NCBI GenBank assembly: GCA_903813345.2 | Contig: CAIIXF020000003.1 | Location: forward strand, 31,621,151-31,685,150 | Length of the DNA: 64,000 bases | Reading direction: 5' to 3' | Source: Owenia fusiformis | Lineage: Eukaryota > Annelida > Polychaeta > Sabellida > Oweniidae | Shown: in pieces, positions 1 through 64,000 of the stretch | Layout of the letters: every line of letters starts with the position of its first letter | Numbering within the stretch: position 1 is the first letter of the stretch | Position numbers and translations under genes: made by a program | Notes under the pieces: model-generated | The model's input: the letters and a program-made list of their open reading frames with translations, nothing else | Database searches by the model: none | What the model was told of the DNA's origin: nothing

Positions 1-615
1 AGATGGCTGCTGAATTTCAAAATGGCGGCCATGCGGCCATTTTTCATAAAAAATGTAATCTTAACTCAAGTATCTGTGAATGGATTTGGCTCAAATTGTA
101 TATGCTGATACCTAGGGACATAGGAACTCTGTTCAAGAAGGAATTTTCGAGATGTCGGCTGAATTTCAAAATGGCCACCATTCTTCATTTCAGAATGTAG
201 TCTTGATAACTCAAATACCAGTGAATGGATTTGGTTCAGATTTTATATACTGATGCCTAGAAATTAGCTTTATGGGAGAAGATGGTGAAGATTTTTCAAA
301 ATGGTAGCTATATATTTAAATGGCTGTCATTTGTAGTTAAAAATGTAATATTCGATAACTCGAATACCAGCTGAAGGATTTGTTTCAATTTTTTTCATGC
401 TGATTCCTAGGGACAAAGGACCTCCCCACAAAATATTTTTTCAAGATGGCACCTGAATTTCAAAATGGCCACCATTTTTCCTAAAAACACATAATCTTTG
501 ATAACTCTAATACCAGTGGACGGATTGGGTTCACATTTTATATGCTGATACCTAGGGACAAGGAAGCTTTGTTTCAAGAAGAGATTTTTAAGATGGCCGC
601 TATTTATCAAAACAT
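1..615. repeat. Degenerate tandem array of about 130-165 bp units
   Basis: Units begin near 2, 151, 280, 444 and 592 with variants of GATGGC(N)6AATTTCAAAATGG, followed by a line reading roughly CAGTGAATGGATTTGGTTCA and a TGATACCTAGGGACA block. Each unit carries one or two AAAATGGC/GCCATTTT motifs. The array runs off the left edge. The short open frames here (3-200 +, 407-610 -) follow the repeat and are not genes. It resembles, but is not the same family as, the arrays at 26.5 and 59.8 kb. Confidence 0.75.
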
Positions 616-2120
616 GTTTTGTTCAATGGGATTAGCTACTCCGCGGAGTTGCTGTTTTCTAGTTGGAGTTTGTGACATTTTATTGTGTTAATTCTTATTT
701 TAATGTATTCCCTTCTCATGAAATGAAAATGAAAAGACAGCAACTTACTGTTTGCTAAACTTTATCTTTTCACAGACACTGCATTCTAGAGTGTTGGGAG
801 GGGGTTTTGTTTACTTGAATGTAACTTACAACTGTACTTGTAATCTATCTACAATAATACAATTAATTGTGAACTCTTGGTTGATTGAATAAAATATCAT
901 GTTGTAGGCGTGAATGCCCCAGTAGCTGTATCACAAACAGTCAAAAATTTTGAAATGCATTTAAAATTCATTTCTTAAATGTATCAAAATGTACATTTCT
1001 ATAACAGAATTTAGCATTCTCTTTCATTTTACATTGGACATTAGTTGTGTGTAACCAAGGTAACAATCTGGAATTTTATGATTTGATATGAAATGGCATA
1101 TATACTTACGGCAAGTTATCTTATCTCTGGTTGAGAGGTTAGTCTGAGAATTTTTGGTCTTGGATGCAAACTTATTGAATGCTCTTGTGAGATATTCTGT
1201 CACCTATAATCATATATCTTGCATTACAATTGACACTATAAATTATGATGAAAACATACAGAGAAAGTCTGTACATACATGTATATAAATATTTGTTAAT
1301 TAAGTTTAAGAATTTTTTACTTACAGTGAGTTGTATTATTGTGGAGGTAAAGATGGTTTTGGTTTTCATAAAGGTCTGTGTCCTTTGCCGTTGTTTCATG
1401 TTTTTGTTATCTTGCCCTAGGTGCTCTCTCAACATGTATGCTGCAGTTGAAGTAGAAATTCTCCTCATAATATTTTTAATGCATATTTACCTATTTTCCA
1501 TGATAACTCAGCAAAGTGAAACCCTTGAAATCCTCCAAATCAGGATCCAGGAATTTCAGTTGTTGCAGATTCTTTGTCAGCAGGAAAGGAGAGTGTTATC
1601 TTTGCACGTCAGTTTGCCACAATTATCTTAAAAAAGTTGGACTATGTCTCTTGTGTGTTGCATACTACCCAATCTGAATTTAGAATAATTGATAATATAT
1701 TTCAAGTGGTATTCAATTTTTACAAAGAGCGTGTCTTTGACAATGGTAATCTAGGGAACTTTGTAAAGTAGATGAAATCATGTGATCTACACCTGTTGTT
1801 CAGTCTTTGGAATCCCCTTGACATTTTAGGTGCACTATCATGCCCCTTCTTCCCCACCTCCCTTGTTTAAGAAAAGGCTATTTTTCATACTCATCAAAAC
1901 TCTCAAAACAAAACACATAGGTGATGTCATTTTTGGCTCATTTTTTATAGTGCTCAGGATCAAAATGTGTTTTTTACATATTTTCTGAAGCTCTAATGAA
2001 AATATATGTATTTGTGAAAAACTTTTTGAACAACCCTTGTACAAGTTTTGAACAACCCTTGTACAAGTCATAATATTATGAGCAACTAGATGGTGACATT
2101 TTGTCATGTTAATGCCTTGT
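616..2120. other. Gene-free stretch
   Basis: AT-rich sequence with no exon I can support. Short ORFs at 1172-1771 on both strands overlap each other and lack flanking splice sites or recognisable motifs. A 22 bp direct duplication around TTGAACAACCCTTGTACAAG lies at 2026-2067. At 2085-2117 is a short fragment, in reverse orientation, of the repeat family described at 36101-36715. Confidence 0.5.
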
Positions 2121-2888
2121 ATGTTTACTAGATCTAATAGGCATTTCACTTTAAAATGTCATAGTATATATCTTTAAGAGTAGATGATGGACACGAAAGT
2201 AAATGTTTACTAGATCAAATAAGGATTTCACTTCAAATGTAATAGTGTATATCTTTAAAGGAATATTCCTTGCCAAACCATCTCTCTCCTCATATGGTAG
2301 CTATAACCATATATATGCTTGCCATGTTGAGCAAAACACGCAAAAATGTTTTGATATGGTCAAATTTGATCACTTAGAAATGTGATGCTCAATTCCAGTA
2401 AGCTGCCATCTTTTAAAATTTCACACAGGAAGTGATGTCATCGACTCTCAACTTTGCATATAGCATTAGGTGAGGAGCTATTAAGAATTACAAAACCAGC
2501 TAAATATTCTTTTTCAACTTTGAATCTTATTTAATCCTTCTGAAAATCTCTTCTTTTATTCTAAGTTGACAAGCCCTGAAAATATTTTTGCACAGAAAGC
2601 AATGATCACTTGTCTAGAAGTGATTTTGTGCTACTTTCCTATACTGTTATGGGCAAGGTTATAGAAGTTGAGAGTTGATGACATCACTTCCTGCAAGAAA
2701 TCTTAAAAGATGGCAGCTCACTGGAAATAAGCACTAGATTTTTAAATGGTCAATATTGACCATATTAAAACATTTTCCCATGTTTTGCTAAATATGGAAA
2801 CTATATATATGATTATAGCTACCATATCAAGAGAGAAAGGGTCTAGCAAGGAATATTCCTTTAAGAGTAGATGATGGACAAGAAAGTA
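2121..2888. repeat. Tandem duplication of about 80 bp, second copy split by a MITE
   Basis: The first unit (about 2121-2202) and second unit (2203-2258 plus 2861-2888) share ATGTTTACTAGATC, ATTTCACTT, TATATCTTTAA and GAGTAGATGATGGACA. The second is interrupted at TTAA by the 602 bp inverted-repeat element. The uninterrupted first unit therefore shows the empty target: one TTAA at 2174-2177 against two flanking copies at 2255-2258 and 2861-2864. Confidence 0.85.
2259..2860. mobile_element. TTAA-flanked foldback MITE (family A)
   Basis: The ends are AGGAATATTCCTTGC and its complement GCAAGGAATATTCCT. The terminal inverted repeats extend about 200 bp, for example GCTGCCATCTTTT near 2403 against AAAAGATGGCAGC near 2704, and GTGATGTCATC against GATGACATCAC. 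It is flanked by TTAA on both sides, as in piggyBac-type integration. No transposase is encoded. A diverged copy, itself interrupted by another element, is at about 43955-44790. Confidence 0.85.
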
Positions 2889-5260
2889 AAGTTGTGGTTT
2901 CTAGATCGGCCAGAATTCCGACAAGATTATTCAAATTTATCATTAATAAGATTAGCATACATGTCAGTTTGTAATAAAGCAGTTCTTAATAGATTGTCTT
3001 ATTATAACACAGAATGTTTAAATTAAGAAATATTATACCCATGGCCTTCTCCACCGATGTGCTACTGCAATATGTTTTTTATCGAAGCCTGTGTTGACCC
3101 AGACGAATTTTTATCAACATAAGAGTTAAGTAAATATGAATGAAGTCTTACTTTAAAAACTTCCCATGCAACAGAAAGCCCATGCAACTAAGAAAGCCCA
3201 TGAACCCAAACTAATTTCCTTTCTGTATCTCATTTGTTGGGTATATGGAGCAGTGAAATAAACCACAGTGTCCAAAAACAATAACAATGCTGTATTGGTA
3301 ATTGGAAGGATTCCACTTACCACTATTTCAAAAAAATTGTAAATCGATATTAGTATTCTTGAATTTGAATCATTTGTTTTAAGGAAGGGATGTTAATGGC
3401 TCTGGAACTTGATCTTTGGGTAAAACAGTGGGTTGATGAGTCTTTTGCTCTGAATTCACTTGATTCTTGTACCTGATTTCAATATTTTACGTGACATGGG
3501 CCCATTTTTCAAGTTCACAGTATGAGGGATGAAACCATGGTTTTTCTCTTCTGTAATTGCATTTTCCGCTTGATGGATTTATATCTAGTCTATCAATTCT
3601 TCATAAGGGTGTCTTGGAATGGTGTGATCAATTGCTTCACTGAATGAGGAATGTTTATCCAAGCAATGGATACCCAGGAAATCTGGCTAGTTGTTCTTCT
3701 GTAAATAAATCATCATGATAAAAGTATAATTTATGATCCATCCATTTAGCATCCATTTGTTACCGTTCTGAATCCAAATGATACATGTTGGCATCCGTTT
3801 TATACATATACGTTTAGTAATTGTTTACGTTTACGAAATGTTGTTTAGATATCTTCTCTATTACAGGAATGTAGTTGCTGAAACTTTCCTATATTGTCAT
3901 ACTATATAAATTGTATATGTATGCAATATTTCAAGACTCAATGTTAAGTACATGTAGGAACTCTGAAATCACTAACCTCGATTTGCTGTTATATTTTTGC
4001 AATGACCCCATTCCCTATAATGTATGCTAGTGCCTACGATACATTACATGTATATGACCGCATCAACATATTCCGACTAGCCACAGTGTAGAAAACATGT
4101 GGTGTTGATATCATGTGCGCATGGTGTGGATATCAACGATCTATTTTGAATTTGAATTTGTGATATTTCATAAACTAAGGCATGCTGGGTACAAATTTTG
4201 TCTATAGTTGTGTACTTCATTCTTTAACGACCCACCAGGCATTCATTCTTTCTCCAAATTTGAAATTGCCTCATTAATACACTGTTTACAGCCTTCATTC
4301 AGTTTTGGTGATCGAGATGACCAATCAATATAAATTATTTTTGCAATTGGAAAGTAAGAAACTTGTGAATTTTTACCAGTGTGTATATCTGAATCTTTAA
4401 GGATATCTGCACCGCTTGTTAGAGGCAGCACAATTAATGTTTCCTATTTTGTTTAAATCACACAGAAACCTTTCAACTTCCAAAATGCAAATATAGTTTG
4501 TATTGATAGGTCATCTCAAACACCAAAATTGAATGAATGCTTTTTACACTGTGTAACAGCTGCAATTTCAAATTATTGCTTTGGTGGAGTATTATTACTT
4601 GATGTCTCTCTATAGATGAAGTACAGACCTTTTGACAAAATTTCCTTTTTATATTAGGGATCCTGTACACATGTATGAATATAATTGAGTACCTGGGCTT
4701 AGTTTACTCAAATTCAAAAATGACTATTAATGCACGCACATGATATCCGCACTGAATGTTTTCATATAGCAGTCTGTATAGGTTGATTCTTTTTAATGAT
4801 TATTGGCGCTCAAAGGAGCTTGTAAAAGGGATATAGATATTTATCCCATACTTGGACGTGTTACAGGTACATAAAGCCGGTTTGTAAAAACTTATATTTT
4901 CATCAGCGGGCAGATATAGCTTTACGTCCCGCTCCGAGCGGGCAGATATAGTATATCTGCCCGCTACGTCATAATCGCCGCTCGTATATTTGTTCATAAT
5001 TTGTAACGTTCGCGTAATGACTGTAAACGACAATGGAGAAAACACAGACAATTGGGATCTGTTTGATGGTTAAAAAAGGGAAGGAGCATCCACTTAAAAA
5101 ATTCGAGAAAATAGATGTGGGAATATTTGAGAGAACAGAAAAATCCGCCCACGGCCAAGAAAACAAAACTGGACATGAATATTCTAAAATATTTCCACGA
5201 TTGAACAATGTGAACCAGATGACCAAGATTGGTATGGGATAAACATATTATCCAATAGTC
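2889..5260. other. Gene-free stretch with a small hairpin
   Basis: No exon with supporting splice sites or homology was seen. The short ORFs at 4243-4670 (-) and 4800-5242 are not supported. At 4937-4965 is a near-perfect 29 bp hairpin, AGCGGGCAGATATA followed by its complement, with a second half-copy of GCGGGCAGATATAG at 4907. It could be a small GC-rich MITE or a transcribed hairpin. Confidence 0.45.
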
Positions 5261-5374
5261 GGTTCAGGATATTGGGATTATCCCTTGGTCAATATAATAT
5301 ATTTTCCCTCGGGACCTGCGGCCCTCAGGCAAATATATTATATTGGCCTCGGGATAATCCCAATATCCTGAACC
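5261..5374. repeat. Palindromic hairpin element
   Basis: GGTTCAGGATATTGGGATTA at 5261 is matched in reverse complement by TAATCCCAATATCCTGAACC ending at 5374, with TATAATATATTT in the inner arm. The roughly 114 bp element is nearly all stem with a loop around CCTGCGGCC. Confidence 0.8.
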
Positions 5375-5819
5375 TCATATAGGATAATCTCTATATATCT
5401 GTTTGTGTGGCCATGTAATAACTCCTATACCTGTAGTCAGATCCTTTAAGTAAAATTCCTTTTGGTGGCTTTGGTATGGAGGAGGAAAGGATACAGAATA
5501 TACAGGAGATGAACTTTGCAATGCTGTTATACAGAACGTTACATCACTGATTGAGCTCAGGTTCTAGAATAGCTATACAGTACTGTTATCAATCAACACT
5601 AATTGACAACTCTGAACTGTGCTGTTTCATGATGATACAAATTAAGGCTCTATGCCTTTTAAAATATGAGTGTGTGTCAATGTTAGACTGTATATTTGGT
5701 TGGGTGTATTGGGTGTATTCAGTGGTCTTATTCAGGAGAATGAATGAATAATAAATTAAAATACATTTCATTTATTTTTAGTGAATTACATATTCATCTT
5801 TCCTTTGTTTTACTTTCAG

Positions 5820-8800
5820 AATTGATTCCGACAATATTGAGGAAGCATGTACCAAAAATGCCAACCTAGCTGCTAGTCTAGGTCGTAAAGACCTTGCCCA
5901 GATGTGGTCAATGGTTGCCATAGCTAACAATAAAATGTTAAAACCTGGTGAAGATCCTGATAAAGGAGCACCATGGGCAATGTCACCATTCGGTCGGAAT
6001 CTCATAGAATCATTGTAAGTGTTCCATTAATTAATACGATTATGTGAATCGTTTTTAAATGTATGCCATACTTTAATGGATATCCTTTTCATTTGGGACA
6101 ATATTGTCGAGCAATAAATTTACTTTATTATAGCCTGTAATGAAAATCATGGAATATGAAGTAAGCGTAGCGAAGGGAAATGAATACCATTCCTAAAAAC
6201 AGCAACAAAAAATTCCCATGCAACCTAAAGCACTGCATGCAAAGTTTAAGTGTATCCCAGAAACAAATTTATACTGAACTTCTACTTAATTTGGTGGATC
6301 TGTCCACCGAATTAAGTAGCCGCCAAATTCCCCAGTGATTTTAGTACCATGTGAATTAGTACCATTTGTGCATTGTAATATGCCAAATGTTCAAAACAGC
6401 AAATCCACCAAATTAAGTAGCGCCAAATTAAGTAGAAGTACGGTAATCAAATATGGTCAATAGAAATTCTCAAGTATGGCATAAGAACTCTTCAATCCTG
6501 AGAAACAAAAGTTTTATAAATATCCTTGAATGATACATTTCTATTATACTGAACCCTTTCTTTCAGAATTGAGTATTATTCTAGTCTATATGATGTGCAA
6601 ACATTAGCCATGTTGTGTGCCGTGTTCAGCGAGAAATGTGACCCTCGCAACCCTCCAGTTCTCCCACCCACACAAATGAATCGATCAACATCACAGGTTC
6701 ATTTTATATCTTAAAGATGGTCTTTACCAGTGGTTTACTTTTACTTATTCTGCCATTTACCTGCTACACCCCAAATATTATCCAAATTTTACTTATCCTT
6801 AGCAATGATATCCATCAAAATCCAGGCCCTAGAAAAAATTTAGATCTTACCAATTTCCTTTTTTCAAATATAAATAGTATTAAAGCAAATGATAATAGCA
6901 GATTTAGTGCTTTAAAAGATCATATACATATTAACAATAGTAAAATTATTGGTTTGTGTGAAGTTGGAAACCTTTCAAATGAAGAAATTTCACATAACTA
7001 TTCTATTGATGGATTCCATGCACCAGTCTATTTAAATAAAAATCGTGGGTTATTAGTTTATATCCATGAAGATATTCCTTTCAAAATTAGGCATGACTGC
7101 ATGAATGACTTTGGTGATTCTATCTGGGTGGAAGTTAAAATCAATTTTAAATCAATTCTTTTTGGCACATACTATCGTTCACCATCTCAAAACCAAGCTG
7201 AGACTCAGGATTTTTTTAGTAGATTTTCCATTACATGTAGTAAATTGCTTCACTCTAAAATAGACTTAATGTTGATAAAAGGTGATTTTAATGCCAGGTG
7301 TAAAAGCTGGTGGGCATTAGATAATGAAAACTCAGCAGGTAAAATATTATATGATTATTCAGAGTCGTTAGGTCTTTTTCAACTTATAGATGAGCCGACA
7401 CGAGTTACAAATTTAAGTAGGTCATGTATTGATCTTTTATTTACAAACAACCCCGATCAAATAAGCAATACAACAGTTAAACCTCCAATTGGATACACAG
7501 ATCATAGTACTTTATCTACTGACTGTTGTTTTACTACTTTGAAAGAGGCGCCATACTCAAGACGGGTTTGGTACTATTCCAAAACAGATATTACATTACT
7601 TAACAGAACAATACGCGAAGCAAATTTGGAACAGTTAATAGAATCGGTAAACGATATTGATAACCTTGTGGAACAGCTTAGCGATAACCTTTTGAAAATA
7701 TTCTCTGACCTGATCCCAAACTCAGTAATTAAATTCAAATCCACTGACAAACCTTGGTTTAATGACAAAATTAAAACCCTGATAAATAAAAGAAATAAGT
7801 TACATTATAAATTTAGAAAAACCCATAACTTGACCTACCTTCAAAAATACAATGAACAATGCACAATAGTTGACAATGCCATAGAGGAAGCTAAGCAAAT
7901 TCATGATTCAAATTTGCGCCACAAGCTCAATTCGTATAAACATGGAAGCATGTCTTATTGGTCCATCATATCAAAACTTTTGGGAAGATCTAAAAATTCA
8001 AAAATACCGTTTTTGTTTGACCACAATGGAAATTGTATTTCCAGAGGCAATGAGAAGGCAAATTTATTTTTGGAACACTTCATAAAAAACTTTCATTTAG
8101 ATGGAGAAGCTGGAAATATTTCTTTGAATCTCAGAACTCCAAATCAAATTGACATACTTTCGACCCATGAATCCGAGATTTTTGAAATACTACTTTCATT
8201 AAACATAAATAAAGCAACCGGCCCTGACATGATAAGTAATAGAATGTTAAAAATGGCAGCACCAGCCCTCTCTCCCATTTTATCTAAACTGTTCAACAAA
8301 ATGTTTATTCTTCAAGCCTTTCCTCAAAAATGGAAAATTGGGCATATTTTACCTGTTCATAAAAAGGGTGATAAATCTAATATTCAAAATTTCCGTCCAA
8401 TCACGCTCCTTTGTTGTATTTCAAAAATAGCTGAACGTATCATTTTCAAACGATTATTTGACCATCTACTATCAAATGACCTTTTTTACAATCTTCAAAG
8501 TGGGTTTCTGCCAGGGCACAGCACTCAGGCTCAATTATTAAGCATTATTGATTTTATAACAAATGAAATAGAATCTGGGGGAAATGTAAGGGGGGTTTAT
8601 TTAGACATTTCAGCTGCGTTTGACACCTTACCTCATTCTTTGCTACTAAAAAAACTTGAATCTTATGGAATTGGCCCAAGTATTCTATCACTTTTAACAT
8701 CATATCTTTTTAAGAGACAAGCAAAAGTTATCCTTGATGGTCAAGAGTCTGTTTTGAGCGATGAGGATTATATAAATGCTGGCGTTCCACAAGGATCTAT

Positions 8801-11800
8801 TCTTGGACCCCTACTCTTCCTGATTTATATAAATGATCTCCCTGAAACCTTATCAAGCAAATGCTATATTTATGCAGATGACACATCTCTATACCAACCA
8901 TATTCCAAATCAAATCTCATTGAAAGTAACACAATTTTACAATCTGATCTTAATTCAATTTTCCAATGGTCCAAGACATGGAAAATGAACTTTAAGGCCT
9001 CTAAAAGCAAAGACATAATTTTCTCAAACCCAAGGAAATGTGAATATAACGTTCCTGACCTCAAAATTGGTAATGATGTTCTACCTCGAGTTGATCATCA
9101 TAAACATTTAGGTCTCATACTAGACAAACACCTAACTTTTGACCAACACATCACAGAGCTCACCAAGAGGATTGATAAACTATTAAACCCACTTAAATCT
9201 CTAAGCAACAAATTAAATGGAAAACACCTGGAATTAATCTTCAAATCTTTCATACTTCCAATTTTCGACTATTGCGATATTCTTTATGGTTGTGCAAATA
9301 TGAATAAATTAAAATCCATTGATCAATTATACTACAAAGCAGCCTGCATTTGCTCAGGTGTACTACATGGAACATCTTCAACAAAAGTCTTTAACTGCTT
9401 AAATTGGCCAAAGCTATCTGATAGAAGACAAATGCATAGACTTTTCCTGATGTACCGAGCTTACAACAATAAACTTCCATCCTACGTTTTGAGCATTTTT
9501 AATCAATATCGTAGAAATCTTCCATCAATAACACGAAGAAGTCGTGACTACCAAATTCCAATCAAAACCTCAACATTTTCAAATAGATCATGCGTATTTA
9601 AATCCATCATTGACTGGGAGTCTCTCCCACCCGAAATTAAAGAATCACCAAATCTAAATATTTTTAAATCAAATGTAAAGAAAAAATTAATGACTACTTA
9701 TATCATTAATTCCTCTGAGATCTCCTTGACAAGGAGCCAAGAAATTTCTCTGAACAAGGTGCGCTGTGATCTGATCTTCCAGTCCCATTTTTACGCCCAC
9801 AATTTTACTAATGTACCATCCCCTACATGCAAATGTGGGTATAGCAATGAAACATCCATTCATGTTATGTTCTCTTGTAACCTTAGATCACAATATCTTA
9901 AAGATTTAGAGGATGCACTTACTCTTCTAAATTTTAATTACCCAGCATTTAAAAACCAGCAAGACAAATTATCATTGTTTTTGTATGGAGACAGAAGTCT
10001 GCCAAAAGAAGTTAATATTGAAATTTTAAGGCTCACCTCAGCTTTTATTCAAAGGTGTGCAAGCGTGTAAGTATTTCTTCCACCACCAACTGTATAATTT
10101 TGTACACAATAATTCTTTTGCTTATTGCAAATTCATTGTCATACTTTCTTTTTAAATCTTGTTATTATTTAATTGTGGCTTATAATGCTTCATTGCAAAG
10201 CCGCAACATGTGTATGTAATAATTCTATTTTACTATGAAATAAATCAAATATAAAAAAAAAAAAAAAAAAAAAAAAAAACATCACAGGATCCTGCAGCTG
10301 TGCAAGTTGACGTGAGTGACCATTTTTAATTGATCATCGCAATAACTTCATAATTTTAAAATACATAAATTATACAATTTTTTAGTTAAAAATAATTTTT
10401 CAATATTAAATACAAAATGTACATATTTGCCTTATATGATATATGCATGTTCTGTAGTATTAGAAATAATTATCAATAGATAAATATAATGTTAAAACTA
10501 GTATAGTATTATTATAGAATATAACTATTTACCAACTTAGCGACTTTAATGTATTGGCTAATTGAAAATTCTATGTCAGATACATCATTGAGTGTAATAG
10601 GGAGAGAGTACCAAATGCCAAGTTAACATCATCAAGTTTTGTTTTTAGTGTGTTTTTATTATTGTTTGATTGTGGTTTTATGATTCAATAAATTTAGAGT
10701 GATTTCATATCGTCTTTGGATTCATAAATCTTAAACATCTAATTATGTCAATGTTATTTTTCCATGTACTCTGACTGTACTAAATTAACATTGGCATACT
10801 GTGTCTAAAAAACAGAATCAAAAATCATTCTATTATTTTTGTTTGCTTAATATTCATGCACCAAGCTTATATCAGGTTTGCCAGTCATGGAGATAGTCTT
10901 GGAACTGGCTAAAATGGGAAGGGAATTAAAGAATTTTAAGATTTGTCAGGGAAAAATTAGGGATTTTCGGTTTGATTTTGTTGTAGCAAACTCTGCTATG
11001 TGTATCCCCCTAACATTTAAAGGGAAGTTTAAAGTTTTAGGGGAGACCTGAATAGGCTTGGAGCAAGACTTATTTTTAGGGCAGGTTTTAGTTTATCCTC
11101 TACCTACCTTATTGCTTTTGCAATATTTATGATTTTTGTTGGGTTTTAGACCATTCTGAGTTTCACCATATTTACTGGAGTGTTGCCATGGTTACATTAT
11201 GCAGCTTAGCTATAGTTAAGTGAATGTGTGAAACCGGCACAGCTTGTGTTTATTTTATCATATATATATATGACATATGACATTATGTGGGGGTATGGTG
11301 CAAATAAATGGTAATAAGCATGCCTTAGTAATGTTTTTTAAGTGGAAAGCATACGAGTCTTAATTTTTTTTATTGCTGTGGAAATATTGTAAATAAAGCA
11401 CTGGATCCACTGATGTTGGTTTGTACATGGGATGGGAGATGTATGTTTTACAAAAATCAAAATCATATAGGCATGTGTGTCTGGCAACAGTTGCCTAGCG
11501 ACAATAAGTATGTTGCCATGGTTACCCTAAGCTTTGCATACCAGCGTGTGTGGCTTTTGTTTTAGACTGATTCTCACTACCTCACAATTCACTCCTCTGG
11601 TGTTAACTCCACCTGGAATATCAGTAAGTTGCTTTTCATTTTGCACGAAGGGGAGCCTTCAACAAGAAGGACTATGGTATAAGATGAACAGATCTCATTT
11701 GTTTCACTATTAAAACATGTTTAAATACACTGGCTGGCCCTTATGATGTTTACAATGGATTATAACAATGATTCAGGATAGTGTCACGCATACATGTTAT

Positions 11801-14800
11801 CAGGGATATGTCCATTTTACCTCATGTTCCATCTTCTGCCCGAAGATTCCTTATTGTAGTGCACTGAATTCACTTTCATTACCTTGCACATCCCAATGAT
11901 CTTCCTTGCACATAATAACATTTGTGATACCACCTTGATAGTCAAAGACTGTTATATCTATCCATTGCCTCTGAAACACTTCAAAAAACATTTTTGATCT
12001 AATTCCAATCAGTGTTCTCCAGTTTTTTCTCATGTTTGAATGGCTATAATGTATGGATATTGCAGCTGGTGATAGGAAAATTGCACTGTTATTAAATGGT
12101 CGGATCACAAAATTTGTTGGCTATGGGGATCATGCTATTTTACATAAAAATACTCAAAATCTCACTATGTATTTTAACTCAGATGTTTTAATATATAAAA
12201 GAAAACAGCATACTCCATGGTTCTTAGAATGTATATCATTTGCTGGTAACCTTCACTTTATTTTGAAGTCCAATAATGCAGGGAGTAAAAAATGGTGTCA
12301 GCCTACCATATGCAGCGCACGTTTCCGGTTTTAATGGCACAATATGGTGACTTGATAGTATTTGACAATGTTTACATTTGTAATCTTCAAAGCTCAGGAA
12401 GTAGTGAATAACAAAAATATATTGTAAACTCAAATGTTTTCTAGAAAGGTGCTTGTCTCTGGCCTTTATAATACTTTAAGTCATTTGAATAGTTTGAATA
12501 TATTCATGTACATGTACTTGTTTTGACTGCTCACCATATTACTAGGACCAAGTGCTTCTGTGATGGATATCCCAGTGTTAATGACCAGTTTAACATCATT
12601 AGGTAAGGTGACATCCCCATCCCTTCAAACATCTCTCTTTAAACCATGTGGTATTCATTTGAGACTATTGACATTAAAGGCATTCACTGATCACATTTAA
12701 TGAGACCAGTCAACGTGAATGTGTATGAAGGGATAGAGAGATGATCCTTTGAATGACACTAACCTGGCAGTCGTTGTTGGTTGTATCTGTCAATGATTGC
12801 TTAATTGGTTTCAAGTTCATATGCTTATAATCTTCTTATCCTTGGTATTGATGCTACTCGGGTTGTAATCTCCATGCTTGGATCTTACCTCTGATATTTG
12901 GTTCTGATTATTTGTTCTATCTCCTAATGCAGTTTTGTACTTTTTATGCTTGGCTGGATGAAACTTCTAATGCTTGATTTGTATTTTCTGGGATGTGTTT
13001 ATTGCATGAATGTAACTTTTGTTCTTTCATTTCTGATACTTGGCTTAAGGCATAGCAAGTTTAAGAAACAAGTCATTTACATTTGTGACACAACACAAAG
13101 GTAATCATCAGGTCAACATCATCAACATTCTTTTGGTTCTGAAGTCATTTTGGTACTCAATTCATTTAAGACGACCTTAATGTCCTCAGTGCGTTCAATA
13201 TAATAATTCACTTTATTACTTTTTGTGGGTGGTGCATTAACAAACATAATTCAGTGACTTAATTTTACCTAGTTTATTGACCAGAGTGCAACCACATGAC
13301 AAAAATATGTATTCCCGGGAAGTACATAACGTGACATGTGAAACTGTTCATTATGCCTGCATGTGGCTATGAGACTACACTACATTACACTACACTACAC
13401 TGCACACTACACTCAAGATGAACATGCTTCTAATACATGTAGGTTTATAAATGGACCATATTAAATCAGAAGATTTTATATCAAAGGGTATAATCTTTTT
13501 CCCAGGTAAAAAATGCAAAAGAAATATACAAAATACTTGCCACTGAAATAACTAAAAAATCAAAAACAATGTGGGTGTTTTTATATCCAATCAGGTAGGT
13601 ATCTATAGGTAGGCTAATTGTAGAGAGCATGCAGTTTATTACCCTGAGATGTTGCTTCTGAAAACACTTGTGTCTAGAAAAATCTAAGAGGAGTTTAGAC
13701 ATGAATCCATATTTTGATCAACAAAGCTGAATTATAATATACAATAATTTAGAATTTTCAGACAAAAATGTTGAAAATGCCATTTACCAATTTACCAAAT
13801 TTCACGTTCAAACTCATATTAGATCCTTCATGAGGCACTTAAAACACAGTTTCCAGAAATAACATGGAAGTGGTAGTTTGGGTGATGTTATACTTGGTAA
13901 ACATGGTAAAGTATGGGGTTGTCTACAGGGTGACCCAAAAACAAAACTGCCCAAAGTGTATTGTTTGGATCATCCTATATGTTTCTATCTCTCTGGCCTC
14001 TACTGCATTCTACATCTGTGGTTGCAATTTATATTATGTAAGTCTTGTTTCAAGCCATGCACCCCCATCCCTACACTCAAGCATGCCGTCATTGAATGAG
14101 GGATTATCTAGTGTGTGGGAGGGGGGCTTGTGCAAGTCTGGAAGCATTTTCTAATGTGAATATACAGGTGTATTTTAATGTGTGTGTTATTGTGTATTCT
14201 TATACAGCAGCCATACAACCCCTACCACACAATACACCCTTCTGATACATCACTGAAGGGGTGGGACTATAGTAAGTCAAACTACCATTCTCCAAGAGCA
14301 TAGTTTTGTCTTATAGTCTTAACTCTGCAGTAGGCAAATAAAAATGTTTGATTTTGATGAAAAGAGTGCTATAATACTAAACATCAATTTATTGTTAAAA
14401 ATATTCCTTGGTGATATTGAGTAAGAAATGTCATAAAACAGTTATATATTGGAACTCATAAGATATTATGCCTTCATCCTACTTGATATACATTCTATAT
14501 TATCACATTGAAAATAGTGCAGTTTATTTGCAATCTGCAGAGAAGTGAGGCATTTAGAGAAATCAATGCATTTTGGAGAATGACAAACTCTCCTCACTGG
14601 TGGTATACAGGGTGTCTCAAAAAAATGTACCCAAAAGTATATCAAGAGCACAGATAAACCAATCAATATTTTCAGACATTTTTTGCATGGTCATGTAGCC
14701 AAAACATGAAAGTTTTCTCCCCAATACACCATTTGTATTTCAGTCTTTTCTTTTTGATGCTTTAACCCTTTACCTTTTACAGCACATAATCGATGTAACC

Positions 14801-17800
14801 TCATATTTCGATGGCAGCCTGTATCCTTACTGCTACATTGTTCATCACATTTGATAATAATTCTGGTGGAATGTTTTGTAATTCTCTTTGGATGTTGCCC
14901 TTAAGTTGTTCTCAATCTTTTTGCTTGGAATGAGCATTAAAACACTCCTTCAAATAGCCACAGAGAAAGATGTTTGAGGATGACGACGGCAGAAAAAACA
15001 CAGACAATCAGGTCAATTATCGGCAAATGATTCAGGACCTACATTCCAGGGTTAGGCAGGCTTGCCTGGAGACCAAATGATATCCAAATGAAAGCACAGT
15101 GATCTCAAATTGATACACACAACAAAAGCAACACTAGAATCTCAACCAATGCAGTTTCTTGAACCTCTGACCTCTCTGTATAAGGGGGCTATAAGACATT
15201 GTGAGGGCCTCCCTATTCACCATATTTGACGGCCCATACTTTTTTCTGTGAGGCTATTTGCTAAACCCAAGCTAAGAGACCTAGAACAACTTAAGACCAG
15301 CATCCGAACAGAAATCAAAACATTCCACCGGAAATATCAAATGTGATGAACAATGTAGTAGTAAGGATGCAGACTGTCATTGAAATATGAGGTTACATTG
15401 AATATGTGGTGTAAAAGGTAACGGGTTAAAGTATCTAAAAGGCAAAACTGAATTAAAAACTGTATATAGGGGGAAAAACTTTCATCTTTTATCTACAAGA
15501 CCATGCAAAAAATGTCTGAAAATATTGATTGGTTTGTCTATGGTGTTGATATACTTTTGGGTACATTTTTTTGAGACACCCTATATATACGTTCTGTTGT
15601 ACCATGTCCAACCACACAGTACCATACCTACAACAAGGGGCTTTTCTGAATCATACAGTTCTACTTGGGTTGCACAAATATGGTAAAGTCCTTCATTGGA
15701 GCTATGAGACTATGTAATTGCACATGATTTGACAGGGCATTGATACCACCTTCCTCCTGGAGTATAGATGTTTGGGCTAAGCTTGTAAATTGTTTCTCTT
15801 ATCGTAGTACTTTGGGATTAATATTATGATCTCAGTTTCCTAAAAAAATCAAATGATCTCCAAAATTCAAAAATGCCAACATAACAACCCAAACATCAAT
15901 ATGATTGTCCCTTGTGTGGCAATTAGTAGATGTTTAAATCAAATCAAAATATGTTCTTATGTGAATTTATGTTCTTTGTGTTCTGTTTGTTTTTACAGCT
16001 AGAAGTTATTCTCAACTTACTGTTTTTCAATTGTTGCTTTCATTTGTGTGTAGTATGCTAAACAACTTGTTTGTTGACCTCCTGAGAACTCAATAGTAGT
16101 ATGTTGCTAGCTGTAAATTATTTTTTATTTTAATATGCATGCAAATATAGAGCAGTGTTCTGAATTCTTGAATTTTATTTTGATGAGTTAGAGTGGAGAT
16201 TTGAATTTTTTAAATTTTATTTTTTTGAAATACTATTATACTAGAAATAGCACAAATATTAATTTGCACTAAAAAGTCCTATTAACTACATTTAGAAGTG
16301 AATAATTGGTCTGCTGACAGAACTATTATCTTTTTAGTATTGTGTTCTTTCCAAGGTTAATTTACTGTATGTTAAAGCTGGACTGCGCTCCGAAACGCAA
16401 TCTTGGGTTGTTTCGGGGGTGAACTTTATCATTTTGAGCCTAATGAAAGATTATAGAATGATGAACAAATGGGGCAAATCTTGTGTAGAAATACTTACGA
16501 TAAATGTGTCATTTCAAAGATTATTCATTGAATTGCTTCGAGTCGGCGCCGACGATATGATTTTGGAAAAGTTTGTAAATGAAGAACGTGACGTCACTTC
16601 CGAATCATAGCATTCAAAATAAGTAGCGTTTAATTACTTCCAACATTCATTAGAAGACGGTGGTTTAGGGGTACAATTCTCGCTTAGAACGCGGGAGGCC
16701 CGGGTTCGAATCCCGCATTCGCCTTTTTATTTTTTTTAACTAAATGATTGTTCTTTGATATAACGCAGAAAAAAACAATTTTTATTTACATAAACTTTAT
16801 ATTAGAGCTTAAAAATGTAAAAACAATATATGTCAACATATTGCGTTTTGGAGCGATGTCCAGCTTTAAACTTCTGTGCAGCAAATGAACTGATTAATCT
16901 GAATATTTTATTGTAGTCATTTGCAGGGTGTCTAAAAATTCTTCTAATATTGACCATCTTATAATTTATTTGATTTGGTCTAAATGCATTTAAAATTTTA
17001 CTCATGGTATTTAAGGTGCAGTGAAGTTAAAACGATCAAGTAGTTGGACAGAAGCATTTGAAGATTATAACTACAACCAGGAACTTGGCTTTGGGGTGGA
17101 CAGTAAACAGCTTGAATTGGAACAACATGAAGCAAATATGCTGTAAGTCTCTTAGCTAAATTTAAATTTATTAAAAAATTGCAACTTATAATGACACTAA
17201 ATGTTTCCTTTGCTGACATTACTACACACTATATCAGCAGTGTACATGAATTCACATCTACTGAAAAAAACTCAATCTACTAGTGTCAACTGACTATAAA
17301 TACTCTACATACTTCATGTATTTCAGTATACTTGATCCTGCAAAGAGACATCAATATGACGCCTTTAAAAAAGCCTACGCCAACATTCTCTATCAGTGGG
17401 GTTTGATGGAACAGCGAAATGAGATATTGAAGTTTGTTTCTACACCCCCTGAACCACACAAAGGAATAGGTAAGATTCCAGGATTTGCTGAGGTGACATT
17501 GTTTGAATATAGATGGGGTAAAATGCAGACCATAAAACACTTCTAAAAATAAATGTTATGATGTTATATCACCATGCATTTGTTCTAATCGCAGAACCCA
17601 GCCAAAAAGTTTCAAAGCAATTATACGTACAGTTATTTTTATATCATCTTAAATAAGTGTGAAACTAAGCAAGTATATATATATTTAAAGCTGCTGTTTG
17701 CCTCGAAACGCAATCTAGGGTTGTTCCGAGGGTGAACTTAAGGATTTTGAGCTTAATGAAAGATTATACAATGATGAGCAAATGGGGCAAATCTTTTGTT

Positions 17801-19814
17801 AAAATACTCAAGATAAATGTGTCATTATAAAGATTGTTCTTTGAATTGCTTCGATTGTCAGCATCGATATGATATTTGGAAGGTTTCTAAATTTAGAACA
17901 TGACGTCACTACCAAATTAAGTAGTGTTTAATAACACGACTTGTACGTACTAAACTGGTAGCTCAGCAGTGGAATGCTTCCTGAGTATGCAGGCGGCTCG
18001 GGTTCGAATCCTGCGCAAACATTTTTATTTTTTAAATAAATCATTGTGCTTTGATATTACGCAGAAATAAACAATTTTTATTTACACCAACTTTATACTA
18101 GAGCTTGAAAATGTAAAAATAATATACATTCAACATATAAGTCAACATAGTCAACATATTGCGTTTTGGAGCGATGTGCAGGTTTAATATGGTATTAAAA
18201 TATTCCTAAAAATGCATTCATAGAAGTAGACTTTCTTAAATTATGATAATAAATAAAAATCATCACTCATGGATAGAATATTGTTCTTGTTTTAATTCAT
18301 TTTAAATTGTATATATTATTGGCAGTTGTCGGCAAACTGTAATAAAATGCTTTATGTTTAATTTTCCAGAGTTTGTGACTGTATGTCATCATTGTAGAAA
18401 GGAAGTGCGTGGGGCCCAATGTGGCAGTTGTAAATATGCTGGTCTGCAATGTTCTATATGCCATATAGCGGTCAAAGGTAATGAGATACATGTATAGTAC
18501 ATGTAGGAATTTCTTTAATAGAATAGACTGCTGAGACATCGTCCTTTTGCTGTCATGAGGTATTTGCACTACTTTTGGCTCTAGTTAAAAGTGGGCGAAA
18601 AAGGTCATTTATAATGATTCATTATAACACATCTTTGATGAGAATTTAAATCTAAATCCGGGTAAAGTTTAAATCATCAAGATCTCTATTTTTTAGTTAA
18701 AGTCCCCGTCTAAAGTTTGAAAATATTTTTTTATCATTCATTTACTATTTGTCATGACTTAAAAAGTTATTCTAGAGATTTTTGAAAGAAAAAAAAATTT
18801 GGGAAAAAAAGTTGTGAGCATTTCATTTCTCAAATATTCAAATTTCCCGCCATTTTTCAAAAAAAGTTGAAATTTTTTAATCATCAAATATTTCTTAATG
18901 CATTTCGAAAAAGATTATCTTTTTAACACCAATGCAAAGATTGATCAAAGGACACACCATTTCAATAATAAAATGCCATATTTAATGGGCCACTTCAATG
19001 TTTTAGCATATCAAAAATATTTTGCACCAGTAGTGATGTCACTAAGGTACCCATCATTTTTTAAAAAAAATTGAAATTTTTTTTCTGATGTCAATCTTTT
19101 CTAAATATGCTAGACTTCAATAATATACCAATGTTGTTTGTCTAACCAGGTTAAAAGGAAGAATATATTATGTTTTAGATATCATTGTACCATTGGTTTC
19201 TATGAGAACTAGAATTTTTAAATGCATTTTTCTTGGAACCATTTTCATGCACTGATAAGTTCATTTCTCGCTTATTTATGAACCAATTTTCTTAATTTTT
19301 TCGGCAAAAAACATGCGAGGATGAATGCTATGCATTGGTATGAGTTGTGGCTAATTAAAAGATATGTGTGACCTCTAAAAGTTAGTTTTAAATAAATTCA
19401 CAAATTTTGGAACAAAAAGTCCATCAAAAACCACTTTTTGAAATTTAAAAAAAAAGTTTCACATATCACACTTTAATAACATTGGGTAAGACTACAATAT
19501 AAGCCAAAGTGGTTTAAACTTTAGATGGGGACTTTAAAAATAAGCCAAAACAAAATTAGTGGACCTTATCAAGTCAATGAACATGTTCAAAGCTCAAGGT
19601 CAAAATCTAGGTCAAAACTAGTCACCAAGTATTAATCTTACACTAACTGTCTTAATATTTTTCAGGATCGTCTAACTTCTGCCTGTCCTGTGGCCATGGT
19701 GGACATACTGGGCATATACTAGACTGGTTTCAAACACATGATGTATGCCCAACAGGGTGTGGCTGCTCTTGTATTGACACATATTCTGGACACTTTAGAG
19801 ATAAATATGAATAG
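5820..19814 (+). CDS. WDR59: WDR59, GATOR2 complex subunit (C-terminal exons; disrupted by a LINE)
   Basis: WDR59 is a subunit of GATOR2, the lysosome-associated complex that relays amino-acid sufficiency to TORC1. Exons read in consistent phase are 5820-6014, 6567-6696 resuming at 10288-10311 after a LINE, 11566-11623, 12546-12602, 14208-14271, 17022-17142, 17327-17469, 18370-18477 and 19666-19814 (stop TAG 19812-19814). The first exons carry EACTKNANLAASLGRKDL and APWAMSPFGRNLIESL. Later ones carry LDPAKRHQYDAFKKAYANIL and PPEPHKGIEF. The last two encode the zinc-binding RING-like end, with CHHCRKEVRG, CSICHIAVKG, SNFCLSCGHGGHTGH and CPTGCGCSC. The N-terminal WD40 repeats lie left of the window or were not recognised. 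Exon 12546-12602 ends in phase 1 but 14208 needs phase 0, so at least one small exon between them is unplaced (a weak candidate is 13057-13102). Without splicing of the LINE the protein stops a few codons past the insertion and loses the zinc domain. Confidence 0.92.
6272..6445. mobile_element. Short MITE with TACNGTACTTCTACTTAATTTGG ends
   Basis: The left end is TACTGAACTTCTACTTAATT. The right end is the complement, CCAAATTAAGTAGAAGTACGGTA, preceded by an extra ATTAAGTAGCG repeat. It is 174 bp, non-coding, and lies in a WDR59 intron. The element at 38118-38421 shares the AATTTGGCG subterminal motif. Confidence 0.75.
6687..6697 (+). repeat. Left target-site duplication of the LINE
   Basis: AACATCACAGG at 6687-6697 recurs at 10278-10288 after the poly-A tail. 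The leading A residues of the right copy merge with the tail, so the certain duplication is CATCACAGG. The bases left and right of it join into an open WDR59 exon. Confidence 0.9.
6698..10277 (+). mobile_element. Non-LTR retrotransposon (CR1/jockey-like LINE), nearly intact
   Basis: A sense-strand LINE of about 3.58 kb lies between perfect target-site duplications inside a WDR59 coding exon. It has about 20 bp of leader, one 1117-codon ORF, a short 3' UTR with AATAAA near 10239 and a pure A tail of roughly 27 nt. The intact frame, clean tail and unmutated duplications show a recent insertion. No ORF1 is present, so it is either 5' truncated just before ORF2 or belongs to a single-ORF lineage. 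Confidence 0.95.
6717..10070 (+). CDS. LINE ORF2: AP endonuclease and reverse transcriptase
   Basis: The 1117-residue open frame would nick the target and copy LINE RNA by target-primed reverse transcription. A hydrophobic leader (residues about 4-33) ends in SNDIHQNPGP. The endonuclease spans about 40-240, with LIKGDFNARCKSWWALDNE and the final GYTDHSTL. The reverse transcriptase spans about 490-770, with PVHKKGDKSNIQNFRPITLL, GVYLDISAAFDTL, NAGVPQGSILGPLLFLIYIN and the catalytic YADDTS. Near the C-terminus is a knuckle-like CKCGYSNETSIHVMFSC (CxC, then H x4 C), as in jockey/CR1-group ORF2. There are no internal stops or frameshifts, so it may be active. The start is the first ATG after the junction. 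Confidence 0.95.
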   Translation: MVFTSGLLLLILPFTCYTPNIIQILLILSNDIHQNPGPRKNLDLTNFLFSNINSIKANDNSRFSALKDHIHINNSKIIGLCEVGNLSNEEISHNYSIDGFHAPVYLNKNRGLLVYIHEDIPFKIRHDCMNDFGDSIWVEVKINFKSILFGTYYRSPSQNQAETQDFFSRFSITCSKLLHSKIDLMLIKGDFNARCKSWWALDNENSAGKILYDYSESLGLFQLIDEPTRVTNLSRSCIDLLFTNNPDQISNTTVKPPIGYTDHSTLSTDCCFTTLKEAPYSRRVWYYSKTDITLLNRTIREANLEQLIESVNDIDNLVEQLSDNLLKIFSDLIPNSVIKFKSTDKPWFNDKIKTLINKRNKLHYKFRKTHNLTYLQKYNEQCTIVDNAIEEAKQIHDSNLRHKLNSYKHGSMSYWSIISKLLGRSKNSKIPFLFDHNGNCISRGNEKANLFLEHFIKNFHLDGEAGNISLNLRTPNQIDILSTHESEIFEILLSLNINKATGPDMISNRMLKMAAPALSPILSKLFNKMFILQAFPQKWKIGHILPVHKKGDKSNIQNFRPITLLCCISKIAERIIFKRLFDHLLSNDLFYNLQSGFLPGHSTQAQLLSIIDFITNEIESGGNVRGVYLDISAAFDTLPHSLLLKKLESYGIGPSILSLLTSYLFKRQAKVILDGQESVLSDEDYINAGVPQGSILGPLLFLIYINDLPETLSSKCYIYADDTSLYQPYSKSNLIESNTILQSDLNSIFQWSKTWKMNFKASKSKDIIFSNPRKCEYNVPDLKIGNDVLPRVDHHKHLGLILDKHLTFDQHITELTKRIDKLLNPLKSLSNKLNGKHLELIFKSFILPIFDYCDILYGCANMNKLKSIDQLYYKAACICSGVLHGTSSTKVFNCLNWPKLSDRRQMHRLFLMYRAYNNKLPSYVLSIFNQYRRNLPSITRRSRDYQIPIKTSTFSNRSCVFKSIIDWESLPPEIKESPNLNIFKSNVKKKLMTTYIINSSEISLTRSQEISLNKVRCDLIFQSHFYAHNFTNVPSPTCKCGYSNETSIHVMFSCNLRSQYLKDLEDALTLLNFNYPAFKNQQDKLSLFLYGDRSLPKEVNIEILRLTSAFIQRCASV
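10312..14207. other. WDR59 introns, mostly unique AT-rich sequence
   Basis: Apart from exons 11566-11623 and 12546-12602 I see no other supported gene. The short ORFs at 11851-12433 and 13481-13702 lack splice context. A (ACTAC)n-type simple repeat lies at 13372-13413. A stretch starting CAGGGTGACCCAAAAACAAA near 13927 looks like a mariner-type end without a partner. Confidence 0.5.
14606..15586 (+). mobile_element. Degenerate Tc1/mariner-type element
   Basis: The left end is TACAGGGTGTCTCAAAAAAA and the right end is its complement, TTTTTTTGAGACACCCTATA, flanked by TA. The inverted repeats extend inward over 80 bp (CAATCAATATTTTCAGACAT near 14658 against its complement near 15515). Between about 15200 and 15300 a broken frame resembles the PDLTPLDFFLWGYL segment of mariner transposases and the following helix. 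Many stops and frameshifts make it a fossil. Confidence 0.75.
16376..16865. mobile_element. TTAA-flanked MITE carrying a tRNA-like module (copy 1)
   Basis: The ends AGCTGGACTGCGCTCCGAAA and the complement of TTTTGGAGCGATGTCCAGCT form an inverted repeat of about 28 bp, with TTAA on both sides (16372-16375, 16866-16869). It is 490 bp and encodes no protein. The interior holds a tRNA-like Pol III module at 16653-16723 followed by T runs. A second copy at 17689-18183 aligns over its whole length. Confidence 0.88.
16653..16723 (+). other. tRNA-Gly-like sequence with altered anticodon, inside a MITE
   Basis: The A box TGGTTTAGGGG (16661-16671) and B box GGTTCGAATCC (16703-16713) are followed by TTTTTATTTTTTTT. 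The core AATTCTCGC, then GCGGGAGGCCCGGGTTCGA, closely matches animal tRNA-Gly(GCC). The anticodon stem CTCGC/GCGGG pairs, but the loop is TTAGAAC, giving AGA in place of GCC. The 5' and 3' acceptor strands (AAGACGG and ATTCGCC) do not pair, so a functional tRNA is unlikely. Pol III transcription remains possible. Confidence 0.8.
17689..18183. mobile_element. TTAA-flanked MITE carrying a tRNA-like module (copy 2)
   Basis: The ends are AGCTGCTGTTTGCC and TTTTGGAGCGATGTGCAGGT, with TTAA at 17685-17688 and 18184-18187. It aligns with copy 1 throughout (for example AATGAAAGATTATA, CAAATGGGGCAAATCTT, GATAAATGTGTCATT, CATGACGTCACT). The exception is the central tRNA-like block, which is far more different than the rest. 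Confidence 0.88.
17953..18020 (+). other. Second, different tRNA-like sequence inside a MITE
   Basis: The A box TAGCTCAGCAG (17959-17969) and B box GGTTCGAATCC (18001-18011) are followed by ATTTTTATTTTTT. The A-box side resembles tRNA-Ala-type heads known from SINEs (GGTAGCTCAG), unlike the Gly-type body in copy 1. The acceptor strands AAACTGG and GCAAAC do not pair and the anticodon arm is imperfect, so it is not a functional tRNA. Confidence 0.75.
18701..19533. mobile_element. TTAA-flanked MITE (family AGTCCCC)
   Basis: The left end AGTCCCCGTCTAAAGTTT and the complement of AAACTTTAGATGGGGACT match at 17 of 18 positions. TTAA flanks both sides (18697-18700, 19534-19537). The 833 bp interior is AT-rich with no coding capacity. 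It lies in the last WDR59 intron. Confidence 0.85.
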
Positions 19815-20203
19815 ATAGTACTGTGTATTTGTATGGAAGGATCAAAGTTACAAATTGCTCAAAATACTACATTGCTCCACATGTGATGACTTTAAAATTG
19901 TCAGTGGGATTTATCAAATTGTTTGATATTTGAGATTAAGGTTGGACTTGTGATATGACAATTGGACCTATGTGGCATGATGTCAGTATGCAGGACATTA
20001 TTTATTATTATCTGCCCACCTTAAGGATTAGCCACTCAGTGTTGGCTCTAATTAGGGAGCATATAAGTATCACCATTTCACCTGTACATTTTTCTAAACA
20101 ATATGGTGATCACTGTTACTGAAAAGTAACTTTTCACAAGAGATCCAAGTGAACTAGCAATTATTTATTAACTTTGTACTGAATGAATTAATGCAACAAT
20201 TGC

Positions 20204-20216
20204 AATAAAGAATAAA
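20204..20216 (+). other. Likely polyadenylation signal of WDR59
   Basis: AATAAAGAATAAAT, with two overlapping AATAAA-type hexamers, lies about 390 bp after the WDR59 stop codon. It is the only close downstream match on this strand. Confidence 0.6.
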
Positions 20217-20304
20217 TATTTTGTAAAAAATGGTTTGGTGTAATATGTTTGAATGACACAAATAGAAAAATTGCAATGAGCAAGTCACTATTTTTACCCA
20301 TGGT

Positions 20305-22746
20305 TAATCACGCCCGGTGATCGTGAAAATGGGACGGAGGGGGGAGCAGGCAATTTCCGCAAGAAAATTCAACAAATCTGGTAAAATTACTTTTTCGAGA
20401 CAGAGTTTACGATTGAATTGCAAATTGAATAAGCACACGGTATGATAAAATATGTTAGGTATTCTAGGATTATTTTTGTACCGATACTCTTTTAAGATAT
20501 AAGATCTATTAAACAAGAACACAAATGTGTACAAAATGTCCCCACCAAGTGGTGATCCCGTGAAATGGTTATCCTGAAAATGAGTAGACAAGACTTTACC
20601 AACACAATTTGAGGACGGAAAATCCAAAGTGGCCACCTTAAAATTTACCCAGAATGCCAAAAAGAAAACATGTAAACAAGACTTTACAGACAAGATTTCA
20701 GGATGGAAAATCCAAAATGGCTGCCTTGACATTTACCAAGAATGTCAAAAAACTAATCTGTTTGTAGATTTTCATACTAAGAATCATCCCTGAAAATATG
20801 AAATTGATCTACCAAACGGTTCAACTGAAAACGGGTAGACAAGACTTTACAGACAAGATTTTAGGACAGAAAATCCAAAATGGCTGCCTGTACATTTACG
20901 CAGAATGCAAAAAAAGTAATCAGATGTAGATTTTCATACAAAGAATCATCCCTGAAAATTTGAAATTGATCTATCAAACCGTTCACCTTAAAACGCGTAG
21001 ACAAGACTTTACAGGCAAGATTTTAAGACGGAAAATCCAAAATGGCTGCCTTGACATTTACCCAGAATGCAAAAAAACTAATCAGTTCTAGATTTTCATA
21101 CTAAGAATCATTCCTGAAAATTTGAAATTGATCTACCAAACAGTTCACCTGAAAACGAGTAGACAAGACTTTACAGACAAGATTTTAGGATGGAAAATCC
21201 AAAATGGCTGCCTTGACATTTACCCAGAATGCCAAAAAACTAATGAGATCTAGATTTTTATACTAAGAATCATCCCTGAAAATTTGAAATTGATCCACCA
21301 AACAGTTCACCTGAAAACGCACAGACAAGACTTCACAGACAAGATTTTAGGACCGAAAAATCCAAAATGGCCGACAATAAAAAAGTCCTTATGAGTTTTT
21401 GCTGATTTCTTTTTACAAAATTATCACATATAACTACTGTTAACAATAAAGTAGGCTTTTACAGCAAAGTACATCTGAAATTATCTATAAAGCTACTAAA
21501 TAGTTAAAGTATGAAAACTCAAAAACACCATTCAATATGATACAAAGTATTATCGCGCGCTAACTTTTCTTAAGACATTCAAAATGGCTGACATGACTGA
21601 GCTAGCAGGTCCAAAACCTAATCAGATCTAGAATGAAGTGAGCTGAACAAGATGTTAAAGTTTTAAAAGCAACTGTGAAGCAGTTTTTCTTAAAGTTTGC
21701 AGACAAGGATTTTAGCATTTGACTTCAAAATGGCCGACAGGAAGTAGGTATTAAGTTAAAATTTTTTCGTCCACATCTGTATGCACTCATAAGTTATCCC
21801 TGAAAATTTGAAGGTGATATCTGTAGCGGTTTTCGAGAAAACTGCCGGACGTACGGACGGACAGACGGACGGACGGACAGACGGACGGACGGACGCGCCT
21901 AGGCCGACAATATGGCCCCACACTATGTGGTGTGGGGACATAAAAAGGCGCAACGCAACCAACGTGCAAAGGTCAACGTTTTTGCTATAAATCAAGCAAC
22001 AATGGCCTACACGACCTGTAATAAATACTTATCATAACTAAATTAATGTCATTGCTGAATTTATAAAATAAGTTTCCATACGTAAAATAAAAAATAATCG
22101 AAAATAATTAAAATGGGACGGAGGGGGGAGGGGACGGAGGGGGGGGAGTAATAATTCTATAAAGTGAAACAACTTCACATGAATTCTTGTATTTGAAAAA
22201 TGAACTCATTAACTTAGTAAGAAACTGGATGATATACCCCTGGAGACTGAAAAATGGGGACATTTGGAGTAAAAGGACTTAAAGTCGCGAAACATCTCTA
22301 ATCATGTCTTATATACATATTGCTCCCCCCCTCCGTCCCCTCCCCCCTCCGTCCCAAATTCATTATTTTCGATTATTTTTTATTTCACATATGGAAACTT
22401 ATTTTATAAATTCAGCAATGACATTAATTTAGTTATGATAACATCACTTACAAGTATTTATTACAGGTCGTCCAGACCATTGTTGCTTGATTTATAGCAA
22501 AAACGTTGATTTGTGCCTGTTGATGGCCTTGCGCCTTTTTTAATAGATCTCATACCTTAGATGCGTATCGTTTCAGAAAAAATCCCAGAAAACCTAACAT
22601 ATTCTACCATACCGTGCGCCTATCCATTTAGCAATTCAATAGTAAACTTTTTCTTGAAAAAATAAATCTTCCAGATTTGTTGAATTTCCTAGCAGAAATT
22701 GCCTGCTCCCCCTCTGTCCCATATTCACGATCACCGGGCGTGTTAA
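20305..22746. mobile_element. Large foldback element with about 420 bp arms
   Basis: The outer ends are TTAATCACGCCCGGTGATCG and the complement CGATCACCGGGCGTGTTAA. The right arm (about 22320-22746) is continuous. The left arm is the same sequence split into 20305-20515 and about 21945-22145 by a nested 1.4 kb insertion. Arms include GGGACGGAGGGGGGAG blocks and TTTTTGCTATAAATCAAGCA. The arms diverge by a modest number of substitutions. No transposase was seen; the ORF at 20304-20732 (-) is arm sequence. Confidence 0.85.
20516..21944. mobile_element. Element nested in the left foldback arm, with 160 bp tandem units and a GGAC tract
   Basis: The ends read ATGTCCCCACCAAGTGGTG and the complement of CACTATGTGGTGTGGGGACAT. 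Inside, units of about 162-168 bp start at GAGTAGACAAGACTTTAC (near 20584, 20831, 20999, 21161, 21322), each with AATCCAAAATGGCTGCC. The right part holds CCTGAAAATTTGAAGGTGATATC, then a (GGAC)n tract at 21848-21897. The uninterrupted right arm of the host foldback supplies the empty site GATCTATTAAAAAAGGCGCA. Confidence 0.75.
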
Positions 22747-23412
22747 TAAGCCTTCTAAAGTCACAAACCAAGCTTGCGACTACAACAAAAAAAATAGAAA
22801 AAACAAAATATTTAAAATAAATATTGATTTATGTCATCTCATAATTACAAATTTACAACCTTTATATCATTAATGATTCTCAAAATGACAGACTGATTAT
22901 ACAGAAAAGTAGAAATAATTGGGCCTATATGCATGCAAAGTGGTGTCATGAGAATTGTAACAAATAAAATTGATTATTGCAATGAAATCAAAACTTCACA
23001 AGCTGGTTATACCAGACTGGGATTGAAATTATACTGATACAGTAATGATATTTTATTCCCTGGAAGTGTGTTTACATATTCACAGATACATTGTAACTTG
23101 TGATATTTGAATATAATTGGATTGGAATTCAATATGAATATTGAATATAATTTTGGATAGGGCCAATAGTTGCTGTCCATTACTCAAGTAGCTATCCAGT
23201 TAATACAATATGATACATGTTAAATAGGTATTACTCTAAAACATGGTGTGTTGTATGTACTAAAAACACCATACATATAAAAGTTTAAATATCAGACAAT
23301 ACATGAACATAAATAAATTAAATAAGCTACAAATCATCGTCATTTGATGACAAAAATAAAGCCTTGATATGCACATTAAAACATCAAAAGCATCACGTTG
23401 AAATTCTTCAAC
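22747..23412. other. Gene-free AT-rich spacer
   Basis: The sequence is unique-looking, with no ORF of note, exon or obvious repeat. It lies in the convergent spacer between WDR59 and the membrane-protein gene. Confidence 0.5.
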
Positions 23413-23815
23413 CATTATCACTGGTACTCACCTAGTTACGCTGACGATATGTCAGCGTAACAAGATGGAAGAACTTCCGGGCTTCAGTTTCGGTAAGATA
23501 TTTTTATTTCTCGATTAAGGAAGATAGTCTAGTTTGAGAATATGCAGGCGGTTCTATGTTTGGTATATTAACGAAGACGCAATTCACATATTTAGTCCCT
23601 CGCTTTTGTTATGTTGACGATCTTCATGGATATTGCCAATGTGACAATATTCATGTCTGACCCTAATTTTGAACAAAATTATTGTCCACAACTTGACTTA
23701 TAAGTGGTGTAGAATCGAGAAATAAAAATATCTTACCGAAACTGAAGCCCGGAAGTTCTTCCATCTTGTTACACTGACATATCGTCAGCATAACTAGGTG
23801 AGTACAAGTGATAAC
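23413..23815. mobile_element. MITE with about 100 bp inverted repeats
   Basis: The left arm (CATTATCACTGGTACTCACC, then CTAGTTACGCTGACGATATG) is matched in reverse by the right arm ending CATAACTAGGTGAGTACAAG. Both arms contain AAGATGGAAGAACTTCCGGG, which combines a YY1-like and an ETS-like core. Spacer about 200 bp; non-coding. Confidence 0.88.
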
Positions 23816-24394
23816 GTTCAAACATATACAGGAACTCAATTTCAATCTATTATTTAATACACTTATTCGATTCTATCTTGCATGGATTTCACCCAAACAT
23901 CAATACATTTTAGTATTCTCCAAAAAATTAATTTGATTTTAATTAATTTTGTTTCATGAAATATGATGTTAACAACAAAACTGCAAAAATGTTCGTTGGA
24001 GAACATTGATATTGAAGTATAAATGAGACACAGTTTCAAACATCAAGTAGACATTTTGAAGCATTGTTCATGAAATGGTAAAGAAGTCATGGGCATAGCG
24101 CTATTTTTATGAGTAGTACCACTGAACACAGGAACCACAGGAACATGAGTTGAACAAAGCAAAAAATGAGCAAAACCTCCCCCCAGAAAATTTTGAAATT
24201 TGTTTGTGTTTTAAGTATGTTTGCAACCATCTGGTAGGCCCGTGTGAACTAGGCGTACTGGGCACTACGCCCATGAAAGTTTCATCACTTGAGCAAAATA
24301 CAAAGTAACCAGAATTTTTTTTTATCACATCATCAGTACAGAGAAAATGGAATGATCATCTTTGACTTCTAAAGTGATCCACACTTTCTGAGTG

Positions 24395-24860
24395 GAAGAG
24401 TTCATGATGTGTCTACTGTCTTATTACTATGCTGTTTGAACCATCATTGATGGCCTGGTTTGATGAAGATGTGCTGTGTCACCTGGTTTGTTTGAGTTCA
24501 TGATGTGTCTACTGCCTTAGTACCATGCTGTTTGATCCTTCACCCATGGATTGATGAAGATGTGCCTGGTCACCTGGTTTGTTTGAGTTCATGATGTGTA
24601 TGCTGTTTGATCCTTCATTGATGGCCTGGTTTGATGAAGATGTGCTGTGTCACCTGGTTTGTTTGAGTTCATGATGTGTCTACTGCCTTAGTACCATGCT
24701 GTTTGATCCTTAACCCATGGATTGACGAAGATGTGCCTGGTCACCTGTTTTGTTTGAGTTCATGATGGGTCTACTGCTATTATGCTGTTTGATCCTTCAC
24801 CCATGGCCTGGTTTGATGAGGTTGTGCTGTGTCACCTGGTTTGTTGGAATCTGTTGCGTA
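24395..24860. repeat. Tandem repeat, about 80-95 bp units, five copies
   Basis: Units start at GAGTTCATGATGTGT near 24399, 24494, 24586, 24665 and 24757. Each continues with TACCATGCTGTTTGATCCTT and GATGAAGATGTGC, then TCACCTGGTTTG. The ORFs crossing it (24750-25104 +) have no homology I recognise. Confidence 0.8.
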
Positions 24861-25495
24861 TCTCCTGGCTCCCTGGAGGGTAAACTGGAGCTCTATGATC
24901 CTCGACTACATGTTGAGCAAATATTGGTTCATCGGAACTGAAATACATGACATATACAAAATATCAATGACCATCTTACAACAATGTATATTATCCCCAA
25001 CATCTTATCCCAATGTGACTACAATTAAAACACAAGAATGGGCCAAAATGTGCAACTGGAGTACACAGTCAACACCTTTCTATCTCATCTCCCCGTCATT
25101 CTGATACTCAGACCATCCCTGCAATGCACAAGAATGTTTTAGAAAGGAAACTGAGAGAAGGCTGTGATATCTCACGATGTCTCCCCGTGACCTTGGTATA
25201 AAACATAAACATTTTCAAAATCGCGAAACTTAAGTCCAACTTTCTTAAAACATAATTTAGTTAAATATATTTTTACCGCATCATATGGTCTATATCATAC
25301 CGACTTGGCAATATTGTCCAGATCTTAATTCCATTTTTCTGAATTTGATTGAGAACTGACACTAAGAATCAGGTGTAAGATGTTTTTCAATGCATAGTTA
25401 TTTGCCTTTTTCAATGCATTATTTTGTCTAAATAATTAGTATTATAAATTGAAAAATTATCAAATGCATCTTGTCTTGTGAAACATTGCAGACTC

Positions 25496-25501
25496 TTTAT
25501 T
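25496..25501 (-). other. Polyadenylation signal of the membrane-protein gene
   Basis: TTTATT on the plus strand gives AATAAA on the minus strand, about 45 bp past the stop codon. Confidence 0.6.
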
Positions 25502-25543
25502 ATGTAATATTAACCAAAGGTGGAGAAATTTTGGTATAACTTA

Positions 25544-28500
25544 CTAAAAATGTGAATATGCCACAAAATAATAAATGATGAGAGCTAGAACCAGGATGAA
25601 ACCAGCTAGAATGTACAGGAAGAGACCAATTCCACCTTCCTGGAAGTAGAGAATACAAACAAGTCATAAGCAACATTTTTTTTTAGATATTCAGGATGTA
25701 GAAAATGTACAATTGAGATTGAAGATTAGTTGAAGGCAATTTAAACAACAATATTATTTCTCACTATTCTCAACTTATTCCAATATAATGATAGAAATAA
25801 CACTTATTTGAGGGGGTGTATCCCACATGAATATAAAAGAAAATCACACTTACTTCAGGGGGTGTATCCCAATATTTATCACAGTCTAACTTGGAGCATA
25901 TTGCATCTGTTAATTTATCTGAAAACATTTATATGTATCAGCTCAATGTCACGAGAAAGCATGGTTCATGACAATAACTGCTATGGATACTGGTTATTGA
26001 ATTTTGATATTGGTTTGTACATTTAAGGAATGACGATTCTATAATTTATGGCGCAATATTACCAGAAATTTCAATCTGTTCATTGTCAAAAGATCGAAAT
26101 TGTGTAGCGGTTTTTGACAATGGCCAGAACAAAATATGGCCATATATTTGCCATAAATCATAGAATCTAGGTCTTTTTACGATTCGATTCTAATATGATA
26201 AACAAACCAGAAAAACCAACTTTTAGCATTGTTATGTCACATATCATATTAGAATTGGAGATACATCATTAGAAATATATGCTGTGTCCCAAAATAAGCT
26301 CTCATATCAAGAGGCTTGTTCTATATTGCCTCAAAGATCTCAAAGTAAATGATCATTTCAACCAAATAACTAAATTATGACTACTTACTATAAAATTCTC
26401 TGTTCTGTATGCTGCTCAAATCTGGTGGCACACATTTTTTTAAAGATTCCTAAAATGTAAAAGGTTTTGCATCATGGACAATACCAGAACAACGGCAACG
26501 CCAAAGCGTAGCGAATCCCATCGAACAGAAATGGCTGGCATTTTTACAAACGAAGCGCAAATATCATAAAACAACACACCAGAAAGGCCACCATTTTCAA
26601 AATGGTTGCTCACTTAAGCCAAGTTGTCATCAGAAGAAATAATATGCTTTTAAGAAGCCACCTCTAAAATTTTTTGAAAAATCGCACACATACTTGTAAA
26701 ATAACACACGTAAAAATGGTGGCCATTTTTCAAAATGGCCGACTACTCCCCAAAGTTTTATTAGACAATGTGCTATGCTTAAAGTATTCACATATCAAAT
26801 ATGAACAAAATCGCTCCACTACTTTTCGAGTTATAGTAAAATACGTTAAAATGGCGGCCATTTTTCAAAATGGCCACCTTCTACCAAAAGCGTCATTAGA
26901 AATAGAAGGTGTTCCATGCTTATATAGTATTCACATACCAAATATGAACAAAATCGCTCCACTACTTTTTGAGTATTAGTAAAATACGTTAAAATGGCGG
27001 CCATTTTTCAAAATCATTTTCAAAATGGCCGCCTTCTACCAAAAGTGTCATAGGACAGTGTGCCATGCTTATAGTATTCACATACCAAATATGAACAAAA
27101 TCGCTCCACTACTTTTCGAGTTATAGTAAAATACATTAAAATGGCGGCCATTTTTCAAAATTGTTTTCAAAATGGCCGCCTTCTACCAAAAGTGTCATAG
27201 GACAGTGTGCCATGCTTATAGTATTCACATACCAAATATGAACAAAATCGCTCCACTACTTTTCGAGTTATAGTAAAATACGTTAAAATGGCGGCCATTT
27301 TTTAAAAATGGCCGCCTTCTACCAAAAGTGTCTTTAGACAGTGTGCAATACTTATAGTATTCACACACCAAATATGAACAAAATCGCTCCACTATTTTTA
27401 GAGTTACAGCAAAAATCGTAAAATGACGAGTAAAGGCCGCCATTTTTCAAGATGGCTGCCATGTGCTTTTTAATATCTACATTTGTAGCATTATTAATGT
27501 CCTTTATAATTTTTTTTACATTTAAAACATATTGCTATTACAGTTTTACATATTGCACCTAAATTACTGTAAAATCGTCACTAAAATGGCCGCCATTTTG
27601 AAATGAGCGGCCATTTTGAAAATCGGCTTTCGAGCAGAACTTCTATCCTCATAGGGTATATGTGTACGAAATATGAACAAAATCGGGCCAACGGTATTTG
27701 AGTTATTGCCCGGACGGACGGACAGACGGACGGACGGACGTACGGACGGACGTACGGACGGACGGACGGAGGCGTTCCCTATATCCCTCCGAACTTCGTT
27801 CGATGGGATAATAAAAACACTCCTGTTTAAATGAATAAAAGTCCATTCTCTTTGATTTATTTTAAAAATTAAAAAAAATGGGCTCAATGTGGCATTAGAG
27901 AGGATATAGACAACAGTTTTGAAAAAATCATCACATTTTTAAAATATCTTTTGCTTTCATCCTTCCATGTCAATTCTAATGGATTTGGGCATCTCTTTGA
28001 TAACTTGATCAGATATCTCAGTTTTTTTAGATTATGAAAAAAAGATTGCTTCCAACATTTCATGCTCTACAGTTTGAGCAATAAATAATTAGTCTAATTA
28101 TTAGTCACAGATTTGCTGAAGTGACTACTCATTTATTTATTGCTCAAACTGTATGTCCCTTCTAATTCCTTAAGATATTCAAAATCAAGCAGGAAATCAG
28201 TTGGTGAATAAATATCATGAAATTAACTACGACACCAACCTTGCACTTAGTATGTTTATTTTTCATTTCTTCGTGTTTACACATGACCATCGACCAATAA
28301 TCAGGTTTCTTGATCCCCATTATGATGTCACAACGGAATATATCACAGTAGTCGGCCAAACATACTGAAGTTGGGCCCTGCAATAAGAAATAAAATATGA
28401 CTTATTACATGATAGCATTTTTAATCAATCAATGCTACATTGACGCAAGGTAAAGTAAATCAGAAAATAAACACATTTTAATCAACTATTTTAACAGTAA

Positions 28501-30526
28501 AAAATATTTAATCTGAATGCCACTGGAACCAGCCAAAAGTACTTGGATTAGCAGGTGTGTACATTTCAAGGTTTTTAAAGATGAGAGTCAATGGGCAATA
28601 AACTTGGGATAATGAAAGTGTTCAGATTGAGGGGTGTTCAGATTAGAAAGGCGTTTGGATAAACAAGTTATCACAGGACAGTGGACACTGAATATATATC
28701 AATTACGATCACTTATATTACTGAAGACTGATACTAACTATGAGACAACTTATATTTGAACACTTATTTTCTTCATTATTTCATTAGGCAGAGAATACTA
28801 TATTACTTAATTAACATATGTTTGTGAAAAAGTGAAAGCTCCCCACTGATAAAATCCCCTTCGAATATCTCAGGATCAGCCTGAAAAGCTTTCCGCTGGT
28901 ACATACCTTTTTTATCTGCTCTGGATGCCTGTTATCAAAATGTTGATCCAGAGTTTTCTCAGTGTAAAAAGCTTTTCCGCAGATATTACACATCCAATGA
29001 GATGGTCCATCCATCTGTTTGAGATTTTCCTGTTCTCCATATATATCATGGTCAGGGTTAAAAGGACATTGAGGTGGAAACTTGAGATTTGCTTTTTGAT
29101 ATAATGGAACCATAAGCTGAAAACAAAAGTATTGATTTCATTATATTTGAGGGAATTGTAGTGTTTATTTTAAAGTTCTACAAAAATACTCTTGAAATGG
29201 AATATCTTAAATAAATATAGACTTAGAATTTTGAACATGTTTAAATACCTATACATGTACATACTTTTAAATTTATATATTATTGTTCTCTTTTTGTACT
29301 ATGAAATCCCTGTTTCCAAGTTATCATCAAGATCTCGGGTCAATTATAAATTACAAAATATTGATCAATTAAAATTCTTTGAACTCTAGGGGAAAAACCC
29401 ACATCGCGATAACTGTACCCCTTTTGTCTTTATCCTTCCAAAGTGCTTGCAAACAGCAGATAAGAGGGGCTCTGGCATACCAGAATGGGAAAACACACAC
29501 AATTTTCATGTTTTAAAACAAGTCAAAAAAGTAAAGTATATTTTAATAGAGACAAACAAGGCAAGGGGTGAATTAGTGAGATGGCGCCAAAAATGCTTAG
29601 TGAGCCCCTTGCTTATATCCGATATGTAAAATTCTTACATCAAACACAGTGTTCCTCACAACCCTACATCTATCCCTGGGACAAGAAGTGCCATATGTAG
29701 GGCGTAATGTACTGGCCAAGGTTGTCTGAAAATACATGGGAACATAAGTTGAGTCCAAGTGTCAAACATGCATTTCAAAATCATGCGAATTCATAGTACT
29801 GTCATATTCATATCAGTCAAAAGTTGCACCTTGTCTTCTCCTGAGTTATTACTGCAATTGAACATCAATATTTTCATTAAAATATTCACAAAAACTAAGA
29901 CAGTCTCTAGCCTTCAATTCATACTGAGGAGGTGAATAATATTAGTGATTTAAAAAGCAATTCATCAACAGTGTAGGCTACATCAAATTAAATTGTAGTT
30001 TTAATTCCCGACAATAGGTGTCAACACGTATTATGGTGCTGGCCTATGTATTAATCTGAACATAGTAAAAATTCTTACAATAAGCAATTTATACGTGTTC
30101 TTTTAGTAAGTCAAAAGATTCTGTTCAGTGACCTTTCCTGAGCACCTACTCTTAGCTATTTTTAAGTCAGATTGAATCGGCAAAATTCGGTGGTATGGCT
30201 TACCTTCGGTTGTATGGCTTACCTTCGGCTGCATGGCCCAACCTCGATTGATTGGAACACAATGAAAATGGTCAGAATGACAATAAACATAATGAAATAA
30301 ACTTTTCAGCCCTCTGTATTTATTGAGCTACTGATATTACTACAAAAGAATCTGGCCGTTATTTATGTAGACATAGAGATCTATACCGGGATCTAAATTT
30401 GAAATTTTCAAAAAAAAAATTAAAAATAATTTCAGAAATAATTTTTAATCGACAAGAATCGAATATTCTGAGAGGAAAATCAAAATATTTACTTACCAAA
30501 AGAGCGAATGTATATATTTCGTTCAT
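25544..30526 (-). CDS. Type I membrane protein with a C2H2-like zinc finger, function unknown
   Basis: Seven coding exons join in phase to 228 codons: 30497-30526, 29639-29725, 28907-29116, 28240-28377, 26389-26449, 25854-25918 and 25544-25639. The start MNEIYTFALL runs into TTLASTLRPTYG as a short signal peptide. A finger-like MCNICGKAFYTEKTLDQHF, then DNRH (C-x2-C-x12-H-x3-H type), follows at about residues 81-103. After it come a cysteine-rich part (CLADYCDIFRC, MCKHEEM) and AICSKLDCDKYW. The last exon is one transmembrane helix (GLFLYILAGFILVLALIIYY) with a five- to six-residue tail. I infer the finger faces the ER lumen or outside, which is unusual for C2H2. The start was chosen because it is in phase with exon 2 and makes a signal peptide. 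The upstream ATG at about 30842 leads into a stop if spliced to 29725. I do not recognise the family. Confidence 0.8.
25801..25870. repeat. 46 bp tandem duplication spanning a splice donor
   Basis: CACTTATTTGAGGGGGTGTA (25801) repeats as CACTTACTTCAGGGGGTGTA (25847). The second copy holds the working donor (minus-strand GAA|GTAAGT at 25853/25854) of the membrane-protein exon. The first copy holds the same exon end with the donor GT changed to AT. Confidence 0.75.
26484..27812. mobile_element. Element with tandem AAAATGGCGGCC units and a GGAC tract (copy 1)
   Basis: It begins CCAGAACAACGGCAACGCCA and AGCGAATCCCATCGAAC, and ends CCGAACTTCGTTCGATGGGA, so TCCCATCGAAC forms a short terminal inverted repeat. 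The interior has about six units of roughly 130 bp, with AAAATGGCGGCCATTTTTCA, CTTCTACCAAAAGTGTCAT, ACCAAATATGAACAAAATCG and CTCCACTACTTTTCGAGTTA. A (GGAC)n tract lies at 27711-27770. It sits in an intron of the membrane-protein gene. A shorter copy with the same ends is at 59843-60682. Confidence 0.85.
28068..28153. mobile_element. Very short hairpin MITE
   Basis: TACAGTTTGAGCAATAAATA and its complement TATTTATTGCTCAAACTGTA bound an 86 bp element with the inner arm TAATTAGTC/GACTAAT-like. Confidence 0.75.
29117..29638. other. Intron of the membrane-protein gene
   Basis: No further exon is supported. Small ORFs at 29192-29389 and 29447-29629 lack splice context or motifs. Confidence 0.5.
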
Positions 30527-30914
30527 ATTTACACGTCTATTTAATTAAATCGTCTGTCATTTTAGTACAATAATCTAAAACATTAAATTATTTTTCAAAA
30601 TAAATTTTCAAGGGGGCTGCCATTGCAATCCCACAATTCTTAACAAGAATCAATATTTTAATTTACTGCCAAATATACCAATACTCGGTTCAATTTAAAT
30701 TGTGTTGGCTGCTTTTGTAAGGGTTTTATATAAAAAAAACAAAGTTGTTTAAAATCATTACGGTGAATTCATCGATAGTTTGTTGAAATAATAAAGAGTT
30801 TACCTGGTAAATATTTTCTGTCATGTTTTCGTCTGCTCGCCATCTTGTTTGAGAAACGCGTTTGGCCACTGTTCATGCATTTTACAAGCTGCGGTACATT
30901 GTAAGCCATTTGAT
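30527..30914. promoter_or_regulatory. Bidirectional promoter region with a YY1-type site
   Basis: The membrane-protein gene (start 30526, -) and the NOL4-like gene (start 30915, +) diverge with 388 bp between start codons. CGCCATCTTG at 30838-30847 is CAAGATGGCG on the minus strand, the YY1/Pho consensus often found just downstream of start sites. A possible minus-strand 5' leader exon ends at a donor near 30805 (ACCAG|GTAAAC). No TATA box is convincing. Confidence 0.5.
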
Positions 30915-33900
30915 ATGGAGAAACAACCACAAGAACCTCTTGGCAGAAAAAGAAAACGTGCTGGTACACTTTCAGCTAGACTCCATCAACATTTTATTGA
31001 TTATTTGACAAAAAATATCATACCTTCAAAAGAACAAATTTTGAAAGCTGGGTTCAGGTTTTGCAATGAAGCTACTCCAAATACAGCTTGGGTTCCCAAA
31101 TTTAGGGCTTGGGCGAATAATCTTGCATATGATGATGCCAAGCAAAAGCTTATTTTCATCAAAACGGGAAAGGAGGTCATCCCTCGTGAGGAGTTCTACA
31201 ACGCAGTCATGACTGCGCACTTTGAAAGATCAGGGAAACACCACAATGGACTGCACAAGACAGATATTAAGGTAGTTGAACTAAACTCAGGTTCTTTTTC
31301 ATAAAACGGTTAACCTTTTATTTTCCCAGTTTCAGAAATGACTCTTGAAAGACCATGTGTCTATAATTCTAGTAGTACCCTACATGTATTAACCTCAACC
31401 AGAGCATGTGGTTTCTGGAAGAGGTCGTCCCTGAGTTACATGTACCTTCTTCGAATACAATCAATTTGGCTAGATGACTAGAGTAATCCCTGATTAGTAC
31501 TTGGTACTTAGTATTTGGAAAGTCAATGTAGGAATTATATTGATATCATTTTTATGTGCTACTTGTATTGTCTTATAGTGATCATACTGTAGCATAAATA
31601 TTCCATTTACAATGATTATGATGTACCCCACATTTTCATTTTAGGTTCAAGAAAAATACACAGTTGGAAGACGTACATTTGGAATGGCTAAACAGTTCAT
31701 CCGTGAAGTTGTAGAAAACTGTCCAGACCCATATTGCCAGAGGAAGAAACTACGAATGAAAAGGAATGGTTCAGACAAAGTACCTGTTAAGCAGGAATCC
31801 CAAGAAGATGACTCTAATGATGATGTGGATGATATCATTGATCATAATGAAGCAGAGAATTTAGAGACTCCAAGTCAGATTCCATCGTCTCCATTACCCC
31901 CTGTGAATTACGCTTGTAAACAGGAACAACAAACAGAGTTTAGCCCAGTGCCAAACTTTCCTCCAGAAGACAAAGATGAAGTCCTGGTCCAAGCTGGTGA
32001 TCAAACTCTGGTTATGAGGACGTCAGCGACTCGTGAATCAGATGGTTCCAAAAAGAAACGAAAGAAAAGAAAGAGAAAACATAAAGATCAACAAGGTAAG
32101 TGTAAGTACATGTTCATGTATGAGGATTGAATATGCTTCCCACCAAATCAATCACAATAGGAATCAATCACAATACAAGGTGGCACAAAGAATGTCACCA
32201 ACACACAATGTTTAGTAATAGTAATGTTTGTTGCATATAACTTTTTTGTCTTTAGGGACTCTGACTTGTTCTTTAGCTGCTGTATATTGATATTGTCATT
32301 TTGGTATCCTCACAAAAATGTTATCAATTAATAAGTTGTTATATTTCCAGATGTTGACCACAAGAAACCAAGAACAACACCAGTCCAGATGAAGAGTGTG
32401 AAAAATGTTCATACATTTGGGGCCAACAGGCAACATTCTCAAGCTCCAGTGATGCCTCAAGTACCCTACATGAGACTTCCAGATGGTAGCATGATGTACA
32501 ATATAGACTTCAAAAGTGCCACTGGAACATCCATAAGATCAATCAAGATTCTACCCAAGCCTAGGCTGACCAACAGTGGCCCTGGTTGTAGTAATCGACC
32601 ATCACAGCAAGCCAAATCTAAAGATAAACGCTTGGAATTTTTCAAATACTTTCAGCTCCAGCCAAAGGATAAAGAAAAACTTGAATCAGGCCAGCATGAA
32701 CAGTCTGATAGTGATAATGACAAAAATGATGCATGTGATGATAAGGTGGATGATACCAATGAGTATGGTGAAGATTACAATCCTGATGAGAATAATAACG
32801 TCATTGTAGAGACCAAAGAACCAGTGCCACCTAATGGTCCAGATCAGAAACATCCTCTTCTAAAATTGGGTACAACTGACCCAAATAATCCTGGTAAGAA
32901 CTCTGCCACTGCCACACATTTCCTTACTTTCATTGAAACAAGAATTTAATATAAATTTGACATGATGGATGAAGTTTACACAACCATTCATCTGACCTTT
33001 ATTTATTTAAAATCTCCACAATCAAAATCATTTGTACATTTCAGCATTTGCACTACCAGAATAGAGGGAAAACCCTCCATGTTCATCTGGACTTAAAGAT
33101 AGTTCATGTAGTAGTTGCATCAATGAATTTTTGAGTATTTCCTTCTCTTCATCACCTGGATCTATGTTCATAATTTTCAATTACAGTTAATATTCAAGGG
33201 CAATTATTAAAATCCTTCAAAACTTATTTGTCCTGTTCTGTAATTTTCTAACATGGTAGCCTAAAATGTTCCCATTGTTATTACTGCAGGCAAGCCAGCA
33301 TTCATAGCTATTCGAGGAGGTCATGGTGCAATCATCTTGAGGCCTGTAGGACATCTTGGTCCAGCAGCATCAAGGAGGTCGAGTTTACCAGCAGAACCAG
33401 CTTCTGTTGCACCAGGTAGGCTCCATCTTCATGCAGTTTTTGTGAATTTCATTTTCACCATCAAGTAGTTGTGACATAATTTTTATGGGCTCCACTTTTT
33501 GTGACTGACCTTTAACGTCTGTAACAATTAAGAAACTTAAAAAGTAATGTTCAGGTTGATTATCAACTTTTTCTGTGAACACACTGATTTTACAGGTCAG
33601 GTTTGATTTAAACAAATTGCTAGTTATCATGGCTACAAATTAGGTGACATAGATTTAGGACATATGGAGAAGTATTTGTTGTATTTGCAATAAAGTGATA
33701 AATAATGATGATATAGTAAAATTGCCTTATATGGTGAATACATATGGACCCATTTTAATATCTTCTGATTTTTGACAATATTTGTTGCCATAGCAATCAT
33801 GAAAAAGTGAAGATTTGAGAAATAATTTTAGGCAAAATTTGTTACCAAAGTAATAATTAATAGGACTGTTGCAGAGGAATTGAATAGTCTAGAAACATCT

Positions 33901-36900
33901 GAAACAAACTAGAATAACTTATAACAATATGTCTGATTGTTTACTATATGTAGTTGAATGTTGAAGGTCATTTTGTAGATTCTCCGGCACTGGGTGACAG
34001 ATATGAGAAGATTGTGACACTCATACAAGACATGAAACGTGACATCCTACCAGCCTCAGTGGGCAACAGGGGGTCAACAGAACGTCTTAAACGCAGTAAG
34101 TAGCAATGCAAGGTGTTTCATGAATACATGTGTATATTATTATATAAGTGCAGAAGTAATTTATGGAATGGAACCACAATACGATTCAATTTATTTCAGA
34201 TTTAGAAATTAAAGCATGATTGTTCCTGACATAAAATCATGGAAATGCAAGCATTAAGCCAGATATTAATGATTAACCAAACTACATTTACATATTTAAA
34301 TAATTTAATGGCAATATTTACTCTTGAAAGCTCAGCTAAAATGTCAATTTTTTCATCAATGAATGAAGGATCTAGGCCTACTTTATTTTTCCCTGTAGAT
34401 TAAATCTTATTGACATTCAGTGTTCTGCCGAATCAGGGGCCCATTAACAGAACCTTCTTAAAGTTCAGAATTCGTAAAGTCCATTGTTCTCTATCTATGA
34501 GGTCATCATATCCATGGTTACAACAATTGATATACGATTTCGTAACTTTACCACTCCCCCCAGTTTTCTGCAAGTTAAAATGCTCAATTCTGCAAGTGAA
34601 ATTAGTGAATTCTGCAAGAAGAAAGGGCTAATTCTGCAGAAATTCCGCGGATATTCGCGGCATTTTTTCGATCAATAACTTAATAATATAAATAACTGTT
34701 ATTAATTTATGTCTTTGTTTAACTTTCTGACGAGAACCGAAAGAAAAACTAATGGTTTTCGAACCAGTAAACGGGAAAATATCGTGATAGTCAGGTAGTC
34801 AGTCACTACATACATGCTGCCATCTAACGGCAGAAATCAAACGATGGCGTTTAGAATTTTCACTTCGCATAATTTGGGTTATTTCTGCAAGGGATTTGAC
34901 TGAAAACGTGTCAAATTGTTACAGGTAAGACTGACTTTTTAAACTTTTGGAAAATATATGGATTCTGCGGAAAATTCCGCGGAAATTGACCAAAATAGTT
35001 GATTCTGCAATTCCGCGGGCAGAGGCAAATTCCGTCCGCGCTCTGCAAACACGGAAACCTGGGGGCAGTGCTTTACGAAGTTTCTGTTAATGACCCCCTG
35101 ATTGTTACTTCCACACTTTATTTCAGAGATTACACTTGCTGAAGATCTGATCAAAAACAAATTGGGAGAAGCTGGAACTGATCATCATGAAACATCCAGC
35201 AATAAGAACAACTCTAATGATGTTCAACACAATCCAGCCATCCTGGATGTAAATACAAATGTTGTTGATGAGGCACATGCTTCTGGGCCACCTCTATTTC
35301 AATCAAATGATCTACAATATGAGAATATCCTGACAAGGTGTTACGATGAAGCTGATAATACTGCTATCTTTCCTTCAAATGATGTCTTGTCTATTTCAAA
35401 GAATGAGAGCATGGGAGGGCTCAATGAGCAAGCTTGTGAAGTTGTTGAGAAGAATATGACATGGAGCCCAAATGAGGAGGCGATTGATCTAAGCATACGG
35501 ACTGTGAGGGGCCTGAATGCAAGAGCTCATGAAGCTGCAATAAATCTAAGTTATATTGCTGAAAAAGGGACCAACACTAAACAAGATACTTGCAGATCCA
35601 AGGCATTTGTTAGCTCTCCACATGTGTACACAAAGAAACTATGTACCAGTACACAAAATGATGAAAAGGAACCTAATGGTGGTGAATGTGATGGAGAGAT
35701 CATCAAGGCTGCCCAGAATGAACTTACAGATGATAGCGACATTCCAACATCATTTGATGAGGTGTCCAGTTCTACAGGAGATACCCCACTGGTGAATGAG
35801 GCAAGGGTGAGTTTATGTTTTGCAAAAATGTTTTCTTCGCAAATACTGTTCATAAGCTGTTCAGGTTTCTGAAATCATCAAATTTAAGTTTCAAATTATG
35901 AACCCTATCTGCCTGATCCACTTTTTGAAATTTTATTTTATTTTTTTCTTTTGAAAATTGCACTTTCTACAAAATAGTTTCTCCAAAAGAGGGTTGTAAG
36001 AAAATTTTTTTCACTCTTTAAATGCTCATGGGAATTCTTTTTGAGGGTCTCTTTATGAACCCCTCGTGAGCGAAAAGATTCTGATGCATCGAAATTGCTA
36101 ACAAGGCATTAACATGACACAGTGTCATGTTAATGTTGCTCACAATATTATTAGTTCAATCCTAAGTCAGATTTGAATTTCTGAGAACTTGTAGATGATT
36201 TTTGAAAAAATGCTCAATTTGAAGCAAGTTGAAAAAAGACCTTTTTGACCCTGAGGCGAGGAGGTCATTGAAGGTGACATCTCATATCTAATATCAGATT
36301 TGAACTTTTGAGAACTTGTAGATGATTTTGGTCAATTTGAAGCAAATTGAAAAAACACCTTTTTTCACCTTGAGAAGATCATTGAAAGTCAAATCTAAAG
36401 TCAGATTTAAACTTCTGATAACTTGTACATGATTTTGAAAAAATTCGGAGCAAGTTGAAAAAATACCTTTTTGACCTTTTTAACCTTTCTTGACCTTGAA
36501 AAGGTCATTGGAGGTCAAATCTTGATTATAAAGCCAGATTTGAACTTCTGAAAACTTGTAGATTATTTTGAAAAAATTGAAGTCAGTTTAAACAGTATTT
36601 TTTAAGTTATTGGAAGTTGTAAGAATCTGTTACAGAAGCCAACAGCCGATCACCAACCACCAACCGCCGCCACAAAAAACAGAGACCAAAACAATATGTC
36701 ACCACCTTTCAATTGTTTGTGAGTATCTCCTTTTCGTAAGGAGCAGCCATAAATGATAAAGGAAGAGTATAAAGAAAACAGAAGGAAAACAATTTTCCTC
36801 TTTATAAAAGCCCATGGGGCGCTCATTTTGAGAGCTTTCAAATCACATTTTCAAGAATCTCTGCAATAATATACCATAACATGCAATATACCATAATGAT

Positions 36901-39386
36901 ATACCTCCTTGAGCAACGGATCTTTAGTAACATTGTTGACTTTCACTTGACCATTCAGTTGACATCTTGTTATACCTGTCTTATATACATTAAAACCTTT
37001 GTATATTGAACATTTTTTGCAGAGAAAAAATGTATATACAAGTATGCAGGGAGGGTGTCCACAAGGGACAGGTGTTCATTAGAGAGAGTCGTTCACTAAG
37101 ACAGGTTTTACTAACAGCATTGATGAACTTGAGCACCTAATCTCAATCACCTATTTAGCACAATGTACAGATGTAACATTAACTTGTTAAACTGGAAAAG
37201 GAGTTTGGGTTAGAATTTGCCAGGACACCATTTTTTGTTTAAAATAAAACTGAAATGAAGTGCAAGTAGAGTAGGTATATAACACAAATAGCACCGTTAC
37301 TTGATATTTAATATTTAGCATTCCCAAAATACCTATTGCATGTACAGTAATTGGAAGAGACAGGAAGGCTTCAACAGAATATCAAGATAATGTTCACCTT
37401 GTCCTCTTTATTATCTTCTTGAATACAAATACTACACATATATAAATACATAGGCGTAGCCTGCCAGGGGGGTGCGATAACCAATAACACCAATAATAGT
37501 AGAATCATAAGATAGAAGAAGAAAAGAGATTTGAAATGCTTTTTATTTGAAGCGTCTAGCTCAATTTTGAAGAAAGTTGCATCAATTTTTGTAAAATTCA
37601 AAATAAAATCTTATTTTTATTGGCTTGTTTATGCCACAAACGCACCCCCCCCCCCTGACTGGAAACTGAAATATTTTTGGCAATCGCACCCCCCTTACTG
37701 AAAGCTAGCTACGCCCCTGAAATACATGTATGTATGTGCAGTCACTCTCATGATCCAATATGAATTTCATTTATCGTCACTTTCAAACCAGCTGTTCACT
37801 TATTTTTGATATATTTTATTTAAAAGATAGCATATATAATGTATTACATACAAATTACAGAACCACCTATATTATGAAAAAGTTTGAGATCCTAATCCAT
37901 CATATACAATTGCAAGTTGCAATATAAACTTGGCATTTGCTACAGTATTGCACAGTGTTATATAGTCTACACAGTCTGACAGTACAAATATATAATGTTT
38001 GGCATTGATGGTGTTCAGAATGCCAATTTGATAAGCAATGCCATTACCTGTCATAACGTCTTCAGTGATGCCATGATCCAACTAGATTGCCAATCACAAG
38101 CCACAGCTCAGGACAGATACTGTATTTGTCTTTAATTTGGTGAATCAAAAAAAAATCGCCAATTTAAATAGTCACCAAAATCCACAGTATTTTTGTTTTG
38201 TTTTTCTATATTTCATTCGGAACACTTCCATTAATAAGCATGCAAAGGCACTTTAATTTTGAATTATCTCAACAACATTCTTTTCAAACACATCGTTCAT
38301 TTAATAATTGAATCAAAAGTGATTTAATCTCTTGATTAAAAAATGAAATAGACACCAATATGTATATATCCCACTTGGTCAAATGAAGTAAGCCTAGCGC
38401 CAAATTATAGACAAATACAGTCATGAATGATATGTGTCAAAACTGTGATTCTGCAGTAATCCCACATTTAATTATGTGAATACAATGAGGTCTGAATGCT
38501 ATGATCGTTTCAATACAAATACTGCATCATGTAGAACATAAAACGATTGCTCCATATCTCCCTCACATAAATATGGAAGTCTAGTGAATTTTAACAACTG
38601 AAATCCAGCTGGCAGAAATATGTCATTTATGAGACTGGTTATTTGTTCCTCAAATGTCCTTCCTGAGATTGAAACTGTTTCTATTTGTCTGTTGTCTTCT
38701 GATCCTGAAAAACAGTATTTGAAGAAATTGTCAATAGCTCTAATTTTAATTTTTCATTCATGAGTCACTCCTAGCTTTAACTACTAAGCCTAGCCCAGTT
38801 AACTGACTCTGTCAGTACATGCAGTATATGTGACCAGATGTAGTACATGAATGCATGTACAGATCATCTATATTTTCAGGATCACAACATGGATGACCCT
38901 GATGCAACATTGGAGTTCCCCCAGGAATTCACACCACTCAACACTGATGATGAGTCTCAAGCACCTATACAAGAGGATACTCCTGAACCACATGTTCTTG
39001 ATGAGAGTGAACATAAACCCAAAATAACAGGAAAGGGACATATAAACGTTCATCAGAAAAGTGGCAAACAGCTCAATAAGTTGACAAAACAACAGCACCA
39101 ATGCGAACAAAGGCGACTGAAAGAAGCTACAAAACAACATGAATTGACCCAGAAGAGATTGAAACTGCAACTGGAGTACTTGAAACTAAAGCATGAATCA
39201 ATGAGATTGAACAAAATCTGTATGCAGAAGAAAACTGAGATCCTAAAAAAGTCAATGGAGATAGAGAAACATGCCCTGAAATATGGAATGTCCACCAGTA
39301 AAGGTAACCCAGGGCTTAGCATGCTGAATGATTTCAGAAATGTTTACAAAGGATTGAATGATTCAGATTCTGAAGGTGGAATGTAA
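30915..39386 (+). CDS. NOL4-like nuclear protein
   Basis: Seven exons in continuous phase give 926 residues: 30915-31271, 31645-32095, 32351-32893, 33290-33415, 33979-34095, 35127-35806 and 38880-39386 (stop TAA). The first 180 residues resemble the N-terminal domain of NOL4/NOL4L: WVPKFRAWANNLAYD, then KLIFIKTGKEVIPREEFYNA, and TVGRRTFGMAKQFIREVVEN ahead of CPDPYCQ. A basic nuclear-localisation-like run (KKKRKKRKRKHK) follows near residue 260. Then come acidic low-complexity stretches, a glycine-rich segment AFIAIRGGHGAIILRPVG, and paired AIDLS/AINLS motifs in exon 6. The C-terminus is a long charged coiled coil (LKLQLEYLKLKHESMRLNKI). A role in transcription is inferred from family and composition, not shown. 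The ATG at 30915 is the first in this frame; a longer frame upstream has no ATG. The last exon lies within METTL9's last intron on the other strand. Confidence 0.75.
34434..35100. mobile_element. MITE with CAGGGGN(C/T)CATTAACAGAA ends
   Basis: CAGGGGCCCATTAACAGAAC at the left is matched by the complement of TTTCTGTTAATGACCCCCTG at the right, giving 667 bp. It lies in intron 5 of the NOL4-like gene. The interior includes several TTCTGCGG/CCGCGGAAATT motifs in both orientations and no coding capacity. Confidence 0.8.
36101..36715. repeat. Dispersed repeat with internal 100 bp tandem units (copy 1)
   Basis: It begins ACAAGGCATTAACATGACAC and ends ACAATATGTCACCACC after CCAACCACCAACCGCCGCCA. Between are about four units built on AAGTCAGATTTGAACTTCTG, AACTTGTAGATGATTTTGA, GAAGCAAGTTGAAAAA and TTTTTGACCTTGA. 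A single-unit copy lies at 62541-62790 and an inverted fragment at 2085-2117. It is in intron 6 of the NOL4-like gene. Confidence 0.8.
36986..37115. mobile_element. Solo MITE related to 40461-41801
   Basis: ACATTAAAACCTTTGTATATTG at the left and the complement of ACTAAGACAGGTTTTACTAAC at the right. Internal TGTTCATTAGAGAGAGTCGTT matches the right end of the longer element. Confidence 0.65.
37450..37721. mobile_element. MITE with GGCGTAGC ends
   Basis: ATAGGCGTAGCCTGCCAGGG, then GGGTGCGAT at the left, is matched by ATCGCACCCCCC, GCTAGCTACGCCCCTG at the right. It contains a C-run at 37645-37657. No coding capacity. Confidence 0.65.
38118..38421. mobile_element. MITE with TACTGTATTTGTC ends
   Basis: TACTGTATTTGTCTTTAATT is matched by the complement of AAATTATAGACAAATACAGT, giving about 304 bp. 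The subterminal AATTTGGCG motif is shared with the element at 6272-6445. It sits just downstream of the METTL9 stop codon and in the last intron of the NOL4-like gene. Confidence 0.75.
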
Positions 39387-42300
39387 AGTAAAAGGGCTTA
39401 TACAAGTACAGTATGTAACATAAATATTACCACTACATATACATAAACTTTTGATTCTTGTGTACAGCCATGGGCTATGGTATACTATAGAAAACCTTTG
39501 GTAATGTCACATGTGGTGTAACCATTTAATGTACAGGACTGAAGGCAGGCCAGTAACCAGATGTATGAAATACAGAAGAGTATGAATTCAGCCTTGTACG
39601 GCAATATTAATTTGTAAGTTTAGAATTGAAAATGTTATTACTAAATGTAATGTATATGCAGCTTAAAGGGTGGCAAAAGCCTTCATTTTGAAATTCTGTT
39701 TTATGTCTTATATCACCAATGTACATTATAATTGAAATAGGATGCATGATATGAAAAAGGAGGAAATGCTCCATAATTCATAGATGAAGCTATCACCATG
39801 TGCCATGTGGAGATGAAACTGTTGAGGTTCAATTCTTAAAAAGGAGATAGGACCACCTGTGGATTCTGGGATATTCCCTCCTCAGATATAAGAGGTTAAG
39901 CTATCAAAATCTTCTGATTTGAATTTTTTCAATGGCTGATATAGTCTTAACCAAAAACACTCACCAAACTCTACATAAGGTTTAAAAGAACCAAAAACAC
40001 TCACCAAACTCTACATAAGGTTTAAAAGGTAGGACAACTGCAACAACAAGTCTCCCTGTATCAGGTGCCAACACACGGTGCATCTCTTGTAGCAATGTGA
40101 TTGGTTGAGCAATACGATCTAACAGATTAAGGCATGTGATGACATCATATGTATGTTTCCCATCAGCCCATTCATCAATCTCTAATATCCTGTAATAGAT
40201 ACAAGGGCTGATCAAAAAATTTTGCATAACACATAACCCAATATAGAATTATTCAATTAGTGAATATATAATAAGTTAGCTAAATGTATGATGCCACTTT
40301 TGCTCACATTGTATAGAAAAATAGGCATTAAGTTCATGGCTGTCTGGTGTATTTGAAACAATGCAAATGTATTTGTACATTTAATGGTTTTTGATGGGCA
40401 ATATTTTATTTTGAAAGCATTGTTATAAGTAAGAAACAACTAAGACTTAATGTTTGTTAGTACAGTTAAACCTGCGTATAGTGAACAATTTTTTGCCAAG
40501 AAAAAATGTTCACTGTTGGTAGGTGTCCACTACAGCAATGATTTGATTTCGCACCATTTTGCCATATTATATCAAGAGACCAGCTATTAAAAGGGAGGAG
40601 GGAATAATCAATTTAAATTGTATTTTCTACCCATATTAACCCATGACACTCAAGCGTTAAGTATTTGATCTGTTGTAATGTTATATACAAACTGACTTAT
40701 TTTAGACTGACTGTCATCTGAATGGTTCATCCTTTTATTGTCAAATTTTTATCTCTATATAATTCTTTTTATCTCATCAAAATGGTCCTTTAAATAGTGG
40801 AATCTTTGAGACATTTGAGTCAGGTAGAAGACTTTATTGAATTAGTTAAAGGACATGATAGATGCAGTTAATAGTGAAATGATCATGAATTATAATTTTG
40901 ATCCAATCTGTTTTTTAAATTGACGGGATGAGAAAAAGATTAAGTTGGGACTTAGCAGATAGAGGTAATAATAGTTAATAACCAGATTATCTCCAAGCAA
41001 TCAATCCCAGACGCATATCCTTTGTAACAAAAACAAAGCTTATTAAGAATTATAATTAGTCACACCTGTTTCAATAGAAGGGATCAAGATCTCAAATTGA
41101 CCTTTTAATTACTGTACTCCGGGTATTGTTCGCGTGCGATTTAATTTCGCTTTGTTCGCGAATGTATTAAAATCGCGAACATTTATCGCCGCGAAATTTG
41201 TCTTTCAAATCCCCGGGCATTTGACCCGGGACTTTTGATATGTTTCGTTCGGTGTAAAACTTTCTCCAGTGTTGTTGGGCGATAATTAACATGCGGTATT
41301 GTTCAATTTTATATCAACAATTGATGTACTTGCTAAGCTCATGCATTTGTAAAAAGGCATGTAATTATATTAATATTATCAAGAGCTGGAGGAAAAAATT
41401 CAACTTGTGTAATCCGCGAGATGTCATCAACTCAAATCCGCAAAATTAAATAGTCGCGAAATTGCAATTTTGAAAAATCGCGAAATTTTATAGCGTCAAA
41501 ATTTACCAGGAGTACAGTATTTTTGGCAGGAAATATAAACATAAACTGCTTAACTCTGATAAGGCAGTTGCAGAAAATCCGCGAGAAATCTTATATCTGA
41601 TTCAATGTTCACTAGAGGCAGGATAATTCAATTGATTTTGCCAGGGTTTAGTGTTCACTGTTCATAGTTGGTAGGTGTTCACTATAGGATTGCACTTTAA
41701 CATGGGAGTCAATGGGAGAAAAAGGTTTTGCCGAATAAAAACGTTCACTGTTAATAGGTGTTCACTAGAGAGATGTGTTCACTAACTCAGGTTTTACTGT
41801 ATGTTAGTATGCTTAATGATATTTTTTGTAAGCATATTATGTTCAAGTTGTACAGTATATGTAGTTGTTTTGTTAAACATAAAAATATAAAATGATATTG
41901 TGTGATACTACAATTTGGTCAAGTTGTTTTGTTAAACATAAAAATATAAAATGATATTGTGTGATACTACAATTTGGTGGCTGTTTCACATGAGAATTTG
42001 ACATAGCAAAATAGTTCCAAATGAAGCGGGTATTTGGGGGATATTCAAGAAAAAAAATTTATGGCAAAACAAAAGTCCCTAAAATATTAACAAAAAAAAC
42101 AATAGCCAAATTAAAAGTTCCAAATAAATAAAGTGTGTACATAAGTCTGTGTATAAACAATTAACATGTGTATATTTGCATATACAAGAAGTTTGAGTAT
42201 GTAATGCAATGCATGCCCCTGATTCTGCATGTAACTTCATTTTTTATTATTTGTAACGCTTTTTGTAAACAATTATTGTAAGTCCTGCAGATTTATATTT

Positions 42301-45300
42301 GCATTCTTATTAAGATTATAACTATCTGCAATTTTGTTATATATATGTATTTTTTTATTTTATTAATTTATTAATAGAGATAAAATAAAATATTGTGATT
42401 TGAACTTTTACAACATATAACAGTACTGTTTAAAATTCAATATACTAGTCACAAGATAAAACAGTAGTGTAGTCTGGAAACAATAAGCAAAAATGGGAGT
42501 TGGAGACGGGAATTAGTTAACAAAAAGGAATTATCAGAGACTATTTCAAATCTAAGAGGAGTATGGCATTTTGATTTTTTAAGGAAATCTTCTCACATAT
42601 ATTTCTTTTCAAAGAATCTTACTTATATCCTTTCTCTTTGAGCCGCCAAGTCATTGGCTTAGAAGCCTCCGTTGCAAATGTTTCATTGAAGTGGTGAGCA
42701 ATTCGTTCTGTAACTTTCCCATCACCAGCGCCTGAAAATATGAACATAGGTTTCAAAATGCGATCAAAAGTAATTATGTCTAGAATTAAGATTGAAACAT
42801 AAAAATCATGCGATTGTATCCCATGGGCCAGAAACAAGAGAGAATTACTGACTTTTAGATTGGTAACCAGAATATAAAATTAGATGAGGCAAGGTTAAAT
42901 AGGTGAGGCAAATTATAATGGTTCATTAATTTTGAATTAATGTCAGAAAAAATATTATTTCTGTAAATTTTTACATCAAACCTGTCCTTGCCCAAGACAC
43001 TTTGACTAGGATAAACGATTTTACAATTTTAATGCCAATAATATATCATATATTCATGGCCCCAAAACTAGCTATTATGGTCTTTCATAGGCGTTTGAAT
43101 GGGCCTAAATATCAAATTCCAGCTACTTATTAATCAAGGCATGCAATCATATGACTGCAATCCTGATTAGGTCGTTTTTGATAGGCCTAATCCGATTGCT
43201 ACCGCGGGGCCAGACCAAATAATTATCTTTATTCAAAAAGTGCAGATGAAGTTCTCTTTCAAAGATCCAAAATCAAATTCTTCAAAAATGTAAATAAGAT
43301 AAGTGCCAAAATTACCTAAATCCAGTAGTTTGTAAGACTTCCACAATGGGTCTAAACCCAAGAGATTGTCAAACTGCGAAGTTGAAAATACAAACATGGA
43401 ACCTCGCTCAAGGAACCTGAAAGATTGTAAATATTTTATGATACAAGCTTCAATCCTCAAAACATCTTTCATATAAAAAGGGTAAAACAATAAACAGCAG
43501 GGAATCAATTCAATATGTAAATGTACAATATCCAAAAATGTCATTGATTGATATTGACAATTTAAAAAAAATCAATGAATATAAAGTTACATTTTGGGAG
43601 GGGGGGGTTCAATATGAATACATCAATTAATTGAATTCAAGAAATACAAGAAATCAATACCATTAAGATGTCATATGATCTCCATTAATAAAGATCAAGT
43701 CTCATGCTTACCCATTTATAGAAGTTTGAGTCATGAACCAGCCAAGGATGGACTTCATGAGAGAATGATAAAATTGGGTAAAGATCCATTCAGATTTATC
43801 AAAGCAGTGCTCTAAGAAGTTTGATGTTTCCTCATCTTGGTGAGATTGAATGAAGCTACTGCATAATTCTTCAGGGATCTTCTTCAAGTTAACATGGTAC
43901 CACTGAAAGAGATAAAACTTAATAGAAATATTGTACATTCCATTCCAAAACAAAGGAAAATGTTTTGATATGGTCAATATTGATCATTGTAGTGTATTTC
44001 CAGTTGGCTGCCATCTTTTTAAAGGAGCTAGTGCACTCTCCATTATGATTTCCCCACGAACAAAATTAGTCATTTTTAGGTGGAACATAAAGAATACAAT
44101 GTCACATAAAATTTGGACCCACATGGGCTGACATTGAGGTCATTAAGTTCAGAGAGGGTGTATTGACTTGACATTGGGTGTGCTCCATTGACTTAACATG
44201 CGGATGTCATTAGATGCCAATGGAGCCCATTGGTTTCTATTGATTTTCACAAAAATCCTTCAATACACTATGACCCAAATCGATTGCAAATGAAATAATT
44301 TTACACCAATGGTATATCATATCAGATGTGCAAATATGAAGTTTGCCATCGATCCAGGTCATTCAACAAATTAAAAAATTAAACATTTTTCATCATTTTT
44401 TTTCGTATAAAATGGCTGTAGAAAAATGCTTCAAAAGCAACTTTTACACCTATGAAATGCCATACAACTTTGTAAATCCAAAGATTATACTGTTATATTT
44501 CATTAATTAATATATTTGCATAAGATGTAGGGATGTGTAGGATGCAAATGGATTTTGACAGACACAAACATACTTCCTGGTTTGGAATCTATGCCTCTCG
44601 TGGCCCATACATCAATACAGTGCTCAATATAGGTACTCAACAAGATACTATTGTGCTTATAAATGTAATAAAAGCAGTATACTCATTTTGAAAAATCAAA
44701 TGAACAAATTTATTTTCATGGGGAGTTCATAATGAAGAGCGCACTACTTCCTTTCACAGAAGAAGTGATGTCATCTTATCTTCTTTGGTCTTGTACCAGA
44801 TAAATGTCATGAATTTCAAAAAATACTTCCAGGGCTTAAAGAAGAGAGAGAATTAAAGAAGAGATTGTCTGAAGAATTAGATCATAAACAAAACTAATAA
44901 GAATATTTAGCTTGTATTGTCCTTCTAATACCTCCTTGTCTCATGCTAGATGTAAATTAAAGAGTTGTTGACAGCCCTTCCTTTGTGAAATACAAAACAA
45001 AAAGCATACAAAGTCAAAATGTGCGAGCTGCAGAAATAGTTAATGATTATTTTCAGATTTCCCGAGGCACAATATCAAAATAACCTCTAACTAGAGTTAG
45101 AAGCTAAAATACTCCAAAATTAAAAATCAAATAATTGTGGCTGGCTATCTATAATTCCCAGCCTCTAACTTCATGAACACTGGAGAATGCAAAAAACTAT
45201 TGATTTACAAGTTTCTGCACTCTATGTTTTCAGGAATTATTTAGAATTTAAAGATAAGGTTTCTTTAATTAAAATGATGAATGAAGGCAAGGCTGATGAT

Positions 45301-48300
45301 ATTCAGATATTCTTCAACATGACATGTGTGATCAAAGATTAAAGGGATATTTCTCATAGCAATATGTGATGAGGTACATAAACAACCTGGTTCTTGTAGT
45401 TGAACAAAGATTAATTATTTGAATGAAATGATTTTAAAAATTGAGACCCAAAGTTCATATGACAACATAAAGATAAATTATTTGAAAGGGAGGATTTCTG
45501 GGAGATTCTCTTTGACGGGCGAAACAAATTTAAAAACACTGTGACCCTTTCAAAAAATTTCACCATGGAGTTGAGTTTTGACAAGATTCAGGTGTGAAAA
45601 TTCAGCATGATGCAAGAAAATGTGGAAAAAGGAGTAATGTGAAGTTATAACTGTTCATAAACACAATTGCAAAAACATTAGCACTTTTTTAAATGTCTGA
45701 TATATGATATTTATTCACTGGGTAAATATACCTGTCCTAGAGAACTTTTAAATTAACTGCTACGTATAAACATATTGGCTTTTTAAGCTAACTTCCCTTA
45801 TTGCAGGTTTTATTTAAAATCGAAACAACCTCTGAATACATAAATATATGAAGGGACTGAGGATGAAAAATCTAGAAACTTTATGTAGGCCTAAATAGGG
45901 ATCAACAAAAAAATTCCAATTAAGATTTTTTATTGAGTTTTTGGGATATCAAAGTAACTTTTAGGAGACCTCCAGGAAAGTATTCTTACTCCATAAAAGG
46001 TAATATTTTTACATTGATTCAATAAGAAATCACAAAAAAATATTTATTAGTTATGCATAAGATTAAAGAGAATTTTTATGTTTTAAAGAGAGCCTACCAT
46101 AAAACAATATTCGGACTCATTTTTCAGTTATGGAGCGCAGGCATATATTTATGATTGGACTCCTGCTCCCTTTAGGCTTCCTTTACTATCTGACCAACAA
46201 TGATCAGTTATCTTTCAAATCCAATATAAGAGAATCCAATAGAAAGGAATACTCAATACTGGGTAGGTAGTGGTATATTACATTTTTTGACATAATTATT
46301 TAATTAAAAAAATAAGTGGAGAAATGAAAAATTTTGCATCTACATTTAGAGACATACAGGGTGTCCATAAGTCTCTTTACAATTATAATACAAAGTCTGA
46401 GGAAGGTGTACTTTATGGTGACTTTAGACACCCTGTACTTGAGATGAGGCCAAGTACATTAGCATTGTAATTAAATACAAATGAATTGAAATATTAATAT
46501 TGCTCTATTTTGTAGATAAGGGTCAGGGAAAGATAGAACCACTGAAGAATTCACCTAATTTCGAACACAATTTCACCCTTGGAGGAGCTATATTCACGGA
46601 GAAGGGACAAGAACGATTAATAAACCACAATATATCAACATCATGCCTGTATACATTCTCACCAGACATAGAAAATGTTGCTCGAAGGATGTACCTGATT
46701 AATGGACGAGGAAATCAATTCTACGCAAACAGTCCAGCAATAATATGGCATGATGGGAAGATATATGTAGTTTTGAAAATATGGCTGAAAAATGAAGCGT
46801 ATTACAACAGTGAAGGGCCACTTAATTTCTTTCAAGATAATTACCTTCTTACTCAACAGTTTAATAGACACATGGAACCATTGACAAATGCATCATTAAT
46901 CGGGATCGCAACCCCAAAGTGGCAGGTAGGAGATGGGCCGATTGAGCCTCGACTATTCCGATTCAAAAATCGATTACTGATGACATTTAATGCAGGGTAT
47001 ACATCTCGTATGAAAAAAATGCGAGATTTCACATTTATATGGGACATGGATAGAAATATTTTATATCGCCCAAGAATTATTGGCCCTAGACCAATTGGCA
47101 GTAGTCGGGACAAACACTGGATACCTTATGTGACCATTGAAAAACTTTACTTCGTGAAGAACTTTGACCCACTGCGTGTACTACATTGTACAATAGATGG
47201 AGTAAACTGTACATGTGTTTATATATTGTGCAGCGGGAATATAACAAAGAAGTTTGTCGATAAAGATGAACCATTAAGAGGTGGTACCCCGATGGTACCA
47301 TACCTGGAGCCATATTTCATCTCAGTAAATCATGTCACATTATTCCAAGACAATGAACTGTCGTCTAGGTATTACAGCATTGTTCTCACAATATTCTGCA
47401 GTAAACCATTTCCAAGAATTGTCTATGTTAGTAACCCAATTGAAGTGAGTAAGGAACTACTACACGCCTATCCAATTGTACGAGATAAATGGATAAAAGA
47501 ACCATTTGTTTTTCCTGTGGGGCTCATCCTTGAGGATCCTGACAGCTTTATACTTGGAGCACATGTTAATGACTTTAGCGCAGTACTGTTGAGGTTTACG
47601 GGACTGCGTGCCATTGTTGAAGAAGTGATCAAACAAGACCAAAGACAGAATATACCAAAGCGAGGGGCACCCGATTATTCCATACAGAACTTTGTCAGGA
47701 GTACAACTAGTAAATATACTGGCATAACATTTCAGCATATATTATGATATCCTAAGACAAACTGGTACAGGTATGTTGATGATGATACCATCTAGACTTG
47801 AGTAACTTCATCATGCATTTTATATACATGGAATTTATTTTGTTGAGTAAAAATGCCATAATGTTTGATTTACATAAAATACATACAAGCCTATCTGTAT
47901 CTTGTCTGCGAATAAGCAGCTTCTGAGTCAAAAAATAAATTTTGTGAAAATCTTGAAATTTTTCTTGTGAAAATGACCTGCTCCTAGACCAATTCAATAA
48001 ATACTGTACGCCCGGTATTATTCGCGAGATTTAATTTCGCGAATTTTGCGAAAACACGATTTCGCGGCTATTAAATTTCGCGAATTTCACAAGTTTGAAA
48101 TTCATTACTATTCCAGGAATTCTCGAGCTACTCGTGTGTAAATTAAGTTAAATGTACAGTAATTGCACTTACCTGATGTCATATTTGGATGAGATTTACA
48201 ATAACTGGGATCTTTATCATCGGCAAGCTGCATATCAACCTCTATTGCATCGTCATTTTTAATATTAAAGCAAAAGTGCGTGGCTCCCATAATAACTTTA

Positions 48301-51300
48301 CCGTACTTCATACTGTATTTTATCGTATGCGGGGATTCCCCAGTACATGATGTCCAATCAAATTGCAGGCTACGATCACGTGAACAATCGTGCGCACGTG
48401 CTCTTTCCTACGAAATGCATCAGAGCCCCGGGTAAAAACAAATTCCCGGGGATTTAATTGGCAATTTCGCGACGATAATTTTTCGCGATTTTAACACCCT
48501 CACGAAAAGCGCGAAACTAAATCGCACGCGAATAATACCGGGCGTACAGTAGGCCTAAAACATTGACCTTTTCTCTTCCCACTCCTAAGATTTAGCCCTT
48601 CATTAATTGCATGTTTTACATGCAATTAACTTTGAATGGCCTTCTAGTCAAATTTAAAACAGGGGAAAGGAGAAAGTACAAAAGGATACAACTCGATGCA
48701 TAGAAAAGGCGATATATGCAAGGTTACAACTTACAATCTTAGTGAAGCCTATTATATAATAATTATATCAGTCAGAATGTTAATTTGATTGACATCTTTC
48801 AATGTAAAAAAAACAAATCAAAGAACCACATTGCAACAGTATATGAAAAATTTGAATCATATATTCACAGCCTAACTTTTGGGTAGAACTTTTTGCTTTG
48901 TAGTTTAACTATCATACATGACGCATGATAGCGGCAGCCTAAATAACCATCAATCCAGCTTATTTTGAACTCCAAGATTTCAATACACTTGTAGGATTTG
49001 AAAAGCCAACCCCACTACTTGCAGGGCCGTCAGATGGGGGGGTGCGATGGGTGCGACCGCATCCCCCTTTGTTACCCCCCAAAATAAATTTTAAAAAAAA
49101 TTTGAAAAATATTTTTTTATAATTTTTTTCATTGACTCATACACTTTGAAAGTACCCAGAAAGCACCAAATAGCATCTTAAAATTGTAAAATTATTTAGG
49201 GGTATTGGCCACCCCTCACACCCCCCACAAAACAATAGAAAAGTTTTAAATTTATTTTAGTGTTTTGTCTCAGACACTTTTAAAGTGCCCAGACACAGGC
49301 CTGTCAACTGTCCCGCAATTTGCGTATTTGTCACGCATTTGCTGAAGAATTTGAAGTCACGCCATTTTTTTTTGCGTGACAGAAAATGTCACGCAAAATA
49401 CGCATTTTACCTGGCAATTGTCAAGCAAAAATATTTCTGTAGAAATTTTTTCGAAATATGTTTACGATACGGTAAAAATACGAACGTCGGACAAAACCGA
49501 ACGCAATTTGTTCGGATTTGTCACGCGAATCCCGTATGTGTCACGCATGTTCATTGGAAATTTTTCGTACCTACCCCCCCCCCCCCCCCCCCCATTTGAC
49601 GACATCGCGAGCGTAGCGAGCGCGAAAAATTTGAGGTGTTCAAAGTTTGGCAAAGGTGCTCAAACTTTGGCCAAAGGTGTTTAAAAGTTGGCCAAAGGTG
49701 TTCAAAATTTGGACAAAAGTGTTCAGATTTTGACTTAGATGTCCAACATTTTGAAGTCACTCATATTAGGTGGTCCCAAGTTGACAGCCCTGCAGACATC
49801 ATCAAATAGCTCCTTGATATAGTTAGTGTTTCTGGGGGACTTGCTCCCCCTCTTGCATCTTGCACTTGAATAACCCCCCCCCCCTCCCCTCTGGCGCCCC
49901 CCCCCCCTTGACCCCCCCCCCAAAAAAAATTGTGATTTTCTCAAATTCTTTAATTGACTCATACAATTTGAAAATGCCCAGAAAGCACCAAATAGCAACG
50001 TAAAATTGTAAAATTTTCTAGGGGGAGTGGGCCACCCCTCACACCCCAAACAAAACAATGGAAAAGTTCTGAATTTGTTTTATGTATTTTCTCAGACACT
50101 TTTAAATTGCCCAGACATCATCAAATAGCTCCTTGATATAGTTAGTGTTTCTGGGGGACTTGCTCCCCCTCTTGCATCTTGCACTTGCATACCCCCCCCC
50201 CCCCCCTCTCTCTGGCGCCCCCCCCCCCCCCCCCCGCCCTTGACCCCCCCCCCCAAAAAAAAATTGTGATTTTCTCAAATTCTTTAATTGACTCATACAA
50301 TTTGAAAATGCCCAGAAAGCACAAAATAGCGTCGTCAAATTGTAAAATTTTCTAGGGGGAGTGGGCCACCCCTCACACCCCAAACAAAACAATGGAAAAG
50401 TTCTGAATTTGTTTTATGTATTGTCTCAGACACTTTTAAATTGCCCAGACATCATCAAATAGCTTCTTGATAAAGTTAATGATTCTGGAAGACTAACACT
50501 TACTCACCCTCTGGCATCCCCACTCCACCTCCCCCTCTGGCAGCCCCCCCCCCTTAACACCCCCCCCCCCTCAAAAAAAATTGAGACTTTTCAAATTTTT
50601 TTATTGACTCATACATTTTGAATGTGCCAGAAAGCACCAAATAGCATCTTAAAATTGTAAAATTTTCTTGGGAAAAAACACTTTTAAAGTGCCCAAACTT
50701 CATCGAATAGCACCTTGATATTGTAAATTTTGATATGGTGAACAAACACTTGTTCCCCCTCTGGCACCCCAACCCCACCTCCCCCTCTGGCACCCCTCCC
50801 CCCTTTGACAACCCCAAAATTTGAAAAAAAAATTGTGATTGTTTTTCAATGTTTTTATTGACTAATACCTTTAAAAGTGCCCAGAAGCACCAAATATCAT
50901 CTTTAAATTGTAAAATTTTCTAGAAGAGTAAGCCACCCCTCACATCCCCTACAAAACAAAATAAATATTCTGAATTTCATGTATTGTCTCAGACATCATC
51001 AAATAGCACCTTGATATGGTCAATGTTTCTGGGGGACAACCCCTTGCTCCCCTAATGGCACCCCACCCCACTTAACCCTCTCATCCTCTTTGACACCCCC
51101 AAAATAATTTGAAAAAAAATTCACATTTTTCTTATTGACTCATAACGCACAGGCGTACCAGATGGTTGCAAATTCGCTCCAAATACAAGCAAATTTCAAA
51201 ATTTTCCTGGGGGAGAAACCCCAGACCCCCCTGAATGCTTGGTTTTTTATTCACTCAACTCTTATTCTTGTGGTGGTGGCGTACTACTTAGAAACTTTCA

Positions 51301-52170
51301 CTTTGAAAGTGCCCAGAAAGCACCAAATAGCATCTCAAAACTGTAAAATTTTCTGGGGGATCGGACCACTCCTCACAACCCCCACAAAACAATTGGAACG
51401 TTTGGAAGTTGCACTTGTTAATTCCAAACCAATATAGGGAGTAACTGACCACCCCCCCCCCTGTCTTACGCGATATGATTTGCGCGGCAAAAAAATTGAC
51501 AATTTTATATTCTCTTTAGTAAGCCAAAAACCGCACCCCCCTTGGAAAAAAGTGTCTTACGGGCCTGACTTGTTACATGTAAACAAGGCAAGAACTTAAC
51601 TTCAACATATGAGTGTTACCTGATGAATGAGACCCTCACATGCCTTCCAATTGGTAGTAAACGAACTTCAATGTAACTACATAAGCTTATGTTTCCGTCC
51701 AATCAACTTATCGCATCCTACGATGTACATTTATACAAGAAATGTAAACGAACTGTAAAAATGCCCCAAAATGTTCCTACTGGCTTGTCATTTCAGGAAA
51801 TCATAATACGTTACATGTATATTACCGAAAATTTATGTAAATGGAATATTTGTTCGTTCATTTTACGAGAACTAAATAAAATGTGAACATCCGAGCATCG
51901 AACAAACATGTAGAAACAACTTGAAGGAATTTACCACATATTTTTGCCTTGAAAAACTGAACCACATAGAAACAAAAATAAAAGAACACTTACACTAGCA
52001 TGGTCAGTATTTCTATGCACCTGGTCAGCTTCATATTTCTCCAGCAATTTTCTGGCGAGTCGACTTCCAGGTCGAAAACTACTGGTCATGCTTTGGGCCA
52101 CAAAACAGTCAATTGAAATTAAGAAAGTTGCCAAAATTGGTATAGAGATGTCCCTTCGTATGATTTTCAT
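38499..52170 (-). CDS. METTL9: METTL9 (DREV), protein histidine N-methyltransferase
   Basis: METTL9 transfers a methyl group from S-adenosylmethionine to the N1 position of histidine in HxH motifs. Six coding exons in phase give 322 residues (human protein 318): 51994-52170, 43712-43902, 43316-43416, 42623-42731, 40005-40189 and 38499-38704. An N-terminal hydrophobic segment (PILATFLISIDCFVAQ) is followed by KSEWIFTQFYHSLMKSILGW and FMTQTSING. Then come ERGSMFVFS, the SAM-binding glycine motif LLDLGAGDGKVTE, TYDVITCLNLLDRIAQPITL, VLAPDTGRLVVAVVLPFKPY, and near the end [24 protein letters not shown]. All hallmark segments are present. Intron 1 (about 8 kb) contains a complete gene on the opposite strand. 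The start is the first ATG at 52168-52170. Confidence 0.95.
39949..40028. repeat. Exact 40 bp tandem duplication spanning the METTL9 exon 5 donor
   Basis: Two identical 40 bp copies (39949-39988 and 39989-40028) contain CACTCACCAAACTCTACATA. Each holds the same donor (minus-strand TTTG|GTGAGT) and 24 coding bases. The proximal donor after 40005 keeps the frame. Use of the distal donor (exon end 39965) would add 40 nt and shift it. Confidence 0.9.
40461..41801. mobile_element. Inverted-repeat element with ACAGTTAAACCTG ends, host to a nested MITE
   Basis: TACAGTTAAACCTGCGTATAGTGAACA-type left end (from 40461) matches the complement of the right end TGTTCACTAACTCAGG, TTTTACTGTA. GTTGGTAGGTGTCCACTA near the left recurs as GTTGGTAGGTGTTCACTA near 41667. 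It lies in METTL9 intron 4. Confidence 0.75.
41110..41519. mobile_element. Nested MITE rich in TTCGCGA motifs
   Basis: TACTGTACTCCGGGTATTG at the left and AGGAGTACAGTA at the right. The interior is full of TTTCGCG/CGCGAA and includes CCCGGGCATTTGACCCGGGA. It is related to the element at 48002-48551. Confidence 0.7.
41857..41977. repeat. 57 bp tandem duplication
   Basis: GTTGTTTTGTTAAACATAAA through CTACAATTTGGT occurs twice in a row with almost no changes, in METTL9 intron 4. Confidence 0.85.
43955..44790. mobile_element. Second copy of family A, interrupted by another foldback
   Basis: The left part has AATGTTTTGATATGGTCAAT and GGCTGCCATCTTTTT as in the element at 2259-2860. The matching continuation CACAGAAGAAGTGATGTCATC resumes only at about 44756. 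The 0.73 kb between (44022-44752) has its own inverted repeats, GAGCTAGTGCACTCTCCATTATG against CATAATGAAGAGCGCACTAC. Confidence 0.65.
44791..46129. other. METTL9 intron 1, gene-free part
   Basis: AT-rich sequence without supported exons or clear repeats. An acceptor-like TTTTCAG at 46121-46127 just before the next ATG may mark a 5' UTR intron of the nested gene. Confidence 0.45.
46130..47747 (+). CDS. Predicted Golgi beta-propeller glycan enzyme, nested in METTL9 intron 1
   Basis: Two exons, 46130-46262 and 46516-47747 (phase 1 junction), give 454 residues. MERRHIFMIGLLLPLGFLYY is a short cytoplasmic tail plus signal anchor, so a type II membrane protein is likely. The luminal part has spaced motifs typical of five-bladed propellers acting on glycans: IWHDGKIYVVL, EPRLFRFKNRLLMTFNAGY, SRDKHWIPYV, LHCTIDGVNC and LRGGTPMVPYLEPYFISVNHV. 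The PRLF, KHWIPY and RGGTP pattern recalls GH130/GT108-type mannoside phosphorylases and transferases. That assignment is tentative and no substrate can be named. It is transcribed opposite to METTL9. AATAAA at 47996-48001 fits its polyadenylation. Confidence 0.7.
46355..46437. mobile_element. 83 bp MITE with TACAGGGTGTC ends
   Basis: TACAGGGTGTCCATAAGTC at the left and GACTTTAGACACCCTGTA at the right form an inverted repeat. It sits within the single intron of the nested propeller gene. Confidence 0.75.
48002..48551. mobile_element. MITE with 25 bp perfect inverted repeats and an exon-like interior
   Basis: TACTGTACGCCCGGTATTAT, then TCGCG at 48002-48026, is exactly complemented by CGCGAATAATACCGGGCGTACAGTA at 48527-48551. 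The arms are rich in TTCGCGA. The centre (about 48119-48420) is not of that composition and contains an exon-like segment. The left end abuts the AATAAA of the propeller gene. Confidence 0.85.
48173..48311 (-). CDS. Putative first coding exon carried inside a MITE
   Basis: ATG at 48311-48309 opens 46 codons ending at a consensus donor, ACATCAG|GTAAGT, in phase 1. The peptide includes MKYGKVIMGATHFCFNIKND and DDKDPSYCKSHPN. I do not recognise it. Inverted CCAAT boxes lie upstream (GATTGG on the minus strand near 48355). It is out of phase with METTL9 exon 2 (phase 0), so it is unlikely to be an alternative METTL9 start. It could be a host exon captured by the element, or a chance frame. Confidence 0.35.
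48552..49010. other. METTL9 intron 1, no gene seen
   Basis: AT-rich with no supported feature. Confidence 0.45.
49015..51560. repeat. Poly-C-rich satellite-like array, units about 340 bp
   Basis: About five to six diverged units share CAGACATCATCAAATAGCTC, a C-run block with CTTGACCCCCCC, AAAAATTGTGATTTTCTCAAA, ATTGACTCATACA, CCCAGAAAGCACCAAATAGC and GGGCCACCCCTCACACCCC. Homopolymer C runs reach 13-18 nt (49568, 50191, 50217, 50247). The ORFs here are repeat translations. It lies in METTL9 intron 1. The minus strand has strong G-quadruplex potential. Confidence 0.85.
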
Positions 52171-53188
52171 AAGCAAAATCCAAATTTACACTATTTGATC
52201 ACTGAAATTTGAGAAAAAATAGAAGAAAAGTTAAATCTCAGTTTTGTATTTCGTGGAATACCCTCATGAACCAAAACGAGGCAAGGGGAATTCCGAAAAG
52301 AATAGTTACAGATCTAGATTTTAATCAGCTATAGCGAAACTTGTGTTTACTAACCTGAAAGAATCATCCAACTTTAGACTTATTTTGAGGCATCACAACC
52401 TGAGATGACAAGTGTTTAAGATGTTATGACATTTGTATCACTGATAGAAGTGAAGTTAGGATAACAATGAAGCACGACATGAAAGCCAATGAGCACAATC
52501 AAACAGAGTTCTGAACTTCTGTAGAATCAGTATCTCAAGGTCAAAGTACAGAACTCCAATACATTTATCTTACTTCGGTCCAAAGCCTTCTCTATATTCC
52601 GGCTTTGAGGAGGAAGATTGAGCTGCCTTAGTATTATAAATATTGTAAATCATTGTGTCACACGCACAGTAAATATGGCATAATAATATGAAATATACCT
52701 TTATGTATAGATTTGAAGAACATCAGCTCACATCCCCGTCTGAATCTATTGTTATATTTGATTTCTTTAAGCGAGAATAATTTCAAATGTTATTCACGTC
52801 CAGAACCGGAAGCCATTTTTAGCTACAGCGAGAAAATTTCACCATGTGTCAAAACTCCGAAATGAAATTTTGAAATATCTAAATCCAGACAAGCAACGCT
52901 TCATCCTAAATATGATTAATATTCTTAAAAATATTTATAAAATTTATTAAAAATGAGTTCTAGGTGCGTGTAGGTGCGTGTAGCACAGTACATACGAAAT
53001 CAATGAAGTTTCGTCTAGCTGTAAGCTAGAGACTCGAGTAACATTTATCAATACATGTACAGTATACAACTGGAGATTAGCTATGCAATACAAGAACTAC
53101 GTAAATTCTTTATTCAAATGTTAATTCTAGAAGTTGGAATAACATTTACATTCAAGATAGGGGTAGTTGCACAATCCCTCCAATCACA
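52171..53188. promoter_or_regulatory. Divergent promoter region of METTL9 and the GH31 gene
   Basis: The start codons of METTL9 (-) and the glycosidase (+) are 1018 bp apart. ACCGGAAG at 52805-52812 is an ETS-type site and overlaps a YY1-like GCCATTTT (52812-52819). No TATA box is obvious. A tandem AGGTGCGTGT lies near 52962-52981. Confidence 0.4.
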
Positions 53189-55159
53189 ATGGATAAGTTT
53201 GTTGTCTTGGTAGCTTTAGTATCAGTTATATCCTGGTTCCTCCAGGGAACTGAGAAGTCAGTTTTGGAATTACCATTTGCTGAGATAGACACCGATGATA
53301 TGACTGTGTCTTTAATCCCGAAGAATGGACAAAATGAAAATTTTGCTGGCACATTCAAAATAGGAGCACAATTGCATGGACAACCCAAACTATTGGATAG
53401 TGCTTCAGATGAGTTAGTGTTAAACCTGGAATGGACCAATCAGGCTCTGCTCGAAATTGCTTATGGGGAAATCTTTGATAAAGGTGCTCGTTGCTACAAT
53501 TTTAAATGGGAGATTCTTGATCCTCGACTTCAGATTCATGATTGCTATGATATCGGACAATCACATTGGTATGGAGGTGGGGAACTGTTTGACCAGCACT
53601 GGACCATTGAGGATCATGCTATGGATATGGACTTATATGTGTCATCTGATATAATCAGTCACCATAAATATGGATCAGTTATGGAACGATATTGGTTGTC
53701 TTCAAATGGATTCGCAATTAGCGTTGACCAAGATTCTCCCCTGAGATTTGGCATCAACAAGACAGAGATTTGTTTTAGTGCGCAATATGAGGAAACCAGA
53801 TTTGTGAATCGAAACAATGAAAACGCTAAATTGTCATATTCTGTATGCACTGCTGGTAACATCAAACAAACTCACTTGTTCATGTCCAATATGCTATTCA
53901 AAAAACCAGATGGAATTCCCGATGAACGCATGTTTAAATCTCCCATCTGGTCAACCTGGGCACGGTACAAGATGTTCATCAATGAAACTTCCCTTTTGAA
54001 GTTTGCTCAAGAAATTATTGATCATGGATTTTCAAATAGTCAAATAGAAATTGATGACATTTATACTCCAACCTATGGTGACTTTACATTTGATACCAGA
54101 AAATTCCCTAATTATAAAAAGGTGATGGATAAACTACATGAAATGGGTTTTCGGATAACATCTTGGATTGTCCCATTTTCAAATATTGACAGCGATGCAT
54201 TTCAAGAAGGTGTGAAAAATGATTATTTCCTCCTGGACGATACAGGAAATGCCCCTGGGTTGTCACACTGGTGGCAGGGAATAGGTGGCGCTTTAGATGT
54301 CACAAATCCGTCTGCTCAACAATGGTGGATGAACAACCTCATGAAGTTAAAATCCCAAGGGGTGGACTCCTTCAAGTTTGACGCTGGTGAGGTTGTGTGG
54401 TTACCCCCCAGGTTCAAATCCAACATTCCACTATCCAACCCAAACATGTATACTAAATACTATGCAGAATTATGTAGCAAATTTGGTGGTATGATTGAAG
54501 TAAGGGTTGGATATCAAAGCCAAAATTTGCCGATATTCATTCGAATAATGGATAAAGATTCTGTATGGGGATACAATAATGGACTGAAATCCCTCATTCC
54601 ATCTTCACTTTTATTTGGTATACTAGGCTACCCATTTGTTCTGCCTGATATGATTGGTGGAAATGCATATGATGAGAATAATCAAGATTTTGCGACATTT
54701 TCTGATATTTTTGGCACAAAGCCAGATCGTGAATTATTCATCCGGTGGACACAAGCAAATACTTTCCTCCCATCCATGCAGTTCTCTATCGCTCCATGGG
54801 ACTATGATGATGAAACCACTAAAATATGTCTAAATATGGTCAAAATCCATGAAGAAGTGGCAACACCTATTATTCTCAAATATGCAAATGAGGCAACTCA
54901 AAATGGGGCACCTATCATACGTCCTTTATGGTGGGTGGATCCAATGGATTTCAACACTCATGGTATCGACTCTCAATTTCTTGTTGGAAATGAAATTCTG
55001 GTAGCACCAATTCTGGAAAAGGGGAGTACAACAAGAGACATCTATATTCCAAGGGGAAAATGGAAAGACATTCTGAGAGGAGATATAATTACAGGTCCAA
55101 CCAACATAAAGAACTATGAAGTCAAATTGGCTGAATTACCATATTTCATTGCAGCTTAA
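53189..55159 (+). CDS. GH31 family glycosidase, MYORG-like, secreted
   Basis: A 656-codon open frame in a single exon. The first 20 residues (MDKFVVLVALVSVISWFLQG) form a signal peptide, so the enzyme acts in the ER/Golgi or outside. The N-terminal beta domain ends near IGQSHWYGGGE. The TIM barrel carries QIEIDDIYTPTYGDFTFD, ALDVTNPSAQQWW, the nucleophile region SFKFDAGE and the likely acid/base aspartate in RIMDKDSVWGYNNGL. Then come GYPFVLPDMIGGNAY and RWTQANTFLPSMQFSIAPW, and a C-terminal beta domain with GNEILVAPILEKGSTTRDIY and PRGKW. The MYORG branch includes an alpha-galactosidase in mammals, so hydrolysis of an alpha-linked hexose is likely but the sugar is not certain. Human MYORG also has its coding sequence in one exon. 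The ATG is preceded by CACA. Confidence 0.9.
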   Translation: MDKFVVLVALVSVISWFLQGTEKSVLELPFAEIDTDDMTVSLIPKNGQNENFAGTFKIGAQLHGQPKLLDSASDELVLNLEWTNQALLEIAYGEIFDKGARCYNFKWEILDPRLQIHDCYDIGQSHWYGGGELFDQHWTIEDHAMDMDLYVSSDIISHHKYGSVMERYWLSSNGFAISVDQDSPLRFGINKTEICFSAQYEETRFVNRNNENAKLSYSVCTAGNIKQTHLFMSNMLFKKPDGIPDERMFKSPIWSTWARYKMFINETSLLKFAQEIIDHGFSNSQIEIDDIYTPTYGDFTFDTRKFPNYKKVMDKLHEMGFRITSWIVPFSNIDSDAFQEGVKNDYFLLDDTGNAPGLSHWWQGIGGALDVTNPSAQQWWMNNLMKLKSQGVDSFKFDAGEVVWLPPRFKSNIPLSNPNMYTKYYAELCSKFGGMIEVRVGYQSQNLPIFIRIMDKDSVWGYNNGLKSLIPSSLLFGILGYPFVLPDMIGGNAYDENNQDFATFSDIFGTKPDRELFIRWTQANTFLPSMQFSIAPWDYDDETTKICLNMVKIHEEVATPIILKYANEATQNGAPIIRPLWWVDPMDFNTHGIDSQFLVGNEILVAPILEKGSTTRDIYIPRGKWKDILRGDIITGPTNIKNYEVKLAELPYFIAA

Positions 55160-57379
55160 ATTGAATAATTTTCAAGGTGAACATGCATTTTACTTATTCA
55201 TCAAAATCACAAAGTGTAAGACTTTAATAATTAATTTAAGATACTTATATTTCAAATACAATACAAATACATTATAAAATGCCATAAAAAAAACATTGTA
55301 AAAACACTTGTAATTACAGGGTAAAATTACATTGTAAATTGAAATTACACATTTATATGGGTCTGATTAACACTTTCATATATTAATTGTTTTGTTGTAA
55401 TATCTGAATAGTTTTCAGCCTTCAATCAACCATGTCAACACTACAGAATTCAACCAAAATCAATATCAACCCAAACATATTTTTCAGAATGTTTCATACT
55501 TGTCATTTACACTTTATAAAGAAATACAAACAGTGAAATCGATCATTACTAAAACATTATTATTCAAATAATATATTTTGCAACAACACACAGTAAATTA
55601 CATGTTAATTACATGTTAATTACGACTAAAAATAACAAAGGCAATTTACATGAAAAAATGTTACCATCTGGTTGCATGTTGTATTAGAAAAGGAAAGCAA
55701 AGCCTAAGTCCATTCATTCGTTATCATGGTAACCAATATTGCCTATCTGAAGCTTTCTATATTCTTCAAAATGCCTAGTGATCAATGAATGAAATTCAAC
55801 TCAATTTAATTACGACTTTTCAAGTTGCTGTATGTTAAACATTGCCTAATATAACATGTGTGACTGAGCACATCTCTCAAGATATTCATTATTATGAATT
55901 TCAAGTCCATCTTTTTAACTTCTTCAGTTATAGCTCCTTACTCCTTGAATTAATGCTATGCAACAAATGTTACATATTGTATATGTGGTAGTTAGCTACA
56001 GTATTGCTACTCTTATAAAATGCCTACATTACAATAAGCTGTAGAAATTTGAACATTACTTTGAACAAAGTTGTTACAGACCTGAACAATGGTGACTGAA
56101 AGCCATTTACAAAAATAGGCAATAACAATATACATTAGTTTTACTAACATGTGATGTTTCAATTCATGACATCATGAAAAATGAGTAGCCTATAGTTGAG
56201 AACTATGGGATGAGTCAATAATCATTACCCTTAATACAAGTGCAATTTTTATGTCCCTGAAAACATCAAACTTTGATTTGTATCCCCTCCCTAAGCAATG
56301 TTTTGACATCATTGATATTCTGACATGAACCCTTACTCAGAAATTTTCAGAAAAAAATCACATTTAATCTCAAAGATTAAAGTACTAATTACTACACTGT
56401 CTATGACAGTTTATCAGTCTGAGTATTTGAAGTTGTTTTTATAGGATATAATTTTTTATTAACAAAATAAAGTCAAAAAGATGTATATAAAATACATCAT
56501 TTGCAGTGAGCCTAGGTCTAGAAAACACTAGTGGCTTCACTGACCTAAAAAATATCACAGTTTGAGTATTAATTATACATGAATTACTTGGATGTACAGG
56601 GTGTCTATCATTTAATTAATTCTTTTGTTGCCAACATGTATTAATAATAAATAAGATACAAAGATATATGACATCCCCTTGAAACACCCTGTAAATAAGC
56701 TTCATTGTTTGCAATATTTACATAAGTATCCAAATTTTTTCTAAAATCGAAAAATTATAAAATGTCCTGGATTTTTTAAGCAAATTCACTATTTATTGCA
56801 GAGAGTACTAGAACTTAACTTCTAGTTTGTGCATCTTATTTGTATTCCTTTTAGCTGGTATTCTATGCTATTATACTGTTTCTACAGCGTTCAACCAAAA
56901 TGCTTATGTTTCACTTATCTGGTCTGGCCAATTTGATGGCCTCTTGTGAAATACTGACTTTCTCTTGCACGCTATATTCTGCATGTTACTCGAATCATTG
57001 AATAATCTACACAATTTCAAGATGAGGCAGTGTCAATTATTAAATAGAGACAGTCTAAGATCACTCCCTATTCTTATGAGTATGTATATGAGACGAAGAA
57101 TTTTTGACCAGCATTAGCCATTAGTCAGTATAGTAGTCCCACTAATGTCTGCCTTTCCGATATACATTCTTTCTGACCAATGGTTGGTGAATAATTATTC
57201 TAACATAATTAGTCATCTATGATGGCTATAAGTGTTGCTGCCATCTTGAATCCTAATGATGGCAGGTAATCCATATAATGTTACAACACAAGGAGATCCA
57301 CTTGAAATGGGGGGGGGGAGTTATTTTTGTATATATTGGAAAGAGTCTGAAATCCTTGTACACCCTGTTGAGCATATAT
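55160..57379. other. Convergent spacer between the GH31 gene and JARID2
   Basis: AT-rich 3' flanks of both genes with no further gene. It contains one short MITE at 56595-56693 (TACAGGGTGTCTATC with GAAACACCCTGTA) and a G-run at 57309-57319. Confidence 0.55.
56595..56693. mobile_element. 99 bp MITE with TACAGGGTGTC ends
   Basis: TACAGGGTGTCTATCATTTA and AAACACCCTGTA bound the element. It has the same terminal motif as the 83 bp element at 46355 and the mariner remnant at 14606. Confidence 0.65.
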
Positions 57380-60300
57380 TTATATTTTAGCTTTCTTCCT
57401 AGGTGAAGTGGCCTCCGTAGATTTACTAGGTGTTTTGCTAACAATTCTCTCTTTTACTTTATCAAGGATTCCCATTAGCTCCTTCTGGAAAACAAAATTG
57501 AGATTGTGATAATACTATGCTCAATCCATTATCCATTTTAGGAAGTGTATTTGTTTTTCAAAAGGACAAAAATATGTGTCAATAACCAAAAAATGATTTA
57601 AATATCTGGAGATTGATTGTTGAAGGTCGCATTCACTGAAAAATCTTATTTTGGACAATATATCAAAATTAATATTTTTTTTTTTTTTTAGAAAAATGGA
57701 GTTGTATTTTTTGAATATCATCTGTAGCCCTCTGTAGCCCTAAGAATCGAAGAATTCCATTCGTCCTTCCCACTTATCTTTTTACCCCATGATCAATAAT
57801 ACATGTAACGACTTACTTCTGTATACCTGTAGTAGAGCCTACAGTGTTTTAGGTTCTTGCGCTTCATGATATGTGGAACTGCGTGTTGTAAGGAGAATAC
57901 ACTGCTGTCATGTTCATTCTCAACCTAAAATATATTATAACTTCATGTTCATTCTCAACCTAAAATATATGATAACTTCATGATATGTGGAACTGCGTGT
58001 TGTAAGGAGAATACACTGCTGTCATGTTCATTCTCAACCTGAAATATATTATAACTTCATGTTCATTCTCAACCTAAAATATATTATAACTTCATGATAT
58101 GTGGAACTGCGTGTTGTTAGGAGAATACACTGCTGTCATGTTCATTCTCAACCTGAAATATATTATAACTTCATGATATGTGGAACTGTGTGTTGTAAGG
58201 AGAATACACTGCTGTCATGTTCATTCTCAACCTAAAATATATGGTAACTTCATGATATGTGGAACTGTGTGTACTGCTGTCATGTTCATTCTCAACCTAA
58301 AATATATTATAACTTCATGATATGTGGAACTGTGTGTTGTAAGGAAAATACACTGCTGTCATGTTCATTCTCAACCTAAAATATATGATAACTTCATGAT
58401 ATGTGGAACTGCGTGTACTGCTGTCATGTTCATTCTCAACCTATAATATATGATAACTTCACGATATGTGGAACTGTGTGATGTAAGGAGAATACACTGC
58501 TGTCATGTTCATTCTCAACCTGAAATATATTATAACTTCATGATATGTGGAACTGCATGTTGTAAGGAGCATAACACTGCTATCATGTTCATTCTCAACC
58601 TAAAATATATGATAACTTCATGATATGCGGAACTGTATGTAGGACTTATTTGCATCTTGACACAAGACAGTTTACATTTCATACCATTCCAATATCAGTC
58701 AGTCAAACACCCAGAATTACATAATACACAAATTTGTCTGAACCATGAATCGAACCTGGGGCCAAGCGACAGCAGTAACCTTGGGTCTACCAATTAGCCA
58801 TTGCAGGTGGACTATGAAAAGATATCATTAGAGTACTAGCTTGTCACACTTGTCATCCTGATTGATCAAGGGTGCTGATTAAGTATTCAAGATTCCTGGT
58901 GCCATCTTTACTTACCCTTGATGAATAACAGATCTGTTTAGATACTTCACACACATCATCCTCCTCTTGTACTCCACGTCGCCATTTTGCACTTGGGCTC
59001 GGGTTCTCATTTATTGTTCCCATGCGCTCCCTGTCTTTGAGACCATGAAATGCTAGCTCTTTTCTCAGCTTAACCTCTTCTTCACTGTAACAAAATTATT
59101 TTTAGGAAAAAGGCAGCATGAATGCAGTGGCATAGCCAACTACACAACCAAAATCTTATGGACACATGATATCCAGTGATTCATATTTAAATGGGTGCCA
59201 TAAAATGGCTGCCTCTTAGGCAAACTGACAATAGAAAATCTTTCATACTTCCAAGTATTAACATATAAAACACCAACAAAGTTATTCAGTCACTTTTGGA
59301 GTGAGTTGCAAGAACTAGATGAACAGATAAATCCTTAATCTCCTGAACTTTTATTTCGATGGGGTACTAATTCTGGATACAAAGTATGTCTCACATGATG
59401 GACTGTAATAGAGGTAGAATCAGCTTCAGCAAGTCTGTGGATGTTTTCTCATTGCGTGCCAGGTTAAATAGTAATCTAGACATTGAGAACAATTCTCTTT
59501 CACAACTGTCCTTCAGCAACTGAAAATCCGAAACAGAATACATTTTGGATGTTGGGCATTCCATTAACACAGCAATTCCAAAAGTGTAACAACTGTCACA
59601 TGTGCCAATCCTGAATGTCACATGGTGGCTGTAACAATATTTCATTAAACTATTATTACTCTATTAAGCAATGAAATTGGTTAAAACAACAAGAACATTA
59701 TTTAATTGTTTAAAATATGTACCATTTATTAATCTATTACCAGTTGCACATATATTTAATTCAATATATCATCAATTGCTCATTCAAGTTTATATAATTT
59801 AGGCTGATATGAAGCTCTATTATTTGTCACCTAAAAGCCAAACCAGAACAACGGCAACGCCAAAGCGTAGCGAATCCCATCGAACAGCCATGGATGGCAT
59901 TTTTACAAACAAAGTATATAGCAAAAATGGCCGCCTTCTACCAAAAGTGTCATTAGACAGTGTGCCATGCTAACAGTATTCACATACCAAATATGAACAA
60001 AATCGCTCCACTGCTTTTCGAATTATTGTAAAATACATTAAAATGGCGGCCATTTTTCAAATTTTTTTTCAAAATGGCCACCTTCTACTAAAAGTGTCAT
60101 AGGATAGTGTGTCATGCTTTTAGTATTCACATACCAAATATGAACAAAATCGCTCCACTACTTTTCGAGTTATAGTAAAATACGTTAAAATGGCGGCCAT
60201 TTTGAAAAATGGCCGCCTTCTACCAAAAGTGTCATTAGACAGTGTGCCATCCTTATAGTATTCACATACCAAATATGAACAAAATCGCTCCACTTCTTTT

Positions 60301-63300
60301 CGAGTTACAGCAAAAATTGTAAAATAACGAGTAAAGGCCGCCATTTTTCAAGATGGCTGCCATGTGCTTCTTTAATATCTACATTTCTAGCTTTATTTAT
60401 GTCCTATATAATTTTTTTACATCTAAAACATATTGCTATTACAGTTTTACATATTGCACCTAAATTACTGTAAATTCGGCACTAAAATGGCCACCATTTT
60501 GAAATGAGCGACCATTTTGAAATTCGGCTTTTGAGCAGAACTTCTACTCCCATAGGGTATATGTGCACAAAATATGAACAAAATCGGGCCAACAGTATTT
60601 GAGTTATTGCCCGGACGGACGGACGGACGGACGTACGTACAGACGGACGGACGGAGGCGTTCCCTATATCCCTTCGAACGAACCTTTGCGGCTTTAGCTC
60701 CAGTAGGCAGCCAATCAGGGGTTGCATAGTGGACAGATTCAGATACAGAGTAACCACAACTGATGGTGGATGTATAAGACTCTGGGAACACAACGAGGAA
60801 CTCCCTTGGTCTTTGTATACACTTTGTGATAGACACACCCTTAGATACAAGAGTATCAGGAGGTACCTGAAAAAAATACAGACTTTACGGGTTTCAGATT
60901 CACACACAAGGTACGCAACTGAGGACATTCAATACAATTTATAAATAAATCAAGGATCCAGGTTACTTTTCACCCATGCCATCTATCGGATAATGGGAGT
61001 AATACCCAGGGTGGCTCATGATCTTATTAATTTTCAATATGAAATATCTAAGAAAAATCTAGATAGTGACCTACATATTTGAGAGACATAACATGACATT
61101 CTATTACAGAGATAGAACAGCAATATGGCACTTTTTCAGTGTGATAAAAAATGTTGTTACCATGACAGTATCTTCTGGCAGCCATATTGGATCATCTGAC
61201 AGAAGATTTGGAACGAGAGATTTCATAGCAACTTTGAACTTCTCAGTTTCTGGCTTAGGGATACAATTCCTGAAAATGAAAGGAATATTCAACTTAATCT
61301 AAAAATGCTATATAATCCAATTTAACACTCACTATCTGTTTGTAGAGCTCTCCTTATGGCACAGTCTCAAGACTAGAATTATTGGGGTCTATCAGAGTAT
61401 TGTCCCATGAGTTTGGATTTTGACATTGCACTTCATCCGAGGAGTAGAGACTTGGTATACATTTTCTTGGTGTCAGGAATTTTTACTATATGTGCTATTA
61501 TTGCTCCCATGTTGGGTAAAATGAATCGCTAGGTTACTACCTTGGTAAGGAATTTTTTTGTCAAAATTCCCACCCATTTATTTATGATAAATTTCTGAGA
61601 CTTACCATATAACATCAGCACCAGAATGAGAATACACAACATAGGGCAGTAAGTGCGGATCTGTCGACCAACAGGAAGTACTGAACAACATGCCAACATG
61701 AATTGTGGGTACTGTGAGGCCACAGACAGGCCCCAGATGTCGTAAAACAGACCCAGAGTTCTGAGCAAGCTGAGTAAAGTTCCAACCATGCCTGAAGCCA
61801 AAACAAATAATGGATTTATTTAAAGTCTGCTTTTATATGAGAATACTTATATATGGGAGTAATTTCTAGAACATATGTGATCTGGCACCAGTTATTACTC
61901 CACTTTACATAATTATACATTTTCATATAGTTCTAATGAAATCTCTGATTCATATTCTGACTTAAGATAAGTGGAATGTTAGGGTGACATTGACAAACTT
62001 TGAAGATCAGAAAAATGCCAAATCTGCCTCTGCCTGTAGTCTGACTTATTAAGTGTATCATTTAAGTGGGTAAAGTGAAATTAAGTGTAACAGACATAAT
62101 CCCAAAATCAGTGGCATAATACATTACTTACTTTGCAAATGGACTCTCCCGTTTTGAAGGAAACCCACTACCGCTTGTCGCTGTATCAATGTGTCCACAT
62201 TGCACTACCAGATGGTTCAAGCGATCATGTGTTATCTTCCAGAATTCAGCCTCTACTACTTCAGGACTGGGGTCCTCTTTAAAATACATGGCCTGAATGT
62301 TCCTAGCTATCCGTTGGTATTCTTTCAATGACATTGATTTACCCTGAAAATTAAATGTTTTTTAAATACAATACATCCAGGGTAGATAAATATCTGTGAC
62401 CATAGTATAAATATCATCAATTGTCAGGGTCTCATAGCTAAGGTTGATGACATTTTAACACAACAATTTAACATCCTGGCATTCAGTCCATTGCTCAATA
62501 GGCAACTCATTTTTCCAAGTTCATTGGCAAGAGTGAAAAAGGCATTAACATGACGAAAATGTCACCACCTAGTTTTCACAATATTTTAAGTCCAATCTTA
62601 AGTCAGATTTGAACTTCTGGGAACTTGTAGATGATTTTGAAAAAAAATTGGTCAATGTGAAGCAAGTTCAAAAATACCTTTTTTGACCTTGAAAAGGTCA
62701 TTAAAGGTCAATCTTACAAACGCCAACTGCCAGACCCCAACCACTAACCGTCGTCACAAAAATGGAGAGCATAACAATATGTCACCACTTTTAGTAATTG
62801 ACATTGGGAGCCTGGCAGCTGTGAGTTTTGAACCAGTATTAATTTTACCTTTAAACAACACTCATCTTCCTCATCCTTTATCTTCTTTCTCTTTTGTCTC
62901 TCTGCCAGGACCTGATGCTCTAACTTCAGCTTCTCATCCTTGGAAAGTGTGTCATATGATAGCAGATATTTACAGTAGGCGTCATAGAGTCTGGCTGGTC
63001 TGTCTTGGGACTGAAATATAAGGAGTTGAGGGCTCATCAGGGAGCATAACAGGAATTTCAATGCATATCAGTTAGCCGATTGCAGTATACTGTACATAAG
63101 CTCTTCTCAGTTTCAATTACAAGTTCACAATTCCGAAAGTAAATTAATTTTTCTTATTCATACAGACTATATTCATAGTTTATATTTCATAAGGCAGTGT
63201 GGGTCAAATTTTACATGTTTTAATTGTTATTTGCATAATTGTGGAAAAATATTACCAGTTTTTTCAATGGAATAATCTAAAAACATCCTAATTTTGGTAG

Positions 63301-63525
63301 TTTCAGAGAAGTTTTGATTTCATAAATATTACCAATTGTGATCATTGTGATTTTGTCTGTTCTAGATTGGTTTGATACTTCTGAATCTATAAATCTTACC
63401 AGTTTGGGTATTTTCAGAGCATCTGCGAGTTTATTGAATCCTTTCTTATTCTGAACATTCTGCAATCCTCCATGTTGTTGTAAAGTTTGAAGGAAATTCC
63501 ACATGTCAAGTTCTATGCCACCAAA
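57380..63525 (-). CDS. JARID2: JARID2, Polycomb PRC2 cofactor (C-terminal part)
   Basis: JARID2 recruits and stimulates PRC2 on chromatin. Ten exons in phase give 494 residues up to the stop: 63400-63525, 62849-63010, 62132-62343, 61606-61791, 61161-61269, 60684-60866, 59395-59519, 58916-59084, 57817-57924 and 57380-57484. The ARID domain has [20 protein letters not shown] and [20 protein letters not shown] linker ([20 protein letters not shown]) leads to the JmjC domain with [40 protein letters not shown] and [19 protein letters not shown]. Iron ligands of active JmjC enzymes are absent (WST in place of WHxE; YTSTI in place of YHxGF), as in vertebrate JARID2. The C-terminal C5HC2-type finger is degenerate. 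JmjN and the N-terminal PRC2-binding part lie beyond the right edge. The exon at 57817 uses donor GAA|GTAAGT, giving YYRYTE. Confidence 0.95.
57877..58645. repeat. Tandem array made from a JARID2 exon and its splice acceptor
   Basis: Beginning in the exon itself (57877-57924), the block CTTCATGATATGTGGAACTG, then TGTTGTAAGGAGAATACACT, GCTGTCATGTTCATTCTCAA and CCTAAAATATATTATAA, is repeated about nine times up to 58645. Unit lengths run 68-112 bp. Each copy holds the 5' part of the exon and the minus-strand acceptor (TTTTAG or TTTCAG before GTTGAGAAT). The exon's 3' part with the donor is not repeated. Confidence 0.9.
59843..60682. mobile_element. Element with AAAATGGCGGCC units and a GGAC tract (copy 2), abutting a JARID2 exon
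   Basis: The left end is the same as copy 1 (CCAGAACAACGGCAACGCCA, AGCGAATCCCATCGAAC). It has about three internal units and a (GGAC)n tract at 60611-60656. The right end stops at CCTATATCCCTTCGAACGA, short of the terminal CGATGGGATAAT of copy 1, directly against the JARID2 exon end at 60684. Confidence 0.85.
62541..62790. repeat. Dispersed repeat (copy 2, single unit)
   Basis: GGCATTAACATGACGAAAATGTCACCACC at the left (from 62541) and ACAATATGTCACCACTTTT at the right, with one AAGTCAGATTTGAACTTCTG unit between. It is related to 36101-36715. It lies in a JARID2 intron and is the source of the ORF at 62683. Confidence 0.8.
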
Positions 63526-64000
63526 CTAAACAAGATAAATCAAATTGAACAAAAAATTATTAATTTTGAAAAATATACCTAGTAAGTTTATACAAAATTG
63601 ATGTATAGAATAAATAATTATTGAATATTAGAAGTATTTTTTTTAATTGTAATATGTTATAAGCTGTTTTCACTAAATGTGCAGACTAGTACCTTTTGAG
63701 ATTTTGCAAATGTTTCCACATTTCATGTAACTTGGCCTATTTTCCTTGTTTTGCATGTTGTAAGAAATTCTACTAAAATGCCTGCATCATTTAGGTGAAA
63801 CTTGGGAATGCAGTCTACCACAGAATATGAACACTTTAGATGGGTAATTCAACTATATTTAAAACAACTAAATTTGGACTAAAAATTAACACAATGAGTT
63901 GTTTCAGGTGAAACCTGTGCAAGTAAATACTTCAATATGTGAATACTACATGGGTTCAATTGTATTTCAAACAATTGAACTTAATCAAATAAGATACATA
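63526..64000. other. JARID2 intron to the window edge
   Basis: AT-rich sequence, no exon recognised. The next upstream ARID exon of JARID2 is expected to the right. Confidence 0.5.

Follow-up and report, generated by a model that had tools for sequence, protein, structure and literature searches.

In a published model of precise intron gain by target-site duplication, insertion into AGGT allows the duplicated target to give both splice sites and leaves the coding sequence unchanged; the review that sets it out also lists 35 intron gains ascribed to inserted transposons in Oryza, Drosophila, Oikopleura and Zea (PMC3443670). Introners are likewise mobile elements in exons with splice sites derived partly from the target-site duplication (TSD), and some families take both splice sites from the insertion site; the introner families reported have median lengths of 30–654 nt and are found repeatedly, in numerous genes, and most of them fit DNA transposition (PMC9860276). 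LINE-1 insertions can also cause exon skipping (PMC12934576).

Here we describe a LINE in a coding exon of WDR59 in the annelid Owenia fusiformis, found in a window of 64,000 nucleotides (contig CAIIXF020000003.1, positions 31,621,151 to 31,685,150), which is the whole stretch of DNA that was analysed (Table 1). The locus shares with the AGGT model a duplicated target that could provide both sites, and removal of the candidate intron would leave the coding sequence as it was; it departs from that model in that the WDR59 target is AGGA, the T of the potential donor GT is a base of the LINE, adjoining a GG microhomology, and a polypyrimidine tract is lacking. In contrast to the introners, it is a single 3.6-kb LINE whose other copies follow no splice-friendly target rule. 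By analogy with the LINE-1 exon-skipping cases, this fresh LINE may disturb the splicing of a coding exon, but skipping of the interrupted exon (154 nt) would here shift the frame, and skipping was therefore rejected as a rescue. A substrate of SOS splicing would need inverted repeats at its termini, able to pair within the mRNA. Of the 13 imperfect inverted pairs listed in 6650–10330, none joined the two element ends, and the LINE was on this ground rejected as a substrate of SOS splicing (PMC13247085).

Table 1. Features of the interrupted WDR59 locus; positions are those of the window.
Feature	Position	Strand	Remark
WDR59 exon A, 195 nt, 5′ of the interrupted exon	5820..6014	+	open; human WDR59 match; native acceptor and donor
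Interrupted WDR59 exon B, 5′ part, 130 nt	6567..6696	+	
Left TSD copy, CATCACAGG	6689..6697	+	makes potential donor CAG/GTTCAT at 6697
5′-truncated LINE copy	6698..10279	+	endonuclease and reverse transcriptase, poly-A tail
In-frame TAA	6712..6714	+	would end WDR59 should the mRNA retain the LINE
LINE open reading frame, 1,117 codons and stop	6717..10070	+	PF14529, PF00078
AATAAA of LINE	10239..10244	+	WDR59 strand
Poly-A tail, 27 As	10253..10279	+	
Right TSD copy	10280..10288	+	makes potential acceptor CATCACAG/G; 10287 is the last intron base
WDR59 exon B end, 24 nt, 8 codons DPAAVQVD	10288..10311	+	followed by native donor GTGAGT
WDR59 exon C	11566..11623	+	phase-0 native acceptor, could pair in frame with the new donor
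WDR59 exon D	12546..12602	+	frame and splice sites
WDR59 exon E	13050..13111	+	donor CAG/GTCAAC placed from the frame; boundary tentative
WDR59 exon F	14208..14271	+	
WDR59 exon G	17016..17142	+	human WDR59 match
WDR59 exon H	17327..17469	+	human WDR59 match
WDR59 exon I, start of zinc-binding C-terminus	18370..18477	+	human WDR59 match
WDR59 exon J, stop codon at 19812–19814	19666..19814	+	human WDR59 match

The original prediction was that a fresh LINE with a genuine TSD had landed within a coding exon of WDR59, and we find both parts to hold. The 9-bp repeat, read directly from the sequence, is perfect, the tail is pure, the endonuclease and reverse transcriptase frame is intact, and chance is no plausible source of an insertion with TSD and poly-A tail. 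The LINE lies on the same strand as WDR59. Its start had been placed at 6687, because the two As at 6687–6688 are indistinguishable from the poly-A tail. As the GG at 6696–6697 also belongs to the LINE family at this point (...CTTTGG/TTCAT), the left border is uncertain by at most 2 nt. The empty site reads CACAGGATCC. An empty allele was sought with a 131-nt exon query, which matched once in the assembly and gave no second, LINE-free copy.

Joining 6696 to 10288 yields an open exon B (IEYYSSLYDV...NRSTSQDPAAVQVD), whose own donor GAC/GTGAGT at 10312 is preceded by the LINE at a distance of 24 nt. With the LINE removed, the run of exons that begins at 5820 and ends with the stop codon forms a single open frame of 371 codons, and the conceptual C-terminal part of the protein matches human WDR59 of GATOR2 (7uhy_D, E 9.6e-88), including the zinc-binding C-terminus. 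Residues 97–190 of the query, which contain DPAAVQVD, are left unaligned to human WDR59 by phmmer. In a spot check of the upstream exons, two of four stop-to-stop stretches picked by eye matched human WDR59 and two did not. Ten of the 12 WDR59 matches across the genome fall at this locus, and the two others lie elsewhere (C7, 46% over query 307–362, E 6.4e-7; C2, E 1.77); a second WDR59 copy able to buffer a loss was not found among the 12. The stops counted within some of these matches are, where inspected, intron sequence past exon ends.

The insertion is best read, from comparison with its relatives, as very young. Among the best 40 of 91 candidates, at least 25 copies, the window copy included, are 97–100% identical over all 401 nt of the LINE 3′ end. 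Of the 39 other matches among those listed for this 401-nt segment, 29 were fetched. Set against 18 of them (at least three other copies per column, median 6), the window copy has four private bases in 3,552 columns. The full-length open frame is also kept in two other copies (L005 and L010), and open WDR59 exons without the LINE are as expected for a recent insertion. Sequence 5′ of the first base of the window copy is common to four relatives over at least 813 nt, and to two of them over approximately 1,160 nt; by this alignment the window copy is not full length and is 5′-truncated relative to these four.

Removal of 6697–10287 as a GT-AG intron of phase 0 restores exon B exactly and keeps the frame. 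This exact removability on paper, with GT and AG at matching positions of the two TSD copies and an open frame after joining, was predicted correctly. The further claim that this is the geometry of intron birth stands insofar as both splice sites come with the duplicated target, but the target is AGGA and not the AGGT of the precise model as set out in PMC3443670. That GT and AG fit exactly is a coincidence of a repeat ending in AGG and a following T of the LINE, and for this LINE start and TSDs of 7–13 nt such a fit is expected by chance in 1.7–3.8% of same-strand insertions (roughly one in 26 to one in 59). A-rich tails and TSDs are found at dispersed copies of the family, and 17 of the 29 fetched copies have a TSD that could be used. 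Among these, exonic or not, the exact geometry occurs once in sense and in none in antisense; in the copy that has it (L018) the repeat lies 57 nt beyond the end of the element, and none of the other 16 repeats is less secure. The remaining 12 copies were left out, namely L024, which is the same insertion as L020, and L003, L004, L005, L007, L008, L010, L013, L014, L019, L021 and L027, for which there was no trusted repeat, a rearrangement, or a true 5′ end that was not found. As the readable TSDs of the other copies varied, the idea that the family as a whole targets sites ending in AGG was rejected.

The new sites had been described as a weak donor and an acceptor preceded by poly-A instead of a polypyrimidine tract, and our scoring agrees. 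On a splice matrix that was not trained on this genome and underlies all scores given here, the donor reaches −2.4, where 10 examined WDR59 donors range from −0.5 to 5.8, and the acceptor −6.6, where 10 acceptors range from −3.5 to 6.7; each thus falls below all the native sites examined. Window-wide, 25% of 3,161 GTs score at least as high as the new donor and 65% of 3,254 AGs at least as high as the new acceptor. Decoys are numerous: the donor is outscored by 29 of the 134 GTs that exon B and the LINE contain, the acceptor by 111 of the 160 AGs within the LINE. The new donor is nevertheless among the best within exon B, since, out of 11 GTs in its 5′ part, only that at 6638 outscores it, and the donor of exon E is itself weak. 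The TSD acceptor is not impossible either, because a branch-like TACTATG at 10231–10237 is followed by no AG before it.

We favor an ordinary gene-breaking insertion over a newborn intron, and consider it likely that the allele is young and crippled. On this reading a recently active LINE family put a 5′-truncated copy, in the same orientation, into an unconserved linker part of a WDR59 exon by ordinary endonuclease-nicked target-primed reverse transcription; the sequence itself demonstrates the insertion, and the 5′ end was probably joined at the GG microhomology. If the LINE is retained, WDR59 reads STSQ-VHFIS-stop. The most likely effect is that the LINE is retained in most transcripts of the allele or its poly-A signal terminates them; WDR59 would then end after STSQVHFIS, and the zinc-binding domain at the C-terminus would be missing. 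We take the allele to be probably a young loss-of-function or hypomorphic variant picked into the haploid assembly, and the individual possibly, at a guess, heterozygous. On the other hand, survival of an insertion in a gene of presumed importance would favor some rescue. That a spliceosomal intron has been caught at birth, with the 3.6-kb LINE already spliced out from the donor that its own TSD creates, either exactly or through the next native acceptor at the cost of eight codons, we regard as rather doubtful.

Two such rescues were weighed. One, overlooked in the original prediction and added here, joins the new donor to the native acceptor of exon C, the LINE being absorbed in an enlarged existing intron. 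This would require one weak site where the exact intron requires two, its acceptor scores 3.6, and its cost would be the linker codons DPAAVQVD alone, in frame, since exon B ends in phase 0, exactly 24 nt are removed and the product is open; the lost codons fall in the stretch that has no phmmer alignment to human WDR59. As the LINE is A-rich on its sense strand, an analogy may be drawn with human cells, where SAFB proteins keep long, A-biased, same-strand LINE-1 RNA intronic (PMC10901741). Against it stand the donor, which is lower than every examined WDR59 donor and equalled or bettered by a quarter of the GTs in the window, and the same-strand AATAAA of the LINE, and we think this route unlikely. 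Use of both TSD copies for an exact new intron, as originally proposed, is highly unlikely in our judgment. The matching GT and AG, the restored frame, the published model of precise gain (PMC3443670) and the introner families with insertion-site splice sites as precedent (PMC9860276) speak for it, but both sites are weak, the acceptor is outscored by most LINE AGs, poly-A occupies the place of the polypyrimidine tract and the target is AGGA. With the geometry within chance, the sites below every examined WDR59 site and many better decoys in the LINE, the claim of a likely new intron is not upheld. Finally, many near-identical copies could confuse assembly, and an assembly error or chimeric join might have placed a LINE copy in the exon; we find this scarcely credible, as a perfect exon repeat on both sides together with pure poly-A is the trace of a real insertion, unlike a mis-join, and the window copy has four bases absent from the other aligned copies.

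If the LINE is spliced out, living carriers would allow LINE-driven intron birth to be measured, and the two alleles could possibly be compared directly. If it is not, the locus adds a further case of an active LINE family striking a coding exon and cautions that, in genome scans, exact-removal geometry is frequent enough to appear by chance.

The LINE encodes an apurinic-like endonuclease (PF14529, E 1.5e-10, above cut-off; PF03372, E 0.00015, below cut-off) and a reverse transcriptase (PF00078, E 2.1e-31), the latter matching four solved sequences, an RNA-directed DNA polymerase (8c8j) and three R2 retrotransposon proteins. Its sense strand is A-rich (35.0% without the tail). APE-type non-LTR retrotransposons (LINEs), among them those with an N-terminal 2A-like motif, likewise have an endonuclease and reverse transcriptase, a poly-A tail, a TSD and many 5′-truncated copies. 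The N-terminus of the window LINE is signal-like and ends in NPGP, as in those LINEs. The window copy does not match the 2A/StopGo consensus D(V/I)ExNPGP, having H where the consensus as quoted in PMC4981915 has E. The motif D(I/V)HxNPGP is present in the window copy and in 11 of the 12 related copies read, with NQGP in the twelfth (L027).

Coding exon B of WDR59 is interrupted by a real, recent LINE insertion that lies on the same strand as the gene and is flanked by a target-site duplication (TSD). The sequence CATCACAGG stands on both sides of the element, at 6689–6697 and 10280–10288, and only 4 of 3,552 columns hold bases private to this copy in a comparison with 18 others (at least three others per column, median 6), which bears out the recent insertion claimed in the original prediction. 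Among the best 40 of 91 candidate 3′-end matches, those that were scored, 25 (window included) are 97–100% identical across the full 401 nt. A protein domain search finds an endonuclease (PF14529) and a reverse transcriptase (PF00078) in the single open frame of the element, which runs from an ATG at 6717 to a stop ending at 10070 (1,117 codons); an AATAAA lies at 10239–10244 on the WDR59-sense strand, and the 3′ tail consists of 27 As.

The copy is young, yet incomplete. Its 5′ 403 nt have 27 matches, five of which, including the window copy itself, begin at its first base; the other four (L005, L010, L014 and L027) have in common at least 813 nt upstream of that start, extending to about 1,160 nt in L010 and L027. 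As all four read ...CTTTGG before TTCAT, the GG at 6696–6697 is both target and family sequence. We suggest that endonuclease nicking and target-primed reverse transcription would have placed the element, and that its truncated 5′ end was probably joined via this 2-nt microhomology.

In the interrupted exon, the WDR59 frame meets a new TAA two bases before the LINE ATG (6712–6719, TAAAGATG). More than 100 codons upstream of the ORF are open and in phase with it in L010 and L014, and a small length difference in L005 shifts the upstream frame so that it ends at the same TAA; the ATG at 6717 is a putative start codon for the family. About 0.85–1.15 kb upstream of the element start, L014 has a 100-codon open stretch (...EVAHRLRQSPAHQDKPRPMIVRFNSRKKRDALL...), which we take to resemble a LINE ORF1. 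The N-terminus of the ORF (6717–6830) is a hydrophobic, signal-like stretch ending SNDIHQNPGP; since related copies have DVHLNPGP (L037–L042) or DVHPNPGP (L043 and L044), three sequence groups retain a 2A-like motif in which H replaces the E normally found there. Of the copies read (L005, L010, L014, L027 and L037–L044), L027 has NQGP. L020 and L024 (C2, ~27.02 and ~27.05 Mb), about 37 kb apart, represent a single insertion whose flanks are nearly identical in both places, suggesting that the segment was duplicated recently.

By conceptual translation, the exons flanking the LINE on both sides encode the C-terminal portion of WDR59. Among GATOR2 structures, this translation aligns with human WDR59 (7uhy_D, E 9.6e-88) over query residues 4–96 and 191–359, the latter including the zinc-binding C-terminus, and the insertion falls in the unaligned stretch between them. 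Further upstream, two stretches also match human WDR59, and two others that were tried do not. The window corresponds to C3:31621151–31685150 in a 498-Mb assembly. Because 10 of 12 genome matches of the conceptual protein lie at the WDR59 locus and a 131-nt exon query has one match, these queries reveal neither a second WDR59 copy nor an empty haplotype in the assembly.

If the LINE is retained, the conceptual WDR59 frame ends after STSQVHFIS. The original prediction held that 6697–10287 could be removed exactly, and this is right to the base: excision as a GT-AG intron gives TCACAG-GATCCT in an open 154-nt exon, with the frame kept to the stop at 19812–19814. In a test in which TSDs of 7–13 nt were slid across the concatenated WDR59 exons and across the window, however, the same geometry arose by chance in 1.7–3.8% of same-strand insertions with the observed LINE start, in 1.2–3.3% with random starts and in 2.3–6.1% of antisense insertions. 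We retrieved 29 of at least 39 other 3′-end matches and used the TSD of 17; the sense geometry occurs in one (L018) and the antisense geometry in none, which argues against any targeting of splice-like sites by the family. The L018 TSD, ATTCAATCAGGTCTTA, contains AGGT, and about 30 nt of extra sequence lie between it and the poly-A.

Both new sites also score below all those examined in the gene on an approximate matrix of human type rather than one trained on this genome: the donor CAG/GTTCAT, correctly predicted to be weak, at -2.4 against -0.5 to 5.8 for 10 donors, and the acceptor at -6.6 against -3.5 to 6.7 for 10 acceptors. The lowest of the 10 donors, CAG/GTCAAC at 13112, was placed from the frame, and as another of the 10 is an alternative donor of the same exon, they represent nine junctions. 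Exon E (13050–13111) would be in frame only with the weak CAG/GTCAAC; a stronger AAG/GTAATC lies 11 nt before. The new donor is outscored by 29 of 134 GTs in exon B and the LINE, and the new acceptor by 111 of 160 AGs within the LINE; window-wide, 25% of the 3,161 GTs score at least as well as the new donor, and 65% of the 3,254 AGs at least as well as the new acceptor. For the intron reading speak the upstream part of exon B, where only the GT at 6638, among 11, beats the new donor, and a branch-like TACTATG (10231–10237) with no AG between it and the TSD acceptor. A cheaper rescue would splice the new donor to the native exon C acceptor at 11566, for which one weak site suffices; as the post-LINE piece of exon B is 24 nt and the exon has a phase-0 end, the LINE and eight linker codons would be removed with the frame intact. 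An intron remains the less probable reading, and the form that loses eight codons is favored over the exact one. Skipping exon B alone was rejected as a rescue, since loss of 154 nt shifts the frame. We favor the reading that normal WDR59 mRNA would be lost from the insertion allele, which would be at low population frequency.

Precise intron gain through insertion at AGGT is described in a review that tabulates 35 transposon-attributed gains, animals included (PMC3443670); the target there is AGGT, whereas at WDR59 it is AGGA. Introners take splice sites from TSDs, have median lengths of 30–654 nt and are mostly consistent with DNA transposition (Gozashti and others, PMC9860276). At the level of titles and abstract openings, no LINE-born intron of the kind considered at WDR59 was found, and absence from print is not claimed. 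SAFB proteins are described, in a study of human cells, as holding A-biased same-strand LINE-1 RNA intronic (PMC10901741); for comparison, the sense strand of the WDR59 LINE is 35.0% A, tail excluded.

Positions of the interrupted exon and of tandem arrays in the window
Feature	Positions	Strand	Remarks
Exon B	6567–6696, resuming 10288–10311	+	native donor GTGAGT directly after
Tandem arrays	20584–21371, 24398–24845, 26862–27425, 49793–50921, 57862–58640, 60071–60315		units ~35–330 nt

The arrays beginning at 26862 and 60071 have AAAATGGCCGCCTTCTACC in common. ARAGORN reports no tRNAs in the 64-kb window; by eye, look-alikes of tRNA-derived SINE heads with GGTTCGAATCC boxes are seen at ~16655–16722 and ~17955–18022. 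A borderline SNORD36 match at 36189–36260 scores 30.1 bits where the gathering score is 30, with E 0.95.
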